Assembly: GCA_013361095.1 (NCBI GenBank)
Contig: JAATWA010000001.1
Location: 124,001-188,000, forward strand
Direction of reading: 5' to 3'
DNA from: Pseudanabaena biceps
Lineage (GTDB): Bacteria; Cyanobacteriota; Cyanobacteriia; Pseudanabaenales; Pseudanabaenaceae
DNA length: 64,000 nucleotides
Shown: positions 1 to 64,000 of the stretch, piece after piece
How the letters are laid out: the number at the start of each line of letters is the position of its first letter
Position numbering within the stretch: position 1 is the first letter of the stretch
Made by a program: the position numbers and the translations under genes
The notes under the pieces: generated by a model
Told to the model about the DNA's origin: nothing
What the model saw: only the letters and a program-made list of their open reading frames with translations
The model's database searches: none

Positions 1-15
1 GCACCGCTAATTATT
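1..15. repeat. right arm of a dispersed hairpin repeat, cut by the window edge
   Basis: The first 15 bases equal the right arm of the hairpin repeat at 54323-54365. The left arm presumably lies before the window. This suggests that the stretch before the first gene is non-coding. Confidence 0.5.
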
Positions 16-80
16 CACAATTATGGAGTTCAGGGCATAGCACTTTACGTTATAACTTTTCTAGGACTACAAAAAACGCC

Positions 81-875
81 ATGTCACTCAAATATATTCT
101 GCGCGTCACCAACACCTTATTTGTCACTTACTACGCCCATATGGTGGAGTATCGAGCAGAATTATTTATCTGGGTACTTTCCAATTCACTACCATTTATT
201 CTGATGGGAGCATGGCTCAAAGCTGCGGAAAGTGGCAATATTGGACTCACCAGCTTAGAATTTATTCGTTACTTTTTAGCCGTATTTTTAGTTCGACAGT
301 TTAATATTGTCTGGGTAATTTGGGACTTTGAAAAAGAGCTAATTTCAGGACAACTCTCTCACCGTTTATTACAACCCATTGACCCATTTTGGCATCATTT
401 AATTGGTCATCTTGCCGAACGTTGGGCAAGAATGCCCTTGCTAGTAGTCTTAGTTATCCTATTTTTTATTCTTTATCCCCAATCCCTTTGGATTCCATCT
501 CTAGCAACTAGCCTTCTAACCATATTAATAGTAGCGATCGGGTTTATGTTGAGGTTTCTCATTCAATATACTTTCGCACTCCTATCTTTTTGGACAGAAC
601 GCGCTAGTGCGATCGAACAACTTTGGTTTTTAGCCTATATTTTCCTGTCAGGCATTATTGCTCCTTTGCAAGTGTTTCCACCTTTAATGCGCGAAATCGT
701 GATGTGGACTCCTTTCCCTTACATGGTGTATTTTCCTGCGGCAATTTTAGTTGACAAAGAAGTTAGCCTTTGGCAAGGATTAGGCGTAATGATGGCATGG
801 ATGGGTCTTTTTTATGTAGTCAGCCGTTGGCTATGGCGCAAGGGTATTAGACAATATTCAGGAATGGGCGCATAA
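81..875 (+). CDS. ABC-2 type transporter permease (DUF990-like)
   Basis: The 264-residue protein is almost entirely hydrophobic, with about six membrane segments, and ends in a short basic tail (RKGIRQYSGMGA). Segment spacing and length match the ABC-2/DUF990 permease family, which forms the membrane part of exporters for unknown substrates. The motif LEFIRYFLAVFLVRQF is typical of that family. Its ATPase and partner permease would be expected upstream, outside the window. A strong hairpin follows the stop codon. The substrate cannot be inferred. Confidence 0.8.
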   Translation: MSLKYILRVTNTLFVTYYAHMVEYRAELFIWVLSNSLPFILMGAWLKAAESGNIGLTSLEFIRYFLAVFLVRQFNIVWVIWDFEKELISGQLSHRLLQPIDPFWHHLIGHLAERWARMPLLVVLVILFFILYPQSLWIPSLATSLLTILIVAIGFMLRFLIQYTFALLSFWTERASAIEQLWFLAYIFLSGIIAPLQVFPPLMREIVMWTPFPYMVYFPAAILVDKEVSLWQGLGVMMAWMGLFYVVSRWLWRKGIRQYSGMGA

Positions 876-877
876 AA

Positions 878-930
878 AAACCGTTTTGAGTTTTTATGCG
901 TCAAAGGCGCTGAAAATCTCAAAACGGTTT
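878..930. terminator. hairpin terminator between convergent genes
   Basis: A 13-bp perfect stem (AAACCGTTTTGAG / CTCAAAACGGTTT) encloses a loop containing a second GCG..CGC palindrome. It lies directly after the permease stop and before the convergent pilT stop, so it can serve both strands. Confidence 0.75.
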
Positions 931-957
931 GATAATTAAAATTGTTTTTTACAAGAG

Positions 958-2424
958 TTACATCCGACCGCGTAACATCTGCGCCATTTCATTGGGTTTT
1001 GGCGAGTTTTCTACAGCAGTTTCTTCCGTAATTCGACCATCTTCGTAGAGCTTATAGAGAGACTGATTCATATTCACCATTCCCTCATAGGTACATTTAG
1101 GAATGATTGCCTCAATCTCATCCACTTCACCACGCTTGATATAGTCACGGACTGCATCAGTATTAATCATGACTTCATGAACGGCGGCTCGCTTCCCATC
1201 AGTGGTTCGTACTAGGGATTGGGCAATAACCCCCACTAGCGACTCCGCAACTTGAACGCGCATCGGGGCTTGTTGCTCAGGCTCAAAGAGATTGAGAATA
1301 CGTTCAATAGTTTTAACAGCACTGTTAGTGTGGAGCGTTCCAAAAACTAAATGTCCTGTTTGAGCGGCTTTCAGTGCAGTGTTTACAGTTTCCTTATCAC
1401 GCATTTCCCCAATTAGGATGATGTCAGGATCTTCCCGCAAAGCTGCTTTTAGGGCATTATCAAACTTCAGTGTGTGGATACCAACTTCTCTCTGTTTGAT
1501 TAATGCTTTTTTACTTTGATGCACAAATTCAATAGGATCTTCAATAGAGATCAAATGTTTTTGCATTTCAGTATTGATGAAATCAACCATTGCCGCGAGG
1601 GTGGTCGATTTACCTGAACCAGTGGGCCCTGTAACCAAGATCAGCCCTTTATGGGTATAGCAAAGTTCACGGAAAACTTCTGGCAAGCCAAGTTGATCAA
1701 TCGACAAAATCTTTAAGGGAATTAGCCGCAATACCATTGCGGAGCCACGAAGCGAATCAAAAACATTAATCCGACAACGGGCAAATTCGTACTGGGTCGC
1801 TCCGTCAAACTCTAGGGTGTCCCGAAATTGCTGAATTTGTTTATCATCCATAATTTCGGTCAGCCAAGTATCAAAGGTTTGTTTGTCTGGTACAGGATAT
1901 TGCTCCTGTGTGACCATCAAGCCTCGGCTACGAAATCTAACTGGTTCATTGATGCCCGCATGAATATCAGAACATCCCTGTTCATAGGCATCTTTGACAA
2001 TTTGGGCGAGGGTTGGTTGCCCTGAGCTACGTTGCAATATTGACGGTACGCCCAATCCAGGTAAGTTTGGAGGTGGACCTGGACGAATGGGAGGACGCGG
2101 GTTAGGGGGTGGCGGTACGCTAGTTACTTGAGTATCTGAGGGAATCGATAACTGGGCTTGGCGGGCTGCGGCTGCGGCACGAGCTTGTTGAGCAGCCATA
2201 GCTTGCTGTTGCTGGGCAGCGCGAGCTTGGGCGGCTTGGGCTTGTTGTTGAGGATTAGGTGGAACACGTTGCTGCCCTGCTTGAGGATTTGGAGGGATTT
2301 GAGGGCTGCTAGGTGCGACACGTTGCTGTTGCTGAGCAGGTGGCGGCGAGGGATTGGTACGAGCTTGTTGTACTCCGCCTCCAGATGAGGAAGGTGGTAC
2401 GGGAGGCATCCCAGATTGTGTCAT
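958..2424 (-). CDS. pilT: type IV pilus retraction ATPase PilT-family, with long Pro/Gln-rich N-terminus
   Basis: The first 132 or so residues are low-complexity Pro/Gln/Ala sequence. The rest is a complete secretion ATPase core: Walker A GPTGSGKST at 266-274, Asp box around 288-300, Walker B DPDIILIGEMRD at 332-343, and His box HLVFGTLHT at 358-366. AVRDYIKRGE at 424-433 matches the C-terminal helix motif specific to PilT. PilT powers pilus retraction for twitching motility and phototaxis at the inner membrane. Cyanobacteria usually have two or more PilT copies, and I cannot decide which paralogue this is. The 488-residue length exceeds the usual 345-430 because of the N-terminal extension. 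It is transcribed alone. Confidence 0.9.
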   Translation of the reverse strand: MTQSGMPPVPPSSSGGGVQQARTNPSPPPAQQQQRVAPSSPQIPPNPQAGQQRVPPNPQQQAQAAQARAAQQQQAMAAQQARAAAAARQAQLSIPSDTQVTSVPPPPNPRPPIRPGPPPNLPGLGVPSILQRSSGQPTLAQIVKDAYEQGCSDIHAGINEPVRFRSRGLMVTQEQYPVPDKQTFDTWLTEIMDDKQIQQFRDTLEFDGATQYEFARCRINVFDSLRGSAMVLRLIPLKILSIDQLGLPEVFRELCYTHKGLILVTGPTGSGKSTTLAAMVDFINTEMQKHLISIEDPIEFVHQSKKALIKQREVGIHTLKFDNALKAALREDPDIILIGEMRDKETVNTALKAAQTGHLVFGTLHTNSAVKTIERILNLFEPEQQAPMRVQVAESLVGVIAQSLVRTTDGKRAAVHEVMINTDAVRDYIKRGEVDEIEAIIPKCTYEGMVNMNQSLYKLYEDGRITEETAVENSPKPNEMAQMLRGRM

Positions 2425-2540
2425 AGTTGAACCTCTTTTTAGAACTGTATTTTACAGCAATTTCCTGTCAAACGAATCGGAATAAATTTGGATGTCTTGA
2501 CCATTCTTGTGCGTCACCAGCAACTCTGATTATTAGACCA

Positions 2541-2602
2541 ATTTTGAAAGCCAGCCTAAGGCTGGCTTTCAAAAAATCAATTTTTATAACTAGAATTGCT
2601 GG
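2541..2602. repeat. partial copy of the composite palindromic element (CAGCAATTCTC ends)
   Basis: The palindrome TTTGAAAGCCAGCC-TAA-GGCTGGCTTTCAAA at 2543-2573 is followed by ATTTTTATAACTAGAATTGCTG. This nearly equals the right part of the element at 39712-39842. The left part is absent. Confidence 0.7.
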
Positions 2603-2613
2603 CGCGCAGCCAC

Positions 2614-2641
2614 AAAAGCTGTAGCGATCGCCACAGCTTTT
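2614..2641. repeat. HIP1-centred hairpin
   Basis: AAAAGCTGT and ACAGCTTTT flank AGCGATCGCC. It sits in the 499-bp gap 2425-2923 between pilT and map. The rest of that gap is AT-rich and shows no gene or RNA that I recognise. Confidence 0.5.
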
Positions 2642-2923
2642 AGCCCTGATTTTTAATTAAGCCCCGCTACTTATAGAATTTCTCAAAAATTTTCATTACA
2701 CCATGTCGAAAAAGCCGAAATTAGTTTCATAATTAACCCTAATATCTAACGTACGATGCTTCTGGTTTTGTTTCCTAGCAAGAATGGCAACAGCTATAGA
2801 TGATATTAGTGAAGATTTTTATGGCGTGTAAATTCTTTTATTTGCCCCAAAAACAACCAATCTTGCTACTTCATAGGCTAGAAATATACTAGATGTTACA
2901 AATTACTACCCTCAAAATAATTA

Positions 2924-3769
2924 ATGAATATTCTTAGTGCGCTGCGTTCTAAGCCAAGCGCAGCAAGCCCAAAAACGCCCAAGACTACCACCCCTAAGCA
3001 AACTAAAGGCATTGAAATAAAGTCTCAACGCGAGTTGGACTATATGCGCGAATCATCACGAATTGTGGCTACGGTGCTGAAGGAAATTTCGGAGATTATT
3101 GCTCCTGGTCTGACTACTATGGATCTCGATGCCCATGCTGAAAAACGCATTAGAGAGATGGGTGCTGTTCCTAGCTTTAAGGGTTATTGCGGGTTTCCAG
3201 CTAGTATCTGCTCTAGCATTAATAACGAAGTTGTTCACGGTATTCCCAATGCAAAAAAAGTAATCAGGCTAGGTGATCTGGTCAAGATTGATACAGGTGC
3301 TTTTAAGAATGGATTTCATGGCGATTCTTGCATTACGGTTGCCGTTGGCAATGTCAGTGAAAAGGCTGCTAAGTTAATGCGGGTAGCTGAAGAGGCTTTG
3401 TTTAAGGGGATTGAACAGGTTAAGCCTGGTAATTGTATGCTCGATTTGGCTGGGGCAATTGAGGATCACGTCAAGGCTAATGGTTTTGCGATCGTGGAAG
3501 ATTTTACGGGGCATGGTGTAGGTCGTAATTTACATGAAGAGCCTTCGGTATTTAATTTCCGTACGCATCAATTGCCAAATGTACGCTTTCGTCCAGGGAT
3601 GACTTTAGCGATCGAGCCAATTTTGAATGCTGGATCTAAAAGGGTCAGAGTTTTGGCGGACAAGTGGACTGCGGTAACGGTTGACAATCAACTTTCTGCT
3701 CAGTTTGAACATACGGTTTTGGTGACTGAAACTGGGTATGAGATTTTTACCGATCGCTCTAAAGTTTAA
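2924..3769 (+). CDS. map: type I methionine aminopeptidase
   Basis: It removes the initiator methionine from new proteins in the cytosol. The five metal ligands of the family are all present at D123, D134, H197, E231 and E262. The substrate-site histidine is H105 in VVHGIP. The 281-residue length exceeds the minimal type I enzyme by an N-terminal Lys/Pro/Thr-rich tail of about 30 residues, which resembles the extension found on some cyanobacterial copies. The ATG at 2924 follows an AT-rich leader without a clear Shine-Dalgarno sequence. A strong hairpin repeat follows the stop. Confidence 0.93.
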
Positions 3770-3804
3770 CCAAATTAAGGCAATAGGTTCTCTATACAGT
3801 TCTT

Positions 3805-3857
3805 AAAACCCAAGAGAGAGTTGCGACGTAAAGTGTCGCAACTCTCTCTTGGGTTTT
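3805..3857. repeat. AAAACCC...GGGTTTT hairpin repeat
   Basis: A 23-bp stem begins AAAACCCAAGAGAGAGTTGC and has loop GTAAAGT. It is a member of the dispersed hairpin family. On the right it is followed by TTTTGTCCTAACATTGATGG, a tail shared in inverted form with the copies at 36.6 kb and 47.7 kb. It probably terminates map transcription. Confidence 0.8.
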
Positions 3858-3907
3858 AGTTTTGTCCTAACATTGATGGCTATAGCCCCTTACTAAACAA
3901 AGACTCA

Positions 3908-4585
3908 ATGCAAAATATATTTTTAGCAGGTTCTAGTCGTGGCGTTGGACGCGAGATCGCCAAATTATTACTAGAGAAAGAACCACCTTCGTTTAAGTTA
4001 ACAACTTTATTACGAAATCCTACCTATGCTGTTGAGTTAGAAGCTCTTGGCGCGATCGCTGTATTGGGTGATGCTCTTGATTACGCTTCCCTAGAGTCTG
4101 CGATGTTGCAGGGGGAAGCCATCGACGTGGTGATTAGCACTATTGGTAGTGTGCCTAATGAAATAGGCGATCGCGCTGACGGTAAGGGAAATCAAAATCT
4201 GATTGATGTGGCAGTTAAGGCATGCGTTAAAAAATTTATCTTAGTTACTTCGATTGGGATTGGGGAAAGCTCGGCGGCTATTCCCCCACAAGTTTTACAA
4301 AGCTTGTCTAAAGTTCTGCAAGAAAAAGAGAAAGCAGAGCAGCATCTAATAGCGAGTGGATTGACCTACATAATTATCCGTCCTGGGGGATTGAAGTCAG
4401 AGACGTCTACGGGCAATGCCATATTGACTGAAGATCCTAGAATTGCAGGAATCATTCATCGTGCTGATGTGGCTAGGTTAATTTGTGATTGTTTAAACTC
4501 TGATAAGGCAGACAATAAGACTTTTGCGGCGGTTGACCGCAATATGTTGTTTAACCAAATAGAGTTTGAAGCGTTCATGTTTTAA
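3908..4585 (+). CDS. atypical short-chain dehydrogenase, NAD(P)-binding (NmrA/SDR_a5-like)
   Basis: The 225-residue protein opens with a Rossmann nucleotide-binding loop, GSSRGVGREI at 8-17. It continues with VVISTIGSVPNE and FILVTSIGIGES, and ends with the YIIIRPGGLKSE strand-loop found in atypical SDRs. The catalytic YxxxK motif is not apparent, as in many NmrA-like family members that act as redox sensors or chaperones. Substrate and role are unknown. A hairpin separates it from the convergent gene downstream. Confidence 0.75.
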   Translation: MQNIFLAGSSRGVGREIAKLLLEKEPPSFKLTTLLRNPTYAVELEALGAIAVLGDALDYASLESAMLQGEAIDVVISTIGSVPNEIGDRADGKGNQNLIDVAVKACVKKFILVTSIGIGESSAAIPPQVLQSLSKVLQEKEKAEQHLIASGLTYIIIRPGGLKSETSTGNAILTEDPRIAGIIHRADVARLICDCLNSDKADNKTFAAVDRNMLFNQIEFEAFMF

Positions 4586-4606
4586 CTCATCAGGAACGGG
4601 ACATAA

Positions 4607-4636
4607 ATAACCCCGTCCGTTGGCGGCGGGGTTATT
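4607..4636. terminator. bidirectional terminator hairpin
   Basis: AATAACCCCG and CGGGGTTATT form a stem between two convergent stop codons. T-rich sequence on both sides fits a two-way terminator. Confidence 0.7.
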
Positions 4637-4675
4637 CATTAAAGCTTCATGCCTTAGCGGTTTAGCTCTGATCGC

Positions 4676-5434
4676 TCAAAATCTTGTTTTTGTATCTGTA
4701 CTTGCGGGAGCTTTAGGATTGCTGAACTCTACACTATTAACTGAATTGGGATTTACTTCTAATACCTCAACGTTAACTTGTCGAGTATTTGGCATATTTA
4801 CATCTCGATCTTGCCATTTTCTGCTAAATGAATCCGATGGACTAGTCAGCGTCGAAACATCTCGTGTAACTTGACTATCCATTGGACGAACAAATGAGGA
4901 ACGAGCAACCGTAGTTTCATAACTGCGATCGCTAGCATAAACTCTCTGCCGCAACTCGGCGATCCGCTCAGCAATCCTTTGATCAGCATTAGCCGAAATA
5001 GCCAGAGGATCACGCATAGAGTTGAAAGCTTGATCAACTTTTGTATAAACTTTTTTGCGATCGCTAATCTTGGTATTTGCCTGTATGTTCGGACGAGTCA
5101 GCCCCCCCAATTCTTGCTGTGATTGTACTTTTATTGTTGCAATCACTTCTGATTCGTCTAAAAATAAAGGAGTAGCACTATCTGCGCGACTTTGAGGCGA
5201 CGGTTTAGAATTTTCTTTGGGCTTAGATACTGGGATTGTATTGGGCAACTTAATTCCCGCAGGTGCTGGATTTACTTCTTCTAAAGCTTGCTTGCCAAAG
5301 CCATAGGAAACCACTCCAGTGATAATTCCCACCGCAACCATAGTAAAAAGAAGGAGCAGACTATAGCTAAGTCTAAACTTCTTAGGTGACTTTTTTTTCT
5401 TGCGGAGACGCTTTTGGGGCTGGGATGTTGTCAT
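4676..5434 (-). CDS. hypothetical single-pass membrane protein
   Basis: The 252-residue protein has a strongly basic start (RLRKKKKSPKK), one membrane helix at about 24-44, and a long polar, Pro/Ser-rich exported region. The topology is that of a signal-anchored periplasmic or cell-envelope protein. I recognise no catalytic domain or family. It is monocistronic and convergent with the SDR gene. Its start lies about 80 bp from the tRNA on the opposite strand. The ATG is preceded on its strand by AAGGAA. Confidence 0.6.
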   Translation of the reverse strand: MTTSQPQKRLRKKKKSPKKFRLSYSLLLLFTMVAVGIITGVVSYGFGKQALEEVNPAPAGIKLPNTIPVSKPKENSKPSPQSRADSATPLFLDESEVIATIKVQSQQELGGLTRPNIQANTKISDRKKVYTKVDQAFNSMRDPLAISANADQRIAERIAELRQRVYASDRSYETTVARSSFVRPMDSQVTRDVSTLTSPSDSFSRKWQDRDVNMPNTRQVNVEVLEVNPNSVNSVEFSNPKAPASTDTKTRF

Positions 5435-5517
5435 TACAAACTAAATTCCTTTTATGCAAACCTGCAAAGTATCCTACTTGATAGCATATAATATTTACGC
5501 CTATAATCACAATACGA

Positions 5518-5589
5518 CCAAGGTTGGCTGACTGGTAAAGCAAACGACTCATAATCGTTGATATGTCGGTTCGATTCCGACACCTTGGA
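5518..5589 (+). tRNA. tRNA with CAT anticodon (Met elongator or Ile2)
   Basis: A full cloverleaf can be drawn. The acceptor stem is CCAAGGT/ACCTTGG, the anticodon stem is AACGA/TCGTT with loop CTCATAA, and the T stem is GTCGG/CCGAC with loop TTCGATT. The D stem has three good pairs and a G-A mismatch. The anticodon CAT could be elongator tRNA-Met or the lysidine-modified tRNA-Ile(CAU). The paired 1-72 position argues against the initiator. CCA is not encoded. Confidence 0.8.
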
Positions 5590-5868
5590 TAAGCAATACA
5601 ATTAACTACAAGCAACTTACACCGTGTAGCCACTTACACAGTCAGACACTTTTGGACACATTTAGCCTAGTTTTGACTATGGACTTTTGTGGACAACAAG
5701 GGTAATAAGCAGTGGGTGTAGCTTGCCTTGTAATTTTATTCATCATTAAAACGCTTCTTTACCTGCATGTGCATCCTTTCCTTTTTAGGACTATCCAGAA
5801 AAGGTTGTTCTGTGCCGTATGACGGAACCAGTGCCTACTTTGATTATGCAACGCTAAAAATTTTACAT

Positions 5869-5907
5869 AAAAAGGATTGGGGGCGCGAAGCGCCCCCAAT
5901 CCTTTTT
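5869..5907. repeat. GC-core hairpin, probable rlpA terminator
   Basis: A 15-bp perfect stem, AAAGGATTGGGGGCG, surrounds the loop CGAAG and is bordered by A and T runs. It lies just downstream of the rlpA stop on the minus strand and has the GCGC-GAA-GCGC core of the dispersed hairpins. Confidence 0.75.
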
Positions 5908-5929
5908 AAGCGCAAAGCGCTATAAGTAG

Positions 5930-7036
5930 CTATCTAGATAAAACCTCAAGCCTTACTGGTGCGACTCCAGAGGCAAGCAAACCAATCATATTAGCCGCCG
6001 CCGTGGAAATATCAATAATCCGACCCTCAGCATAAGGACCTCGGTCATTAATGCGAACCACTACGGCTTGGTTATTATCCATATTAACAACCCTTACCAA
6101 AGTTCCAAAAGGCAAGCTAGGGTGAGCCGCCGTTAACTCATTAGCGTTAAAAACTTCGCCACTAGCACTATAGCTACCGTCAAATCCAGGTCCATACCAA
6201 GAAGCCATGCCCGACATCACGCCAACAATTTGACTATTGATGTTACCAAATGCCAAATTATTCCCAACCTTAGATTTGGGTGCATTCAGAACTTCAGACA
6301 CAGGATTTGCTCCGCCCAACAAACGGCGTAGTAAGTTGGCAGACCCTAACACATCTTCAGTTTGATTTTTTAGTGAATCGGGTAGTACAGAATGTTGATC
6401 AAACTTAAGAGTAGCGCGATCGCCCAAGTTGATCACATAGTTACCATTCTTCCACGCAGGAACAATAGTATTAGGGTCAATACCATCTCGACTAAGCTGA
6501 TTGATCATAGCAGCCGTAGCAGTGGCACGCTCTATGGGGTCAGGTGAGACGAGAAGTTCGGATGAGGCATCGCGATCGCTCTTTGAGGCTTTGCTGCTAA
6601 ACTCAGTGCCTATATTTGAAGGCATCTTAAAGGATTGAGAATCCTTTTTAGGCAAGCCCTTAATATCGGACTTATCCTCACTTTTAATTTTAGATGCATT
6701 TGCTGTGGCACTAACATCTGAAGGAACTTTTGAGTCTGGCTTATTGTCGCTGTCAGACTCAATATAAGTAACTACAGGAATCCCACGGACATAGACAGTA
6801 GCTGCATTCTTGCCATCTAGTTTGTGTGTGTAAATACGGGCGATCGCCTCATCTTTAGTTCTTATTAATGACTGCGATCTTGATTCACCAACTTTTAGGG
6901 AAGTTGAGGGGTTGGAGTTTCTAACTTCCAATTGAGTTCCTGTTTGTGCCTGTGCGCCATTGCTAGCAAGGGTTGAGGCAATAGCAAGAACTACTACTGA
7001 CTTAGAGAGTGTGTAGCTCCAGTTCCAATTAAGCAT
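5930..7036 (-). CDS. rlpA: RlpA-like double-psi beta-barrel protein (septal ring lytic transglycosylase family)
   Basis: The C-terminal 95 or so residues form a complete RlpA/DPBB domain (GMASWYGPGFDG, TAAHPSLPFGTLVRV, VVVRINDRGPYAEGRIID). RlpA proteins bind, and in some species cleave, peptidoglycan lacking stem peptides. I chose the ATG at 7036 because the residues after it form a clear signal peptide (about 30 residues, ending ASNGAQA). The frame stays open upstream to 7165, but that extension is not signal-like. A Ser/Lys-rich linker of about 230 residues separates signal and domain. No lipobox cysteine is visible. It is monocistronic. Confidence 0.85.
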   Translation of the reverse strand: MLNWNWSYTLSKSVVVLAIASTLASNGAQAQTGTQLEVRNSNPSTSLKVGESRSQSLIRTKDEAIARIYTHKLDGKNAATVYVRGIPVVTYIESDSDNKPDSKVPSDVSATANASKIKSEDKSDIKGLPKKDSQSFKMPSNIGTEFSSKASKSDRDASSELLVSPDPIERATATAAMINQLSRDGIDPNTIVPAWKNGNYVINLGDRATLKFDQHSVLPDSLKNQTEDVLGSANLLRRLLGGANPVSEVLNAPKSKVGNNLAFGNINSQIVGVMSGMASWYGPGFDGSYSASGEVFNANELTAAHPSLPFGTLVRVVNMDNNQAVVVRINDRGPYAEGRIIDISTAAANMIGLLASGVAPVRLEVLSR

Positions 7037-7738
7037 AGGTAACGCAGAAAAATGAAGGTAAACGACTAATTGACTAAAATTGAAGTTGTCTGTAACGGTA
7101 GTAAATCCATTGATTATGTAGCTTCTAGACAGGACTTGATAAATAATCGAGTCACTTAGGAACAAAGTTTTCTATGTCTTATTCCTTTGACTCACATTAA
7201 CATGGTTATTCTAAATGGCAACATTATTGCCCTCAAAAGTAGGTCAGACAATGGTTTCAAAGCTTCTTTCTCATCAAAAATCAAAATTTTGCTTCTTTCT
7301 CATTAGGATTTTTTATTGAAATGGAACTTTGTACTATTAATCACTAAAAATTCTGCATAAAAGTATGCCTTTAGGAGTAGTAGTTTTTGTCATCAAAAAA
7401 CTTTTATATGCATCAAGTCTCAATCTACAAGAAAATTTCGGGCTAGATTGACTTTCAGCCCTAATTTTGTATCACTGTAAGCCTTATCAAGACAAGATCC
7501 TAGAAACAAAGTATCGAAAATCACAAAAAATCAATCTTAAGATAGATACTAATATTAAAAATACAACTGCAATTTGTAACTAAATTGAGAAATATGTTTA
7601 TTTTGGACTAAATATAAAAATTTATAATTTAAATATTCGTAACTATAGGCATATCACTAAGAAGTTAAGCAAAACTTTTAACCCTAAGCCATAAGAATTA
7701 CTAATCATACAATGTGATATTTGACTTAAAAGGTAATC
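7037..7738. other. gene-free AT-rich gap
   Basis: About 700 bp upstream of rlpA and downstream of larE. I see no convincing reading frame. It may hold the rlpA promoter, but no clear -35/-10 pair stands out. Confidence 0.4.
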
Positions 7739-7857
7739 TTTTATCTTCACAGAGAGGGTAGCGCTTTGCACCGCCACTCTCTCTGTGAAGATAAAACTAA
7801 GCTCAAAAACCCGTAGTGTTCTCCCAGAGTGCGTCACAGGTTTTTGAGCTTAGTTTT
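7739..7857. terminator. two adjoining long hairpins downstream of larE
   Basis: The first hairpin (7739-7796) pairs TTATCTTCACAGAGAG with CTCTCTGTGAAGATAA around a GCGCTTTGC loop. The second (7793-7857) pairs AAAACTAAGCTCAAAAACC with GGTTTTTGAGCTTAGTTTT. They share their boundary bases. The second lies immediately after the larE stop and should terminate it. Confidence 0.7.
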
Positions 7858-7864
7858 AAGCTAC

Positions 7865-8695
7865 TTATGGGTTTGAAGCTAAGATTCCATCATTTAACTT
7901 GCCACTACGAAAACCTTCTAAATCTAGGGTGATCGAAGTAAATCCATAGGCTCGAAATGCATTAGTCAATTCTGGAGTTGGAATACTATTTAATAGTTCT
8001 GATAAGCGATCGCTTGGCACTTCAATCTTGGCGGTATCACCTATCGATCGCACTCTAATATCGCCAACCCAACCGCGATCGCGTAAATATTGTTCAGCAT
8101 GACCTACCCGCCGTAATTTCTCAATTGTAATTTCTTCACCATAGGGAAATCGAGAACTTAGACAAGGCTGTGAAGGCTTATCCCACCAAGGCATTTCTAG
8201 GTATTGCGATAACATTCGTACCTCTAGCTTGCTAATGCCCACTTCTGCAAGGGGCGATCGCACGCCACGTTCTTTAGCCGCCTGAATCCCAGGACGATAG
8301 TCTTGTAGATCATCAGCATTTAAACCATCGACTACATAGCTATAACCCATGCTTTTGGCAAGCGGTTTGAGCGTGTCATGCAGTTCACTTTTGCAAAAAT
8401 AACAACGATTGATCGGATTTGAGGTGTAATTAGGATTTTGCATCTCATGGGTTTGCACGACTTGATGTTTGATACCCATAAATTCGGCCTGTAGTTGGGC
8501 AGCAGCAAGATCGGCAGGTAACAATGACGGAGAGTTAGCAGTAATCGCTAAAGCGCGATCGCCTAATACATCAAACGCAACTTTAGCGACAAGGGTGCTA
8601 TCGATACCTCCCGAATAGGCAACTAAAACCTCAGAGGAGTCTTGAAAAATTTGTCGAAGGCGCGTGTATTTAGTAGACAGGTTAGCGGTTAGCAT
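7865..8695 (-). CDS. larE: LarE, ATP-dependent sacrificial sulfur transferase
   Basis: LarE adenylates pyridinium bis-carboxylate mononucleotide and inserts sulfur, a step in making the nickel-pincer cofactor of lactate racemase-type enzymes. The PP-loop motif SGGIDS is at 28-33. PSQPCLSSRFPYG at 174-186 contains the sulfur-donating cysteine (C178). A CYFC pair (C98, C101) is also present, giving the three-cysteine pattern associated with cluster-containing LarE proteins. That last assignment is inference. The 276-residue length is normal. No larB, larC or larA lies in the window, so it is an orphan here. Confidence 0.88.
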   Translation of the reverse strand: MLTANLSTKYTRLRQIFQDSSEVLVAYSGGIDSTLVAKVAFDVLGDRALAITANSPSLLPADLAAAQLQAEFMGIKHQVVQTHEMQNPNYTSNPINRCYFCKSELHDTLKPLAKSMGYSYVVDGLNADDLQDYRPGIQAAKERGVRSPLAEVGISKLEVRMLSQYLEMPWWDKPSQPCLSSRFPYGEEITIEKLRRVGHAEQYLRDRGWVGDIRVRSIGDTAKIEVPSDRLSELLNSIPTPELTNAFRAYGFTSITLDLEGFRSGKLNDGILASNP

Positions 8696-8807
8696 AAAAA
8701 AATAGGATAAAGCAGGATTAGAGTTAGTTCTTCTTCTTTATTTTGATTTACTTTTTCTGCAATGCAGCGCTTGGCAAAGATTTATATCTATATAGAGAGG
8801 CATTTCT

Positions 8808-9161
8808 ATGCAAAATACTCGTCTCAGCAAGATCGTAGGCAATACTACTATTCGACTATCGCGATGGTCGCGTAATCCTTGGAGACGAGTATCTTTGATC
8901 TTGATTGGGTGGTTAACAGGTTTTCTCTTGGCTTCAGTAATTTCTACAACCGCAGGGGCTAAGTCTGAGCTAGATATTGTTGCGGCGGCAATAACAGTAT
9001 TTGTGGTGGAAATTATTAATCGGCTTGCTTATAGCCCCAGACGACCAAACCTTGAAGATGGGAGTCAAGCTCCAAGGTTATTGACCATTGAGATTCTCAA
9101 CTCAATTAAGATTGGCATGGTCTACGGTTTATTTTTAGAAGCATTCAAACTTGGTTCTTAA
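8808..9161 (+). CDS. ycf20: Ycf20-like membrane protein (DUF565)
   Basis: The 117-residue protein has two central hydrophobic segments. It shows the family pattern of RRVSLILIGWLTGFLLASV followed by ISTTAGAKSELDIVAAAITV and an EIINRLAY stretch. Ycf20 is conserved in cyanobacteria and plastids. In algae and plants its loss affects non-photochemical quenching, but its mechanism is unknown. The ATG is preceded by AGAGAGG about 8 bases away. It is divergent from larE, with about 110 bp between starts that presumably hold both promoters. Confidence 0.8.
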   Translation: MQNTRLSKIVGNTTIRLSRWSRNPWRRVSLILIGWLTGFLLASVISTTAGAKSELDIVAAAITVFVVEIINRLAYSPRRPNLEDGSQAPRLLTIEILNSIKIGMVYGLFLEAFKLGS

Positions 9162-9177
9162 GCCAAAGCCGACTAGA

Positions 9178-9204
9178 GAGTGGCAGCGCTTCGCGCTGCC
9201 ACTC
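9178..9204. terminator. GC-core hairpin after ycf20
   Basis: GAGTGGCAGCGC and GCGCTGCCACTC pair around a three-base loop shortly after the ycf20 stop, followed by a short T-rich run. Confidence 0.65.
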
Positions 9205-9242
9205 ATCTTTTAGGTCTATAGAAAACTTTTTTGCTTTAGGTG

Positions 9243-9272
9243 TTGACAAAGTTTTACTTTAATAGGTATATT
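9243..9272 (+). promoter_or_regulatory. promoter of tRNA-Glu
   Basis: TTGACA and TATATT are separated by 18 bp and end 18 bp before the mature 5' end of tRNA-Glu, a near-consensus housekeeping sigma factor promoter. Confidence 0.75.
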
Positions 9273-9290
9273 AATCAAGGTCAAGAACAC

Positions 9291-9363
9291 GCCCCCATCG
9301 TCTAGAGGCCTAGGACACATCCCTTTCACGGATGCGACGGGGATTCGAATTCCCCTGGGGGTA
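9291..9363 (+). tRNA. tRNA-Glu (TTC)
   Basis: The sequence is the typical cyanobacterial tRNA-Glu, with acceptor GCCCCCA/TGGGGGT, anticodon TTC in the loop CTTTCAC, and T arm GGGGATTCGAATTCCCC. Besides translation, charged tRNA-Glu is the substrate of glutamyl-tRNA reductase, the entry to heme, chlorophyll and bilin synthesis. CCA is not encoded. Confidence 0.95.
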
Positions 9364-9370
9364 TTCTTGA

Positions 9371-9411
9371 AAAACAAAAAAGCCCTTGCTTTGCAAGGGC
9401 TTTTTTGTTTT
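9371..9411 (+). terminator. rho-independent terminator of tRNA-Glu
   Basis: A 19-bp perfect stem (AAAACAAAAAAGCCCTTGC) with a TTT loop and a T-rich tail follows the tRNA within 10 bases. Confidence 0.9.
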
Positions 9412-9421
9412 TTAGTAAATA

Positions 9422-9456
9422 CAAAGAGAGGTGACGCGATGCGCCGCCTCTCTTTT
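9422..9456. terminator. hairpin after dapB
   Basis: AAAGAGAGG pairs with CCTCTCTTT around a GACGCGATGCGCCG core, directly downstream of the dapB stop on the minus strand. Confidence 0.65.
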
Positions 9457-9460
9457 ATTT

Positions 9461-10282
9461 TTAAAGTAATTTTTCTAATCCATATACGAGCGACTTCAAA
9501 GCTAATACCTTACGAACGCACAACAGCACACCAGCCATATAACAAGTGCGATCGCTAGCATTATGTTCAATCTTTAGGGTTTCGCCCATAGCACCAAAAA
9601 TTATTTCCTGACGCGCTACCAATCCAGGAATACGCAAACTATGGATACGGATATTGTTGCCATAGGTTGCGCCTCTTGCACCGACAAGATGCTCTTTTTC
9701 TTCAACACTGACAGGGTTAAAGGCTTGCCCCAACTCTGAAAGCATTTGGGCAGTTTTAATGGCTGTGCCACTAGGTGCATCGGCTTTTTGGTTGTGGTGA
9801 AGCTCAATAATTTCCACATGTTGAAAATACTTAGCAGCGGCGATCGCAGCCTGTTGCATCAAAATTACGCCGACAGAAAAATTGGGGGCGATGATGCAGC
9901 CTGTACTAGATTTATCGGCAAATATGGCAAGCTCGGCGATTTGTTGCTCAGTTAAGCCTGTTGTGCCAACCACAGGACGAACGCCATAGGCGATCGCAGA
10001 ACGAATGTTGTCATAGATGATGCTGGGGTGGGTGACATCAACCATAACTGGCAGTTGGGACTCTTGAGCAGCTTGAGCAAGGACAACCTCTAAATTATCG
10101 GTGACTGGTATTTCTAACTCGCCAATACCAATGACTTCACCAATATCTTCACCAATATGTTTACGACCGATCGCACCAACGAGGTTAATATCTGGCGTTT
10201 GGGCGATCGCTTTAATAATTTCGCGTCCCATTTTGCCCGTTGCACCAGCAACAACAACAGGAATTTGTGAATTAGTGGTCAT
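9461..10282 (-). CDS. dapB: 4-hydroxy-tetrahydrodipicolinate reductase DapB
   Basis: DapB reduces hydroxy-tetrahydrodipicolinate in the diaminopimelate/lysine pathway, supplying cell-wall and protein precursors. The nucleotide-binding GATGKMGR is at 13-20. The family signature [15 protein letters not shown] carries the catalytic His-His and the Lys and Asp of the active site. The 273-residue length is typical of cyanobacterial DapB. It is flanked by hairpins and appears monocistronic. Confidence 0.95.
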
Positions 10283-10355
10283 GGATTAAAACTTGAAAGC
10301 ATATAGCTTTGAGCTTAGCTTACAAGCTAGCTAGTTGCGCCAAAGATTACCAGTC

Positions 10356-10434
10356 TAAAAATAGACATTAAAACCCAAGGATCAGCGTTGCGGCGCTTCG
10401 CGCCGCAACGTCTAATTTTTCACTGGGAAGGGAG
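10356..10434. repeat. left-truncated TA-type palindromic element
   Basis: From 10356 the sequence matches the elements at 31771-31858 and 33617-33709. It has a CGTTGCGGCGC-TTC-GCGCCGCAACG hairpin at 10386-10410 and ends in CACTGGGAAGGGAG. The CTCCCTTCCCA left end is missing. A fragment ACAATGAGAATTGCTGG at 10451-10467 matches the end of the composite element at 39.7 kb. Confidence 0.7.
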
Positions 10435-10549
10435 CAGTTCCGAGGTTTTCACAATGAGAATTGCTGGACGGCAATGGTGAGAGCAATACTAAGATTGGAA
10501 ACACTATATAATTTGCAACTATTAACTAAATTTAGAGAAATCTAGAATT

Positions 10550-11206
10550 ATGACTGTGGCAACAGCATCAAAACCCCTAAGAGTTCTCATCGTTGAGGAT
10601 GATCCGCTCATTCAGCTTGGGCTAGAGCAATCACTCTCTCAGCAACCAAACATCACCATACTTGGTGTAGCTGATGACGGTTATATGGGCATAAAAATGG
10701 CGCAAGAGCTGAAGCCAGACATCGTGGTCATGGACATTGGCTTGCCCAGACTGGATGGGATTTCGGCAACACAAAAGATTAAAGCCCTATTACCTAACAT
10801 CCATGTGGTGATGTTAAGCTCCCACACCGATGACAATGAGATCATCTCGGCTCTATCAAGTGGTGCAGATGCTTACTGTGTAAAAGGGACAAGTACTGAT
10901 AGCCTCTTAGCAGCTTTTGCCGCCGCCAAGGATGGAGCGACCTATATCGATCCGCAGGTTGCTCGCAAAGTGATGGAACATCTCAAGCCTCCAGCCCAAT
11001 CGATCCAAGATTCGCATCTATCACAGCGTGAACTTGAAGTCTTAAAGTTGATTGTTGAAGGCAAAAGTAATCCTGAAATTGCCGCAGTCTTATATCTCAG
11101 CCCTAATACAATTAAGACTCATGTACGGGGCATCATGAATAAATTATCGGTTGACGATCGCGTACAGGCAGCGGTAGTTGCCTTGCGTTCAGGGTTAGTT
11201 AACTAA
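10550..11206 (+). CDS. NarL/FixJ-family response regulator
   Basis: An N-terminal receiver domain (about 10-125) carries the phospho-acceptor D62 in VMDIGLPRLDG, the acidic pair E16/D17 with D18 and the conserved K112. A C-terminal LuxR-type helix-turn-helix follows (about 150-215, SQRELEVLKLIVEGKSNPEI). Such proteins are DNA-binding outputs of two-component systems. No histidine kinase is adjacent, so partner and regulon cannot be inferred. A strong terminator follows the stop. Confidence 0.9.
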   Translation: MTVATASKPLRVLIVEDDPLIQLGLEQSLSQQPNITILGVADDGYMGIKMAQELKPDIVVMDIGLPRLDGISATQKIKALLPNIHVVMLSSHTDDNEIISALSSGADAYCVKGTSTDSLLAAFAAAKDGATYIDPQVARKVMEHLKPPAQSIQDSHLSQRELEVLKLIVEGKSNPEIAAVLYLSPNTIKTHVRGIMNKLSVDDRVQAAVVALRSGLVN

Positions 11207-11207
11207 A

Positions 11208-11246
11208 ACAAAAAAGAGATGACGCAATGCGTCATCTCTTTTTTGT
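11208..11246 (+). terminator. rho-independent terminator of the response regulator
   Basis: An 18-bp perfect stem (ACAAAAAAGAGATGACGC) with an AAT loop and a T-run starts right at the stop codon. Confidence 0.85.
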
Positions 11247-11256
11247 AATGTTAGGA

Positions 11257-11309
11257 CAAAGCCAAAGACAAATAGAGTTGCGGCGCAACTCTATTTGTCT
11301 TTGGCTTTG
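11257..11309. repeat. long hairpin repeat, GTTGC core
   Basis: CAAAGCCAAAGACAAATAGAGTTGC pairs perfectly with its complement around three bases. The preceding TTAGGACAAAGCC tail is shared with the repeats at 36.6 kb and 47.7 kb. It lies between the terminator and tRNA-Leu. Confidence 0.75.
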
Positions 11310-11336
11310 AAAAATAAAAAACTTTTTTGTTGTTTA

Positions 11337-11417
11337 TGCGGATGGAGAGACTCGAACTCTCACATCAAAGATACTAGAACCTAAATCTAGCGCGTCTACC
11401 AATTCCGCCACATCCGC
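11337..11417 (-). tRNA. tRNA-Leu (TAG)
   Basis: On the minus strand the acceptor GCGGATG/CATCCGC, a D arm GGCGGAATTGGTAGACGC, the anticodon TAG in ATTTAGG, a long variable arm and the T arm GAGAGTTCGAGTCTCTC form a class II leucine tRNA that reads CUA. CCA is not encoded. Confidence 0.93.
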
Positions 11418-11519
11418 TAAATGCTTAAAGCTATAAGTGCTTTTTACACCGAATTGAATAATACACTACTATCGATGAAATACGGCATAAAATTTTGAAA
11501 TTATTTTTTTACATACCTA

Positions 11520-11939
11520 GTGCATAACCACAAGCCTCAAAAAATTGACATCGATCAAACTTATCCCTGCCCCTGTCCTCGCAAAAGGGGGAAGCTAAAA
11601 CCCATAGCCCTCACCGATGCTTTTGGCTGCGATCGCTGTTCTTTAATGTTTGAGCTAGAACTTGATGGCTACAGCCTATCGCAGTTAGGTGGTATCGACA
11701 ATCAGCGCCGAGCTTGGCAGTGGATTGGCAAATGGCAAGCTATTCAAGAAAATCGAGGCTATTCAATTTTAGAAATAGCTTTGGTTTATCCGAGTGTATG
11801 GCTACTTATCGGATCAGCAGTTTTGTGGATGCTTAGCTTTCAGGTTTTCTTAGGAATTCCCCTAATCATTTTATTGCTTATTCTCGTGGGTTTGCTAATA
11901 TGGCGATTGCTTCTACTATATCGCCGTGATTCTGAGTAG
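11520..11939 (+). CDS. hypothetical zinc-ribbon plus two-helix membrane protein
   Basis: The 139-residue product starts at a GTG. Its N-terminal third has four cysteines in two pairs (CPCPC region around 17-21 and CDRC around 38-41) that could bind zinc. The C-terminal third holds two closely spaced hydrophobic segments (about 87-107 and 110-130). I recognise no named family. It lies 36 bp upstream of the ProA-like gene on the same strand and may be cotranscribed with it. Confidence 0.6.
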   Translation: MHNHKPQKIDIDQTYPCPCPRKRGKLKPIALTDAFGCDRCSLMFELELDGYSLSQLGGIDNQRRAWQWIGKWQAIQENRGYSILEIALVYPSVWLLIGSAVLWMLSFQVFLGIPLIILLLILVGLLIWRLLLLYRRDSE

Positions 11940-11975
11940 TTTTTTTGTACCCCTCGTCGCTAGCCATCAACTGAT

Positions 11976-13250
11976 ATGTCACCAGAAGACCTTACAGGCT
12001 TCATTCACAAGTCCCATACTGCCGCTTTGCAATTAACGCAAATTCCTACCAGAGAACGCGATAGTTTCTTACTGGCGCTTAGTGACTCTGTCAAAAAGCA
12101 CAAAAATCTAGTCTTAGAAGCTAACACCTTAGACTTGGAAGCAAGTCGCGAGATGGCAGTACCAGATTTGGTTTTGGAATGGCTAAAGCTCACCCCTGAG
12201 CGATTGAATAATGCGATCGAATGCCTGATGGAGCTGGCTAGATTACCTGATCCATTAACCTTGCATGTTGGTATTAATGGTTATCAGCGAGTACCTTTGG
12301 GAGTGGTGGCTTTTGTATTTGAAGGATTTCCCCAGTTGTCTTTAATTGCGGCGGGAATGTGCCTCAAGGTCGGCAATACAATTATCTTGAAGGGAGGTAA
12401 TGAGAGCAGTCATACACACGAGGCGATCGCCTCAATTACTAAAGATGTGTTGGCGGCTAGAGGTTTTCCTGAAGCTTGCATTTCTTCTGTTCCTAAAGGG
12501 GTGGTACTCAAAGAACTAATTGTCCAAGAAAAATACTTACGTCTCGTCATTCCCTATGGTCGTCCTAGCTTTGTGCAGCAGGTAAGTAAACAAGCTACGA
12601 TTTCCGCCTTGCCGATCGCTATGGGAAATTGCTATTTATACTTGTCAGCAACTGGCAACCTCGATTTTGCTAAGGAAGTTGTTTTAAATAGTCGCAAAGG
12701 CGATCCTGATGCTATCAATGCGATCGAAAAAGTTGTTATTCATCGATCATGGCTAGATCGAGGTTTAGGAGATTGGCTCTGTAATTTGAGGAAACAGGGT
12801 CTTTCTCTGCGAGGATGCTCAGAAACAACGACCTACTTTCGTAAGCTGGCTGAAGAGAGTGAACCAAATAGTCAATATCACCAAGCAATTGAATCCGAGA
12901 ATATATGGGGGCAAGCCTATCTAGATGAAACGCTCGCCATTAAAATTGTAGATAGTCTTGATGAAGCAATCTCTTGGATCAATCAATATAGTAGTGGCCA
13001 TGCTGAGGTCTTACTTACAGACTCACTATCTGAACGCGATCGCTTTGTGAGTTTAATTAATAGCAGTACGATTTTTGTGAATGCCCATAGTCGGTTTAGC
13101 CGTTGTACAAAAACTGGAGATAATGTCAAAATCGCCTTGGGAATGTCCAGCCTAAAAACGCGGGGTGCGTCGAGATATCCAGGGGTTATTGATATTTATG
13201 CTCTGACAACAACCAAGCAAGTTTTAACCGCTAGCTCATGGTCACGCTAA
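11976..13250 (+). CDS. proA: ProA-like gamma-glutamyl phosphate reductase lacking the catalytic cysteine
   Basis: Length (424 residues), PLGVVAFVFEGFPQ, KVGNTIILKGGNES and the C-terminal VNAHSRFS/ALGMSSLKTRGA region place it in the ProA family, which makes glutamate semialdehyde for proline synthesis. The family motif CNAxETLLVH, which carries the catalytic Cys, reads INAIEKVVIH at 247-256, so the nucleophile is Ile247. The IPRG motif nearby is IPYG at 192-195. Cyanobacteria can have two ProA-like genes. This looks like the diverged one, probably without the classic activity. A hairpin at 13254-13288 follows. Confidence 0.75.
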   Translation: MSPEDLTGFIHKSHTAALQLTQIPTRERDSFLLALSDSVKKHKNLVLEANTLDLEASREMAVPDLVLEWLKLTPERLNNAIECLMELARLPDPLTLHVGINGYQRVPLGVVAFVFEGFPQLSLIAAGMCLKVGNTIILKGGNESSHTHEAIASITKDVLAARGFPEACISSVPKGVVLKELIVQEKYLRLVIPYGRPSFVQQVSKQATISALPIAMGNCYLYLSATGNLDFAKEVVLNSRKGDPDAINAIEKVVIHRSWLDRGLGDWLCNLRKQGLSLRGCSETTTYFRKLAEESEPNSQYHQAIESENIWGQAYLDETLAIKIVDSLDEAISWINQYSSGHAEVLLTDSLSERDRFVSLINSSTIFVNAHSRFSRCTKTGDNVKIALGMSSLKTRGASRYPGVIDIYALTTTKQVLTASSWSR

Positions 13251-13253
13251 AAG

Positions 13254-13288
13254 AGATATTCACCCCCGCCAAAGGCGGGTGAATATCT
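13254..13288. terminator. hairpin between convergent genes
   Basis: AGATATTCACCC and the CGCC-AAA-GGCG core pair with GGGTGAATATCT, with one bulged C. It overlaps the last bases of the convergent glutaredoxin-like gene. Confidence 0.65.
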
Positions 13289-13541
13289 AGATCTTATTTA
13301 GTAATGCTTCTAGCTTCTCAACAGGCGATCGCGGTGGAAATCTGGGTAACTCTTGTTCTTGTTGTTGAGCATTGAGTTTGCAGAGTACAGGTATTTCATA
13401 TTGATAGCGATCGAACCAGTCAGAGTTAGTGGCAATGTCCCTAATTTCCAACTCAAAATCCACATTTTTGACCTGTTGTAATTTTGTTAGCAAACCTTCA
13501 CATAAACAACAACCTTGCTTACTATACAAAATTAATTTCAT
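13287..13541 (-). CDS. glutaredoxin-family thioredoxin-like protein (DUF836)
   Basis: The 84-residue protein starts MKLILYSKQGCCLCEGL. It carries a CxxC-type redox motif (C11-C12-L13-C14) after the first strand and the cis-proline region EIPVLC around 49-54, as in DUF836/glutaredoxin-like proteins. It likely acts in thiol-disulfide exchange, with substrate unknown. It is divergent from tRNA-Val, with about 60 bp between them. Confidence 0.8.
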   Translation of the reverse strand: MKLILYSKQGCCLCEGLLTKLQQVKNVDFELEIRDIATNSDWFDRYQYEIPVLCKLNAQQQEQELPRFPPRSPVEKLEALLNKI

Positions 13542-13599
13542 AGATCTTGAAATATCTCTGTTGAATTTACCCCCCCTATGTTATATTATTAATCCGTCA

Positions 13600-13673
13600 G
13601 AACGCATAGCTCAGTTGGTTAGAGCACCACGTTGACATCGTGGGGGTCGGTGGTTCGAGTCCACTTGTGTTCA
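13600..13673 (+). tRNA. tRNA-Val (GAC), integration target
   Basis: The cloverleaf has acceptor GAACGCA/TGTGTTC (one G-U pair), D arm GCTCAGTTGGTTAGAGC, anticodon GAC in loop TTGACAT, and T arm GGTGG/CCACT with loop TTCGAGT. The 3' 48 bases are repeated exactly at 27173, marking it as the attachment site of the island that follows. Because integration replaced its 3' part with the element's copy, the tRNA stays intact. TTGAAT and TATATT elements lie at 13561 and 13582. Confidence 0.93.
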
Positions 13674-13675
13674 TA
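13626..13675. other. attL core (50-bp direct repeat)
   Basis: Identical to 27173-27222. It runs from the anticodon arm of tRNA-Val to two bases past its 3' end. Similarity to the right end continues less perfectly to about 13750. Confidence 0.92.
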
Positions 13676-13779
13676 GGCTGGAGAGCCAATAACAGTAAGG
13701 CTTTTGGGAGTCCCGATCAACTCCTGAAGGTCTATTCTAGTGTCAATAAGACAATATATTTAGGCTGTTAAGGGTTGTT

Positions 13780-14922
13780 TTGGGTAGTAACTTTACCCCG
13801 AAATTTACCCCGATGAAAATTACTATAGAAGACCATTGCGGACGGCTGAGACTAAGATGGCAGTACGAAAGCAAGCGCTACACGATGGCTGTTGGTGTTA
13901 ACAATGATGCAACAGGAAACGCAGTAGCACGAAAGAAATCCTCAGAGATCGAACTAGATATGCAAGCGGGGTATTTTGACCCAACTTTGCTAAAGTACAA
14001 GCCCAAAATTCTCGGAAAAACCGCTACAGAAATCACGGCTCCTGAGTTATTTACCAAGTTTACGCAGAATCAAGCCAAGGAAAAAAATTTAGCTAACCGT
14101 TCGATTGAGGCTAGATATACTCCAATTTTGAGATATCTTGAGCGATCGCTAAATGTCCCATTGCATCAAGTGACAGAACGTTTAGCTGGAGACTTTGCCT
14201 CGCTTCAACTGGAAAATGTAACCGCCCGAACTGCAAAAGAAAGACTGTGGTTGCTTAAAAGCTGTTGGGATTGGGCTAAGGGTAAACATCATGTCACTGA
14301 GGAGAACCCTTGGACAAATCAAATCAAGCGGATTAAACCGAGTCCACAGATAAAGAGGGTTAAGCCATTTAGTAAGGCGGAGATCTTGGCTATACTGAAT
14401 GCTTTTAAAAATCATCCCCACTATCAGCATTATTACCCTCTAGTATCTTTTCTATTTGGTACTGCTTGTCGTTTTGGTGAAGCAGTTGGGCTAAAGTGGA
14501 AAAATGTAGATGATGATTTCAACAATGTATTTATCTGTGAATCTGTAAGCAGGGGAGAACATCGCAACACGACTAAGACTGGTAAGAGTAGATATGTTGT
14601 AATCAGTCCTGCGATCGCTACTATGTTGCGATCGTTAAAAGAACAAACCAAACCTTCTCCTGACGATCTTGTATTTCCATCGCCTAAAGGTGGAGCGATC
14701 GACGATCACAACTTCAACCGTAGAGCATGGCGCACAATTATCAATCAGTTGGGGATTGAGTACCGTAAGCCTTACTCAACTAGGCATACTGCGATTAGTC
14801 ATGCTCTAGAGAATGGGGCAAATTATTTGCAAGTGGCTGAAGCATCAGGACATAACCCTAAAGTCATGCATCAGAGCTATGCATCTGTAATTCAAGCACA
14901 GTCTGTTTTTGTTGAGTTTTAA
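13780..14922 (+). CDS. int: tyrosine recombinase (phage-type integrase)
   Basis: The protein has an N-terminal arm-binding domain (MKITIEDHCGRLRLRW), a SAM-like core-binding domain (about 85-185) and a C-terminal catalytic domain. Catalytic residues are R231 (TACRFGEAVGL), K266 or K269, R335 in YSTRHTAIS, H358 in GHNP, and nucleophile Y367. The first residue of the HxxR box is Tyr332. The TTG at 13780 has AAGGG 6-7 bases upstream; ATG 13813 is the alternative. It should catalyse integration at the adjacent tRNA-Val. Confidence 0.92.
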   Translation: MGSNFTPKFTPMKITIEDHCGRLRLRWQYESKRYTMAVGVNNDATGNAVARKKSSEIELDMQAGYFDPTLLKYKPKILGKTATEITAPELFTKFTQNQAKEKNLANRSIEARYTPILRYLERSLNVPLHQVTERLAGDFASLQLENVTARTAKERLWLLKSCWDWAKGKHHVTEENPWTNQIKRIKPSPQIKRVKPFSKAEILAILNAFKNHPHYQHYYPLVSFLFGTACRFGEAVGLKWKNVDDDFNNVFICESVSRGEHRNTTKTGKSRYVVISPAIATMLRSLKEQTKPSPDDLVFPSPKGGAIDDHNFNRRAWRTIINQLGIEYRKPYSTRHTAISHALENGANYLQVAEASGHNPKVMHQSYASVIQAQSVFVEF

Positions 14923-14926
14923 ATTA

Positions 14927-15021
14927 TTAGTACTTACGCATCAAGCAGATGTGGCAAGGATTTCATCTGCACTACATCTACCTATAATCCAGTAAATTAG
15001 TTAGCATTGCGTAAGTCCTAA
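14927..15021. repeat. MITE-like element with ACTTACGCA ends
   Basis: TTAGTACTTACGCA on the left and TGCGTAAGTCCTAA on the right are inverted repeats around about 67 bp of unique sequence with no reading frame. The same ends occur at 31535-31685. Its right end abuts the start codon of the next gene. Confidence 0.75.
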
Positions 15022-15023
15022 CT

Positions 15024-15896
15024 ATGAAAAAACTGTTTGCTAAGTATAACTTTTTACGGTTTTCAGTAACTATTGATGGGAAAACTCATTATGTGCCAAG
15101 CGATCAGATGTTGCGAGAGGTATTACCTACACTTCCAAACATGGCTGAGCAAGAAGAGCTATGTCTTGACTCCAATTATTTTGTCTTGTCCCTACTATTC
15201 GATCCGCCTGATGAAGTTGTCAAGAAAGAATTAGAGATCTGGAAAAATTGCTGCAAAAGTATAGGGAGATCTTTTCAGCAATATTATAAAGCTGGCATTA
15301 CGATATCTTGGTTTGTATCAATTATTGATACTAAAACCTGTCCACCACGTCTTGAATACAGAGCTTTTAATTGGTATTTGGAAACATTTGAGCAAAGGCT
15401 AAATAATGAATCCTTTTATGAATTTGATAAGCCACTGCCAATTGATACTCCATTAACAAGATTCAAGGAATATCGTGATGCCTGTACGACTATTGATGAA
15501 GTTTATATTGAAACTGTCGAAGAAGCAAAAACTAATAATGTTCTTACCTCTCAATTGCGCTCTTGGATTAAACTAAAAAAGAAAGAGGCGCATGAGCGAT
15601 ATCGCGACAATACTGTGGAAGTTGCTATAACGCAATGTTTACAGTGTGGACGGATATTTGAGTATCCATTGGGTAGGGGAAGATCTGAGACACCTTCGCA
15701 TTGCAAAGACGAGGCTTGCGAAAAACGATACGATCGAACAAAACCGTCAAAACTAAACCGATCTTCAAAATCTGATTGGAAGTCAGCAGGACGTAAAAGA
15801 GGCAGATGTAAATCATGTAAAAAATCTCGAATACTAGATAGTAATCGCAACTGTGAAGAATGCTATTTAGAAATTCAGTCTTGGGGCAATTTCTAA
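15024..15896 (+). CDS. island protein with two C-terminal zinc-ribbon motifs, function unknown
   Basis: The 290-residue protein begins with an unrecognised domain of about 190 residues. A likely zinc ribbon follows (C205, C208, C227, C232), then a basic linker rich in Ser/Lys/Arg and a second cysteine set (C262, C265, C277, C280). Two metal-binding knobs and a basic linker suggest nucleic-acid binding. Position between integrase and primase fits a role in the element's own maintenance, which is inference. The preceding ACTTACGCA repeat ends two bases before the ATG, so any native leader has been replaced. Confidence 0.6.
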   Translation: MKKLFAKYNFLRFSVTIDGKTHYVPSDQMLREVLPTLPNMAEQEELCLDSNYFVLSLLFDPPDEVVKKELEIWKNCCKSIGRSFQQYYKAGITISWFVSIIDTKTCPPRLEYRAFNWYLETFEQRLNNESFYEFDKPLPIDTPLTRFKEYRDACTTIDEVYIETVEEAKTNNVLTSQLRSWIKLKKKEAHERYRDNTVEVAITQCLQCGRIFEYPLGRGRSETPSHCKDEACEKRYDRTKPSKLNRSSKSDWKSAGRKRGRCKSCKKSRILDSNRNCEECYLEIQSWGNF

Positions 15897-15927
15897 AATT
15901 TTCAATCATCCAACCTAGTTAGCAAAT

Positions 15928-15983
15928 AAAACCCAGAAAGGTGATAGGCAGCGTAAATCGCCGCTATCTACTTTCTGGGTTTT
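15928..15983. repeat. AAAACCC...GGGTTTT hairpin repeat
   Basis: AAAACCCAGAAAGGTGATA pairs with its near complement around a GGCAGCGTAAATCGCCG centre. It follows the zinc-protein stop and may act as a terminator. Confidence 0.7.
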
Positions 15984-16165
15984 GTGTTTTGGCTTTATTG
16001 GCTATCAAAATATGTTTTTCAGGGGACAAAAAACGTAACACCCTCTTAAAAAGAAACTGCTTTCATATGGTTATCGCTCGCTAAAAGCCTTACAAGTTTT
16101 CTCCAGCTAGAAAGCCGATAGCAACTAAAAAAGCAAATATTTTTTCTAATTGAGGTTACTTAACT

Positions 16166-16441
16166 ATGCAACAAAACTATCCATTTGTTAGTACGCGCAC
16201 CCTAAGATCTTGTCATTTTGAGATTGGCAAGTTTGGTGAAGCCCAACTTAGAAAGCAACTGCAAAGTCCTTTGTATTGGATTCAGCCAGATCGTAAAGTT
16301 CTTTGGAATTTAGTGCTGGTTCGTGACTATCTACTTAATGGTGATTCTCCATCACATCAACGTTTAATTGAGTCATACCTTTTAACCTTACAGAATGGTC
16401 AATCCATCCCTAGCGGACAAACTAAGAAGAAGACGAAGTAA
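16166..16441 (+). CDS. small basic island protein, possible excisionase or DNA-binding regulator
   Basis: The 91-residue protein contains STRTLRSCHFEIGKFGEAQLRK and YWIQPDRKVLWNLVLVRDYL, a helix-turn-helix-plus-wing arrangement reminiscent of excisionases, and ends in a Lys/Thr tail. The assignment is from general appearance only. It is the first gene of a likely unit with the prim-pol gene (55 bp gap) and helicase. Small genes in this position often control excision or replication of integrative elements. Confidence 0.5.
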   Translation: MQQNYPFVSTRTLRSCHFEIGKFGEAQLRKQLQSPLYWIQPDRKVLWNLVLVRDYLLNGDSPSHQRLIESYLLTLQNGQSIPSGQTKKKTK

Positions 16442-16496
16442 CTAATGGCAAATTGCTGAGAGCATTTTGCACACCATTTAGAACAGGGGGAATAGA

Positions 16497-17873
16497 ATGA
16501 ATGAATCTGAGTTAATAGGTATTCAGGCGATCGCTACTTACTGGCAATTAATACCACTGAGGGATAAATCACCTGCAATTGGGGGAAATGATTGGTATAA
16601 CAAAGATTTTGCGCTTGACGAGATTCGCAAACTTATTACAAGCAAGAAAGCTACTGGATTAGGGGTAAAGTTGGGGATTGCTAGTAATGGATTGATGTGT
16701 GTTGACATTGACGGTCAGCCTGCGATTGATCTTTTAAAAGCCGATTACCCACCGTTACCTCAAACTGTATCTAGCACATCAAGAGAGGGCAATGAGGCTC
16801 ATTATTACCTCGTTCCTAATCAATATTGGGAATTGCTAAAGCGAGATGAAATTAAAACTGGTAAGACCTACATCAAGGCTAACGGTAAAGAAACGGAATC
16901 TAAGATCGAGCTTAGGTGGGGGATTATGCAGCAAGCCTTACCGCCATCTATACACCCTGACACTGGAGAGCCTTATAAGTGGATTCACTCACCAAAAGAT
17001 ATCGCAGTAGCCATTGTTCCCGAATGGATACTTGAGTTAATGTCACCTAATTATGAAGATACAAAATCTCTAGTTCCACAACCCTCTATACCTCGAATCA
17101 TTTCTAGTTATTCTTGTAAGCCTAGTGAAGCTGATCGCGCTAGGGAATTTCTAAAATACATTGATGCTTCTAAGGCTGATGGTTATGGTGATTGGATTGG
17201 TGTGGGGATGACGCTAGCAAGTGTTGATGATTCTTTATTGCCAGACTGGATCGAATTTTCACGACGATCGCCTAAATTCGTAAATGAACATGATTGCGAG
17301 AAGCGATGGAAGAGTGCCAATTGGAAAAAAGATAACTTCAATCATGCAATGGGTAAACTCTGCAACTGGGCTAAGGATGGAGGATGGAAGCCCAAACCAA
17401 AATCCGAACGAAGCCCTAAGAACGGTAAAAGAGAGAAGATTCAACCGCTTACTAGGATGGATATTGCCAAGCTAGACGGAATTGATGTAAAGGATGAGAA
17501 GTATTTTGTAAATCTTTCTCAGCTTTGCGATCGCCAAATCAAAAATATTTTGCAAGGGAAATCGCAGGATATTGATCAAGATAAATTGATTGCTACTTAC
17601 AAGGAATTGAAGGGATGGGAAAACATTTTACTAAAGTTTTCCCCTGACACCATCAGGTATTGCCGTCCTGAAACTATGATGCGGAATCTCTGTAATGACC
17701 GACTTCATTTGAATATAGACAAAGGTCTTAGGGCTATTCCCAATCAAGATTCTCTATTACCGTCTTTGCATTATACCGAAGGCGATGACGCAATCAATCA
17801 AGTTATTCAGACTTGGAAAATGAAAATTACACCACATTTTGAGGAAGACAATGAAAGTTTTATCCAATTCTAA
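16497..17873 (+). CDS. bifunctional DNA primase/polymerase (prim-pol) with PriCT_2 domain
   Basis: The N-terminal 190 or so residues match the prim-pol fold found in plasmid and phage primases. GVKLGIASNGLMCVDIDG includes the metal-binding pair D70 and D72, and HYYLVP follows near 101. A PriCT_2-like helical domain comes next (AREFLKYIDASKADGYGDWIG to about 290). The last 160 residues are a less conserved helical region. Such proteins prime replication of mobile elements together with a D5-type helicase, which is encoded next. The GGGGGAATAGAATG leader gives a good ribosome site. Confidence 0.82.
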   Translation: MNESELIGIQAIATYWQLIPLRDKSPAIGGNDWYNKDFALDEIRKLITSKKATGLGVKLGIASNGLMCVDIDGQPAIDLLKADYPPLPQTVSSTSREGNEAHYYLVPNQYWELLKRDEIKTGKTYIKANGKETESKIELRWGIMQQALPPSIHPDTGEPYKWIHSPKDIAVAIVPEWILELMSPNYEDTKSLVPQPSIPRIISSYSCKPSEADRAREFLKYIDASKADGYGDWIGVGMTLASVDDSLLPDWIEFSRRSPKFVNEHDCEKRWKSANWKKDNFNHAMGKLCNWAKDGGWKPKPKSERSPKNGKREKIQPLTRMDIAKLDGIDVKDEKYFVNLSQLCDRQIKNILQGKSQDIDQDKLIATYKELKGWENILLKFSPDTIRYCRPETMMRNLCNDRLHLNIDKGLRAIPNQDSLLPSLHYTEGDDAINQVIQTWKMKITPHFEEDNESFIQF

Positions 17874-19821
17874 GGACAACAAGAAAATCGATAAAGCCGC
17901 AGCTTTTGAAGCAAAAGAGCTTAAAAACTTGCGTATGAGAGTTGAGAGTGTATTCCGAGAAACCCTCAAATACAACCTTGAGATCAAGGAATGGCATGAG
18001 TATGACGGTGGAGTTTGGAGGCGGATTGATGTTGATGAAGTGGCGGCGCGATCGCGTCAATTGTTGCATGATTTAACCTGTAATGATGATTTCTTAGAAG
18101 GCATTCCGCCAAACAAGAAACAGATTGCAGAATTTATGAATGCTTTACAGCATGACGTACAGATCAAGAAATTTGACACTGACGATAAATACCCAGATCT
18201 GATCAATTTTAAAGATTGCGTCTTGAACTGCCGAACGCTCGAAACTTTTCCACACGATCGCAAATACAATTTTAATTGGCAACTCCCACACAACTGGAAA
18301 GATCGGGATAAAGGTTGCAAGCCTATTATCGATTGGCTTGAGTGGTCGCTTTATGGCGCTAAGGATACGTTAAAACTTTTGCTTTGCTTCCTAAATGCGA
18401 TCGTCAAAAAGCGGACTGACATCCAAAAGCTAGTTCAACTGAATGGAACTGGCGGATCGGGTAAATCAACATTTCAGAAATTAGCGATCGCCCTTGTCGG
18501 ATCTGAGAATTGCAAAGAAACTACTATTGAACAACTAGACAATCAGTTTGAATCTGCTAATTTTTATGGCAAGCGTTTGATTACCATCTCGGAAATTGGC
18601 GACTATAAGGGGAGTGGAGCCGCCTTAAAACGTCTTACTGGGGACGATAAACTGAGATATGAGGTTAAGGGCATTCAAGCGCGTACTGACTTTGTGTATC
18701 AGGGAAAAGTTTCAATCGTGGCGAATAAGGAGTACGCACCAAAAGAAGCTGGATCATCTTGGGCAAGACGTAATATTGCGATTAAATTTGATCGCGTTGT
18801 TCCTGAAAGCGAAAAACGGAACCTTATTTCAAGCTTGCCTGATGGTAACTTTACTGGAGAATTTGTTCCATATATTCCTGCCTTGATCGAGATTGTTTTG
18901 AGTATCCCCGATGAAGAAGTGAAGCAGTATTTAGAGCAGACTTGCAAGTTTGTTCCGAGCTTGTCTGGAGAAAGAGCTAATTCAATTCTTAACGACGAAC
19001 CGATCGCACAATGGCTTGAGGATTGTTGTGTTCTGATTCCTGATGCTATTACTTACATTGGTAAGGCTGAGCGTCAAAATATCTCGGTCGGAGATGCAGG
19101 GCATAAAATCTCACATACTGAATTTAGAAATCAGGATATTTGGCTTCATGCCAATTACGCTAAGTTTTGCTTAGATCGGGGTGTCTCTGCTGTTGGGTTT
19201 CAGCGCTTTTCTAAAAACGTATTGGATATCATGATTGGAGCGCTCAAAATTGACTCTGTAACTAAGCTTGAGAAAGACTCAAGGGGTGTTGCTCTGAAAG
19301 GTATTGCTATTCGTACCGAGGCACATCATCACATCCTCACACCTGTTAGAAATTTGTTAATTGGCTATTCTGACGATTCAATAGTGATTTCTGACGATTC
19401 AATGACGAATGAAATCCTTAGCAATGCCAATGTTGACGATTTTGACGATAATTTTGCAACTTTGCATAACAGCAATAAAAACAACGCTGTATTAGATGAC
19501 TCGGTTACAAGAAATGGTATCAACACTACGCATATAGATAAATCTGAAAACACTGTCAAAATCGTCAACGTTGTCACTGGAGAGGATTCCCATCGTCAGG
19601 GTATCGTCAACCAATCGTCACCAATTGAGATCGCATCAAAAATCCACAATTTCAAAGTGGGGGATAAGGTGAAATATGTTGGCAATCATGAAATCTATCA
19701 AAAATTCTTTGCGGAGAAAATTCTCCTATTGCATTTGATTACTGCTTTTGGATGCGATTGCGAAAAAGAAGATGGCTCGCTCACCCCAACTTTTTCATTA
19801 AGTGACATTGAGTTAGCTTAG
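17851..19821 (+). CDS. D5-type phage/plasmid primase-associated helicase (SF3 ATPase)
   Basis: The ATP-binding motif GTGGSGKST is at 199-207. ITISEIGDYKG matches Walker B, and VSIVANKEYAP carries the sensor Asn of SF3 helicases. An N-terminal D5_N-like region precedes it. I chose ATG 17851 over TTG 17839 because GAGGA lies five bases upstream. The start overlaps the prim-pol stop by 23 bp, so translation is probably coupled. The C-terminal 150 residues are Asp/Asn-rich with repeated DDS motifs. It likely unwinds DNA for the element's own replication. Confidence 0.85.
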   Translation: MKVLSNSKDNKKIDKAAAFEAKELKNLRMRVESVFRETLKYNLEIKEWHEYDGGVWRRIDVDEVAARSRQLLHDLTCNDDFLEGIPPNKKQIAEFMNALQHDVQIKKFDTDDKYPDLINFKDCVLNCRTLETFPHDRKYNFNWQLPHNWKDRDKGCKPIIDWLEWSLYGAKDTLKLLLCFLNAIVKKRTDIQKLVQLNGTGGSGKSTFQKLAIALVGSENCKETTIEQLDNQFESANFYGKRLITISEIGDYKGSGAALKRLTGDDKLRYEVKGIQARTDFVYQGKVSIVANKEYAPKEAGSSWARRNIAIKFDRVVPESEKRNLISSLPDGNFTGEFVPYIPALIEIVLSIPDEEVKQYLEQTCKFVPSLSGERANSILNDEPIAQWLEDCCVLIPDAITYIGKAERQNISVGDAGHKISHTEFRNQDIWLHANYAKFCLDRGVSAVGFQRFSKNVLDIMIGALKIDSVTKLEKDSRGVALKGIAIRTEAHHHILTPVRNLLIGYSDDSIVISDDSMTNEILSNANVDDFDDNFATLHNSNKNNAVLDDSVTRNGINTTHIDKSENTVKIVNVVTGEDSHRQGIVNQSSPIEIASKIHNFKVGDKVKYVGNHEIYQKFFAEKILLLHLITAFGCDCEKEDGSLTPTFSLSDIELA

Positions 19822-19831
19822 TTGGCAAAAC

Positions 19832-19873
19832 TAATCCTGTGAGCTTTTTAGTTGTTATAAGTTCACAGGATTA
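19832..19873 (+). terminator. hairpin after the D5 helicase gene
   Basis: TAATCCTGTGA and TCACAGGATTA pair across about 20 bases, 11 bp after the stop codon. It separates the replication genes from the promoter of the Abi_2 locus. Confidence 0.65.
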
Positions 19874-19899
19874 CCTAAAAACTTCACTATTCTTTAGTG

Positions 19900-19935
19900 T
19901 TGACAGTTGACATACAAAATGTGAAGATGTTGCTA
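19900..19935 (+). promoter_or_regulatory. putative promoter of the hairpin RNA / Abi_2 gene
   Basis: Two overlapping -35-like hexamers occur: TTGACA at 19900-19905 and TTGACA at 19907-19912. From the second, 17 bases lead to TTGCTA at 19930-19935. Transcription would start near 19940-19943, at the foot of the RNA hairpin. Confidence 0.5.
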
Positions 19936-19939
19936 ATAA

Positions 19940-19992
19940 GACCCGCCAAGGCTATGCGAAAGTATCCTCAAATTGGTGGGTTGCTCATTTTT
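19940..19992 (+). ncRNA. candidate structured RNA upstream of the Abi_2 gene (abiF RNA-like)
   Basis: The segment between promoter and start codon folds into an outer stem, ACCCGCCAA (19941-19949) with TTGGTGGGT (19973-19981, one G-U pair). Inside it, GGCTATGC and GTATCC pair with a two-base bulge and a GAAA tetraloop at 19958-19961. The stem is followed by a run of T. Conserved RNAs called the abiF motif are known upstream of Abi_2/AbiF genes. This is my identification by position and shape, not by a covariance search. Confidence 0.5.
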
Positions 19993-20002
19993 AGGGGTAT
20001 TA

Positions 20003-20899
20003 ATGACGCGCAAATTTGCTAAACCTGCTAAAACTTTTCAAGAGCAGGTGCAATTGCTTCAGTCACGGGGGATGCTCATCGAAGATGTACAGGAAGCAAT
20101 ATTTTACCTACAGCATCTTAACTACTATCGACTTGGTGCGTATTGGTTGCCTTTTGAGTTAGACCATGCCACACATCAGTTTAAGCCTAATACAAGATTT
20201 AAAGATGTACTTAGGCTTTACATTTTTGATAGAGAGCTTAGGCTACTAATGCTAGATGGGATTGAGCGAATAGAAGTATCAGTCCGAAGTCAATGGGCTT
20301 ATCATCTTGCAACTTTGCATAATCCTCATGCTCATCTTGACTCAAACCTATTTAAAGCCAAATATTGGCAAAAAGATCTCAATGCTCTGACAGAAGAAGT
20401 GAATAGATCGCAAGAGACTTTTATTGACCATCTACGAGATACCTACAGCGAACAACTACCGCCAGTTTGGGCAGTATGTGAAATTATGTCGATTGGGTTA
20501 TTATCTCGATGGTATGGAAATTTAGAACCATATCAAACCCGTTCTGCGATTGCTAAAGCTTACAAAATAAATCACTATGTTTTAGGCTCATGGATTCATC
20601 ATCTCTCTATAGTGCGTAATTTTTGCGCTCATCATTCAAGGTTGTGGAATAGAGAGTTTTCAATTATTCCAGCAGTCCCAAAAAGTAGAAATAACCCAGT
20701 CGTTAACCAGTTTGTCCAACCGTCGCGCAAAATATATAACACCTTGGTTATTGTGCTGTACTTCATGGATACGATCGCCCCAAAACATCACCTGCGATCG
20801 CGACTGCTCAAATTGTTAGATGAGCATCCAGACTTATTAACTGGCATGGGTTTTCCTACTAATTGGCAACAGATGAGTATTTGGCAAAATTTGAACTGA
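20003..20899 (+). CDS. Abi_2 / AbiF-like HEPN protein (abortive infection)
   Basis: The protein matches the Abi_2 family along its length, from [13 protein letters not shown] and [16 protein letters not shown] to the C-terminal [14 protein letters not shown]. The last motif is the R-x4-H HEPN ribonuclease signature (R205, H210), so it is probably an RNase toxin that acts in phage defence. I chose ATG 20003 because AGGGG lies 5-10 bases upstream; the frame is open to TTG 19973. It lies between the element's replication genes and the type I restriction genes, in a typical cargo position. Confidence 0.87.
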
Positions 20900-20969
20900 T
20901 TTACGCAATTTAATCGACAATATAAATTAATTGTGGGTAAATAAACTGTGGAAACCGCGAGAATTTGGC

Positions 20970-23339
20970 ATGAGTCTCAATGAAGCTGATACAAGGGCAA
21001 AACTAATTGATCCTGCCCTGCGTAATTGTGGGTGGACTGAAGACCATATCAAACGCGAAGAAACGGCGGGTAGCATTACGATTTGGAATGGTAAGGCGCG
21101 TAAGCAACGTAAGGGAAGGATTGATTACACTTTGCGGCTAAGGGTTAGTGATGATACGCAACCTGTGGCTGTGGCATTGATTGAGGCAAAAGCTGAGGAC
21201 TTGTCGCCTGCTCATGGATTGGAGCAAGCAAAAAACTATAAATTATTGGGCGATCGCTTTCATGTGCCATTTGTATTTAGTACCAATGGTCATTTATTTG
21301 TCGAGTTCGATCGCTTTACAGGACTGACTAGCAAGCCAATGCCGATCGCTAATTTTCCGAGTCCTGATGCATTGCGATCGCGCTATGAGCAGAATATGGG
21401 TTTTGGGTTAGAAGATGAAGCGGCTAAACCCTTATTAACTCGTTATACCAATGGCGAAGGATCGCGCCGCTATTATCAAGACGCGGCAATTCGGGCAGCT
21501 TTAGAGAAAATTGCTCAAGCTAAGAAGTTAGGGGAAGCAGGACGGGTATTGCTGACTTTGGCAACGGGGGCGGGTAAAACTTTTATTGCGGTTAATTTGC
21601 TGAAACGGATCGCTGATGCGGGGCAGATGACTCGCGCTTTATTTATTTGCGATCGCGATGAGTTACGGATACAAGGCGCAAAAGCTTTTCGAGATTTATT
21701 TGGGGCTAATGCGGCAACGGTTGAGGCAGGGAACCCGCAGAAAAATGCAAGGGTTTTAATTGCGACCTATCAAACTTTGGATGTGGACAATGACGATGCA
21801 ACCGCTAATTTTTTGACTACCCATTATCCCGAAAATTATTTTAGTCACATCATTATTGATGAGTGCCATCGTTCGGCTTGGGGCAAATGGTCACAGGTGC
21901 TAACTCGCAATCCTAACGCGGTGCAAGTTGGTTTGACTGCCACACCGAGAGAGTTAGACATTATTAGCGATACGTCTGAAGCCCAAGCCGATGTCAAAAT
22001 AACGGCGGATAATCTGCGTTATTTTGGTGAGCCTGTGTATGGTTATGACATTTCTCAAGGGATTGAGGATGGTTATTTAGCCGCCTGCTCTATCCCAGCG
22101 CTTAAAGTGAATATTGATGATACTGGAATTACGCAAAAGCAAATTTTAGAACGTAACCCAAAGGATGCTCGAACGGGACTACCGATAACAGAGGAGCAAC
22201 TGAAAGAACGTTACGAGAAAGCTAGTTTTGAAAATCGCATCATGCTACCCGATCGCGTTTTAGCGATGTGTCGAGATTTGTTTAAGCATTTGTTGGAGTC
22301 GGGTACACCTGAGCAAAAAACAGTAATTTTTTGTGCGCGGGATAGTCATGCTGAAGAAGTGGCGATCGAGATGAATAATCTCTATGTTCAGTGGTGTAAA
22401 GAAAATGACCAGAAAGCGGTGACTAATTACGCTTTTAAATGTACGGCTAAAAGTGGTGGTAAGGACTATCTAGCAGATCTCAAGGGTAGCAATCGTAATT
22501 TTTTCATCGCGACGACGGTTGATCTGTTGTCAACGGGTGTAGATATACCAAGTTTGCGAAATGTGGTGTTTTTTAAATATGTAAAGTCTCCGATTTCGTT
22601 TTATCAGATGGTGGGGAGAGGGACGCGCCTTGATGTGACTACAAATAAGCTGATGTTTACGATGTACGACTACACCGAGGCTCGAAAGTTATTTGGTGAG
22701 GCATTTTTAACTAAGCTTCAGCCAAAATCCGAAGGTGGTGGGGAACCGCTTACGCCTCCACGTCCTCCTGAACCGATTATCACGGTGGAAGGCTTTGATA
22801 TAGAAATTACTGATGCAGGGCGCTATATTCTCACGACGGTAGACGGGAAAGCGATGCCTGTGAGTGTTGAGGAGTACCAAGAGCAATTGATCTCTAGGTT
22901 GGTAAGTGCTGCACCTACGCCCGATCGCTTTCGGCGGCGTTGGGTTGTGCCTGATGAGCGACGGGATCTCATCAATACTATGGTTAATGGTGGGGTATCT
23001 CCAATGGTGGTGCAGTTGGTGCGCGATATGCAGGACTATGATCTGTATGATGTGTTGGCAGAGTTGGGCTATGGGTTGAATCCACGCACAAGGATGACGA
23101 GGGTAATTGAGTTTTCGATGAAGCAGCAACAATGGTTAAATGATATGCCTGCCAAAACTGCGGCGACGATTAACGCGATCGCTCAGCAGTTTATCGCTTC
23201 GGGAATTGAGGGTTTAGAGAATCCGACAATTTTTCAAGTCCCTGAAGTTGTTAGGGCTGGTGGTTTGCCTGCTTTGAAGCAGTTGGGTAAGCCAATGGAG
23301 ATTATTCAGGAAACGAAGGTGAGGTTATTTGCTGCTTAA
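20970..23339 (+). CDS. hsdR: type I restriction enzyme R subunit HsdR (EcoEI-like)
   Basis: The 789-residue protein starts at ATG 20970, giving the family-typical MSLNEADTRAKLIDPAL. It has an N-terminal PD-(D/E)xK nuclease (IDYTLRL with D52, LIEAK with E72 and K74), an SF2 translocase core (ATGAGKT at 198-204, IIDECHRS, LTATPRE, QMVGRGTR) and an EcoEI_R-type C-terminus. HsdR cuts DNA after ATP-driven translocation in complex with HsdM and HsdS. It is the first gene of the hsdRSM set, with a 93-bp gap before hsdS. The frame is intact. Confidence 0.93.
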   Translation: MSLNEADTRAKLIDPALRNCGWTEDHIKREETAGSITIWNGKARKQRKGRIDYTLRLRVSDDTQPVAVALIEAKAEDLSPAHGLEQAKNYKLLGDRFHVPFVFSTNGHLFVEFDRFTGLTSKPMPIANFPSPDALRSRYEQNMGFGLEDEAAKPLLTRYTNGEGSRRYYQDAAIRAALEKIAQAKKLGEAGRVLLTLATGAGKTFIAVNLLKRIADAGQMTRALFICDRDELRIQGAKAFRDLFGANAATVEAGNPQKNARVLIATYQTLDVDNDDATANFLTTHYPENYFSHIIIDECHRSAWGKWSQVLTRNPNAVQVGLTATPRELDIISDTSEAQADVKITADNLRYFGEPVYGYDISQGIEDGYLAACSIPALKVNIDDTGITQKQILERNPKDARTGLPITEEQLKERYEKASFENRIMLPDRVLAMCRDLFKHLLESGTPEQKTVIFCARDSHAEEVAIEMNNLYVQWCKENDQKAVTNYAFKCTAKSGGKDYLADLKGSNRNFFIATTVDLLSTGVDIPSLRNVVFFKYVKSPISFYQMVGRGTRLDVTTNKLMFTMYDYTEARKLFGEAFLTKLQPKSEGGGEPLTPPRPPEPIITVEGFDIEITDAGRYILTTVDGKAMPVSVEEYQEQLISRLVSAAPTPDRFRRRWVVPDERRDLINTMVNGGVSPMVVQLVRDMQDYDLYDVLAELGYGLNPRTRMTRVIEFSMKQQQWLNDMPAKTAATINAIAQQFIASGIEGLENPTIFQVPEVVRAGGLPALKQLGKPMEIIQETKVRLFAA

Positions 23340-23432
23340 AAATAGGTTGATCGCTTTTAGTTCTGACTGGTGACAGGTTGGGACAGACAAATAATTTAAA
23401 CGATTTATTTTTTAGGGTGTGTTTGGGTATTT

Positions 23433-23720
23433 ATGACTGAGAAAAATGGGGGATTACATAAAGGTTGGAAGTCAGTAAAGTTATCGGATGTTTGCGAACT
23501 TAATCCTGCTAGACCTCGTGAAATGAAAAGAAGCGATGATGCAGCTACAAGCTTTGTTCCTATGGCATCTGTTAGTGCTGAGTTCGGGAAAATTGCTGAT
23601 CCTTTAGTTAAACCATTTTCAGAAGTTAAAAAAGGTTACACATACTTTGCAGAAGGTGATGTACTTTTTTCAAAAATTTCGCCTTGTATGCAAAATGGGG
23701 CGTTGCATAATAAAGTATGA
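23433..23720 (+). pseudogene. hsdS: hsdS 5' fragment, interrupted by IS1-family element
   Basis: The first 88 codons encode the start of a type I specificity subunit (GWKSVKLSDVCELNPARPRE, YTYFAEGDVLFSKISPCMQNG). At 23699 an insertion sequence begins and the frame stops inside it at 23718-23720. The rest of the gene resumes at 24460. Removing the IS and one 8-bp duplication restores a single frame of 409 codons including the stop. Confidence 0.92.
23691..23698. repeat. 8-bp target-site duplication, left copy (CAAAATGG)
   Basis: CAAAATGG flanks the IS on both sides (23691-23698 and 24452-24459), as expected for an IS1-family insertion. Confidence 0.9.
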
Positions 23721-24451
23721 GTTGAAGCAAGAGCGATGAAATGTCCAAAGTGCGGGTCAGATCACATACGCAGAAATGGAATTAAGCAAGGAAAACAAAA
23801 TCACATTTGTGCTGAATGTGGACGACAGTTTATAAATCCCAGTGAACAAACCAAAGCGTTCCCAGAAACGACAAAACAAACTTGCCTGAAGATGTATCTC
23901 AATGGCATGGGATTCAGGGCTATTGAGAGAGTGATGGGAGTACATCACACCACAGTCATTGATTGGGTTAAACAAAAAGGTAAGAAGTTACCCGATTCAA
24001 TCGCCCCCGAAAATGTCCCCAATGTTGGCGAATTGGATGAGCTGGAAACATTTGTCGGCTCAAAAAAAAACAAGATTTGGGTATGGACAGCAGTAGACCA
24101 TTTTCGTAAGGGCATCCTAGCTTGGGCTTTAGGCGATCATAGTGCTGAGACTTTTGAGCCATTATGGGCAATTGTGGCAGCATGGCAATGCTATTTCTAT
24201 GTCACTGACGGTTGGACTGTATATCCAAGCTATATCCCTGATGGTGATCAGATTATTAGCAAAACATACATGACTCGAGTTGAGGGTGAAAACTCTCGGT
24301 TACGCCACTATCTAGCAAGATTGCACCGTAAAACCTTCTGTTATTCAAAGTCTTTAGAAATGTTGCGTTATTCTGTGCGACTCCTGATTCATTATCTTCA
24401 TGACTCTTCTGTCCTGTTCTCTCCATGATTCATACTTTATCCTGCAACGCC
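23699..24451 (+). mobile_element. IS1-family insertion sequence (copy A, intact)
   Basis: The element is 753 bp, flanked by 8-bp direct repeats. Its ends are imperfect inverted repeats, GGCGTTGCATAATAAAGTAT on the left and GGCGTTGCAGGATAAAGTAT read inward from the right. It has one transposase gene on the plus strand and lies inside hsdS in the same orientation. Confidence 0.92.
23736..24428 (+). CDS. IS1-family transposase (single ORF)
   Basis: The 230-residue protein has an N-terminal zinc finger (MKCPKCGSDHIRRNG, HICAECGRQF), a helix-turn-helix (MGFRAIERVMGVHHTTVIDWV) and the IS1 DDE catalytic core (GELDELETFVG, YVTDGW, TRVEGENSRLRHYLARLHRK). It corresponds to InsA and InsB joined without the programmed frameshift seen in classical IS1. 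No disruption is visible, so it is probably active. Its stop overlaps the next start as ATGA. Confidence 0.92.
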   Translation: MKCPKCGSDHIRRNGIKQGKQNHICAECGRQFINPSEQTKAFPETTKQTCLKMYLNGMGFRAIERVMGVHHTTVIDWVKQKGKKLPDSIAPENVPNVGELDELETFVGSKKNKIWVWTAVDHFRKGILAWALGDHSAETFEPLWAIVAAWQCYFYVTDGWTVYPSYIPDGDQIISKTYMTRVEGENSRLRHYLARLHRKTFCYSKSLEMLRYSVRLLIHYLHDSSVLFSP

Positions 24452-25420
24452 CAAAATGGTAAACACGCGATCGCCAGTAACTTGATAGACGGTATTGGCT
24501 TTGGAACTACAGAATTTCATGTTGTTCGCCCAAGTTCAGAAATTCTTGCTGAATGGGTTCATAAGTTTTTACGTCAGCCCAAAATATTAAATTCGGCAAC
24601 AGAGTTATTTACTGGTTCTGTAGGTCAGCAAAGAGTACCTGAAAGTTTTATCGGCGATCTTGAAATCCCTCTCCCACCTCTTCCAGAACAAAAACGCATC
24701 TTAGCCATATTAAATGAGCAGATGTCAGGCGTAGAGAAAGCCCGCGCCGCCGCCGAAGCCCAACTACAAGCCGCCAAAACTCTAACCGCCGCCTATCTCC
24801 GCGAAGTTTTCGACAGCCCCGAAGCTCAAAAATGGGAGAGAAAAACATTAGGAGATATATGTCGTGACATTTCTGATGGTAGTCACTTTACACCAACATA
24901 TATATCTAAAGGCATCCCCTTTTTATCTGTCAAAGATGTAAAAGAAACAGGAATATCATTTAATGATTGTCGATATATTAGCGAAGAACAACATAAAGAT
25001 CTTTGTAGAAGATGCAAACCAGAAATAGGGGATGTCCTTTATACAAAGGTCGGCACAACTGGTATAGCAAAATCAGTTGATGTTGAAAGAGAATTTAGCA
25101 TTTTTGTTAGCGTTGCTCTTTTAAAATTGACTCCTCAAGTACTTCCTGATTATCTAGAAAAAATCCTTAATTCTCCTCTTTGTAGAGTTCAGTCTGCCAA
25201 TTTAACACAAGGAGCAGCAAATAGAAACCTAGTAATTAGAGACATCAAGCGTATTACATTACCTTTGCCACCATTAGAAGTACAACAGCATCTTGTAACA
25301 GTTATTACGGAGGATATGACTAACATGAAACACTTACAACGATCGCTACAAGACCAACTCAACACAATCAAACAACTACCCGCCGCCCTGCTTCGACAGG
25401 CATTTAACGGAGAATTATAA
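24425..25420 (+). pseudogene. hsdS: hsdS 3' fragment (end of TRD1, central region, TRD2), possibly translated
   Basis: The frame opens at an ATG inside the IS end, overlapping the transposase stop, and enters hsdS sequence at 24460. The product contains the end of TRD1, the central conserved helix (PPLPEQKRILAILNEQMSGVEKARAAAEAQL), a whole second TRD (GDICRDISDGSHFTPT onward) and the C-terminal conserved helix. Half-sized HsdS proteins of this layout can dimerise and give new specificities in some type I systems. Whether this one does is unknown. It ends one base before the hsdM start codon. Confidence 0.85.
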
Positions 25421-25421
25421 A

Positions 25422-26984
25422 ATGGCAAAAGCAGCAAAAAACAGTAACGGACGTAAATTTAATACCCAACAAAGCCTCGACGGATATATCAAATCCGCTT
25501 GCGACATCATGCGCCGATCCAACTGTGCAGGCGCACTGCAATACGTCCCCGAACTCACATGGATACTATTTCTACGAATCCTCGATGAACTGGAAATGCA
25601 AGAAGCCGAACAAGCCGAAGCCGTCGGCGCAAGCTTTACCCCATCCCTACAACAGCCCTACCGTTGGCACGACTGGGCAGCCCCCGAAAGCGATGACCTG
25701 TTAAATATGCGTGATGGACTAAACCAAGGCTGGAAACGCAAAGAACTTATCATAGGTACACTCGAAGACTTTCCCCACTTTGTTAATAACGGACTACTAC
25801 CCTATCTCAAAACTTTGCGCGATCGTCCCAATGCCACATCGCGCCAAAAAGTTATCAGCGAAATCCTCTCAGGCGTTGAACGTACCCGCGTTGACACCGC
25901 CAAAAACCTACTAGATATCCTCGACAAAATCCACGAAATCCGCAACGAAAACATCAGCGACACCCACATCTATACCCTCTCGCAAGTCTATGAAGGACTA
26001 CTACTAAAAATGGGTGAAAAGGGCAACGATGGCGGACAATTTTTCACCCCTCGCGTTGTCGTTCGCGCCATGATCCAAGCGATCGATCCACAAATTGGCG
26101 AAACCGTCTATGACGCAGGCTGTGGTACAGGCGGATTCCTAGCCCAAGCTTACGAACACATGGCAGGCAAAGACCTCAGCAACATCACCAACCCCGATCA
26201 ACTCGAAACCCTCAAACACCAAACCTTTTACGGACGTGAAAAAGACAACGCCATCTACCCGATCGCACTTGCTAACTTAATTTTACATGGCATTGACGAG
26301 CCGCACATCTGGCATGGCAACACCCTCACAGATTCCATAACCTATGACGGACTTTTCACAAATGCTCCCAGTCAATACGATGTCGCCCTGATGAATCCAC
26401 CCTTCGGCGGCAAAGAAGGAAAAGAAGCACAAACCAACTTCAACTACAAAACCAGTTCCACTCAAGTTCTCTTCATTCAACACGTTCTCAAAAGCCTCAA
26501 ATCCACAGGACGCTGTGGCATTGTCCTCGATGAAGGTATCCTTTTCCGCAACAACGAAACCGCCTTTGTCCAAACCAAAGTGAAATTACTTGATGATGCC
26601 GATGTCTGGTGCATTGTCAGCTTACCCGCAGGCGTATTTACATCCGCAGGTGCAGGCGTGAAAACCAATATCCTGTTTTTCACCAAAGGCAAATCCACCG
26701 AAAGCATCTGGTATTACGACCTCTCCGACCTCAAAATCAACAAAAAAACACCAATCACCCTCGAACACTTTGAGGACTTCTTTAAGCTCCTGCCCACCAG
26801 AGCCGATAGCGATCGCAGTTGGACAGTCACCAGAGAAGCGATCATAGCCAAAAACTACGACCTCAAAGCTGTTAACCCCAATGCCAAAACCGAAGAAGAT
26901 ACCCGTACACCTCAAGACCTCCTAGACATCATCGCTAGTAAAGGGAAGGAAGTTGATCAAGCTTTAGCGTTACTCAGAAAATAG
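25422..26984 (+). CDS. hsdM: type I restriction-modification DNA methyltransferase HsdM
   Basis: This N6-adenine methyltransferase of 520 residues has an HsdM N-terminal helical domain, the QFFTPRVVV entry motif around 206-214, the SAM-binding motif DAGCGTGGF at 231-239 and the catalytic NPPF at 325-328. With HsdS it protects host DNA; with HsdR it forms the restriction complex. It starts one base after the hsdS stop, so translation is coupled. Its codons are strikingly rich in C at third positions compared with hsdR, hinting at a different history. The frame is intact. Confidence 0.94.
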   Translation: MAKAAKNSNGRKFNTQQSLDGYIKSACDIMRRSNCAGALQYVPELTWILFLRILDELEMQEAEQAEAVGASFTPSLQQPYRWHDWAAPESDDLLNMRDGLNQGWKRKELIIGTLEDFPHFVNNGLLPYLKTLRDRPNATSRQKVISEILSGVERTRVDTAKNLLDILDKIHEIRNENISDTHIYTLSQVYEGLLLKMGEKGNDGGQFFTPRVVVRAMIQAIDPQIGETVYDAGCGTGGFLAQAYEHMAGKDLSNITNPDQLETLKHQTFYGREKDNAIYPIALANLILHGIDEPHIWHGNTLTDSITYDGLFTNAPSQYDVALMNPPFGGKEGKEAQTNFNYKTSSTQVLFIQHVLKSLKSTGRCGIVLDEGILFRNNETAFVQTKVKLLDDADVWCIVSLPAGVFTSAGAGVKTNILFFTKGKSTESIWYYDLSDLKINKKTPITLEHFEDFFKLLPTRADSDRSWTVTREAIIAKNYDLKAVNPNAKTEEDTRTPQDLLDIIASKGKEVDQALALLRK

Positions 26985-27172
26985 TTTGGTATAGATTAGG
27001 CGATCGGCGCTCATCCAAATTGTTTTAATTTCGCTTTAATGCACGATTAATCCCTTACTTACCAAATGTATAATTGTTTGCAAGGAAAAATCAATTACCC
27101 CGATTTTTACCCCGTCACCTTGTTGACAATGCCCAAAAGTCTTACTCTACAAACTTTCTAGCAAATGAAGAT
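26985..27172. other. right end of the island, with paired TTACCCCG motifs
   Basis: This 188-bp segment between hsdM and attR has no gene. TTACCCCG occurs at 27095-27102 and 27107-27114, spaced 12 bp. The same pair with the same spacing is at 13793 and 13805 near the left end. They are candidate integrase arm-binding sites. Confidence 0.5.
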
Positions 27173-27222
27173 ACCACGTTGACATCGTGGGGGTCGGTGG
27201 TTCGAGTCCACTTGTGTTCATA
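27173..27222. other. attR core (50-bp direct repeat, tRNA-Val 3' fragment)
   Basis: Exact copy of 13626-13675. It holds the displaced 3' part of tRNA-Val and marks the right end of the island. The weaker homology beyond it is split by IS copy B and resumes at 28005. Confidence 0.92.
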
Positions 27223-27226
27223 AGCT

Positions 27227-28004
27227 GGCGTTGCACAAATGAAGGATGAATGAGTAAATAAAAGACAACGAGTTTAAGCAATGAAACATAATGAAATGTC
27301 CAAAGTGCGGATCATCACATATTCGTAAGAATGGGAAATGAGGAGACAAGCAAAATCATATTTGCGCTGATTGTGGTCGTCAGTTCATCGATAGCTACTC
27401 AGTACTTGGGTATTCTCAAGATATCAAGAAAATATGTCTAAAAATGTACTGTAACGGCATGGGATTTAGACAGATCGAGAGATGCACCGATGTTAGCCAT
27501 AATTCAGTCATCAACTGGGTGAGAGAAGTAGCCAAACCATTACCCGAGCATCCACCGATTGAGACTATTCCTGATGTTGGTGAACTAGATGAACTCCAGA
27601 CTTTTGTTGGGTCAAAAAAAAACTTGATTTGGCTATGGACTGCGGTGAATCATTTTAGCCAAGGTATATTGGCTTGGGTATTAGGCGATAGGAGTAGTCA
27701 AACCTTTAAAACTCTATGGACATTGATTAAAGTTTGGCAATGCTATTTCTGGGTTACCGATGGCTACTGTGTCTATAAAATGTTTGTTAACTCGGAAGAT
27801 CAAATTATTAGCAAAACCTACATGACTAGAGTTGAGGGTGAAAATACAAGACTGAGACATTATCTTGCCCGATTGCATCGCAAAACTTTATGTTATTCAA
27901 AATCGGAAGAAATGTTGAGACATTCAATTCGTTTGTTAATTCACTATCTTAAGTACAAATCAATTCCTAGCTTTTCTTGATTCATCTTTCATTTGTGCAA
28001 TGCC
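27227..28004 (+). mobile_element. IS1-family insertion sequence (copy B, decayed)
   Basis: This 778-bp element is flanked by the 8-bp duplication CATAAGCT (27219-27226 and 28005-28012). Its inverted ends read GGCGTTGCACAAATGAAGG on the left and GGCATTGCACAAATGAAAG from the right. It is related to copy A but clearly diverged, so the two are different members of one family. It lies just outside attR. Confidence 0.9.
27291..27980 (+). pseudogene. IS1-family transposase with premature stop
   Basis: The frame starts at ATG 27291 with MKCPKCGSSHIRKNGK, then meets TGA at 27339-27341 (codon 17). The same frame continues with GDKQNHICADCGRQF and the complete helix-turn-helix and DDE core to 27980. 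Copy A reads through at the equivalent place. A protein starting at ATG 27444 would lack the zinc finger, so it is probably inactive. Confidence 0.88.
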
Positions 28005-28446
28005 CATAAGCTGGAGCGCCAATAACAGGAAAGCCTTTGGGAGTCATGATCAACTCCTGAAGGTATATTCTATCGTCAATACAGCGCTTTGTGCTTAATT
28101 AAAACCCAGAGAAATTTTGGGAAGCGGCGCTCCGCGCCGCTTCCCAAAATTTCTCTGTACTACTCAAAGCCTCAACAGGCTGTAAGACAATTGATGTCAG
28201 GCTACTAAAACTTTTGTCTTTTCGATGGCAATTTACAAACGCTTGGCTTTTAATCGCCATCTGCTTGAAATCTTTATTTCCCTGTTAGATTTAGACCTTA
28301 CTTCGATTAAATCTCACCCTAATTTCCACAAGATTTGCTCCTACGGCTCTATTTCTGACCCAATTAGTCCGTAGTATTGATCTAGATTAGGGTCAATCAG
28401 ATTCCTTGGCTACATACTTAAGTGATTTTCTAGATGTGGATTTTAA
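28005..28446. other. intergenic region with continuation of the att homology
   Basis: From 28005 to about 28080 the sequence resembles 13672-13750 (GAGCGCCAATAACAGG against GAGAGCCAATAACAGT and onward), so homology between the two island ends extends beyond the 50-bp core. A hairpin repeat follows at 28107-28157. The remaining 290 bp show no gene. Confidence 0.65.
28107..28157. repeat. hairpin repeat, AAAACCC type
   Basis: CAGAGAAATTTTGGGAAGCG and its complement pair perfectly around a GGCGC-TCC-GCGCC core, preceded by AAAACC at 28101. Confidence 0.8.
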
Positions 28447-29805
28447 ATGAGCAGTTGGAGCAAACAAAAACTTATTACTCCCCTTGCTCGTTTTTCCGAT
28501 CGCCTAATTTGGCTTGCCGAACAACCAGTTTTTGGCGTAATGGCGATCGCCTTACTCGCCTTCGCGTCCCGCTTTTGGAATATTGATGGCACAGCCGATA
28601 TTGTCTTTGATGAAGTTTACTATCCTAAATTTGCTCAAAACTATCTGCGTGGAGAGCCACTTTTTGATGCTCACCCACCGCTAGCCAAATACATCATTGC
28701 TCTCGGCATTGAGATTTTTGGCTATGCCCCATTGGGCTATCGGATTATGACCGCGATCGCAGGGGCGCTCGTACCTTTAGTGACCTACGAATTTATTTGG
28801 CAGCTAAGCGATCGCCGCAGTTGGGCATGGCTAACAGGTTGTTTTATTGCCCTCGATGGCTTGCTATTAGTGGAGTCGAGATTTGGCTTGATCAATATCT
28901 ATATTTTGCTATTTGGAATGCTTAGCCAGCTATGTATGGTACTTGCACTGAAGCGATCGCGACAGCGCTGGTTTTGGGCGATCGCCACTGGCTTGATGTT
29001 AGGAGCATCGGTAAGTACTAAATGGACGGGCATGGCTTATATCGTCGGATTGATCGCGATCGCCATCTATACATGGTCACGCTATCGCCAAGCCCTAAAC
29101 TTAGCCCAGATCATCATTTGTCTGATAATTCTGCCAATTGGCTTTTATTTTGTGCAGTGGATTCCCCATTTGATGCTCAATCCTGAACGTGACATTTGGG
29201 AACTACACCGCCAGATCCTTGGCTTCCATCAAAATCTGGGTCTTGGCAAAACAGAGCCAATTCATCCCTATTGCTCACCTTGGTGGAGTTGGGTGTTATT
29301 GATTCGTCCTGTCGCCTATTTTTTTGAAACACGCCCCAATAGCATGGTGGAGTTTGTCCATGCGATGGGCAATCCGATTTTGTATTGGCTAAGTGCGATC
29401 GCCTTACTGATTTGCTTAGCATTTGTAATTGCCTCAAAAATGCGGTGTACTCCTAAATTTGTTACCGAACTTTATGTCCACGATCGATCACGAGGACAAT
29501 CAAATTCAGTCAAGTTTATGTCCTATATCACCATCAGTTTTGCCGCCCATTGGCTACCTTGGAGCATCAGCCGTCGTTGCACATTTCTCTATCACTATAT
29601 GCCCGCCTCAGTTTTCGCTTTTGCCGCCCTTGCCCTCCTAATTTCCTTACTCTGGCAGTCAAATTTTCCCCGTATAAGAGCGATCGGTTCAGGAATTTTT
29701 GGACTAGTGGCGATCGCTTTTATTTTTTGGTTGCCGATTTATATCGGTTTACCGATCTCATCAGGTTATTTGCCCGTGCTAATGTGGTTGCGTAGTTGGA
29801 TCTAA
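28447..29805 (+). CDS. phospholipid-carrier-dependent glycosyltransferase (GT39/PMT family)
   Basis: The 452-residue protein has about ten membrane helices. It carries the catalytic acidic pair of the PMT family in the first loop (IVFDEVYYPKFA), followed by FDAHPPLAKYIIALG and KWTGMAY. Family members move a mannose or other sugar from a polyprenyl-phosphate donor to exported proteins or glycolipids at the cytoplasmic membrane. The acceptor is unknown. It is the first host gene after the island. DnaJ follows 119 bp downstream on the same strand. Confidence 0.85.
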   Translation: MSSWSKQKLITPLARFSDRLIWLAEQPVFGVMAIALLAFASRFWNIDGTADIVFDEVYYPKFAQNYLRGEPLFDAHPPLAKYIIALGIEIFGYAPLGYRIMTAIAGALVPLVTYEFIWQLSDRRSWAWLTGCFIALDGLLLVESRFGLINIYILLFGMLSQLCMVLALKRSRQRWFWAIATGLMLGASVSTKWTGMAYIVGLIAIAIYTWSRYRQALNLAQIIICLIILPIGFYFVQWIPHLMLNPERDIWELHRQILGFHQNLGLGKTEPIHPYCSPWWSWVLLIRPVAYFFETRPNSMVEFVHAMGNPILYWLSAIALLICLAFVIASKMRCTPKFVTELYVHDRSRGQSNSVKFMSYITISFAAHWLPWSISRRCTFLYHYMPASVFAFAALALLISLLWQSNFPRIRAIGSGIFGLVAIAFIFWLPIYIGLPISSGYLPVLMWLRSWI

Positions 29806-29924
29806 TCCGACCAAAGACGCTGCATTGTAACGTTTTTGGTTAGTGCTTTTGGCAATCTTACAAAGGTTTCCACAAGCATCGATAGGGTAAGCTAAGTAAT
29901 CTCCTTGTTTGCAGTTCGGGAAAT

Positions 29925-30899
29925 ATGCAAAACTTTCGCAATTATTATGAAATTCTCGGCGTACCAAAAACCGCCACAGCCGACGAAATCAAGCGCTCCT
30001 ATCGCAGGCTGGCGCGGAAATATCATCCCGACCTGAATCCCAACGATAAGGCAGCCGAAGAACGTTTTAAAGATATCGGCGAAGCCTATGAAGTCCTCGC
30101 TGACACCACCAAACGTCAGCAATATGATCGGTTTGGGCAATATTGGAAACAAGGTGGTTTTCAAGGCTCTGGTGGACGCGCCCCCTCACCGTCTCGTGAG
30201 CAGTATACCCCTGACTTTGAGCGAGGTTACACAGGTGATGTGGACTTCAGCCAATACAATGACTTCCAAGAATTTGTTGATCAACTTTTAGGTAAATTTC
30301 GCACTAATGAACGCGCTCAAGATACTAGCGGCGGCGCATCTTCCTATCGCACCACAACCCAAGCCCCACCTCGCCCCACCCCCCGCCGCGATTCTGAAGC
30401 TCTCTTAGAGTTGCCCCTCGAACGCGCCTATGTTGGTGGTCGTGAGCGCATCCGCCTCGAAGATGGGCGATCGCTAGAAGTAAATATGCCCGCAGGTGTT
30501 CTCTCAGGTCAAAGAATTCGTCTCAAAGGTCAAGGGACTTCGGGCGGTGATCTCTATCTCAAAATCACCCTCAAACCCCACAACTTTTTTACTCTAGAGG
30601 GTCACGATATTCGCTGTCAGTTACCAATCTCACCGAGTGAGTCAGTGTTAGGTGTTCAAGTGGAAGTTCCTACCCTTGGCGGACTGGTGAAATTAACTAT
30701 CCCACCTGCGGTTAAGTCGGGGCAGCAATTGCGTCTATCTGGCAAAGGTTTCCCTAAAGACGCAAGAACCTTTGGCGATCAGTATGTAGAAGTTCAGATT
30801 GTGGTTCCCAAAAACCCCACTAAGCAAGAACGCGAACTCTACGAAAAGTTGCTAGCAATCCAGTCCTTTGATCCTCGCGAAAACTTACCGAAAAAGTAA
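29925..30899 (+). CDS. DnaJ/CbpA-type co-chaperone without zinc finger
   Basis: The J domain (residues 6-70) carries the HPD motif (YHPDLNP). A Gly/Ser/Tyr-rich linker follows, then the two C-terminal substrate-binding barrels ([45 protein letters not shown]). The CxxCxGxG zinc modules of DnaJ proper are absent, so it is a type II, CbpA-like protein. It stimulates a DnaK ATPase in folding or stress responses; no dnaK lies in the window. A hairpin at 30903-30929 follows directly. Confidence 0.9.
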
Positions 30900-30902
30900 A
30901 CA

Positions 30903-30929
30903 TTAGGGCGGTGCATCGCACCGCCCTAA
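30903..30929. terminator. hairpin between dnaJ-like gene and crr6
   Basis: TTAGGGCGGTGC pairs with GCACCGCCCTAA around ATC, 4 bp after the DnaJ stop. Confidence 0.65.
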
Positions 30930-30949
30930 ATAATTTTATCTAAAAGCTT

Positions 30950-31432
30950 ATGTCTACTGTCATCTACGTTAATCAAGCCTGTATTGAGTCGCTGGATATT
31001 AGTCCTGCCAAAATTGCGATCGCCAAGTTGTTAGCCAATTGGGATGAGACACCAGAAAGCGATCGCCAGTTTCAAATAGAACTTGTTTGGGATAAAGAAG
31101 ATGGCGACCCTCGCGAACTGTCAGAAATCTCGGAAGTGCGCCTCTGGTTTGTGCGTCTCGATGCCACCTATCCTTGGTTTAGCTATCTCCTCGATTGGCG
31201 TACAGAACTCAGTCGCTATGCCGCAATGCTAGTCCCCCACGAGTTTAAACGCGAAGGTGACGGCTATGTGTTGCAATACAATCCTGAAGCATTAGAGCTT
31301 TTTGTAATGCAGAAGGTATTCACAATTTCTCTCTGGCTCAAGTCACGCGGTATTGATAGTACGGCGAAGTTACAACAAATGACTCAAAGTCTCGGCTATG
31401 AGTTAGATTCAGTATTCTTTAATCTTTTATAA
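30950..31432 (+). CDS. crr6: CRR6-like NDH-1 assembly factor (DUF1817)
   Basis: The 160-residue soluble protein matches the CRR6/DUF1817 family pattern as I remember it: EDGDPRELSEISEVRLWFVRLDA, then PWFSYLLDW, YAAMLVPHEF and EALELFVMQKVF. CRR6 proteins help mature NdhI and assemble the hydrophilic arm of the NDH-1 complex, which drives cyclic electron flow around photosystem I. I rely on motif recall rather than a search. Start ATG 30950 is the first in frame. Confidence 0.75.
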   Translation: MSTVIYVNQACIESLDISPAKIAIAKLLANWDETPESDRQFQIELVWDKEDGDPRELSEISEVRLWFVRLDATYPWFSYLLDWRTELSRYAAMLVPHEFKREGDGYVLQYNPEALELFVMQKVFTISLWLKSRGIDSTAKLQQMTQSLGYELDSVFFNLL

Positions 31433-31440
31433 AATTGATA

Positions 31441-31504
31441 CCGCCTTTCCCATTGAATGAGGGTTCGCGGCGGAGCCGCGAACCCTCATTCAATGGGAAA
31501 GGAG
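31441..31504. mobile_element. TA-flanked palindromic element (64 bp)
   Basis: The whole 64 bp is one near-perfect palindrome from CCGCCTTTCCC to GGGAAAGGAG, with core CGCGG-CGGAG-CCGCG. A TA dinucleotide borders it on both sides. It is a short member of the CTCCCTTCCCA-ended family and also sits where a crr6 terminator is expected. Confidence 0.7.
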
Positions 31505-31534
31505 TATGCTAGAACAGATAACTATCCATCAGTT

Positions 31535-31685
31535 TTAGGACTTACGCAGAAATTGATTAAGCCCTCACCCCTAGCCCCTCTCCCGCAGGCGAGGGGAACA
31601 AGAAAAAGTTAGAATCTTGCGCCCCTTCTCCCGCGGGAGAAGGGGTTGGGGGATGAGGGGAGATTTCACTTCGCGTAAGTCCTAA
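31535..31685. mobile_element. MITE-like element with TTAGGACTTACGCA ends
   Basis: TTAGGACTTACGC and GCGTAAGTCCTAA are perfect inverted repeats 151 bp apart. Inside are two GC-rich hairpins (CCCCTCTCCCGCAGG region and CCCCTTCTCCCGCGGGAGAA). There is no reading frame. Related ends occur at 14927-15021, and the inner hairpins recur at 61.1 kb. Confidence 0.78.
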
Positions 31686-31770
31686 GTTTATGGCAATTGA
31701 AGATCTACAGATAGATCTCAAGGAAATTCTTGTATTTATTGGTTCGGCACTGGTTCAGTTGCATGGGATA

Positions 31771-31858
31771 CTCCCTTCCCACTATCAAAATATAAAAACC
31801 CAGAACTAGCGTGGCGGCGCGAAGCGCCGCCACGTCTAATTTTTCACTGGGAAGGGAG
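31771..31858. mobile_element. TA-flanked MITE (88 bp) with CTCCCTTCCCA ends
   Basis: CTCCCTTCCCA and TGGGAAGGGAG are perfect terminal inverted repeats. TA flanks both sides (31769-31770, 31859-31860). The centre is AAAACCCAGAACTAGCG then a GCGTGGCGGCGC-GAA-GCGCCGCCACG hairpin. TA duplications and this size fit a MITE moved by an IS630/Tc1-mariner-type transposase. Confidence 0.75.
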
Positions 31859-31893
31859 TAGCTATGATCATTGTCTAGATTGAGTTAAATTAC

Positions 31894-32892
31894 ATGATGA
31901 CTGTTAGAAATTTGGGAGAGCAAGGACTGCTGAAAATTTTTCGGCAATATTGCAGTGAAGTTGTCGGGGATGACGCGGCAGCGATGGGGGTAACTCTACC
32001 AAATCATCAGATGGTGGTGACTACAGATATGTTGATCGATGAAGTTCATTTTAGCGATCGCACTACTAGCCCTGAGGATGTGGGTTGGCGAGCGGCGGCT
32101 GTAAACTTATCGGATTTAGCTGCGATGGGTGCTAAGCCTTGGGGACTAGTCATGTCCGTGGGCTTGCCATCTGAAACAGAAGTGGAATGGATTGAATCTG
32201 TATATAAAGGTTTTAGTCAATGTTTGCGAACCTATGACACAGAACTCGTGGGGGGTGATACTGTGCGATCGCCGATTCGGACATTAGCAGTTACCGCCTT
32301 TGGACAGGTTCCCCAACATCAGCTTATACAAAGACACACTGCCCAAGTTGGTGACGCGCTTGTGATCACAGGACAACATGGATTGTCTAAAGCAGGACTA
32401 GAGATACTTCTCAATCCCGATCTCTATCATGATTTTCGCGATCGCTCAGGTGTAGATCAAGAATTAATTCAATCAATCTGTCGTTATCACCAACGACCAA
32501 TTCCCCGTTTTGATGCGATCGCGATGCTGCATCAAATTTTACAGGAGACATTAAAGCAAGATCCCTTTACAGTTTCAGGAATGGATAGCAGTGATGGACT
32601 TGCTGATGCGATCGCCCAAATTTGTCGCGCTAGTCATGTCGGTGTCGATCTCGATTGGCAAGCCTTACCAATTCCTGAAGTCGTGAAAACTTTAGCAGGC
32701 GATCGCGCCTTAGATTGGGTATTGTATGGCGGAGAAGATTTTGAATTAGTCTTATGTATGCCTTTTAAGTTAGCTAATCAATTTATTAAACAATTACCTA
32801 CAGCAATAATTATTGGTGAAATTACTAGCGAGATTTCTAAAAACAATCAATTACATAAGTTAGAAATACGATCGACTTTCCAGCATTTTTGA
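31894..32892 (+). CDS. thiL: thiamine-monophosphate kinase ThiL
   Basis: ThiL makes thiamine diphosphate from thiamine phosphate and ATP. The 332-residue sequence has VVGDDAAAMG near the start, MVVTTDMLIDEVHF, the ATP-binding AAVNLSDLAAMGAKP, VGGDTVRSP and, near the C-terminus, SGMDSSDGLADA and YGGEDFELV, all family hallmarks with metal-binding aspartates. No thiamine riboswitch is visible upstream; the region holds repeats instead. It appears monocistronic. Confidence 0.94.
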   Translation: MMTVRNLGEQGLLKIFRQYCSEVVGDDAAAMGVTLPNHQMVVTTDMLIDEVHFSDRTTSPEDVGWRAAAVNLSDLAAMGAKPWGLVMSVGLPSETEVEWIESVYKGFSQCLRTYDTELVGGDTVRSPIRTLAVTAFGQVPQHQLIQRHTAQVGDALVITGQHGLSKAGLEILLNPDLYHDFRDRSGVDQELIQSICRYHQRPIPRFDAIAMLHQILQETLKQDPFTVSGMDSSDGLADAIAQICRASHVGVDLDWQALPIPEVVKTLAGDRALDWVLYGGEDFELVLCMPFKLANQFIKQLPTAIIIGEITSEISKNNQLHKLEIRSTFQHF

Positions 32893-33004
32893 GCCAACAC
32901 AGCGCTCGGCGCTGATATCACTACTATGGTTGAGGTATAAAGCACCGCAATTTTCTTTTGGTTTTATGTCCTTTGCTAACTCTCTTTTTGCTATAAAAAA
33001 CAAA

Positions 33005-33047
33005 TCATTTTTTGACATTGCTGCGAAGCAGCAATGTCAAAAAATGA
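33005..33047. repeat. hairpin repeat with GCTGC-GAA-GCAGC core
   Basis: TCATTTTTTGACATTGCTGC pairs perfectly around GAA. It lies in the 290-bp gap between thiL and pixD. Confidence 0.75.
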
Positions 33048-33182
33048 CTCTGCAAAGCAATAAAACATAGCTATAATTTACGATGTAAGCCCTTTAAAAA
33101 CTCATTTTTTAGAAAATAAGTTTCCAAAATTTTAGTTGTATTCAAAGTTCATCTGAAATATAAAAAATTCACCAATTAAATC

Positions 33183-33608
33183 ATGGCTTTATATCGTTTA
33201 ATTTATGTCAGCCAAGCTACCTCAACAGTTGGGTATCCCGAATTAGTTAGCATCATGGCTCAGTCGGAACGGAATAACCAAAAGGTGGGAATCACAGGGA
33301 TGCTCAGTTTTGGTGATTCGATGTTTTTGCAGGTATTGGAAGGAAGTCGCCGCGTAGTTAGCCAAACTTATAACCGCATCCTAGTGGATCCGCGTCATAC
33401 TAACGCCGAACTAATCGACTTCTCGGAAATTGAACATCGCGACTTCGGGCTTTGGTCGATGAAAGCTATACAGATTGAAAGTCAACCCGAACTCCGCAAT
33501 ATTATCCTGAAATACTCAAGCTCTTCTACCTTTTCTCCTATCTCTATGACTGGAAAACAAAGTCTTAATTTCTTAAGAGAAATTACCAATCTTTACCAAG
33601 CAGGTTAA
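33183..33608 (+). CDS. pixD: BLUF-domain blue-light photoreceptor, PixD-like
   Basis: A 141-residue single-domain BLUF protein. The flavin-site residues fall at the same numbers as in Synechocystis PixD: Y8, N32, Q50 (MFLQVLEG), W91 and M93. It should bind FAD and change hydrogen bonding at Q50 on blue-light absorption. PixD in Synechocystis forms a complex with the response regulator-like PixE and controls phototaxis. No pixE lies next to it here. The C-terminal 45 residues match the length of the PixD capping helices. The gene stands alone. Confidence 0.9.
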   Translation: MALYRLIYVSQATSTVGYPELVSIMAQSERNNQKVGITGMLSFGDSMFLQVLEGSRRVVSQTYNRILVDPRHTNAELIDFSEIEHRDFGLWSMKAIQIESQPELRNIILKYSSSSTFSPISMTGKQSLNFLREITNLYQAG

Positions 33609-33616
33609 TCTAGCTA

Positions 33617-33709
33617 CTCCCGTTCCACTATCAAAATAGACATTAAAACCCAAGAACTAGCGTTGCAGCGCGAAGCGCCGCAACGTCTAATCTTTCACTG
33701 GGAAGGAAG
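33617..33709. mobile_element. TA-flanked MITE (93 bp)
   Basis: CTCCCGTTCCA at the left and TGGGAAGGAAG at the right are imperfect terminal inverted repeats, flanked by TA (33615-33616, 33710-33711). The interior matches the copies at 10356 and 31771, including the GCGC-GAA-GCGCC hairpin. Confidence 0.7.
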
Positions 33710-33721
33710 TAGGACAAATCA

Positions 33722-33774
33722 AAACCTAAAAGATGAGGGGCGGCGCGAAGCGCCGCCCCTCATCTTTTGGGTTT
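33722..33774. repeat. hairpin repeat, AAAACC type
   Basis: AAACCTAAAAGATGAGGGGC pairs with its near complement around a GGCGC-GAA-GCGCC core. It is the second of four palindromes in the 370 bp between pixD and the ABC gene. Confidence 0.75.
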
Positions 33775-33799
33775 CTAGTCTATTGTGGCTTCGTTTAGT

Positions 33800-33852
33800 C
33801 CAAGAAAAACTTTGAAAAGATGGCAAAGCCATCTTTTCAAAGTTTTTCTTGG
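33800..33852. repeat. hairpin repeat with ATGGC-AAA-GCCAT core
   Basis: CCAAGAAAAACTTTGAAAAG and its complement form a 25-bp perfect stem, followed by GGTTT as in the other family members. Confidence 0.75.
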
Positions 33853-33912
33853 GTTTAAGAAAGCGCAGAAGCGCCCCTTTTACTGTTACGGCTTAGAAAA
33901 CGCTATAAAATT

Positions 33913-33959
33913 AGCTGAGGAATTTTTAGGGGCTATAGCGCTAAAAAAATTCCTCAGCT
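33913..33959. repeat. hairpin just upstream of the ABC ATPase
   Basis: AGCTGAGGAATTTTT pairs with AAAAATTCCTCAGCT around AGGGGCTATAGCGCTAA. It ends 25 bp before the ABC ATPase start and would lie in its leader. Confidence 0.6.
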
Positions 33960-33984
33960 TTGACTTTGATTAGGGTATTTGGCA

Positions 33985-35148
33985 ATGGCTCCTGTGCGCT
34001 TATGTGGTGTTACTAAAAGTTTTGGACAAAATGTTGTACTTCAAAATATTGATCTAGAAGTACACGATCGCGAGTTTATGGTTTTAGTAGGTCCTTCTGG
34101 CTGTGGCAAAAGTACTTTACTAAGATTAATTGCGGGTTTAGAAGAAGTAAGTGATGGCTCCATTTATTTGGGCGATCGCCAAATAAATCATTTACCGCCC
34201 AAAGTGCGTGATATCGCGATGGTATTCCAAAGCTATGCCCTCTATCCGCATATGACCGTATATAACAATATTGCTTTTGGACTGAGGAGACAGCGATCGC
34301 ACAAGTTATCAACTTTATCTAAGTTGGTTTGGTTTTCTGAGGCAAATCAAAAACAACGCGCTGATATTGATAGTCGAGTGCAGCAAGTTGCTGAGTCGTT
34401 GCAAATCTCACATTTATTAAATCGCAAACCTAAAGAACTATCAGGGGGACAAAAACAAAGAGTTGCCCTCGGTCGCGCGATCGCGCGTAATCCGCAAGTC
34501 TTTTTAATGGATGAGCCGCTATCAAATCTGGATGCTCAGTTACGCAGTGATACGCGATCGCAAATCGTGCAGTTACAAAAACATTTGCAAGTGACGACAA
34601 TCTATGTGACCCATGATCAAGTTGAAGCAATGACTATGGGCGATCGCATTGTGGTACTAAACAAAGGCGACATTCAGCAAGTGGATACGCCTTTAAATAT
34701 TTATCGAAAACCCGCTAATCAATTTGTGGCTGGGTTTATGGGATCACCACCGATGAATTTTCTGCCCGTGGTGATCGGGCATGACGGTAAGTTACAAGGT
34801 GAATGTTTAGCCAAGGCGATCGCGCTTAATGATTTACCGATTAAAAAAATTGGTAGCGATCGAGCTTTTACATTAGGTTTTCGTCCTGAAGATTTGCAAC
34901 CTGCAACATCCGACAATGCTCACTTTATCGGTATCGTAGAGCTGATCGAATCCCTCGGTTCAGAGACAATCGTGTTACTAAAAGTCAGTAATGGGGACAA
35001 TGACATTGAGATTAGAGCGCGAGTGTCGGCAGATGTGAGTTTAGAGCGTCATTGGCAAATTGGCGATCGCAGCTTTTGGCAATTTGATCTTCATAAGCTC
35101 TATGGCTTTGACAGCGAGTCAGGGCAAACTTTATATTTTCCTTACTAG
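33985..35148 (+). CDS. ABC transporter ATPase, MalK/UgpC family
   Basis: The nucleotide-binding domain has Walker A GPSGCGKST, Q-loop MVFQSYALYPHMTV, signature LSGGQKQR, Walker B VFLMDEPLSNLD and the switch H in THDQ. A C-terminal TOBE/MOP-like regulatory domain of the MalK/UgpC type follows. A 25-residue basic insertion (KLSTLSKLVWFSEANQKQRA) sits in the helical subdomain. Such ATPases energise sugar or glycerol-phosphate importers and are often shared by several permeases. None lies nearby. ATG 33985 is preferred over TTG 33979. Confidence 0.87.
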   Translation: MAPVRLCGVTKSFGQNVVLQNIDLEVHDREFMVLVGPSGCGKSTLLRLIAGLEEVSDGSIYLGDRQINHLPPKVRDIAMVFQSYALYPHMTVYNNIAFGLRRQRSHKLSTLSKLVWFSEANQKQRADIDSRVQQVAESLQISHLLNRKPKELSGGQKQRVALGRAIARNPQVFLMDEPLSNLDAQLRSDTRSQIVQLQKHLQVTTIYVTHDQVEAMTMGDRIVVLNKGDIQQVDTPLNIYRKPANQFVAGFMGSPPMNFLPVVIGHDGKLQGECLAKAIALNDLPIKKIGSDRAFTLGFRPEDLQPATSDNAHFIGIVELIESLGSETIVLLKVSNGDNDIEIRARVSADVSLERHWQIGDRSFWQFDLHKLYGFDSESGQTLYFPY

Positions 35149-35200
35149 CTATTGCTAATTGACGATGCGCGGCTTCGAGACGCAAACCAAAAAATTCAAT

Positions 35201-35230
35201 TTGACATTAAAAACAATCTGCGAGATTATA
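35201..35230 (+). promoter_or_regulatory. promoter of tRNA-Ala
   Basis: TTGACA at 35201-35206 is followed after 18 bp by ATTATA at 35225-35230, about 22 bp upstream of the tRNA. Confidence 0.6.
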
Positions 35231-35251
35231 GATAAGCTGATAAATCAGTAA

Positions 35252-35324
35252 GGGGCTATAGCGCAGTTGGTAGCGCATCTCAATGGCATTGAGAGGGTCA
35301 GCGGTTCGAATCCGCTTAGCTCCA
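35252..35324 (+). tRNA. tRNA-Ala (GGC)
   Basis: The acceptor GGGGCTA/TAGCTCC includes the G3-U70 pair that defines tRNA-Ala. The anticodon is GGC in loop ATGGCAT, the D arm is GCGCAGTTGGTAGCGC and the T arm is AGCGG/CCGCT. CCA is not encoded. The convergent nucleotidyltransferase gene ends five bases downstream. Confidence 0.94.
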
Positions 35325-35329
35325 TAAAT

Positions 35330-36010
35330 CTATGAAAGTTGTCCAAATCTTTCAATTAAATCAAACACCAAATTTTCTCGACCGTAGCTAGATGATGGCA
35401 AAAAGCTCAAGACTGCTTCCTCCAAATCATTCTTATTTTCTCGAAACCAATCCCCCAGAAAAGCTTTCACTTCTCCCTGAGCTTTATTAAATCGATCTTC
35501 TAATACCTCACAGCCATCCAACAAAATCACAATATCTTCAACATCTTTAGACAAACGCAAATCCTTACCGCGACCTAAAAATGCTTCAACCTTACTTGCC
35601 AGCAAATATATCGGTGAAAAAATCCAAATATCTCGGTTACTTGGCAACCTATAAGTTATTTTATTGGCAATCCCCTCCTTATACCAACTATTACTAAACC
35701 CTAAAACCTCTTTATCACAAGGCATCACGTCCACCAGCAAGTCTTGATATACCCAGCGACATAATGGCGCGTTCTGTTCTGTACATTCTTGCAATCCAAT
35801 CTCACGCAAACGTTTCGCCAAAGAATAATATTCAACCTTTGAATAAATCTCTACTACACAATCCACATCCTTAGTCGGACGTACTTCGTCCCACAAAATC
35901 TCATCTATATATAACGATATCGTCGCACCACCCGTAAATACGAACCGATCTGGTAAACAAGCTAAAACTGACGCGACCCTTTCTAAATTTTCTATCTGAG
36001 GATTACTCAT
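35330..36010 (-). CDS. nucleotidyltransferase of AbiEii type (putative toxin)
   Basis: The 226-residue protein has the minimal nucleotidyltransferase signature: a GG turn (FVFTGGATISLYI, 25-37) followed by the DxD-type pair in PTKDVDCVVE (45-54), and the YLLASKVEAFLGRGKDLRLSKDVEDIVILL region typical of AbiEii-like proteins. Type IV toxin-antitoxin toxins of this fold modify tRNA or protein targets. It overlaps the upstream HTH gene by 8 bp, indicating coupled translation, and ends next to tRNA-Ala. Role as a toxin is inference from pairing and fold. Confidence 0.75.
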   Translation of the reverse strand: MSNPQIENLERVASVLACLPDRFVFTGGATISLYIDEILWDEVRPTKDVDCVVEIYSKVEYYSLAKRLREIGLQECTEQNAPLCRWVYQDLLVDVMPCDKEVLGFSNSWYKEGIANKITYRLPSNRDIWIFSPIYLLASKVEAFLGRGKDLRLSKDVEDIVILLDGCEVLEDRFNKAQGEVKAFLGDWFRENKNDLEEAVLSFLPSSSYGRENLVFDLIERFGQLS

Positions 36011-36506
36011 ATAACCTCTTTTTTAATTCCAGAGCAGCCAACTCTTGCTCTCGTATCTTACCTATTCGCAGACTATCCACTAAGCACAGCATCTCGTAAA
36101 ACCGCATATCGTCTTCTACTACCTCTGGCACAGAACGATAAAGAGGCTTAATTGCAAGTCCCTTTATTTTCCCTCTCGGCGAAGCCCACACAAAAGCAGA
36201 ATCATTACTTACTACTAATAATCTCTTTAATGGTTCCGCAGAGTGAGCAGTAGGTATACCCCGCACCAGACTTCCTGCTTTAGCTGAAAAAACATACTTC
36301 AGACCATGTACTAAAAACTCCTCCAAAGCACCTTTCAAAACAGTTCTTTTTTTAGCACTATATAGATGACATTCCTCACAACGCTGTAATGCATCATGCA
36401 CTACAGATGAGCTAGTCTTTAAGCTTTTTGCCAACTCAGCATAAGTCCATTGTGAATTCAAGCAGTGAACCTTAAGCAATATAACAATGTCTTGAGGTTT
36501 GAGCAT
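36003..36506 (-). CDS. winged-helix regulator paired with the nucleotidyltransferase (AbiEi-like antitoxin)
   Basis: The N-terminal 65 or so residues form a helix-turn-helix (YAELAKSLKTSSSVVHDALQRCEE), as in MarR-like or AbiEi regulators. The remaining residues are an unassigned domain (GLKYVFSAKAGSLVRGIPTAHSAEPL). ATG 36506 is chosen over TTG 36515. The gene precedes and overlaps the nucleotidyltransferase gene, the layout of AbiE-type toxin-antitoxin loci, where this protein represses the operon and neutralises the toxin. No cognate inverted-repeat operator is obvious. Confidence 0.65.
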   Translation of the reverse strand: MLKPQDIVILLKVHCLNSQWTYAELAKSLKTSSSVVHDALQRCEECHLYSAKKRTVLKGALEEFLVHGLKYVFSAKAGSLVRGIPTAHSAEPLKRLLVVSNDSAFVWASPRGKIKGLAIKPLYRSVPEVVEDDMRFYEMLCLVDSLRIGKIREQELAALELKKRLYE

Positions 36507-36618
36507 AGATTTCAAAGATTAAACATCTCTATTCTATATTCGTGAATCATGAATGAAATGATCTTAGCCTTTGTTGGGATAAATTTATAGCCATAGTCAT
36601 CAATGTTAGGACAAAGCC

Positions 36619-36671
36619 AAAACCCAAGAGAGAGTTGCGGCGCTTCGCGCCGCAACTCTCTCTTGGGTTTT
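36619..36671. repeat. AAAACCC...GGGTTTT hairpin repeat
   Basis: AAAACCCAAGAGAGAGTTGC and complement form a 25-bp stem around a GGCGC-TTC-GCGCC core. The outer arms equal those of the copy at 3805. The left tail CATCAATGTTAGGACAAAGC recurs inverted at 3858 and 47.76 kb. Confidence 0.85.
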
Positions 36672-36778
36672 GTGTCTTAACTTGGCTGGCTACAGCTAGC
36701 TATATAAGCTGTAATTGATAACAGGCGATCGCAAAATTTAGATTAAAATAGGGCTTTGTTGGTCAGGACTGTCAAACA

Positions 36779-38713
36779 GTGAGCGAGATGAAGGGTAATT
36801 TAGACAACTTGGCAAATCAAGTTCAATTTCTTGATGAATTTGAAGTCGTCGTCGTCGGCGCAGGTCATGCAGGCTGCGAAGCAGCTCTCGCCTCAGCACG
36901 GATGGGCTGCAAAACTTTATTACTCACCCTTAATCTCGATCGCATTGCATGGCAACCTTGCAATCCTGCCGTTGGAGGCCCTGCCAAATCACAGCTTGTC
37001 CATGAGGTCGATGCCCTCGGTGGTGAAATTGGCAAAATAACCGACCGCACTTATTTACAAAAACGGATTCTCAATAGTTCACGCGGCCCCGCAGTTTGGG
37101 CATTACGAGCGCAGACCGATAAGCGCGAATACGCGGCTGAAATGAAAACGGTAGTAGAAAATGAGCCAAATCTTTCCGTCCGTGAAGGCACAGTAATTAA
37201 TACTTTGCTGGATGCTAATCAAGGTATTGTCGGAGTTGAGACTCAGTTTGGAGTGGGTTATGCTTGCAAAGCGGTCATCTTAACCACTGGCACATTTTTA
37301 AACGGCAAAATCTGGGTAGGCAATCGCTCCATGTCCGCAGGTAGGGCGGGAGAATTTGCGGTGGAAGGGCTAACAGAAACCCTGAATGCTCTGGGCTTTG
37401 TGACCGATCGCCTCAAGACTGGAACTCCTGCCCGAGTTGATCGCCGCAGTGTGGACTACAGCCAAATGGAAGTTCAGCCATCGGATACAGAGCAGAACTG
37501 GTTTAGTTTTGATCCGAGCGCATGGGTAGAACGCGAGCAAATGAATTGCTACTTAACTCGCACCACTGCGGAAACCCATCGCATCATTCGTGAAAATTTG
37601 CATCTTACCCCTGTCTATGGCGGCTTTATCGATGCTAAAGGTCCCCGCTACTGCCCTAGTATCGAAGATAAAATTGTCCGCTTTGCTGACAAAGAGAGTC
37701 ATCAGATTTTTATTGAACCTGAAGGTCGCGATATTCCAGAGCTATATATTCAAGGCTTCTCAACAGGGATGCCTGAGAATATTCAATTACAAATGTTGCG
37801 ATCGCTTCCTGGGTTAGAAAATTGTCATATGCTCCGCGCCGCCTATGCGGTGGAATATGACTATATTCCTGCGACTCAGTGCTATCCCACTTTGATGACC
37901 AAATTAATCGAAGGGCTATTTTGTGCAGGACAGATTAATGGCACGACTGGTTACGAAGAAGCCGCCGCTCAAGGGTTAGTGGCAGGGATGAATGCCGCGC
38001 TATTTGCTCAGAAACGAGAAATGGTGGTCTTGCCTCGCGCCAGTAGTTACATTGGTACGCTAATCGATGATCTTTGTACTAAAGAATTGCGTGAACCCTA
38101 TCGGATGTTGACTAGTCGTTCTGAATATCGATTGATCTTGCGATCGGACAATGCCGATCGCCGCTTGACTCCGATTGGACGCGAAATTGGTTTAGTCAGC
38201 GATCGCCGTTGGCAGCTCTTTTGTGACAAGCAAGAGCGTGTTCATGCGGAAGTGCAGAGACTCAATGAAACTCGTGTCAAGGAGAAAGATGAACTGGGTC
38301 AAAGGATTACCGCTGAGACGGGAGAGTCAATCCGTGGGGCGATTAGTCTCTCGGATTTATTGCGTCGTCCTAAGTTTAACTATGCAGAATTAATTCACTA
38401 TGGCTTAGCTGACCCTAATCTAAATCGATTTGAAAGACTGGCTGCGGAAATCGAAGTCAAGTATGTGGGCTATATCCAACGCCAAGAACATCAAATCGAA
38501 GAAGTTGCTAAACATAGCGATCGCAAGTTACCGACAGACATTGATTACAATGCGATCGAGACTCTATCAAAGGAATCGCGAGAAAAGTTAAGCAAAATTC
38601 GTCCCATGACCATTGGACAAGCGAGTCGGATTGGTGGCGTTAATCCTGCGGATGTTAATGCTTTGCTGGTTTATCTAGAAATTCAACATCGCCTTACCAG
38701 CAGGGCGAGATAA
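36779..38713 (+). CDS. mnmG: tRNA uridine-5-carboxymethylaminomethyl modification enzyme MnmG (GidA)
   Basis: MnmG with MnmE modifies U34 of several tRNAs. The 644-residue protein shows the FAD-binding [15 protein letters not shown], the family signature [57 protein letters not shown] and the C-terminal helical MnmE-binding domain. The start may be GTG 36779 or ATG 36788. It is monocistronic, with two hairpins after the stop. Confidence 0.96.
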
Positions 38714-38717
38714 CAGA

Positions 38718-38798
38718 AGCAGGTTGCGGCGCGAATCGCCGAAACCTGCTTTATACCAAAAGAAGAATGCGGCGCTTTGCGCCGCATTCTTCTTTTGG
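38718..38798. repeat. two hairpins between mnmG and the convergent gene
   Basis: The first (38718-38750) pairs AGCAGGTT with AACCTGCT around GGCG-CGAAT-CGCC. The second (38756-38798) is a 20-bp perfect stem, CCAAAAGAAGAATGCGGCGC, with loop TTT and GGGTTTT following. They probably terminate both convergent genes. Confidence 0.75.
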
Positions 38799-38809
38799 GT
38801 TTTGGATGA

Positions 38810-39472
38810 TTAGCTCTTTGGCTTTTTGGAAGCGCGCGGTGCTTTTGTACTAGCCTTGGGTTTATTAAAACCACTACCTGATTTGCTAGTGGTTTTAGAT
38901 TTTGGCGATTTCACCTCAACTGATGGCTCAGCATTAATAATGATTGATGCTTCAGTTAAAGTCTCAGGAGTTTTAACTTCAGGAACTAAAATTTCTTCGA
39001 CTGAGGGATTTTCGGGAAGATGTTGTACCAAATCCTCAGAAACTATTGCTTCAGTGACTAGCGGCTCTACATTGTCATTATCAGATGTCACCTGCTCAGT
39101 GACTAGCGGCTCTAAGGATTGATCAACAGAAATCTCAAGCAATGATTCTTCTGGTAAATTTTCAGCCACCACCTCAGTCTCTAAACTAGTGGCGATCGCA
39201 GGGATAACTTCAACAATTAATTTTGGTGCAATATCCCCATCAACCAGTAGTCCTATCTCAAACTGGGGGATGGTCACATTCACAATCTTGCCGCCACGTC
39301 GTTGAATTTCCTGTAGTTTTCTGGAAAAGCTGCTGTAGGAGACTGTTACTTTAACAGTACTTTCTACAAACGGTCTAAGTCTAAAATGACCGCCAGTAAA
39401 TTCGATAGTCACTTGGCGATCGCGGTTGTTGGTTGGGTTAATGGTGGGATGGTTAATATTTAAATTATTCAT
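38810..39472 (-). CDS. CpcD-like linker-domain protein with acidic and basic low-complexity tail
   Basis: Residues about 18-68 (RQVTIEFTGG, VKVTVSYSSFSRKLQEI, RRGGKIVNVTI) resemble the CpcD capping-linker domain of phycobilisomes, including the GGKIV strand. The next 110 residues are acidic with near-repeats of PLVTE. The last 35 are Lys/Ser/Pro-rich and positively charged. A short CpcD domain with a charged disordered tail is unlike the usual rod-cap linker of about 80 residues. It might be a phycobilisome-attached tether, which is inference. No phycobilisome genes are adjacent. Confidence 0.6.
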   Translation of the reverse strand: MNNLNINHPTINPTNNRDRQVTIEFTGGHFRLRPFVESTVKVTVSYSSFSRKLQEIQRRGGKIVNVTIPQFEIGLLVDGDIAPKLIVEVIPAIATSLETEVVAENLPEESLLEISVDQSLEPLVTEQVTSDNDNVEPLVTEAIVSEDLVQHLPENPSVEEILVPEVKTPETLTEASIIINAEPSVEVKSPKSKTTSKSGSGFNKPKASTKAPRASKKPKS

Positions 39473-39570
39473 GTCAAACTCATTTAAATAGATCGCATAG
39501 TGGCGATCTCAATATTAAAAAATAATTCTGTAAACTTTTAAGTAGCTGGGCATAACTAAAAACTAGAGCT

Positions 39571-39611
39571 AAAACCTGTGGCGTTTGCTGTGCAAACGCC
39601 ACAGGTTTTAA
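39571..39611. repeat. hairpin repeat, ACCTGTGGCG type
   Basis: TAAAACCTGTGGCGTTTGC and its complement form a 19-bp perfect stem around TGT. The same ACCTGTGGCG core appears in the hairpin at 39843-39900. Confidence 0.75.
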
Positions 39612-39711
39612 GATTTTATTGCGCCTAACTACTTACACACTAACAAAATAAGGCAATGTCATCAGAGTGTAACAATTTACTTTACATACAAGTAGTTAGA
39701 CATAGTTAAAA

Positions 39712-39842
39712 CAGCAATTCTCATTATGAAATCAATTTTGGGGTTTGCAGCACCTAAGGCGCTACAAACCCCAAAATTAATTTTTTGAAAGCCAGCCGTA
39801 GGCTGGCTTTCAAAAAATTAATTTTTATAATGAGAATTGCTG
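39712..39842. mobile_element. composite palindromic element with CAGCAATTCTCATTAT ends
   Basis: Sixteen-base perfect inverted repeats bound 131 bp containing two internal hairpins: AATTTTGGGGTTT/AAACCCCAAAATT (39734-39778) and TTGAAAGCCAGCC-GTA-GGCTGGCTTTCAA (39781-39817). There is no reading frame. A right half is at 2541-2602. Confidence 0.75.
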
Positions 39843-39900
39843 AATATAAAGTGCCAAAAAACCTGTGGCGTATGCCACAGGTTTTTTGGCACTTTATATT
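39843..39900. repeat. 58-bp near-perfect hairpin
   Basis: AATATAAAGTGCCAAAAAAC continues to CTGTGGC and pairs fully with its complement around four bases. It adjoins the composite element without a gap. Confidence 0.8.
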
Positions 39901-40045
39901 TCAGTTGTGCTTGGCTACATCGGGATCTGTGGAGGCTCGCTAATCTCAGCCCAAGGTCACCTCAAAATAATCGCGATCGCGATTATTCTTTGTATTCAGT
40001 CAACACTCTATAATAAAAGGGTAATTATTCATGGTTTGGATTTAG

Positions 40046-41128
40046 GTGGCACTTCAGTTTAAATTTGCGATCGCCTCCGATTTGCACATCGCATTGCCCC
40101 GCACGATTTGGCATCATCCTGCAAGATTTCACCTTGTTGAATACAGCATCCCCACCTTTGAAGAAGTGCTGTCTCAACTAGCGACTCTAGACTTAGATTT
40201 TTTGCTATTATCTGGGGATCTCACACAGCACGGCGAGCCAGAAAATCATCAATGGCTATCGCAAAGATTAGCTCAACTTCCCTATCCTGTCTATGTCATC
40301 GCTGGCAATCATGATGTACCCAGAGTAGAAACCTTTGATCAATTTACGCCTCACTACACGCAATTTGGATTCAAAGATGGTATTCAAGAACCGCTTAAAC
40401 TTTATTACGAATGCGAAGTATTACCTAATGTCCGCTTAATTGGATTGAATTCTAATCAATTTGATCAGGATGATCAGCAAATTGGATGGATGGATGAAGA
40501 ACAATTGGACTGGTTAGAATCAGTGCTAAGTCGTCAAGACTATGCATTAAATCTAGTTACAATTCATCATAATGTTTTAGAACATATGCATGATCAGTCG
40601 CGCAACGCCCTTGGTAGACGCTATATGTTGGGCAATCCTGAGCGTTTGTGCGAGATTCTTCAGCAAGCAAACGTCAAGCTAGTCTTTACAGGACATCTCC
40701 ATGTTCAAGATATTGCCTATAGCGATCGCTATGATTTTTATGACATTACTACAGGCTCTCTAGTGAGCTATCCCCATCCCTATCGAGTGCTTAACTATAT
40801 TTCTGATCACTCAGGCGAAAGATTAGAGATAGAATCTTTTCGGGTCAAGTCAATTCCTGAGCAAGCAGATTTACAACATTTCTCAAGAGAATGGATGGGC
40901 GATCGTTCTCATCCATTTGTGATCAAACTACTGACGCATCCACCTCTTAATTTATCGGAAGAAGTTGCGGAAACCCTAACACCAGAATTACGATACTTTT
41001 GGGCATATATTGCCGATGGTGATGCTCAGTTTGAGTTTCCTAATTTTCCACCAGTAGCCAGAAAATATTTTGAAGCTTTTAGTGATATTCCGCCCAAGGA
41101 TAATAATATTACTTTAGTTCTCAAATAA
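40046..41128 (+). CDS. metallophosphoesterase (CpdA-like calcineurin family)
   Basis: All dimetal motifs are present: ASDLH near residue 9, LLSGDLTQHGEP, VIAGNHDVPR, the His of TIHHNVLEH, and FTGHLHVQD. The arrangement matches class III cyclic-nucleotide phosphodiesterase-type enzymes. The N-terminal 260 residues form the catalytic domain and about 100 more form an extra C-terminal region. The GTG start has TTAGG directly upstream. Substrate is unknown. A palindrome at 41138 follows the stop. Confidence 0.85.
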   Translation: MALQFKFAIASDLHIALPRTIWHHPARFHLVEYSIPTFEEVLSQLATLDLDFLLLSGDLTQHGEPENHQWLSQRLAQLPYPVYVIAGNHDVPRVETFDQFTPHYTQFGFKDGIQEPLKLYYECEVLPNVRLIGLNSNQFDQDDQQIGWMDEEQLDWLESVLSRQDYALNLVTIHHNVLEHMHDQSRNALGRRYMLGNPERLCEILQQANVKLVFTGHLHVQDIAYSDRYDFYDITTGSLVSYPHPYRVLNYISDHSGERLEIESFRVKSIPEQADLQHFSREWMGDRSHPFVIKLLTHPPLNLSEEVAETLTPELRYFWAYIADGDAQFEFPNFPPVARKYFEAFSDIPPKDNNITLVLK

Positions 41129-41137
41129 TTAATTGCC

Positions 41138-41190
41138 ATCCAAAGCGATAAAATTGCGCCCCTGCGGAGCGTAATTTTATCGCTTTGGAT
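41138..41190. repeat. hairpin between metallophosphoesterase and VOC genes
   Basis: ATCCAAAGCGATAAAATT pairs with AATTTTATCGCTTTGGAT around a CGCCCCTGCGGAGCG centre. It ends 19 bp before the VOC gene start. Confidence 0.7.
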
Positions 41191-41208
41191 AATTTTGGAA
41201 AACTACTT

Positions 41209-41610
41209 ATGTCGCTTCAATATCACCATATCTCAATTAAGACTGCGGATATTTTTCAGGCGATCGCCTTTTATGAGGCGTTAGGGTTTACGGTGACAGA
41301 ACGATTTACAGCAGGAATTACGCTGGCTTGTTGGATGCATGGCGCAGGAACTCATCTGGAATTAATGCAAGTCCCGTCACCAAAGCATCACCCCGATCCC
41401 TTTAGTGATGAGCTTTACGTGGGTTACTATCACTTATCTTTTTATGTGGATAATCTTGATGTCTTTTTGCAAGATTTAGTAAATAAGTTAGGAAAAGTCC
41501 AATTATTATTACCTCCAAGAGAACAGACAATTGGCGATCGCTGTTATCAAGTTGCTTTTATCGCTGACACCGATGGATTGCCCATTGAGCTCATGGAATT
41601 AGTATCTTAA
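41209..41610 (+). CDS. VOC-superfamily protein (glyoxalase/epimerase-like)
   Basis: The 133-residue protein has two beta-alpha-beta-beta-beta modules. Candidate metal ligands are the His in YHHISIKT, the Glu in HLELMQV, the His in YYHLSFYV and the Glu in PIELMELV, the pattern of glyoxalase I and methylmalonyl-CoA epimerase relatives. The substrate is not predictable. ATG 41209 gives MSLQYHHISI and is chosen over TTG 41185. Confidence 0.8.
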   Translation: MSLQYHHISIKTADIFQAIAFYEALGFTVTERFTAGITLACWMHGAGTHLELMQVPSPKHHPDPFSDELYVGYYHLSFYVDNLDVFLQDLVNKLGKVQLLLPPREQTIGDRCYQVAFIADTDGLPIELMELVS

Positions 41611-41789
41611 GGGAACCTCTAAAAAATGCTAAAAAAGTCAAACACGGAAATAGAATAAAGCCGATTATGGTAGTGTGTCACATTTGTTGAACTAGGTAAT
41701 TGATAAAAACGGCAAACCCATAACAGCATTTTTTATAATAATTATTGGTCTTTGCGTCGGGACGAATCCTGAAAGGAATCCCTTCTGCA

Positions 41790-42218
41790 CTACACTGTCC
41801 AATCTTCGGTTATTAAATTCGGAACTTTACTGAAGTCACCAGTATTTCTGGTAAGTAATACCAAGTTGTTAGAAATGGCGATCGCGGCAATTCTCAAGTC
41901 CATTGTAGACACACGAACTTTTTGACCTCGCATCTCATCAAATATAGCGATCGCTTTAGTATCAAATGGTAAAACTGGAGCCTTAGCAAAACTGTTGAGA
42001 GTTTCTAACAACAGCGTATATCCACGAGCCATATCTGTATTTGTCTGAGCGCGATTGATGAAGCTGTGAGCGCCAATTACTTGCTCATGAAAACTAATAA
42101 CTGATAAAGCAAAGTCAGAGAGCGAATGTTGTGACATCCGAAAAGTTAATCGACTAAACTCAGAACTGGAACGGCGCTGTAGAAAACTGATGTGGTCGGT
42201 ATCGAGCAAATATTTCAC
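41790..42218 (-). CDS. PIN-domain toxin (VapC-like)
   Basis: The 142-residue PIN ribonuclease has the first acidic residue in YLLDTDHISF (D6, D8), a Glu in ISFHEQVIG, and the C-terminal pair in VSTMDLRIAAIAISNNLVLLTRN with NTGDF. VapC-type toxins cleave tRNA or rRNA. It is encoded two bases after a small upstream gene that is the likely antitoxin. It is the first of three toxin-antitoxin-like pairs in the 41.8-45.5 kb patch. Confidence 0.85.
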   Translation of the reverse strand: MKYLLDTDHISFLQRRSSSEFSRLTFRMSQHSLSDFALSVISFHEQVIGAHSFINRAQTNTDMARGYTLLLETLNSFAKAPVLPFDTKAIAIFDEMRGQKVRVSTMDLRIAAIAISNNLVLLTRNTGDFSKVPNLITEDWTV

Positions 42219-42220
42219 GA

Positions 42221-42433
42221 TTATTTGTCAGTGTCATCAATAGGTTTGTCAGACTGCCGAAATGCACGCCCATATTCTAGAGCTTCAAGAAAAGCTGAGT
42301 CATCAGAGATTGAACCTATGAGTTTATCGAGCCAATTTTCGGGGCTAGGCTTACTTTCAAATTTATGTTGAAGATCGAAAACTACTTGCTCAAGGGTTAT
42401 CAAGCGTTTCTCAAGTGTTGCTGTATCTAGCAT
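42221..42433 (-). CDS. small antitoxin partner of the PIN toxin
   Basis: The 70-residue acidic protein begins with a coiled-coil-like helix (TLEKRLITLEQVVFDLQHKF) and has a C-terminal region rich in Asp/Glu. Its stop is two bases from the PIN gene, the standard antitoxin-toxin arrangement. I recognise the layout rather than a specific VapB subfamily. Confidence 0.7.
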   Translation of the reverse strand: MLDTATLEKRLITLEQVVFDLQHKFESKPSPENWLDKLIGSISDDSAFLEALEYGRAFRQSDKPIDDTDK

Positions 42434-42603
42434 GGCTGCTCCTAGATTGAAAGTTATAATTCAGTTGTGTACCGAAAGAATTACTCTAGTCTAACTAAAA
42501 AATCGTATCGGTGTTCAAGTCAGTGTCAATACAAACAAAAACAAGGTGCGTTGCACTTCAATTAATGCAGCAGACAAGAGAGGCAATACAACATACAAGA
42601 TCG

Positions 42604-42686
42604 TCGTCCACCAACAAAACCTTGAAATATTTTAACTACTAGACCATCGTCCACCAGCAAAACCTTGAGATATTCTAACTACTAGA
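42604..42686. repeat. tandem duplication, two 40-bp units 43 bp apart
   Basis: Units 42604-42643 and 42647-42686 differ at only a few positions. The second lies in the 3' end of the hypothetical gene and the first just beyond its stop. Confidence 0.85.
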
Positions 42687-43168
42687 ACTTGCTTAGAATT
42701 ATATTTCCTATTTTCTAAATCTGAATAAGAAATTAATATTGGTAATTCCGAATTATATCTCAAAACATTGTCTTTAGGATTTTGACTAGTACTACCAAAA
42801 GAGTTGAATGCCTCTTTTCCATTTATTAGTAAGGGAATGACCGCCTCATTTGCAAAACATTTATAAATATCATCAGTTAGAGCTGTATTAGCATTTGGAC
42901 TTATGATTTTATCAATTACTTCCTTATCAGCATAAAGTCTAATTGAAGTTGCTGGACGATTGCCAGTATTGTAAATGACTAGATTATATGTTGTTGCAAC
43001 ATTTCCTGAATCACTGACTATGGAAGCAGAAATAATTGGTCTATTAGATTCTAGCCAAAAACGCCTTGTCAAGTATATGGATGTCGCTGAAAGGATTGCA
43101 GAGGTAAGACTAACAAGAGTTTTTAGATCTAGGAAATCAATAAAATATTGCCAATAACCAAGTGACAT
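42632..43168 (-). CDS. hypothetical protein with one membrane helix
   Basis: From ATG 43168 the product has 178 residues. A hydrophobic segment of about 20 residues near the N-terminus (LVSLTSAILSATSIYLT) anchors a beta-rich domain (ISASIVSDSGNVATTYNLVI onward) of no known family. The frame is open upstream to TTG 43243, but that extension is polar. The last 13 or so codons lie within one unit of a tandem duplication, so the C-terminus may have been altered. It is flanked by toxin-antitoxin and HNH genes. Confidence 0.55.
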   Translation of the reverse strand: MSLGYWQYFIDFLDLKTLVSLTSAILSATSIYLTRRFWLESNRPIISASIVSDSGNVATTYNLVIYNTGNRPATSIRLYADKEVIDKIISPNANTALTDDIYKCFANEAVIPLLINGKEAFNSFGSTSQNPKDNVLRYNSELPILISYSDLENRKYNSKQVLVVRISQGFAGGRWSSS

Positions 43169-43323
43169 TTCGGAATTCCGTGTAAATTTTTTGTCTAGCT
43201 GTATATTATCTTGTAGATTGTTCTGGCTGAGAGTAACACACAAACAATTAGAATTAAGTAAAGTTTGAGTGCGTTACGTTAAAAAATCCTACAAGTTCGG
43301 GGATCTTATGGGCGTAATGTATT

Positions 43324-43364
43324 GCGATCGCTATTACTGTGAGTCGTGATTTCTAGGCGATCGC
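43324..43364. repeat. short dispersed repeat, copy 1
   Basis: A 41-bp unit, GCGATCGCTATTACTGTGAG followed by TCGTGATTTCTAGGCGATCGC. Near copies are at 44038-44078 and 44844-44880. Confidence 0.75.
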
Positions 43365-43453
43365 TCCAACAATCTATCTCCTAAAGGCGATCACCTCAAC
43401 AATCTATACCCATATTGTAACGTTAGCTATCAGCCGAAGAATTAGGTGTTTGT

Positions 43454-43912
43454 TTAGACAACACGAGGATTCCTGTTCTTGAGTCCACGCTGGATACGCC
43501 AATAAAGAAACTGTTCAACATTCTTTGCATGCTTCTCAAAATTACATTTCTCGCAGCAAAGGGTCAGATTGGAAACCTCAGTGCGACCTCCTTGCACAAC
43601 TGGAGTCATGTGATCGATATGCCATCTGTCGGCGAGTTGAGCATCGCAGTATGCACACCTGTCCTCAAGTATCTTACGAATTTCCAGAATATCTTCATCT
43701 GTGTAGCCATTGCCCGCAGCAAATGCCTTGCGCTCCCTACGAATTGCTGAGCGTTCAGCCACACCATCTTTATTTGCCGAGCTGTAGTCCTTAACATAGG
43801 CTCTCATGCATGCACGGCACTTGAAGCGGAATCCCCCGCTAGGAGTATTCCCAAAGTTGTCTCGATTCAATGGATAAGACTTGAAACACGTGCGACATTG
43901 ACGAATTTCCAT
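43454..43912 (-). CDS. HNH endonuclease
   Basis: The 152-residue protein has an N-terminal zinc knuckle (CRTCFKSYP, CRACMRAY) and a C-terminal HNH nuclease: CAYCDAQL, WHIDHMTPVVQGG (catalytic His-Asp-His), SNLTLCCEKCN, with structural cysteines. It cuts DNA, or is a remnant of a homing or defence locus. No partner gene is evident. It lies alone between small repeats in the accessory patch. Confidence 0.85.
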   Translation of the reverse strand: MEIRQCRTCFKSYPLNRDNFGNTPSGGFRFKCRACMRAYVKDYSSANKDGVAERSAIRRERKAFAAGNGYTDEDILEIRKILEDRCAYCDAQLADRWHIDHMTPVVQGGRTEVSNLTLCCEKCNFEKHAKNVEQFLYWRIQRGLKNRNPRVV

Positions 43913-44037
43913 ATCGAGAAAGACCTATGACTGTTGAATTAATATGCTTTAGTTATCTTTAGCTCGACTAAAATCATAGCTGTTTGTTCGTTTCAATGAT
44001 TTGTTATACCCAGATCACTTCATAATTATTTGTCTTT

Positions 44038-44078
44038 GCGATCACTATTACTATGAGCCGTGATTTTTAGGCGATCGC
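44038..44078. repeat. short dispersed repeat, copy 2
   Basis: GCGATCACTATTACTATGAG then CCGTGATTTTTAGGCGATCGC. It overlaps the 3' end of the PIN gene at 44067. Confidence 0.7.
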
Positions 44079-44483
44079 TATTGCGTCCAAAAATAAACGG
44101 GGAGTCAATATTTGAGTGCCATGATAGTACTTAATAGAAAGTAAATGATTGTCCAAAGAAATAAGGTAATCAGCTTTTGTTTCAAAAACAGCAGCCAAAA
44201 ATTTATTGTCATCTGGATCAATTTTATCTAATCTAGTAGCCTCATAAGCACCAGAGATATGCAGAGCAATTTCACCGATCACGCTAACTAGTTCCTCAAT
44301 AGTTTCTTCAGGCACTCCAAGCTGTAATAGTTTTAATACGAGTTCTTGAAGTAGCTGAGGAGCCATAACCAGAGTAAACTTGCCTTGTTGCCAAGCTTGT
44401 AAAACTAGGTACGGTGAGCTTACTTGAGATTTAGATAGTAGAGCAGAAACAAATACTGATGTGTCAATAACAACTTTTAACAT
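44067..44483 (-). CDS. PIN-domain toxin (PIN_3 family)
   Basis: The 138-residue protein begins MLKVVIDTSVFVSALLS with the first catalytic Asp and contains KIDPDDNKFLAAVFETKADYLISLDNHLL, the C-terminal acidic cluster of PIN_3 toxins. A Glu in LLQELVLKLLQL completes the site. It is translated five bases after the upstream antitoxin-like gene. Its last codons are encoded by a repeat, so the C-terminus may be variable. Confidence 0.85.
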   Translation of the reverse strand: MLKVVIDTSVFVSALLSKSQVSSPYLVLQAWQQGKFTLVMAPQLLQELVLKLLQLGVPEETIEELVSVIGEIALHISGAYEATRLDKIDPDDNKFLAAVFETKADYLISLDNHLLSIKYYHGTQILTPRLFLDAIAIA

Positions 44484-44488
44484 CTTGT

Positions 44489-44752
44489 TTACAAATTCTG
44501 CTCGGTTGTTGCAACACTTTCAGAAATTCTATTGCGAATAGATGCAAATTCTGCCCAGATTTCCGATGACGATCGCTTTGGCTTGGATAGTGCAGTATTT
44601 AATCCTTTTTGGATAATCATTTCCGCCTTGCTTAACTGCCCAACATCTTGAGTCAATGGAGTTTCTAAAAAATACAAAAAACTAAGCACCTTCTCCAGAT
44701 AAGACTCAGGGATGCGATCAAGTTCTTGAATAATTTGTTCTTTAATAGTCAT
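44489..44752 (-). CDS. DUF2281-like antitoxin
   Basis: The 87-residue protein from ATG 44752 begins MTIKEQIIQELDRIPESYLEKVLSFLYFLE, the helical pattern of DUF2281-type antitoxins, followed by an acidic, partly disordered region that would wrap the toxin. It precedes the PIN gene with a 5-bp gap. The frame is open nine codons further upstream, but the internal ATG starts the conserved part. Confidence 0.72.
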   Translation of the reverse strand: MTIKEQIIQELDRIPESYLEKVLSFLYFLETPLTQDVGQLSKAEMIIQKGLNTALSKPKRSSSEIWAEFASIRNRISESVATTEQNL

Positions 44753-44843
44753 AGCTATAGGCTGTAGCACTAAAAACATTCTACATCAAAGATATTACTT
44801 CAATTTTGGGAAAGTAAGAGATGTTGGCGGTGGTGCGATTGTG

Positions 44844-44924
44844 GCGATCGCTATTACTGTGAGTGATTTTTAGGCGATCACATCAATTATCTATCTGCTA
44901 GAAAGTTTGCGGTATTGCGATCGC
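44844..44924. repeat. short dispersed repeats (copy 3 plus a duplicated 51-bp segment)
   Basis: 44844-44880 is the third copy of the GCGATCGCTATTACTGTGAG repeat. 44874-44924 matches 45561-45612, which contains the 3' end of the monooxygenase-like gene, so it is a duplicated gene end. Confidence 0.7.
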
Positions 44925-44925
44925 T

Positions 44926-45213
44926 TTAAAATATTGTCATAGCTAAAGATTGCTGACTTTCGCCATCTTTAAGGCTCACTCCATTCTTCCAAAGTTCATA
45001 TTCGCTAATATCAATATCTTCATTCCAAACCAAACCATAACCACCCGACTCAATCTTAAAATTTTTAAAAAAGCTAGGATTTCGTAATGGAGCAAACATC
45101 TCTCTATTTAACAACTGAGAGATATCATACTTCTTAAATTCATTTTGGCTAAACTCAATCAACAACGTGCGATCGCCAATGACTTGAGCAGAAATAATTT
45201 TAGGAGGCTTCAT
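44926..45213 (-). CDS. DUF2442 protein (likely antitoxin partner)
   Basis: The 95-residue protein has the DUF2442 pattern: a beta-hairpin start (IISAQVIGDRTLLIEFSQNEFKKYDI), LLNREMFAPLRNPSFFKNF and the ending GLVWNEDIDISEYELW. Members are commonly encoded next to DUF4160 genes, as here, and are regarded as toxin-antitoxin-like pairs of unknown target. It follows the DUF4160 gene with a 14-bp gap. Confidence 0.82.
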   Translation of the reverse strand: MKPPKIISAQVIGDRTLLIEFSQNEFKKYDISQLLNREMFAPLRNPSFFKNFKIESGGYGLVWNEDIDISEYELWKNGVSLKDGESQQSLAMTIF

Positions 45214-45227
45214 AATAAATATCTCAG

Positions 45228-45476
45228 TTATTTTAAAGGCGGCAGCTTACAAAAATCTTGAGTGTTCCACATATTCAGAAGTTCATCTTGGTATAGCGTA
45301 GCCCATTCCATTACTAGCTTTTCAGCCCGACTTGGTAAATCACCTTCAATGACTTCTAGCGATACGATACCAATCAAAGCATTAAAATCGCCATAAATTG
45401 CATGGAAATGTGGAGGTGGATGATCTCCAAAAAAGACTTTGATAGTTATCCCGTAAAATCTTGTGACTTCAGGCAT
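45228..45476 (-). CDS. DUF4160 protein
   Basis: The 82-residue protein has the hallmark GITIKVFFGDHPPPHFHAIYG of DUF4160, with a conserved His/Pro cluster, and continues with GDLPSRAEKLVMEWATLYQDELLNMW. It is the first gene of the DUF4160-DUF2442 pair. The biochemical role of the family is not established. Confidence 0.85.
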   Translation of the reverse strand: MPEVTRFYGITIKVFFGDHPPPHFHAIYGDFNALIGIVSLEVIEGDLPSRAEKLVMEWATLYQDELLNMWNTQDFCKLPPLK

Positions 45477-45574
45477 ATAGCCTCTTTTGTTTTTAATTTA
45501 TTTTAGCCGAAATTAACACCTGCAAGTTACCAAAAATCTGATGAATCAAGAACTTTTCTCAGCGATCGTATCAA

Positions 45575-45901
45575 TTATCCATCTGCTAGAAGGTTTGCGG
45601 TATTGCGATCGCTAGTGATGCTTTCATAATGTTCTACGGTGGGAAAGGGATCGTAAAAATGGTGAAGTAGCGATCTCCATTCTTGATATTGTGGCGACTG
45701 TCTAAAGCCAATTGTATGATCTTCTAATTTTTGCCAACGCACAATTAGAATATAGCGATTTTTAGTTTCTAGACAACGCTGTAACTCATGGGAGATATAG
45801 CCCGACATCGAATCAATAATTTTTGAGGCAACTTTGAAAGCACTTTCAAAATCTTCCGTCAAATCAGGTTTAACATCAAGAATCGCAACTTCTAAAATCA
45901 T
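45575..45901 (-). CDS. antibiotic biosynthesis monooxygenase (ABM)-fold protein
   Basis: From ATG 45901 the protein has 108 residues: MILEVAILDVKPDLTEDFESAF, then GYISHELQRCLETKNRYILIVRWQ and HFYDPFPTVEHYE, the ferredoxin-like dimeric ABM fold. Members include quinol monooxygenases and heme-degrading enzymes; the substrate here is unknown. The last residues are encoded by a segment that is duplicated at 44874-44924. Confidence 0.78.
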   Translation of the reverse strand: MILEVAILDVKPDLTEDFESAFKVASKIIDSMSGYISHELQRCLETKNRYILIVRWQKLEDHTIGFRQSPQYQEWRSLLHHFYDPFPTVEHYESITSDRNTANLLADG

Positions 45902-45973
45902 AATCCACTTATCAAAGTTTGTTTCAGAATTAAACAAAATTACTTAGTTCAAAAAATGTGACACACTACCGAT

Positions 45974-46828
45974 TTAGTTTTGCAAAAGTAAATCTAAAAT
46001 AATCTTATGTAATAAATCGGTTTGCTCTAGCATCCCCATATGTCCGCAGTTGGGAAGTTCAAATACATTTTCTCCATAGCCATTAAAAGAAGGATGAAAA
46101 CTGGCTAGATGACGCACATATTTAGGTTCCATAATTGTGTCATTGGCTCCCGTCACAAAATAAATCGGCTGTGATAATTCGGATAAAATTTGAGGTAATT
46201 TATGAACTTCCTCCTCACTCGTAGAATCTAGTAGAGTTCCCTTAGCGGCTTCATATTTAGCAGATACAAAATCGATCGCTCTTTGCTTTCCCCAAGCAGC
46301 AGTTAAAGGCTCTAAAACACTATCTTTAGCAAATTGCTGATGCACCAAGGATAAACTAGGCAACCATTGGGGACGTAATCGCAAAATCATTTTCCCCGCA
46401 GCGCGGAATTTCTCAAATTCTTCTTTAATGTAAATCCCACCCCCAGCATTTAAGCAAATCACGCCCAACACGCGATCGCCTAATAAATGTGCTGCCCACA
46501 GTGCGATCGCTCCGCCTAAAGAATGTCCCACTAACCATACTTGCTTAATTCCTAAATTATCGAGTAGTAACTCTAAATCCTTGGCATAACTCCTTAAGGA
46601 ATACTCGCAACTATCGCCAAGTTCGGACTGACCAAATCCACGCAAATCATAGGATAAACATTGAAAATTTGGCTGCAACTGATCAATCAATGGTTGCCAA
46701 TAGGTCTGACTAAGTAGCCATCCATGCAAAAAGGCGATCGTTAGTGGCTGGTTAGACTGCGCCTCTGAACTGACAGAATTAGTCAGAATATAGTGATGTT
46801 TTGCCCCTCGGATGGTGACAGTAGACAT
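45974..46828 (-). CDS. alpha/beta hydrolase
   Basis: The 284-residue protein has the oxyanion region FLHGWLLSQTYW, the nucleophile elbow GHSLGG, the catalytic Asp in TGANDTIMEP and the His in NCGHMGMLEQ, so the catalytic triad is complete. It likely hydrolyses a small ester or related bond; the substrate is unknown. It is preceded by the TauE gene on the same strand with a 75-bp gap. Confidence 0.85.
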   Translation of the reverse strand: MSTVTIRGAKHHYILTNSVSSEAQSNQPLTIAFLHGWLLSQTYWQPLIDQLQPNFQCLSYDLRGFGQSELGDSCEYSLRSYAKDLELLLDNLGIKQVWLVGHSLGGAIALWAAHLLGDRVLGVICLNAGGGIYIKEEFEKFRAAGKMILRLRPQWLPSLSLVHQQFAKDSVLEPLTAAWGKQRAIDFVSAKYEAAKGTLLDSTSEEEVHKLPQILSELSQPIYFVTGANDTIMEPKYVRHLASFHPSFNGYGENVFELPNCGHMGMLEQTDLLHKIILDLLLQN

Positions 46829-46902
46829 ACAAAAAAAGCCCGCTGATTGCTGTATCTATATTTTAGGACAATTGTCGGGAGTGCTTTGTTCCGATGGGTA
46901 GA

Positions 46903-47676
46903 CTAACCAAACCAACTTTTGACAAAAAAGTACAGCGTCATTGCTGAACCCACTACAATCACAAAGCGTCTAACGATGATCGGGGCAATCTTTTGGGCAT
47001 AGTAGGCGCTAATGTAGCCACCAATCGATGCCCCGATCGCGGCGATTGTTCCCTCTTGCCACAAAATTATCCCTGCATTCACAAAGGGAAAGATAATTAC
47101 GGCATTGATGCAACTGGTCAGCAAAACTTTATAGGCATTCATCCGATTGATGTTGGTCATGCCCATGAGCGCAAAAGTAGCCAAAAATAAAATCCCCATA
47201 CCGCCGCCAAAAAAACCACCATAAACCGCTACAACTAGCTGCAAAATCGTAGTTATCACCGTTCGCAATCCTTGTAAATTGGCAAATCGGGACTGTTGAT
47301 GCTCGACTAATTTGGTGAGCTGATTACTAAAGGCAAAGGCTAAAGTTGCGGTCAGTAATAGGTAAGGTAAAATCTGCAAAAAAGTTGCGGATGGAGTTCT
47401 GAGTAATAAAATCGCACCGAGCAGACCGCCAATCATTCCCAAAACACATACCTGAATTAGCGATCGCCGATCTTTCCCAAACTCGTTACGATAGGCTCCT
47501 GCGCTTGCTAATGTCCCTGGGAGTAAAGCGATCGCGTTAGTGGCGTTGGCAGTAATTGGGGGAATGCCTACGGATAAAAGTGCAGGAAACAAAATAAAAC
47601 TACCTCCCCCCGCGATGCCATTAATTCCACCTGCCAATAGCGCCGCGCCAAAAATCAGTAAGTACTTTCCAAACAT
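46903..47676 (-). CDS. sulfite exporter TauE/SafE-family membrane protein
   Basis: The protein of 257 residues from ATG 47676 has eight or so membrane helices and the family pattern: GGINGIAGGGSFILFPALL in the first helix pair and GGFFGGGMGILFLATFALMG in the second half. The family exports or imports sulfur-containing organic anions and other small anions; the substrate is open. The frame extends to 47712, but that start overlaps a hairpin repeat. Confidence 0.87.
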   Translation of the reverse strand: MFGKYLLIFGAALLAGGINGIAGGGSFILFPALLSVGIPPITANATNAIALLPGTLASAGAYRNEFGKDRRSLIQVCVLGMIGGLLGAILLLRTPSATFLQILPYLLLTATLAFAFSNQLTKLVEHQQSRFANLQGLRTVITTILQLVVAVYGGFFGGGMGILFLATFALMGMTNINRMNAYKVLLTSCINAVIIFPFVNAGIILWQEGTIAAIGASIGGYISAYYAQKIAPIIVRRFVIVVGSAMTLYFFVKSWFG

Positions 47677-47701
47677 GGGTAAAGTTTTTATATAGTTGTA
47701 A

Positions 47702-47760
47702 CCAAAACCCAAGAGTAGAGTTGCGGCGCAAAGCGCCGCAACTCTACTCTTGGGTTTTGG
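47702..47760. repeat. AAAACCC...GGGTTTT hairpin repeat
   Basis: CCAAAACCCAAGAGTAGAGTTGCG and complement around GCGCA-AAG-CGCC, followed by CTTTGTCCTAAATATTGATG, the inverse of the tail at 36.6 kb. It lies in the leader of the TauE gene. Confidence 0.83.
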
Positions 47761-47825
47761 CTTTGTCCTAAATATTGATGAATACAGCTATATTATAGTG
47801 ATTACTCTCAAAAAATCTATTTTGG

Positions 47826-47856
47826 GGATTTTTAGCGCTAAAGGCGCTAAAAATCC
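47826..47856. terminator. hairpin after the helicase-like gene
   Basis: GGATTTTTAGCGC and GCGCTAAAAATCC pair around TAAAG, five bases after the stop of the minus-strand gene. Confidence 0.65.
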
Positions 47857-47861
47857 TTAGT

Positions 47862-49907
47862 TTAGGTAGCATCTATAGGACTGCTTACTTCAATTAAAGG
47901 AATCAAAACTCCATTTTGTAATTGTCCATTAGTACTGAGTTCACTATGACAGAGATATAAGCGATCGCCTGTGCGACTAAGTAAATCCCTGATTAGCTTC
48001 TGTAAGCGTTGCATATTTGCTTCATTTTCTAGTTCCGTATTCCAAATTTCACCATTCCAATGCTTGAGAAATAGAGGCGCACCGAATAAAGACGCGGCTC
48101 CTCCCTGTAGCCATAGATCGGAGCTAGCATCTAACCAAAATTGCCATCGATGAGATAGCTGCGCCATCCGATATTGAATAATAGTCGCAAGGACAACGCC
48201 ATCTTGGGGCAGATTTGGAGAATAGGGATTAGCGGTGACAGTTCCTTTGCGGATCATTTGGATAAAGTTTTCGAGGATTTCTTCACTTTCTTGATCCAGA
48301 CGAAAGCCCAGTTGCCAATAATATTGTGCAGTTTCAATAAGTTCCTTTAGGGTAACTGTATCTTCATAGCTCAATTTACGCGACTTAAAGAAAACTTGAA
48401 TAGCCCGATCAATAAATAGTAATGGAGCATCTTGTAGTGCTTGTTGATCAATCCATGTTCGCAAATGTTCATAGGCTTGAGTGGCGGCGTAACCGAGGCG
48501 ATTCCACTGATTGTAAGTTTCGGAGGCTAATAAATGGGGCTTATCTGGATGGGGAACAAAGCAATAGTCGGCTAATAGTCCAGCCCTGACGGGATCGATC
48601 GCTTCGGTTAACACCACCAACATTTCCGCAATGTGATCGCGGCTGACTAACTTACCTAATTTGGGATAGACCAAGGCAAGTAATGTAATTAGCGATCGCA
48701 CCTGAGCGGAAGTTGAAAGAGGTCGCTGATCATTGAGGGGATGCACATGAATTTGTTTGTTTTTAAGGATTTCCGCGATCGCATAGTTGGCAATATTATC
48801 GAGTCCGGGGGCGATGATGGCGATTTCATTAGCTTGGACAGTTCCTAACGCGATCGCCTTGGAGATAGTTTCGGCGACATTCCGAAATAACTTCGCCCGT
48901 GAAACTGACTCGATACTATGAATATTGTCATAGGGTTCGGTAAAGCGAAGCCCCTGCTCACTCACCAACTCCACAATATCTGTCGCAATTTCAGACCCCA
49001 AATTGTCGGGGGCAGGCGGTAAAATTTCGACTTGGCATTCAGACTTAAGCTCTTGCCAATAGGCAGGATCGGCTCCTAGTCCTAATCTAGCTGAACCATC
49101 AGGATTAAAGGTAAATAGCCCTTGAGCGTGGTTAGTAATTAAAAACTTACAGAGATCACAAGCGATCGCGGGCATTTCATCAGCGCGATCGACAAGGATG
49201 TATTTAAATCTTTGTTTTAACTGACGTTGATATTGCAGATTGGGAAGTAAATGTTTTCCAAATAAGTCGGTAATGATGCCATAGGTCAGCAAACCCTTTT
49301 CCCAGCAATAGGATCGCCACTCGCTGAGAGCTTCACCAACTTCTTGCCATTGTTCAGATATTTGGTCTGCTTCTACTTCTAGATTCGTTTCCATTCCAGC
49401 GTTCAAAATTGCAGGAATTTCTGAAATATCACGCCCACCATAGGCGGCTAATAAAAATAAGTCCAGCAACCTTCGCACAAGGCGATCGCGTCCAATTCCT
49501 TCCATTGCTAAGGTTTGCATTTCAAGGCGATCACGCCACAAAAAACTAGCCAGTTCCTGCTCATTTTCAACCCGCAATAGTAGGGGAAACTGAGCTTTGA
49601 TCCCTAAGTTCTTGACTAATAATGTCCAAAATAGGCGTACTTCATCCCGAAAAAAACTAAGGGGAGTTACGGCGGTGACAGGATATTTGCCATGAGCTAC
49701 CATCGTCAGGCGATCGCTGAGTTGGCGGCGATGTTGAGCATCGACTGTTAAGACTAAAACCTGTTGCGAAGCTGCTTGTGGATTGGGATGATGGGCAAAA
49801 TCTTGATTTGTCCAATCACCAAAACATTGAATGATTTTCTCAGTTTTACCACTTTGGCTTCCACCTTCAACCCACAAATTCGGCAACTTCGGCATAACAA
49901 TCGGCAT
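47862..49907 (-). CDS. UvrD/AddB-like P-loop protein, cyanobacterial
   Basis: The 681-residue protein has a Walker A motif GGSQSGKT near 15-22, a Walker B-like ILVDRADEMPAI at about 238-249 and late motifs resembling SF1 helicases (RLYLCHSEL). Conserved helicase motifs III to VI are weak, so it resembles the degenerate helicase subunit of AddB/RexB-type recombination complexes. I infer a structural role in DNA repair or recombination. No addA or nuclease neighbour is present. It is divergent from the PPOX gene with a 35-bp gap. Confidence 0.6.
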   Translation of the reverse strand: MPIVMPKLPNLWVEGGSQSGKTEKIIQCFGDWTNQDFAHHPNPQAASQQVLVLTVDAQHRRQLSDRLTMVAHGKYPVTAVTPLSFFRDEVRLFWTLLVKNLGIKAQFPLLLRVENEQELASFLWRDRLEMQTLAMEGIGRDRLVRRLLDLFLLAAYGGRDISEIPAILNAGMETNLEVEADQISEQWQEVGEALSEWRSYCWEKGLLTYGIITDLFGKHLLPNLQYQRQLKQRFKYILVDRADEMPAIACDLCKFLITNHAQGLFTFNPDGSARLGLGADPAYWQELKSECQVEILPPAPDNLGSEIATDIVELVSEQGLRFTEPYDNIHSIESVSRAKLFRNVAETISKAIALGTVQANEIAIIAPGLDNIANYAIAEILKNKQIHVHPLNDQRPLSTSAQVRSLITLLALVYPKLGKLVSRDHIAEMLVVLTEAIDPVRAGLLADYCFVPHPDKPHLLASETYNQWNRLGYAATQAYEHLRTWIDQQALQDAPLLFIDRAIQVFFKSRKLSYEDTVTLKELIETAQYYWQLGFRLDQESEEILENFIQMIRKGTVTANPYSPNLPQDGVVLATIIQYRMAQLSHRWQFWLDASSDLWLQGGAASLFGAPLFLKHWNGEIWNTELENEANMQRLQKLIRDLLSRTGDRLYLCHSELSTNGQLQNGVLIPLIEVSSPIDAT

Positions 49908-49942
49908 AATTAAAGAGGTTTATTTGTTTTGAGATATTCATC

Positions 49943-50521
49943 ATGTGGCGATCGCATCTAGCACGCAGTTTACACCAACATCGCAATCAACCTGAAGCTA
50001 GATTTATGCATCTCGCGACCGTTGATGCTGAGCTACGACCTCGCAACCGCACAGTTGTATTTCGAGGTTTTTTGGAAGATAGCGATCGCTTTCAAGACTG
50101 TCTCAAGATCGTGACTGATCGCCGCAGTAAAAAGTTTATGCAAATAATTCATAATCCTTACGCCGAGGCCAGTTGGTACTTCACTAAAACGCGATCGCAG
50201 TTTCGGATTTTTGGGAAATTAGTTGTGATCGATCAAGAATGTCTAGATGCAGAACTGCAAAACCTACGCCAGCAATCATGGCAAGCTCTATCCGATCCCG
50301 CCAGAATCCAGTTTGCTTGGGCGCATCCGCGAGAGTTGCGATCGCCTGAAAATTTCGATATGCCTCAGCCTGATTCGATTATTCCTCTTGTTGATTTTTG
50401 TTTATTGTTGCTAGAACCAACAGAAATTGATCGCCTTGAGTTGCGTGGCAATCCTCAAAATCGCTGGCTATATCAACGAGATGAAAAGGGTAATTGGCAA
50501 GAACAAGAAGTTAATCCTTAA
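49943..50521 (+). CDS. pyridoxamine 5'-phosphate oxidase-family FMN-binding protein
   Basis: The 192-residue protein has the split-barrel motifs MHLATVDAELRPRNRTVVFRGF and EASWYFTKTRSQFRIFGK. It ends with the LLLLEPTEIDRLELRG and RWLYQRDEKGNW pattern of the cyanobacterial Npun_F5749/Alr4036-type subgroup. It probably binds FMN, but its substrate is unknown and true PNP-oxidase activity is doubtful. A hairpin repeat at 50547 follows. Confidence 0.83.
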   Translation: MWRSHLARSLHQHRNQPEARFMHLATVDAELRPRNRTVVFRGFLEDSDRFQDCLKIVTDRRSKKFMQIIHNPYAEASWYFTKTRSQFRIFGKLVVIDQECLDAELQNLRQQSWQALSDPARIQFAWAHPRELRSPENFDMPQPDSIIPLVDFCLLLLEPTEIDRLELRGNPQNRWLYQRDEKGNWQEQEVNP

Positions 50522-50546
50522 GTATGTCCTACCGCGCTTTGCGCTC

Positions 50547-50601
50547 AAAACCCAAAAGATGAGTAGCGGCGCAAAGCGCCGCTACTCATCTTTTGGGTTT
50601 T
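50547..50601. repeat. AAAACCC...GGGTTTT hairpin repeat
   Basis: AAAACCCAAAAGATGAGTAG continues into a GCGGCGC-AAA-GCGCCGC core with a perfect complement. The preceding CGCGCTTTGCGCTC is shared with the copy at 59.8 kb. Confidence 0.85.
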
Positions 50602-50670
50602 GTTATACCTAGGCGATGAACAGCCTACAATACTTAATAAATTACATTTATCCTTAATAGGAGATTGCCG

Positions 50671-51342
50671 ATGGCGCAGCTTAATACTCGCCTTTACTGG
50701 ATATTCCAATCACTTCTTGCTTTCGCTCCCTATCTGCTGGCAGGTTTGCTAGCGGGTGCGGCAGTTTTAGCGCTGGGCGTTTTCATCGCTCGTTTTCTTC
50801 TCTGGGATTGGTTGCTACCTATTGAAGAGTCATGCTTGTTAACCCTCAAAGAATGTTCTAATCCGACCCTAGACCGCTATATGAATGCTCTAACTTTTAT
50901 GGCTCAGGGCGAAATTACCATTCCTATACTCCTTGCGATCGCAGGAATTCTTATTTATCGCAACGAGGCAGTTCCAGCTCTGATCTTAGCGATCGGGCTG
51001 AGCGGTTCATGGTTGCTTAACGGCATCTTTAAATCTTTCTTCCGCCGTAAACGACCTGATCTATGGGCTTCTTCTAAACGTCCGATGGATTACAGTTATC
51101 CTAGCGGTCATTCCATGAGTGCTATTTCCTTTTATGGTTTGTTAGCGGCGATTTTGACGCAGTTTCTAGGTATTTCTCTATGGCTTACTGCTCCCTTAGC
51201 GGTGTTTTTAACCTTGGGAGTGGGCTTTAGTCGAGTGTATTTTGGTGTGCATTGGCCAACAGATGTCCTGAGTGGATGGGTTGCTGGCGGCATATGGCTT
51301 GCATCATGTTTGTATGGACTAGTTCAAATTGGTGGAATTTAA
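50671..51342 (+). CDS. PAP2-family phosphatase (membrane)
   Basis: The 223-residue membrane protein carries the three PAP2 catalytic motifs: KRPDLWASSKRP, SYPSGHSM and SRVYFGVHWPTD. It has about five membrane helices and likely dephosphorylates a lipid such as undecaprenyl or phosphatidyl phosphate. ATG 50671 has AGGAG seven bases upstream. Confidence 0.9.
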   Translation: MAQLNTRLYWIFQSLLAFAPYLLAGLLAGAAVLALGVFIARFLLWDWLLPIEESCLLTLKECSNPTLDRYMNALTFMAQGEITIPILLAIAGILIYRNEAVPALILAIGLSGSWLLNGIFKSFFRRKRPDLWASSKRPMDYSYPSGHSMSAISFYGLLAAILTQFLGISLWLTAPLAVFLTLGVGFSRVYFGVHWPTDVLSGWVAGGIWLASCLYGLVQIGGI

Positions 51343-51656
51343 ACTGAGATTGATGGGCGATAGATCTGGCAAAATTTGATAACTTTTAAATCGTCTATCT
51401 GTGTATATTTATTTGGGCTGGTCGATCCATGCTTTGATGGCTTGCTTCAATTTGTGATTGTGATCGCTATTTAAAATATTCTTCAGATTTATAAAGCTGC
51501 GATTTCGCTTTTAATGCAGATGCTTGAGGACATCATCTAATCTCTATAACAATCGGTTCCAGATTTTTAATGTATTTGATTCGGATTTTCACCTAATATA
51601 TTCACAAACAGTGTGATCTTATGCCATCTTAATCAATATCAATCGTTCAGAATCCT
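51343..51656. other. gene-free stretch between PAP2 and the gpmA remnant
   Basis: No reading frame, RNA or palindrome that I can support is seen in these 314 bases. It may be further decayed sequence. Confidence 0.4.
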
Positions 51657-52338
51657 TTTGTTAACTACTTCTCCAGAGATGTTAAGGTCATACAAAATCG
51701 GCACACCCGTTGCTAGTTCTAGGGTTGTCACTTCCTCTGAACTAAGGCAATCGAGCACCATTCATGATAGAACGTAAAGAGTTACCATGGGCAGCGATTA
51801 GAACGTTTTCACCTCGAAGTAGATGAGGCAAAATACGGATTTTGAAATAAGCAATCACTCGCTTTTGAGTATCCTCTAAACTCTCTCTTCCAAGTGGTCG
51901 AACGCTGAAAGACCTGCGCTATTCATGTACCCTTTCGTTGCCATACTTGATAGCGGTTTCGGTTTTATTTAAGCCCTGCAATTCGCCATAAAACCGCTCA
52001 TCAAGAGCAGCATTTGTGAATATAGGTAACTCTTCAGCCGCATTTCCATCATAACAATCCCAGCCATTCCAATCTTAGTCAGATTGTTCGTGCTTAATAA
52101 TCGGAATTTTGCCACCACAGATATCATCGCGTTCTGTAAGACAAATAGTGGCGGTCTCGATCGCCCGAATTAATTTACTGGTAAAACAGACATTTACTCG
52201 ATAGCCACTGAGCCGACAAGAAGCGATCGTTGCTTCCGCCCGACCACGTTCACTCAGAGGGACATCTACCCATCCCGTGAATTTATTGAGGGCATTCCAA
52301 AGGCTCTGTCCATGCCGAACCAAGATAAGTTGAGCCAT
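51657..52338 (-). pseudogene. gpmA: decayed phosphoglycerate mutase (gpmA)
   Basis: The first 87 codons are intact (MAQLILVRHGQSLWN to KHEQSD) and contain the RHG catalytic motif. A stop at 52077-52079 follows. The same frame continues as [43 protein letters not shown], another stop in place of Trp, [21 protein letters not shown] and [16 protein letters not shown]. After a frameshift the end reads TTLELATGVPILYDLN. It is a full-length gene with at least two stops and one frameshift. A short peptide from the intact part would lack most of the active site. Confidence 0.88.
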
Positions 52339-52546
52339 TATTCTTTACCACTACTTCTAATTCACTATCTAAATAATCGCTCTCTTCCATTGTGAAGCTA
52401 ATAATGAAAAAGGATAGATAAGGTTTGTGCTGTATTTAATCAATTCACATTTCAAATCAATCATATCTTCGCGATCTTGAAGAGACAAGAAGAAATTATC
52501 TATTGAATCCATCAACGTCATTCAAATCTTTAGATTAATTAGCCGT

Positions 52547-53095
52547 ATGTTAAATTTCTTACCGCTTTCAATCGTTAATGTTTTGGATACTTCATCGAAG
52601 CCCGATGTACTATTCACTGCCTTACTGCTTGAAGTGGGAGCCTATTTAGACTGCGATCGCTGTTTTCTTTATCTGCGAGAGCCAAGTACAGGTTTAGGCA
52701 AAGTGACATTTTGCTGGGTACGCAATGACAACATTCCCATGATAAATGACGAGGGATGGAAGCTCGATTCACCTTCTCTATCCGATCGCGATCCCATGTT
52801 TGCTGCGGCTTTGCGGACAGAGCCTTCTATTACAATTGAAGATGTAGAAACTGCTAGTCCTGATATTTTAAACAAACAGTTTGAACGCGAAAACTTTGGG
52901 CATCGGGCGCTAATTCATGCTCATATTTGTTGCGAAGGGCAGCTTTGGGGCGTATTACAGCCTAGTGTCTTTGATCGCCCTAGACAGTGGACACAGCTAG
53001 AACAAGCAGCGATCGAGCAATTAGTACAAGCTATTACTCGTAGCGTTACTTCATATGTGATGTCCCACAATCAACCAGTGTCGGTTCAATCGTAA
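52547..53095 (+). CDS. GAF-domain protein
   Basis: The 182-residue protein is a single GAF domain: LFTALLLEVGAYLDCDRCFLYLREP at the start and RALIHAHICCEGQLWGVLQPSVFDRPRQWTQLEQAAIEQL at the end. It lacks the Cys-His bilin-attachment motif of cyanobacteriochromes in its usual place, so a chromophore is not evident. There is no output domain, so it may act as a small sensor or partner of a kinase elsewhere. Confidence 0.8.
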   Translation: MLNFLPLSIVNVLDTSSKPDVLFTALLLEVGAYLDCDRCFLYLREPSTGLGKVTFCWVRNDNIPMINDEGWKLDSPSLSDRDPMFAAALRTEPSITIEDVETASPDILNKQFERENFGHRALIHAHICCEGQLWGVLQPSVFDRPRQWTQLEQAAIEQLVQAITRSVTSYVMSHNQPVSVQS

Positions 53096-53150
53096 AGGAT
53101 GTCGCTCAGCATTTTTCAGGAATGTCCTCAATAAAAATCTACTTGAAAAT

Positions 53151-54110
53151 CTACTCAAGCAATGGCAAAATCTGCCGAATTAGTCCGATCATCACCGCAG
53201 GTTGCTCTAACTGTGGAGTAAATCCAACATCATCTAGATAGTAAAAGCGACGAATGACTTCAGGGTTCATCGCCGCAAGATCACGACCGACATTAGGGTT
53301 TGTGAACTGAGAACCCTTGCCCCAAATCATGGCGGTAGGAATTGTCAATTTTGTGATGTATGAAGACAAATCAAAACATAAATCACCGCGAACGAAGGAG
53401 AGCGCTGCGTACTCTGCATTCTCACGTTGAGCCGATTCCAGATAAGCATCGACAATTTCAGGAGAAACTAGCGATGCATTGGCAAACTGGCGTCGTTCCA
53501 AAAAGTTACGAATACCAAAGCTGTTTGCTACACCCGTACCGTAAAGTAGTTGATTGAGAAAAGGGGCATTCACAGCCTGAGCAAACTGGGCGAAGCCGCT
53601 ACGGCGATAGTCTTGCCCAAACTCGCTTAAACCAGAGGCTGTGGTAACAATTAATGACTTGAATAACTCTGGGCGAGCGATCGCTGCCCGAATTGTGAAT
53701 GCAGCTGTCAATGACGAAGCAATTACCGTTGTCGGAACGGAACAGACCTGCTCCATGAATTCGATGATCGTACCGATGTAATCTTCGGCTGTATAGCCGC
53801 GAGCGGGATGATCGGATCGCCCCCAGCCAATCAAGTCAGGAGCCAAGACTTGATAATCTGCGGCAAAAGCTGGATATACTTTTGACCATTCGTAGGCGCA
53901 GGAACCACCGCCAAAGCCATGCAGAAAGACCAATGCTTCTGTTGGAGTATGTTCATTCCAAGGCTCGCCTTGAGCCGTGTAATAGACCATCCTGCCAAGT
54001 TTGGTCAACACCGAACGTTCATTAAAACCACGAGGTATAAACATTGATTTCTTATGTGTATTATTTTGCATAAGTCTTTTTTGATACGAATTAACCAGCA
54101 ACAGGCGCAT
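53151..54110 (-). CDS. alpha/beta hydrolase-fold protein with altered catalytic residues
   Basis: The fold is clear: EALVFLHGFGGGSCAYEW, APDLIGWGRSDHPARGY, TTVIASSLTAAF at the nucleophile elbow. The elbow reads ASSLTAA rather than GxSxG. The usual GHxPQLEQP motif reads GFTPQLEQP, so the catalytic His is Phe. It may be a non-hydrolytic member or use another residue. ATG 54110 gives the longest frame; ATG 54044 (MFIPRGFNERS) is an equally likely start. Confidence 0.75.
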   Translation of the reverse strand: MRLLLVNSYQKRLMQNNTHKKSMFIPRGFNERSVLTKLGRMVYYTAQGEPWNEHTPTEALVFLHGFGGGSCAYEWSKVYPAFAADYQVLAPDLIGWGRSDHPARGYTAEDYIGTIIEFMEQVCSVPTTVIASSLTAAFTIRAAIARPELFKSLIVTTASGLSEFGQDYRRSGFAQFAQAVNAPFLNQLLYGTGVANSFGIRNFLERRQFANASLVSPEIVDAYLESAQRENAEYAALSFVRGDLCFDLSSYITKLTIPTAMIWGKGSQFTNPNVGRDLAAMNPEVIRRFYYLDDVGFTPQLEQPAVMIGLIRQILPLLE

Positions 54111-54322
54111 TCATTGAATGTCAAAATTTTATGCACAATTTAGATGCCAGTTAGAGCCTGCCAGACAAATAAACCCATTACAACTATATTAATCGCAACA
54201 TGAATGTTCTGAACCCAGTCATGCTTTTGCATAAAGGGAACTAGCTTGGTTATCAATGTCAAGATTGGTATGTCGCCAACTTCCCGCGATCGCTAATCAA
54301 CTCAAAGAATGAGCGGTATAAA

Positions 54323-54379
54323 AATAATTAGCGGTGCAAGGCTTTGCCTTGCACCGCTAATTATTGACTACGAAGGGAG
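54323..54379. repeat. TA-type palindromic element, left-truncated
   Basis: AATAATTAGCGGTGCAAGGC pairs with its complement around three bases and is followed by CGAAGGGAG, the family's right end. The right arm is identical to the first 15 bases of the window. Confidence 0.65.
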
Positions 54380-54384
54380 TGGCT

Positions 54385-54440
54385 TAATCGTTTAGAACTT
54401 TAGTATTTCTTTCAGCAGTATTCGATTTTGCCATATTTTT
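54385..54440 (-). pseudogene. duplicated 3' end of the 55.7-kb gene
   Basis: On the minus strand MAKSNTAERNTKVLND followed by a stop resembles the C-terminus of the protein at 55684-56037 (MYSDTAKRSAKALND and stop). The flanking TTTAATCGTTTAGA is also shared. It is a partial duplication that ends right after the HCP gene. Confidence 0.65.
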
Positions 54441-54939
54441 ATAATCCAGTTTCTTTGTCATGTGGACTAGAGCTAGGGTCAACACCCATGTCTGAAACCC
54501 AACTCCGCAAAACTGTCATCTGCTCCGAAAATTCAAGTTGTTGAAGCTGTTGCATACATTGAGTAGCTGCAGATTCAAGAGTGTAATTTTCTGGCATCGG
54601 AATGATTACTGTTGCATCCATTCCTTGAGCTAGTAAGTACCAAAACAACAATTTTGTTGTATCACTCAATGCCCCATATTCTCGACAAATCAAGCAATTT
54701 GTGCGCTCTATTAAATCACGCTGGATTTGTAACTGCTCCTCGTGAGACAACTCTTTAACTTGATTGAATAATCCTTCTGCTACAGCGGGTGCGGCGGTGC
54801 TAGCTCCAGGAGCGGCAGGCGTAATGGATTTTCCAACTTCTTTATAGATAAACCAAAACACAGCAAGCTGCTGATCTGTCGATAGAGATTGGAAAGCTGA
54901 AACTAAATCGGAATGTAGATCTTTAATGAGTGTTTGCAT
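54439..54939 (-). CDS. helical carotenoid protein (OCP N-terminal domain homologue)
   Basis: The 166-residue protein is a complete Carot_N domain: FQSLSTDQQLAVFWFIYKEVG, LFNQVKELSHEEQLQIQRDLI, REYGALSDTTKLLFWYLLAQGM, VIIPMPENYTLE and EFSEQMTVLRSWVSDMGVDP. Aromatic carotenoid-binding residues W29, Y32 and W100 match W41, Y44 and W110 of OCP. HCPs bind a ketocarotenoid and quench singlet oxygen or phycobilisomes. It lacks the NTF2-like regulatory domain, which is encoded separately and divergently at 55242. Confidence 0.9.
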   Translation of the reverse strand: MQTLIKDLHSDLVSAFQSLSTDQQLAVFWFIYKEVGKSITPAAPGASTAAPAVAEGLFNQVKELSHEEQLQIQRDLIERTNCLICREYGALSDTTKLLFWYLLAQGMDATVIIPMPENYTLESAATQCMQQLQQLEFSEQMTVLRSWVSDMGVDPSSSPHDKETGL

Positions 54940-55241
54940 AATAATTTACTAACTAATTCTTCGATTTGTATTTTCTAATTTCCAATGTTTATATTACTAA
55001 CATTTTTATCTAATGAACACCTGCTTTGGAAAGACTTTATAATCTACCAAAAGACAGGTTGTAATATATAACTATTTATACTTTTATCTAAACATTTTAA
55101 AGCTTATTATTTGCATATGAAACCAGCACAAAATTTGCTAATTTATCTTCAAATTTCAAGCTAAATTAAAAGTTTTATTAAGTTATTAATATAATGTCTT
55201 ATTTAATTTGTAAAACCAAATAAATCCTTTATCTTATAATT
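54940..55241. promoter_or_regulatory. shared divergent regulatory region of HCP and CTDH
   Basis: The very AT-rich 302 bp separates the two starts and must hold both promoters. No convincing -35/-10 pair or operator palindrome stands out. Confidence 0.4.
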
Positions 55242-55673
55242 ATGAAAGATATTTCCTCAAATAATATAGACCTATTCATTAATATTGATGGTATTAATGA
55301 ATTAACCATTTACGAATACTTTGCAGGATTGAATAATAATGAGTTTATGGCGACTTCTGAATTATTTGCAGAGCAAGGATGTTTAAATCCACCCTTTGAA
55401 CAAACTGTGTGTGGCAGAGATGCGATCGCACAATATTTAGAGAAAGAAGCCAAAGGAATAGAGTTTTGTCCAGCCTATGGAGAAATGATTAAGAGTGATA
55501 ATGCATTTACTCAATATCAAATCCAAGGCAAAGTGAAAACAAACCAATTTACAGTTAATGTAAATTGGTTAATACAATTAAATTCTGCCAAAGAAATTCT
55601 TCTTGTAGAAGTAAAATTAATAGCTTCTTTAATTGAATTATTAAACTTTAATAATTCAATTATTCTGCTTTAA
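55242..55673 (+). CDS. CTDH (OCP C-terminal domain homologue, NTF2-like)
   Basis: The 143-residue protein matches the OCP C-terminal domain: IYEYFAGLNNNEFMATSELFAEQGCLNPPFEQTVCGRDAIAQYLEKEA. CTDHs bind carotenoids as homodimers, deliver them to HCPs and can form OCP-like hybrids with them. Two cysteines in the sequence (GCLNPP, TVCGRD) may allow redox-linked dimers, as reported for some CTDHs. It is divergent from the HCP gene. The C-terminus is AT-rich and hydrophobic. Confidence 0.85.
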   Translation: MKDISSNNIDLFINIDGINELTIYEYFAGLNNNEFMATSELFAEQGCLNPPFEQTVCGRDAIAQYLEKEAKGIEFCPAYGEMIKSDNAFTQYQIQGKVKTNQFTVNVNWLIQLNSAKEILLVEVKLIASLIELLNFNNSIILL

Positions 55674-55683
55674 TCGTTTTGAT

Positions 55684-56037
55684 TTAATCGTTTAGAGCTT
55701 TGGCACTTCTCTTAGCTGTATCTGAGTACATTGAACCAAAATCTTTGACGGCTTCAGCTGATTGCTCTCCAATTCGTTTTAAACGTTCTACTGGGCGACC
55801 TTCTACTTCGCGAGCTTGTTGTTCCCACTCTCCACTTGTTTTAGGTCTAGTGGAATCGTCTTGATGAACAGTCTCATCGATTTGTTTGATCGCTTGCTTA
55901 GTCTCACTGCGACTAGGAACAGCACTAGTAGTTAGTAGCAAAAAACCGACCAAAACAATTGGTAAAGACTGTTTCACATGTAAACTCTTAAAGAAAGAAA
56001 AGAATTTGGCGATCGCTTGAGAAATGAAATTTAGCAT
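55684..56037 (-). CDS. small exported protein of unknown function
   Basis: From ATG 56037, supported by AGGAGA five bases upstream, the product has 117 residues. It has a long signal peptide or anchor (VKQSLPIVLVGFLLLTTSAVPSRS) and a mature part rich in Lys/Glu/Ala (TSGEWEQQAREVEGRPVERLKRIGEQSAEAVKDFGSMYSDTAKRSAKALND). I recognise no family. The frame is open upstream to 56187 only because it runs into an alcohol dehydrogenase remnant. Its 3' end is duplicated at 54385. Confidence 0.65.
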   Translation of the reverse strand: MLNFISQAIAKFFSFFKSLHVKQSLPIVLVGFLLLTTSAVPSRSETKQAIKQIDETVHQDDSTRPKTSGEWEQQAREVEGRPVERLKRIGEQSAEAVKDFGSMYSDTAKRSAKALND

Positions 56038-56069
56038 GATTGTCTCCTGTGGTAAAAAACCTAATATTT

Positions 56070-56187
56070 TAATAAAACTTACTTGTAGGTAGAAACCTTC
56101 TAATCCCATGCCATGAGATTCTATTCCTACTGCATTTATAACTGCATCAGGACCACGTCCACCAGTCATCTCTACAGGGAATATCAA
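56070..56187 (-). pseudogene. fragment of a zinc-dependent alcohol dehydrogenase
   Basis: On the minus strand EMTGGRGPDAVINAVGIESHG matches the internal region of glutathione-independent formaldehyde dehydrogenase-type enzymes. Nothing of the rest of the gene is present. It is fused in frame with the upstream end of the next gene. Confidence 0.7.
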
Positions 56188-56199
56188 TTACTTCTCCAT

Positions 56200-56373
56200 C
56201 TAACTATCTAACTGAGAGATTTCATCAACTAATGATGTAAATCCTGATTCACTGTGGACTGACACCACTAGCTTTGCGCCACGTTGGGCAAAATGGAGAG
56301 CTGTTTCTCGCCCTATTCCACTTGAGGCTCCAACTACAGCTACAACTTGATGATCAATTGGTTTGAGTTTCAT
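56200..56373 (-). pseudogene. N-terminal fragment of a short-chain dehydrogenase
   Basis: The 57-codon frame reads PIDHQVVAVVGASSGIGRET, ALHFAQRGAKLVVSVHSES and then a stop, the NAD(P)-binding start of a classical SDR. The remaining 200 or so residues are missing and the next sequence belongs to the alcohol dehydrogenase fragment. Confidence 0.75.
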
Positions 56374-56681
56374 GACAATTATTTTTTGTTATGGATTAAC
56401 TAGAACTAAATTGATCAAGTTTTTTACTTACAAAAAAATCCGCAATATCCATTGCTATAAATAATTTTGATGAAATTATTAAATTTTTTGCTTATTGAAA
56501 ACTAGATTGACATGCAAAGGTTTGAAATCATGTTTGAACATTGTATAAATTGAATAGATTGCCCTAAAACCATACAAGTGTTTACATTAAAGCCTAAGCC
56601 AGACTTGAATTATAGGGATAACAATAAATTAAAAGAATTGAGAAATAAGTGGACTAAAGGATCTTGATTTTATTGCCTTTT
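56374..56681. other. AT-rich gap with no gene seen
   Basis: About 300 bp between the SDR remnant and the stop of the lipid kinase gene. No frame or palindrome is supported. Confidence 0.4.
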
Positions 56682-57659
56682 TTATGCGGTTGCCTTGGTG
56701 AAAACGCTGACAGGTTGCTGTGTCAAGCTATGAGTATTACTTTCGTCAGCGAACTTTGCTAGCAACTCAGGCGTGGGTACACAAATCCAAAGGGCATCTG
56801 GAATCACTTCAACAGTGATTGGGGTAACACCAAGGCACTGTCCATCTGCATGAACTTCTAATGGTGGATAACTCTTAATCTCAATCTTAGCGGCTCGATG
56901 AGCATTGAGCCGTTCATGGGGAAGATGTTCACCCTGCATAGCTTTAAAAAAGTGACGCAGGTGATCCCATTTGGAGGGATTATCAATATATATTACGTCC
57001 AGCTTGCCATCATTCATTTTTGCGTCAGGCGCCAAGGCAAATTGCACCCCATAGCGAGGACTGTTACAGATATTGACTTGCAAGATGCGTAAACGACGCA
57101 TCCGTCTGCCATCAAGGCGCAAGACCAAGCGGTGCTGTTTAAATTGCAAAAAAGTTTGGATACCTGACAAGATACTTTTAAAAGCAGCCCAATAATTTTT
57201 CTTGATTCCTTCTTTGACTTCATCTCCACAAGGAAAGAGGGTAGCCTCTAGCCCCACGCCCACCACTTCCACAAAGTAATGATTGTTTGCCTTACCCATA
57301 TCAAACTGACCACGCACTCCTTCTACTAGAGTCTGAATGGCTTGAGATAAATCGTTGGGAATATCTAAGCTAGCGGCAATGTTATTACGTGTTCCCATCG
57401 GAATAATGCCTAGCACAGTTTGAGTATGCATTAATCCTCGCGCTACGGCTTCAATCGTGCCATCGCCTCCCGCTACAATCACAAGTTCAGCGCCTGCTTT
57501 AGCAGCCTCAGCGGCAAGCCCCTCACCATCCTCATCGGGAGAAGTCGTGCAGAGTTCAGCCTCAATACCTTGATTTTGCAAAGCTTCGACAATTTCAGTT
57601 GACAGATCAGGTTTGTCAGCAGGGCCAGAAGTGGGATTGATGATGAGTCGGGTATTCAT
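56682..57659 (-). CDS. YegS/DgkB-family lipid kinase
   Basis: The 325-residue protein has the diacylglycerol-kinase catalytic motifs: LIINPTSGPAD at the start, VIVAGGDGTIEAVARGL (GGDGT) and IIPMGTRNNIAASLDIP. The C-terminal half contains FVEVVGVGLEATLFPCGDEV and the DGQCLGVTPITVEVIPDAL ending. It phosphorylates a lipid such as diacylglycerol or a sphingoid base; the substrate is undetermined. It is monocistronic. Confidence 0.88.
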   Translation of the reverse strand: MNTRLIINPTSGPADKPDLSTEIVEALQNQGIEAELCTTSPDEDGEGLAAEAAKAGAELVIVAGGDGTIEAVARGLMHTQTVLGIIPMGTRNNIAASLDIPNDLSQAIQTLVEGVRGQFDMGKANNHYFVEVVGVGLEATLFPCGDEVKEGIKKNYWAAFKSILSGIQTFLQFKQHRLVLRLDGRRMRRLRILQVNICNSPRYGVQFALAPDAKMNDGKLDVIYIDNPSKWDHLRHFFKAMQGEHLPHERLNAHRAAKIEIKSYPPLEVHADGQCLGVTPITVEVIPDALWICVPTPELLAKFADESNTHSLTQQPVSVFTKATA

Positions 57660-57754
57660 CTCTGTCGTTTGCCTATTGGTTTGAAGTTGAAAATATTGTA
57701 AACGGTTAGGATAAAAGCCTGCTTATGCACATTTGCTCAGCCCAAGTAAACTTT

Positions 57755-57807
57755 AAACCCAGATTACCGTACCGCCCGCGTATCAGGCAGCACGGCAATC
57801 TGGGTTT
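57755..57807. repeat. AAACCC...GGGTTT hairpin repeat
   Basis: AAACCCAGATTACCGT pairs imperfectly with ACGGCAATCTGGGTTT around a CCGCCCGCGTATCAGGC centre. It is upstream of the lipid kinase gene. Confidence 0.6.
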
Positions 57808-57911
57808 GGTTTATAAATAGGCTGAGATACTTAGAACTCAAGCCTATGGACTATAACAGTTAGTTGCGACTTTCCCTTCCCTCTAAGTAGCTAAGCATAT
57901 TTAATTGCAAA

Positions 57912-57962
57912 CCAAAACCCGTAAAGTTGCGCCCCGCAGGGGCGCAACTTTACGGGTTTTGG
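57912..57962. repeat. CCAAAACCC...GGGTTTTGG hairpin repeat
   Basis: CCAAAACCCGTAAAGTTGCG continues to CCCC and pairs perfectly with its complement around GCA. Confidence 0.83.
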
Positions 57963-57978
57963 TAATTTATTTTGCATA

Positions 57979-58039
57979 CTCCTTTCCCAGTGAATGATTA
58001 GGGTTGCGCGGCTCCGCCGCGCAACCCTAATCATTCACT
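57979..58039. mobile_element. TA-type palindromic element ending in the folC stop codon
   Basis: It starts after TA with CTCCTTTCCCAGTGAATGATT and forms a 24-bp stem, with core GCGCGGC-TCC-GCCGCGC. The right arm ends at 58039, where folC's TAG (58038-58040) already lies. The usual GGGAAGGGAG right end is missing. Confidence 0.65.
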
Positions 58040-59318
58040 AACTGGTGGAGAAATCGCTATACTTTTGCAAAAATTCGCCGACTAGATATAAAGAACCACA
58101 CAGAATAACTACTTCATCTGGTTGCAGATCGTGAAAAGCCCTTTCTAAACCTGACTCCAAACTTTCATAGGACTGCGGGAGCTTTTTGACATACGCTGTC
58201 GCCATATTCGCCAAATTCTGTGGCGAAGTCGTGGCAGGGTTATCAATCGGTACTGTATAAAATCCATCATCAGGAGATAACAGTTCCTTCAAAATGCCAG
58301 ATTGATCCTTTGTGTTCAAAATTCCCATCACCCAACGCTTACGTTGATCAGCGTAAGTCTCATCCACAAATTGTCTAAGATAGGTTGCCGCCGAAACATT
58401 ATGCGCCCCATCAATTAGGATTTTGCATAACTTCCCATGCAGATCAAATTCTATCCATTGCAATCTTCCATCCCATCTCGTCTGTGACATTCCTAAGCAA
58501 ATTGCATCATCACTAATTTTCCAACCCTGAGCGCGTAAACATTGCACAACGGCAATTGCGATCGCAGAATTAAGCAACTGATATTTGCCTAGTAGCGGCA
58601 ATGGATACTCAAAATCTTGCCAACTTGCTCCTGTCCCTTTTCGATCAGCCGCCCTCACCCAAGTAATTGGAGCATGACGCTCTAAGGCGATCGCTTGCAA
58701 AGTGGCGATCGCTTCGGGAGCATTTTCAGCAATGATCACGGGACATTTAGGCTTGATAATTCCTGCTTTTTCGGCGGCAATCGCACTCAATGTATTTCCC
58801 AATTGCTGACAATGATCTAGTCCAATGGAAGTAATCGCGCAAACTAACGGGCGATCGCATACATTTGTCGCATCTAACCTACCGCCTAAACCTGTTTCAA
58901 TGATGGCGACATCCACTTTTTGCTCAGCAAAATACCACCACATTGCCGCCGTAATCACTTCAAATTGTGTGGGCGGCAACTCTGGATTAATTGCAGTTTC
59001 AATCCTATTTAAAGCAATTGTCAAATCCTGTGGACTAATCCATTCACCATTGATGGTAATGCGTTCACGCCAATCTAATAAGTGCGGCGAAGTATAGCGC
59101 CCCACCCGATAGCCTGCGTTCTGCAATATCGACAATAAAAAAGCACAAACCGAACCCTTTCCGTTTGTGCCTGCAATGTGAATTATGGGAACTTGTTGAT
59201 GGGGATTACCCAAACAATTAAGCAGTTGGTGAATTCTTTCTAAACCTAAATGGATGCCAAATTTATCAAAACTGGCAAGATATTCTTCGATTGATTGATT
59301 AATTGGTTTTGGAGACAT
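58038..59318 (-). CDS. folC: folylpolyglutamate synthase / dihydrofolate synthase FolC
   Basis: FolC adds glutamate to dihydropteroate and folates. The 426-residue Mur-ligase-type protein has the P-loop IHIAGTNGKGSVCAF, the domain motif TSPHLLDWRERITING, VAIIETGLGGRLDATN, LIDGAHNVSAA and the C-terminal domain. The start overlaps the upstream NTF2-like gene by 20 bp, so the two are translationally coupled. The gene's last bases coincide with the end of a palindromic element. Confidence 0.95.
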   Translation of the reverse strand: MSPKPINQSIEEYLASFDKFGIHLGLERIHQLLNCLGNPHQQVPIIHIAGTNGKGSVCAFLLSILQNAGYRVGRYTSPHLLDWRERITINGEWISPQDLTIALNRIETAINPELPPTQFEVITAAMWWYFAEQKVDVAIIETGLGGRLDATNVCDRPLVCAITSIGLDHCQQLGNTLSAIAAEKAGIIKPKCPVIIAENAPEAIATLQAIALERHAPITWVRAADRKGTGASWQDFEYPLPLLGKYQLLNSAIAIAVVQCLRAQGWKISDDAICLGMSQTRWDGRLQWIEFDLHGKLCKILIDGAHNVSAATYLRQFVDETYADQRKRWVMGILNTKDQSGILKELLSPDDGFYTVPIDNPATTSPQNLANMATAYVKKLPQSYESLESGLERAFHDLQPDEVVILCGSLYLVGEFLQKYSDFSTS

Positions 59319-59655
59319 GAACTTCTAAGGCGTAGATTTTGCCTTGGGTATCGACTTCAGCAATATGTCTGCCTTGCATCGCAAATAGTTCACCACTATC
59401 ACGCTTGCCCGCGATCGCCCAAATGGCTTCTAGTCCATTTTCCGTCTTTCTGGTCGTCCAAACACGTTGCATTCCTGAATAGGACTGAAAAAATTGTCGA
59501 TATAGTTTTTCAATAGCTTCTTTGCCAACAACTTTACGCGCTCCCGCAGGCTGTACTTCAGCTTGTTCGGCAAATAGATCGACTAGTTCACCGATAGCAG
59601 CTTGGTCGCCACTAGCGCGATCGGATAATTCAAAATATTGATCCAAGATAGTCAT
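59299..59655 (-). CDS. NTF2-like (SnoaL-type) protein
   Basis: The 118-residue cone-fold protein shows the typical pattern YFELSDRASGDQAAIGELVDLFAEQAEVQPAGARKVVGKEAIEKLYRQFF, then TTRKTENGLEAIWAIAGKR and a final KIYALEVHV strand. Members are small enzymes, binding domains or immunity proteins; no function is assigned here. It overlaps folC and lies upstream in the same operon. Confidence 0.78.
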   Translation of the reverse strand: MTILDQYFELSDRASGDQAAIGELVDLFAEQAEVQPAGARKVVGKEAIEKLYRQFFQSYSGMQRVWTTRKTENGLEAIWAIAGKRDSGELFAMQGRHIAEVDTQGKIYALEVHVSKTN

Positions 59656-59808
59656 ACTCTGGCAAGCGCCCCAACGCTAAAGTTTTAATTAAGTTTATTT
59701 GTTATGTGAACATATATTAAGTCTGTAGATAGCAAGGTAGCCTCACCCAAAAGATGGGATTGTCCAGTCAATATTTGCTGGGCAACTTTCTTAAAGCGCT
59801 TTGCGCTC

Positions 59809-59861
59809 AAACCCAAAAAGAGAGTTGCGGCGCGAAGCGCCGCAACTCTCTTTTTGGGTTT
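59809..59861. repeat. AAACCC...GGGTTT hairpin repeat
   Basis: AAACCCAAAAAGAGAGTTGC and complement around a GGCGC-GAA-GCGCC core. It lies immediately downstream of the glycosyltransferase stop and may be its terminator. Confidence 0.85.
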
Positions 59862-59870
59862 GCTTTAAAT

Positions 59871-61061
59871 TTAGTTGTAAGCGCGCCCACGCCAGCTTTT
59901 TGGCCTGGTAAATGCTGAAATCCAAATGCGAATCACGGCAAAAGGATCAGCAAGAGGAGATAGCCAAAACCAAAAGCCCACTTCGGTATAACTTGCGCGA
60001 ATTCCAAACACTAGTAAACAACGAATAAATACTAGAAAAGCATTTAGCCAGAATAGAATGCTTATTGGTAAAGAAGATTCTAAGTGTAATTCTAAATGTA
60101 AAAGAGAAAGGATAATTAATATTGGCAAAGGCAATCCCTGAACCGCAGTCAGCAATAGACAATCGGCAAAAGTCTGACTAGGAGTAGAAGCATCCTTTAG
60201 ATCCAGCGATCGCCCCCATTCGCGCCATGTCTCCGCCATTGAAGTATACATCCGCACTTGCATCAAAGCTGCACCGTCAAGAAAACCCACTTTTGCTCCT
60301 TTTTGAGCAGCGGCTCTAGCTAAAGTCACATCGTCACAAAAGGAAGACTTCGCTAATTCATAGCCATTTAATTCTACTAATTTAGAGCGTTTAGAGAGAA
60401 AGCATTGACCATTTGCCATGACGCGATCTTCTGTAAACTGAGTGCGATCGCCTGTCGCTCCAAATCGAAAAATTAGCGTAATTAACAAAGCTGGTTGCAA
60501 CCATTGCTCACCCGCCGTCTTGAGAATAAACTTTGGCGATAGTGACACAATATCAAAATTATCAGTTTCCGCTTGGCTTACAAAACTGGCTACTAGTCCT
60601 TTTTGGGGCAAAGTGTCAGCATCTATGCCCAGTATCCATTCACTAGCAGGATCGCTGTGCAAAAAACCATTGTGCAAAGCCCAAGGACGACCAACCCAAT
60701 CTTTAGGCAAAGGATCATCTGTAACTAGCTTTAATGGAATCGGAAAGTCTTTTTGCAACTTCTGCACATATTCTGGAGTTCCATCTTGCGATCGGCTATC
60801 GACAACAATAATTTCTCTTGCCGCTTGATCTCGCAATCCTTCCAAACAAGTTGGCAATCGTTCTATCTCATTGAGTGTGGGAATCACAATCGAAACCTTT
60901 GGCACTAATTTAGCAGCAGATTCGAGAGATGGCTCAAGAGGTAAAAGCGGCATAGCGCGATCGCGAGCTGTGCTGAGACGCTTGATTAGTACAAGTGTCA
61001 AGGGAACTTGTAGGACTAATAACAGGATAGGCAAACCTATCAAAAAAATCGGATTATTCAA
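59871..61061 (-). CDS. cruG: GT2-family glycosyltransferase, CruG-like
   Basis: The 396-residue membrane-associated GT2 enzyme has a membrane helix at 4-24, the nucleotide-sugar fold VSIVIPTLNEIERLPTCLEGL, EIIVVDSRSQDGTPEY, the DxD in GIDADTLPQ, and three C-terminal helices. DPLPKDWVGRPWALHNGF and LSPKFILKTAGEQWLQPALL match my memory of CruG, the 2'-O-glycosyltransferase of myxoxanthophyll synthesis. Assignment to that reaction is tentative; GT2 membership is firm. Confidence 0.68.
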   Translation of the reverse strand: MNNPIFLIGLPILLLVLQVPLTLVLIKRLSTARDRAMPLLPLEPSLESAAKLVPKVSIVIPTLNEIERLPTCLEGLRDQAAREIIVVDSRSQDGTPEYVQKLQKDFPIPLKLVTDDPLPKDWVGRPWALHNGFLHSDPASEWILGIDADTLPQKGLVASFVSQAETDNFDIVSLSPKFILKTAGEQWLQPALLITLIFRFGATGDRTQFTEDRVMANGQCFLSKRSKLVELNGYELAKSSFCDDVTLARAAAQKGAKVGFLDGAALMQVRMYTSMAETWREWGRSLDLKDASTPSQTFADCLLLTAVQGLPLPILIILSLLHLELHLESSLPISILFWLNAFLVFIRCLLVFGIRASYTEVGFWFWLSPLADPFAVIRIWISAFTRPKSWRGRAYN

Positions 61062-61102
61062 CTTTGATGGAGATTACTACATGAATAGAAATAAATTTTT
61101 TA

Positions 61103-61263
61103 TTAACTCAACTCACGCAAAGCGAAGATCTGCCCTCATCCCCTTCTCCCTCTTTGGGAGAAGGGGAGCAAGATAACTTATTGAGTTTATCTTGTTCCCC
61201 TCTCCCTCTTTGGGAGAGGGGCTAGGGGTGAGGGTCTTAGAAACTTCTGCGTAACATGAGTTA
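61103..61263. mobile_element. palindrome-rich element with GCGTAA ends
   Basis: TAACTCAACTCACGCA and TGCGTAACATGAGTTA are imperfect inverted ends (13 of 16). The interior has two hairpins, CCCCTTCTCCC-TCT-TTGGGAGAAGGGG (61140-61166) and the CCCCTCTCCC form near 61198-61222. It resembles the element at 31535. Confidence 0.68.
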
Positions 61264-61330
61264 TTAATAATGAAGTAACGCGCAAAGCGCGTTACTTCAT
61301 TACTTATTTGTGTCTAATCTAAAATGAAGA

Positions 61331-62290
61331 TTAATGTGATGTGAGAGCCATTAATTCAGGATCTTGGAATAGTGGCGTACTCAAGTAACGTTCGCCAAAA
61401 CTAGGCTGAATCATCACAACCATTTTGCCAGCATTTTCAGGACGCTTGGCAATCTGCACTGCCGCATAGAGCGCCGCACCACTAGAAATACCTGAGAGAA
61501 GACCTTCTTCTCTGGCAAGTCTACGTCCAAAAGCGATCGCTTGATCATCTGTCACAGGAATAATCTCATCAATCAGTTCTGTCTTCAAAACTTCAGGAAT
61601 AAAACCAGCCCCGATGCCTTGGATTTTGTGAGGGCCAGGACGATGACCAGCTAAGACTTGGCTGTTGGCTGGCTCGACTGCGATCGCCTTAAACGTTGGC
61701 TTACGCGACTTAATCACTTCCGCAATTCCTGTAATCGTGCCGCCAGTGCCAACTCCCGAAATTACAAAGTCAACCTGTCCATCGGTATCTTCCCAAATCT
61801 CTTCAGCAGTTGTTTGGCGATGGATTGCGGGATTAGAAGGATTGCGAAACTGTTGCAACATATAGGCATTGGGAGTGCTTTCGGTGATTTCCTTAGCTCG
61901 ACGAATTGCGCCGCCCATGCCTTCAGTTCCCGCCGTAAGTTCCAACGTCGCACCATAGGCGCGTAACATTGATCGCCTTTCCATACTCATAGTTTCTGGC
62001 ATGGTCAAGATTAATTTATATCCCTTAGCGGCTGCTACCATCGCCAAAGCAATTCCCGTATTGCCAGAGGTTGGCTCTACCAAAATGGTTTTATTTGGGG
62101 AAATTAAGCCCTGTTCTTCGGCTTCTTGAATCATATTTACCCCAATCCGATCCTTGACGGATGCGGCGGGATTCATACCTTCTAGTTTGACAATAATTCG
62201 CGCCACGCATCCCTCAGCCTTGGGAATGCGCTGCAATTCGACTAAGGGGGTATGTCCGACTAATTCGGTTATGTTATTAGCAATTTTCAT
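61331..62290 (-). CDS. cysK: cysteine synthase A (O-acetylserine sulfhydrylase)
   Basis: PLP-dependent cysteine synthesis from O-acetylserine and sulfide. The 319-residue protein shows the PLP-lysine motif [11 protein letters not shown], the phosphate-binding [47 protein letters not shown] and [11 protein letters not shown]. It is monocistronic. Confidence 0.95.
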
Positions 62291-62508
62291 AGATAAATGC
62301 TTAAAAGATTGCGGGTAAATGAGCTTGTAGTCAACTTTAGAGCATTTTTGAGGGCTTTGGAATTTCTTGATATAAAGTAGCGATCGCCACTTTTATCGCC
62401 CAAAAGCTACACACACTAACTCTTTTCGGGTTTAATAGGGATATTGCGATCGCAAAAAAATTTCATAACATCATCACAAACTTATTAATTAATATTAAAT
62501 AAACTCCT

Positions 62509-62916
62509 ATGGCTGCAACTTTAAAAGATTTTTTAGAAGAATGTCACACTCTCGGTTTAGTCCGCCTGATCGTCACCAGTGACGCAGGTGTGCTAGAAGC
62601 AAGGGTAAATATCGAGAAGCTATTTTACGCGGAACTCCCCAAGGGCAAGTATGCAAATATGCATTCTGAGCATATCGAGTTTCACCTAAACATGGACAAA
62701 ATCACCGATGTCCGCTTTGAAACCGCCGAAGCCAAACGCGGCAATTTCACCACCTACGCCGTCCGTTTCCTTGATGCTGGTGATAAAGCGCAAATGAGTG
62801 CTTTCCTTCAATGGGGTAAACCAGGTGAATATGCTGAAGGTCAAGTCGAAGCTTGGTCTGCTCTCAAAGACAAGTACGGCGAGACATGGAAGCCTGAGCC
62901 TGTTGAGAATGTATAG
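62509..62916 (+). CDS. hypothetical ChuX/HutX-like protein
   Basis: The 135-residue protein contains FYAELPKGKYANMHSEHIEF, HLNMDKITDVRFETAEAK and NFTTYAVRFLDAGDKAQMSAF. That resembles heme-utilisation carrier or split-barrel folds, a loose likeness without a diagnostic motif. Function is unknown. A toxin-antitoxin-like pair follows 50 bp downstream. Confidence 0.55.
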   Translation: MAATLKDFLEECHTLGLVRLIVTSDAGVLEARVNIEKLFYAELPKGKYANMHSEHIEFHLNMDKITDVRFETAEAKRGNFTTYAVRFLDAGDKAQMSAFLQWGKPGEYAEGQVEAWSALKDKYGETWKPEPVENV

Positions 62917-62965
62917 GTCATAATTGTTAATATTTCTGTCTGCGATCGCACCAGAGGGAAAATCA

Positions 62966-63250
62966 ATGCAACAAACTATTACTAAAGATCAAGAATCTAG
63001 CACCAATATTTCCTTAGATGATGAGGTGCTAAAAATCTTTGCGAAAATGCCAGATACCCTCAAGATCGAGGTTCTGCACTATGCAGAATATTTATTGAAT
63101 AAGGGAATTGAAAAATCATCTGGTTCTGCGATCGCAAGTGATGAAATACCCAAGAAAAAATATAGACAAGCAGGAACGATGACAGGACTGATTGTGATGT
63201 CAGATGACTTTGATGAGCCGTTGGCAGAAATGCAAGAGTATATGTATTAA
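62966..63250 (+). CDS. DUF2281 antitoxin
   Basis: The protein from ATG 62966 has 94 residues. LKIFAKMPDTLKIEVLHYAEYLL is the DUF2281 helical core, and AGTMTGLIVMSDDFDEPLAEMQEYMY is its characteristic C-terminal motif, which occludes the toxin site. AGAGGG precedes the start by about 7 bases. The toxin gene begins five bases after the stop. Confidence 0.85.
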   Translation: MQQTITKDQESSTNISLDDEVLKIFAKMPDTLKIEVLHYAEYLLNKGIEKSSGSAIASDEIPKKKYRQAGTMTGLIVMSDDFDEPLAEMQEYMY

Positions 63251-63255
63251 TTCCT

Positions 63256-63639
63256 ATGCTTTTAGATACGCATACTCTACTTTGGTTTCTCAATAATGAC
63301 CCACGCTTGCCAGTAAGTGTAAGGCAAAAAATTGAAGAAACTGAGCTTGTATTTGTTAGTGCTATTTCTATCTGGGAGATAGCAATCAAAATCAATATTG
63401 GCAAATTAAATATCCTGACATCTTTTGAAGCAATCAAAGAGAATATGAATGCTCTGAATATTCAAGAGTTGCCGATTGAATTTGATGATAGCCTCGCCTA
63501 TATTGGTTTGCCGATTCTAAAAGAACATAAAGATCCCTTTGATCGAATGATTGTCGCTCAAGCTATGAGGCGATCGCTGCCTCTAGTTAGTACAGACAAA
63601 AAACTTGATGCTTATCCAATTAATAGACTATGGGAATAA
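63256..63639 (+). CDS. PIN-domain toxin (VapC-like)
   Basis: The 127-residue PIN protein has MLLDTHTLLWFL with the first Asp, SAISIWEIAIKINIGKL with the Glu, and KDPFDRMIVAQAM with the final acidic residues. It pairs with the upstream DUF2281 antitoxin. Its expected activity is RNA cleavage. A second, unrelated DUF2281/PIN pair is at 44.1-44.8 kb. Confidence 0.9.
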   Translation: MLLDTHTLLWFLNNDPRLPVSVRQKIEETELVFVSAISIWEIAIKINIGKLNILTSFEAIKENMNALNIQELPIEFDDSLAYIGLPILKEHKDPFDRMIVAQAMRRSLPLVSTDKKLDAYPINRLWE

Positions 63640-63814
63640 GTGAAGTTATAATCAGATCTCAAAAGACAAGTACAGCAAAACTTGAAAGCCTGAGCCTGTT
63701 TAGAGTGTGTAAATATTTTCAATTAGTGTTGCCCAATTTAAACCTATATACACCCTTAGTTTGTAGATTGTGCAAATAATCTATATTCGATCCTCAGAAA
63801 AATGGTAGTTATTA

Positions 63815-64000
63815 ATGTCAGATTTATCAGATAACGAAAGAATTAAAATCGAACATCTTTTAGATATGGGAGGAGGATATGTTCTTACATTCTCTGATAG
63901 AACTTTCAGACAATTTATCATTGAACAGGTGCAAATTGATATAGATAATGAAAAATATATTGCCCAAGGAAAGTCAAAGTCAAAAAGGCTAAGATCATTC
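63815..64000 (+). CDS. partial gene running off the window
   Basis: The first 62 codons read MSDLSDNERIKIEHLLDMGG, GYVLTFSDRTFRQFIIEQVQ and onward. GYVLxFSDRTFxxF recalls an N-terminal domain found in several phage-resistance-type proteins of HEPN or AbiJ families, which I cannot confirm without the rest. It starts 175 bp after a toxin-antitoxin pair. Confidence 0.5.
   Translation, partial: MSDLSDNERIKIEHLLDMGGGYVLTFSDRTFRQFIIEQVQIDIDNEKYIAQGKSKSKRLRSF

Follow-up and report, generated by a model that had tools for sequence, protein, structure and literature searches.

A recent IS1-family insertion in hsdS probably silences a type I restriction–modification operon on a tRNA-Val integrative element of Pseudanabaena biceps

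The window, a 64,000-nucleotide stretch of Pseudanabaena biceps DNA (assembly GCA_013361095.1, contig JAATWA010000001.1, positions 124,001 to 188,000), contains an integrative element at a tRNA-Val gene bounded by exact direct repeats (Table 1). The element encodes a tyrosine integrase, a Prim-Pol and a D5/P4-type helicase and carries as cargo an AbiD/Abi_2 abortive-infection gene followed by a type I restriction–modification operon in the order hsdR, hsdS, hsdM. Other genomes of the genus also have a related integrase beside this tRNA-Val gene, with 96% identity over the first half in one of them (G008). Similarity between the left and right ends continues beyond the exact repeat, and the whole could be a satellite-like element. 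Two further features were seen at or beyond its right end. The right attachment repeat has been hit by a second IS1-like element, which is flanked by its own 8-bp duplication (CATAAGCT) and whose transposase gene is interrupted early by an in-frame TGA. Farther along, beside a tRNA-Ala gene, two overlapping genes correspond to PDC-M21A and PDC-M21B, a candidate defence pair of PADLOC (E values of 2e-44 and 8e-52), the second gene also weakly matching AbiEii.

Table 1 Features of the hsdS locus and its surroundings (positions in the window)
Feature	Position	Strand	Details
tRNA-Val gene	13600-13673		contains left repeat
Integrative element	13626-27222		~13.6 kb; carries the operon
Direct repeat, left	13626-13675		50 bp, exact; in tRNA-Val
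Tyrosine integrase	13780-14922		adjoins tRNA-Val repeat
Prim-Pol	16497-17873		
D5/P4-type helicase	17839-19821		
AbiD/Abi_2 gene	19973-20899	+	upstream of hsdR
hsdR	20931-23339	+	802 aa as listed; ATG at 20970 is the likelier start
hsdS, 5' piece	23433-23720	+	95-aa ORF; PADLOC Specificity_I, 8e-28
Target-site duplication, left	23691-23698		CAAAATGG
IS1-family element	23699-24451	+	753 bp; three identical genome copies
IS inverted repeats	23699-23720 and 24430-24451		20/22 bases identical
IS1 transposase	23736-24428	+	single fused 230-aa ORF; zinc ribbon and DDE domain
hsdS, 3' piece	24425-25420	+	331 aa; start ATG inside IS end
Target-site duplication, right	24452-24459		CAAAATGG
hsdM	25422-26984	+	520 aa, intact
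Direct repeat, right	27173-27222		50 bp, exact
Second IS1-like element	27227-28004		778 bp
PDC-M21A/PDC-M21B-like pair	35330-36515	-	two overlapping genes

The element that splits hsdS belongs to the IS1 family based on its transposase, which scores above the curated cut-offs of the NCBIfam IS1 transposase model NF033558 (260 bits, cut-off of 100) and of Pfam DDE_Tnp_IS1 PF03400 (93.6 bits, cut-off of 24.1), and on its inverted repeats and the 8-bp duplications found at all three copies, a length within the 8-9 bp of the family. Its ends read GGCGTTGCATAATAAAGTATGA and GGCGTTGCAGGATAAAGTATGA. The transposase reads as one fused frame, positions 24062-24070 of which form an A9 run; many IS1 members, though not all, typically have two overlapping ORFs that a frameshift joins. 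The published ISCaa4 (PMC3196728) is likewise an IS1-family element with a zinc-ribbon plus DDE transposase of ~230 aa, a slippery A-run and an 8-bp target duplication, but there two ORFs are used, with a -1 frameshift predicted between them.

The octamer CAAAATGG abuts the element directly and exactly on both sides; the chance that two random 8-mers from the window are equal is ~5e-5. Across the genome (34 contigs, 5.57 Mb), we found three copies with 100% identity over 753 bp, flanked by exact duplications that all differ (CAAAATGG, CCAAAAGC and AACTTTTC). Because each copy has its own perfect duplication, the CAAAATGG repeat is a genuine target-site duplication rather than an error of assembly, and because the copies are also identical, the insertion into hsdS is recent; this combination is the signature of recent transposition by an active element. 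These data confirm two claims of the preliminary description, namely that an IS1-family element with an exact 8-bp duplication splits hsdS and that it did so recently.

In the rest of the genus, no full-length relative of the element exceeds 86% identity; an 86% identical relative in G003 has an A8 run with a frame break. The A-run preceding the DDE core varied among the IS1-like transposases that we compared (L001-L019 and L149-L158). An A9 run giving one fused ORF occurred in the three identical copies and in L009-L018; an A8 run, with a frame break needing frameshifting or slippage, in five copies (L004-L008), in L019 and in copies from other genomes of the genus; and an A7 run in L150. This variation resembles the IS1 slippery site, but homopolymer sequencing error could also account for the differences. 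A search of the plasmid collection returned no close match to the element, and its exact terminus GGCGTTGCA was not found in two short partial matches (L022 and L025).

The 5' piece contributes 88 codons and two bases of hsdS (23433-23698) before running into the left end of the IS, where it gains ALHNKV and then stops. The hsdS part of the 3' piece (24460-25420) holds the remainder of the first target recognition domain (TRD1), helix D1, TRD2 and helix D2. Joining 23698 to 24460 yields 1,227 nt free of internal stops. The preliminary description had excision restoring 409 codons; the uninterrupted frame stands, but the protein is 408 aa, the figure of 409 including the stop codon. The breakpoint lies inside the conserved TRD1 motif PCMQNGKHAIA, between the G and K codons, and several intact HsdS homologues carry this motif or a close variant uninterrupted at the IS position. 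Intact HsdS proteins fetched with their neighbouring HsdM align along the entire joined protein, with identity of up to 47%. Since the Pfam Methylase_S profile is divided between the pieces (5': 2-71 of 168; 3': 63-150), with TRD2 and both helices in the 3' piece, the break falls in TRD1, and it takes the two flanks together to encode both TRDs.

The neighbouring genes are full length, with the nuclease, helicase, SAM-binding and NPPF motifs present. They are 72.7% (hsdR) and 81.7% (hsdM) identical to the R and M genes of G049, a genome from another family, and the R-S-M order recurs at 46 related loci. HsdR is closest to the EcoAI/FtnUII (type IB-like) family model NF046051, matching it over 16-589 with 442 bits, which is below the 550-bit cut-off; the gene order R-S-M is a further difference from that family. 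The HsdS order of type IB systems is D2-S1-D1-S2, whereas the protein here begins directly with TRD1 (S1-D1-S2-D2). As the preliminary description had also stated, we found no further damage in the operon: all frames are open once hsdS is rejoined and the catalytic motifs of R and M are kept. Based on these unbroken genes and motifs, the identity to G049 and the R-S-M order, it is plausible that the restriction system was functional before the insertion; open frames and intact motifs are consistent with prior function without proving it. The operon is absent from the other genomes of the genus that were searched (best HsdM, 36% identity). Among 291 genomes drawn from the class, four others have a close HsdM, and the search found no IS-free copy of this operon; closest is G049, whose HsdS is a different one and lacks the PCMQNGKH motif.

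In the reading that we favour, a recently active IS1-family element transposed into codon 89 of hsdS, duplicating 8 bp of target. With TRD1 broken, full-length HsdS would no longer be made, and the intact HsdM and HsdR would be left without a guide, so that sequence-specific methylation and restriction would both be lost. In type I enzymes, methylation is carried out by the M2S trimer, with HsdS placing two HsdM subunits, and HsdR with them, on the bipartite site (PMC3874165). Because type I complexes need S for DNA binding and for holding two HsdM, we infer that the insertion into hsdS of the tRNA-Val element very probably abolishes both activities. Losing modification and restriction simultaneously should be safe for the cell. 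A related case is Staphylococcus epidermidis BPH0736, in which hsdR is interrupted by IS elements (PMC6918075). There too, the gene that is split belongs to a type I system on a mobile island and restriction is predicted to be lost, but methylation persists through intact hsdM and hsdS, whereas here hsdS is hit and both activities should go.

The only other HsdS gene of the genome lies on contig C2 and belongs to a different system, whose hsdS and hsdR (1,044 aa) are intact. Of its hsdM only a C-terminal piece is left (positions 599-785 of the 1001-position profile), which ends where an IS630-type element begins (hsdM remnant at 8644-9327 and IS at 9328-10619 of locus L128, C2:220000-235000). 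The IS, assigned to its family from its ends and ORFs and not from a model, has many identical copies in the genome, and a relaxase-like ORF lies on its far side. A whole-genome search for N6-methylase domains found none on C2. As the C2 HsdS belongs to a separate system whose M is truncated, it is an unlikely stand-in; complementation by C2 is also unlikely in that its R and M fall into other model families. The genome has four other N6-methylase-like genes, on C17, so an m6A signal could not by itself be assigned to this hsdM, and methylation calling would be confounded as a check on the loss.

Alternatively, the operon may already have been inactive, with the insertion a neutral hit in dead genes. 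Polarising the lineage is not possible, since no other searched genome of the genus has the operon, and this leaves some room for such an account. We nonetheless consider it unlikely, given the catalytic motifs and the lack of other frame damage in all three genes, and given that hsdM has been under long-term constraint relative to G049 (dN of 0.13 and dS of 1.17; for hsdR, dS is saturated).

The 331-aa C-terminal half, open and translatable with TRD2 and both helices intact, could argue against inactivation. Re-initiated from the IS-supplied ATG, this D1-TRD2-D2 half would homodimerise, recruit HsdM and recognise a palindromic bipartite site set by TRD2 alone, converting a non-IC type I system to a homodimeric half-HsdS with its methylation specificity changed and not lost. 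We regard this as very unlikely. The ATG in the right end of the IS overlaps the transposase stop (ATGA at 24425-24428), an arrangement that would permit re-initiation, and in EcoKI, hsdM and hsdS are known to overlap by one base and to be translationally coupled (PMC3510504). However, no Shine-Dalgarno-like sequence was found before the ATG at 24425, and related IS copies do not consistently share the overlapping ATG, for which reason coupling was also rejected as a general property of the element. The frame does cover one complete TRD and the dimerisation helices: the AlphaFold model of the piece has a mean pLDDT of 88.6, with D1-TRD2-D2 confident from about residue 30 onwards except for 61-70, and Foldseek matched it to a solved HsdS (TM of 0.75 to 5ybb_D). 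Against this, a broken TRD1 remnant remains attached and the first ~30 residues are of low confidence. D1 and D2 are alike (alignment score of 93, where 500 shuffles reached at most 49), making it conceivable that two C-terminal halves pair.

Precedents for active half-HsdS proteins come from natural NgoAV (PMC3874165), from a staphylococcal system (PMC6158711) and from EcoDXXI, for which the review PMC3874165 describes active homodimers with palindromic sites after either a Tn5 insertion in hsdS or a designed N-terminal deletion (EcoDXXI-deltaN). As in the Tn5 case outlined there, a transposon has entered hsdS and one TRD with the helices stays open; by that same account, the natural EcoDXXI insertion kept the N-terminal half, whereas here it is the C-terminal half, predicted and in a non-IC system. 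Such homodimers were known by 2013 in type IC systems only (PMC3874165), and the order here is S1-D1-S2-D2. Should the C-terminal half prove active, it would parallel, in nature, the EcoDXXI truncation made in the laboratory.

A reversible on/off switch, with precise excision restoring hsdS in part of the population, is extremely improbable: the exact duplication and open joined frame mean that such excision would restore the gene, but an exact duplication accompanies every fresh IS insertion and hence is no evidence of reversibility, no invertible or silent hsdS cassette lies nearby and the assembly contains the occupied state alone. Invertible or shuffling hsdS genes were likewise rejected, the one other HsdS gene of the genome being part of another system.

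Events of this kind are well documented, and unless the C-terminal half is active the insertion is an ordinary one. With this hsdS split and the C2 hsdM truncated, neither type I system of the genome appears intact, which suggests that an IS-rich genome has lost both. Inactivation by the recent IS1-family insertion is most likely a clean, recent case in which one mobile element has disabled a defence system carried by another.

Follow-up and report, generated by a model that had tools for sequence, protein, structure and literature searches.

A divergent HCP1 and CTDH gene pair

The window, a 64,000-nucleotide stretch of the Pseudanabaena biceps genome, encodes homologues of the two domains of the orange carotenoid protein (OCP) as separate, divergent genes. 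We propose that they probably form an uptake-and-transfer pair, in which carotenoid passes from a C-terminal domain homologue (CTDH) to a helical carotenoid protein (HCP) of the HCP1 clade, most likely in a reversible manner, and that they are not a split light switch. The HCP gene, a homologue of the OCP N-terminal domain, lies on the minus strand (54439-54939; 166 aa) and the CTDH gene on the plus strand (55242-55673; 143 aa). Both open reading frames are intact and are arranged head to head, 302 bp apart, around a shared upstream region (54940-55241) that is noticeably AT-rich, with a GC content of 20.5% vs 41.9% for the window. The original prediction, that the two halves of OCP are encoded as two genes diverging from an AT-rich gap, is therefore upheld by the reading frames, their homology to OCP domains, and the base composition. 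The shared region may exert bidirectional control; sigma-70-like sites on both strands of 54100-55800 showed no excess (nine, vs a shuffle mean of 7.8, sd 2.9).

The HCP matched Pfam Carot_N (PF09150) at 7.9e-58 and 195 bits (cut-off 25), and among solved structures it is closest to the red carotenoid protein (5fcx/5fcy; E 1.3e-55). It comprises a single Carot_N domain with no C-terminal NTF2 domain in its 166 residues, as expected of a helical carotenoid protein. The CTDH fell under every Pfam cut-off (SnoaL_2, 17.1 of 27 bits), and its identity rests instead on solved relatives and a confident predicted NTF2 fold. Its sequence matched the Anabaena CTDH All4940 at 1.5e-29. The AlphaFold model, built with an alignment of 21 selected CTDH rows, is an NTF2 fold (pLDDT 88) whose best PDB match is 8qx7 (1.2 A rmsd over 116 columns, 48% identity); 9r84, a C103F mutant, is also among the fold matches. 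A second SnoaL/NTF2-like reading frame of 118 aa is present beside folC (59299-59655, minus strand); it was rejected as a CTDH because it is a weak match in which most ligand residues are absent.

Clade and ligand residues

Clade assignment, which had been proposed as a check, placed the HCP in HCP1. Both FastTree, which took in 14 of the OCP rows, and IQ-TREE grouped the window HCP with Anabaena HCP1 (5fcx) and separated it from OCP, from the 8qx5 clade, and from other HCPs. In the 98-row IQ-TREE tree, from which 16 loci were dropped (near copies, several OCPs, L196, and L214), the HCP1-clade branch contains 66 rows with support of 100/98, and a long-branched 13-row HCP clade also falls inside it. 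The closest kin of the window HCP are Chamaesiphon proteins, with up to 80% identity over 147 columns. The HCP retains W41, Y44, W110, and R155 (OCP numbering), while N104 is replaced by Thr and Ser60 by Ala. Ketocarotenoid binding is predicted from the retained W41, Y44, and W110.

The CTDH retains Y201, W288, the PPF patch, and E244, with Gln in place of W277, and has a four-residue deletion in common with Anabaena CTDH. At the site of Anabaena CTDH Cys103, it carries Phe. Published CTDH groups are divided into CCP1, with Phe, and CCP2, with Cys at the same site (PMC7512017). The window CTDH is accordingly a CCP1, combining an NTF2 fold nearest CTDH/OCP-CTD with Phe at the Cys position of CCP2. 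The conserved Cys that forms the intermolecular disulfide of CCP2 is missing from the head-to-head CTDHs compared: Phe occurs in 15/15 such rows of an alignment that includes 10 of the OCP rows and leaves out CTDH pieces under 95 aa (L058). Phe at 103 was rejected as a mark of linked CTDHs because most other CTDH rows carry it as well (14 of 21, with six Cys and one Val; the count omits the L054 second copy and the window reading frame at 59302). The C-terminal tail is also diverged, lacking the proline of the ASPQELL motif and bearing extra residues at its end. This proline is found in none of the 15 head-to-head CTDH rows vs 16 of the 21 others. Since the five remaining proline-less CTDHs (L006, L016, L098, L211, and L214) all lie in HCP-holding loci, its absence is only a suggestive sequence mark of linked CTDHs.

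Light switching and phycobilisome quenching

It had also been suggested that such pairs can form a light-responsive hybrid, with photoconversion and phycobilisome quenching proposed as checks. Contacts between the OCP domains are N104-W277 and R155-E244, together with the linker. In the window pair, N104-W277 is lost on both sides and there is no linker, while R155 and E244 are kept; the features of a split OCP photoswitch are thus incomplete. Photoswitching in OCP has been credited to the added linker (PMC10172135). That HCP and CTDH would assemble around one carotenoid into a light-switchable heterodimer able to quench phycobilisomes consequently appears unlikely. The retained R155 and E244 speak for such an assembly, as does a report that separately expressed N- and C-terminal domains of OCP form OCP-like carotenoid-binding heterodimers (PMC12059629). 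Against it, besides the replaced contact and absent linker, are the HCP1 clade of the HCP, the existing OCP and FRP of the host, and the reported lack of a light response in an HCP5-type Euhalothece HCP combined with its CTDH and canthaxanthin (PMC6971039). The suggested light response is not supported.

Quenching likewise finds no support in an HCP of this type. Phycobilisome quenchers of the HCP4 and HCP5 clades are described as having Arg at position 60 of OCP numbering and Phe at position 147 (PMC12059629). The window HCP has Ala at 60, though Phe at 147, and the latter is found in Anabaena HCP1 too. Among four Anabaena HCPs, only HCP4 was reported to quench phycobilisomes in vitro (PMC12059629); HCP1 is a proposed carrier (PMC6123778).

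Proposed function

Of the original claims about mechanism, carotenoid transfer from CTDH to HCP is the one we accept as the likely chemistry of the pair, by analogy with Anabaena. In that organism, CTDH is reported to take carotenoid from membranes and give it to HCPs; transfer is enabled by reduction or by the C103F change and is sped by the C-terminal tail (PMC6123778). The same study describes donation by CTDH-C103F to HCP1 and HCP4, neither of which can extract carotenoid from membranes, and return of the carotenoid by HCP1 alone among the four Anabaena HCPs, not by HCP2-4 (PMC6123778).

Following this model, the window CTDH would extract canthaxanthin or echinenone from the membrane with the aid of its C-terminal tail and would pass the pigment to its partner HCP1. 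With Phe in place of Cys103, no disulfide of the kind that locks Anabaena holo-CTDH could form, which would leave the CTDH permanently competent for transfer. HCP1 would also be able to hand pigment back, and the pair may therefore store and shuttle ketocarotenoid in soluble form or act as an antioxidant, perhaps also loading the OCP of the host. Co-expression of both genes would be maintained by the AT-rich region between them. It is the combination of an HCP1-clade protein with a natural Phe-type CTDH that suggests reversible shuttling or storage of pigment. Among the points against a transfer pair, the window CTDH has diverged in the tail on which transfer in Anabaena depends strongly, one linked locus (L058) has a broken CTDH, and only an HCP remnant was recovered from a Pseudanabaena relative (G006).

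The 5.57-Mb host genome encodes two CrtW-like ketolases (CrtW is the best family for each, at 336.7 and 229 bits, although neither score reaches the cut-off of 350), CrtR, and a complete OCP (C17:3.2356 Mb) with FRP just upstream. A search of this genome found one CTDH and one complete OCP only. Such a complement would also suit two genes that are co-expressed under stress and work apart, with HCP1 as an antioxidant or carrier and CTDH mainly charging OCP, so that linkage reflects shared control and not a dedicated pair. Expression in Fremyella favors this alternative, as hcp1-3 and ccp2 reportedly fall into a single expression class, and salt is reported to induce all three hcp genes by over 30-fold (PMC8739951). 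We nonetheless regard it as rather improbable, based on the conservation of the pair described below.

Linkage across cyanobacteria

Searches with the window HCP returned 56 loci, 53 of which are HCP1-type. A CTDH lies upstream of the HCP in 13 of these 53 loci from elsewhere, in every case head to head, which argues that the linkage is not due to chance and bears out the predicted association as a linked, co-inherited pair. The 13 hosts span several unrelated cyanobacteria, among them Chamaesiphon, Chlorogloea, Alkalinema, Kaiparowitsia, and a Microcoleus MAG. Linkage to CTDH is not required for HCP1, since in 36 of the 53 loci no CTDH is found in the available upstream DNA, which spans 1.7 kb or more; the remaining four end at contig edges upstream. 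These 36 loci are what would be expected of proteins working apart. Conversely, flanking genes vary among the linked loci and the head-to-head order is the same over all 14; in the HCP and CTDH trees alike, proteins from linked loci cluster with one another.

Strict monophyly of the linked HCPs is weakly supported. They form two supported groups (97/92 and 100/95) in the 98-row IQ-TREE tree, where linkage takes three changes; in the 53-row HCP1 tree they form a single branch with weak support (86/46). Linked CTDHs sit in a 17-row group (87/92) together with L006 and a second Chlorogloea copy, and their strict monophyly was neither shown nor rejected (AU p 0.178) in a tree that omits L211, L214, and the window reading frame at 59302. 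We raise, as a less likely reading, that head-to-head HCP1-CTDH pairs might constitute a distinct module for carotenoid exchange that moves horizontally. In this view, HCP1 would have become the dedicated two-way partner of a CTDH that lost both redox lock and tail proline, and the module would have spread by itself through cyanobacteria as an OCP-independent soluble ketocarotenoid buffer.

Two further observations arose from these loci. The L058 record is titled Candidatus Gracilibacteria and holds cyanobacterial HCP, CTDH, and OCP genes, as seen in a set of 25 of the 56 HCP loci; the bin is probably mislabelled. At L077, L079, L092, and L094, the HCP is in tandem with a second HCP from another clade, suggesting that HCP-HCP pairs exist besides HCP-CTDH pairs.

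Relation to known systems

Adjacent HCP and CTDH genes have been described for two other clades. In Anabaena sp. PCC 7120, HCP4 (All4941) neighbors CTDH (All4940) (PMC6123778), and HCP4 and CTDH carry neighboring tags in Chlorogloeopsis (PMC6424891). All4940 has the same four-residue deletion and ligand residues as the window CTDH; the Anabaena pair differs in its HCP4 quencher clade and redox Cys103, compared with an HCP1, a Phe, and a head-to-head arrangement in the window. Euhalothece encodes an adjacent HCP5-CTDH1 pair (ezr2074/ezr2075) with a CTDH of the CTDH1 type (PMC6971039), which differs from the window pair in HCP clade. The tag prefix suggests that these two genes are on the same strand. 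For HCP1 alone, the relatives are Anabaena HCP1 (5fcx/5fcy), of the same clade, and Tolypothrix HCP1, which has the same clade name in print and co-occurs with a CTDH that is of the Cys type, unlike that of the window (PMC7512017). OCP1 is homologous to the pair in both domains and has the ligand residues in common, but it joins them through a linker in a single polypeptide and carries N104/W277.

In the literature covered, which did not extend to Melnicki 2016 and Muzzopappa 2017, we found no description of HCP1 next to CTDH. The window pair thus adds HCP1 to HCP4 and HCP5, bringing to three the HCP clades with a linked CTDH. For HCP1 as a proposed carrier, natural pairing with a CTDH that lacks the redox cysteine provides matched partners. 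In its predicted structure, the window CTDH resembles the engineered Anabaena C103F mutant and would be a natural counterpart of the protein used to work out transfer. HCP1-CTDH linkage also bears on the origin of OCP from such pairs.

Distribution in Pseudanabaena

Within the genus, we compared 26 genomes (the host, G000, and G001-G025). A CTDH of this kind occurs in two of them, G000 and G006; a second match in G010 falls in an OCP-length frame. In G006, whose assembly is 82% complete, only the last 33 residues of the HCP were recovered, beside an inverted repeat. Sparse occurrence, the G006 remnant, a pair-less site in G003, and the extra C-terminal residues on the window CTDH could be taken as signs of a horizontal acquisition in decay and with no present function. 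We consider this very improbable: both window reading frames are intact with their ligand residues retained, and the window and G006 CTDHs differ by a dN of 0.074 and a dS of 0.41. This dN/dS of about 0.18 indicates, at the level of coding sequence, that the CTDH is under purifying selection.

Immediately beyond CTDH and convergent with it lies gene X (55684-56037, minus strand; 117 aa with a hydrophobic N-terminal stretch), which matched no Pfam family at E values of 0.05 or below and is present in three of the 26 genomes (G000, G003, and G006). In G003, gene X is contiguous with a palindrome that lies left of HCP in the window, the pair is absent between them, and no separate HCP or CTDH was found. 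A degenerate copy of the gene X 3' end is located on the other side of the pair (54379-54434, minus strand). In a local alignment of 54300-54460 vs 55641-55800, the closest match joins 38 bp of this copy (about 54384-54421) to 55684-55721, two stretches that flank the HCP/CTDH block. This arrangement would fit insertion of the pair beside gene X as well as its loss from G003 through recombination of the two repeats. The palindrome itself (37 bp, 54326-54362) consists of AATTAGCGGTGC, a variable complementary core, and GCACCGCTAATT. It has 13 copies of 36-37 bp in the host genome (control, 0) and a similar copy at the G003 site; pairing is mostly kept as the core varies, resembling a REP-type dispersed hairpin.

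Neighboring genes

The original prediction pointed to nearby light- and pigment-related genes, a GAF gene and CruG, and this context proved not to be specific. Neither gene was present in the locus DNA compared at any of the 13 other linked loci, and the GAF gene was found in G003, which is without the pair; both were rejected as module partners. A common wider neighborhood was likewise rejected because too few linked loci have a DAGK-like gene (2/13), a gene X homologue (1/13), or a YflT-like gene (3/13, with matches below the YflT cut-off). In L043, roughly 1.3 kb separate the gene X homologue from CTDH, and gene X is at most a candidate member of the module.

To the left of the pair, an 87-aa reading frame (52075-52338, minus strand) is presumably a truncated phosphoglycerate mutase, recognized by eye from its start. 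An abhydrolase gene and its flanks (53131-54244) make up a 1.1-kb block that recurs in five of the 25 other genus genomes with 86-91% protein identity. Its surroundings differ among genomes, one being a P. galeata plasmid, which suggests that the block is a mobile accessory element.
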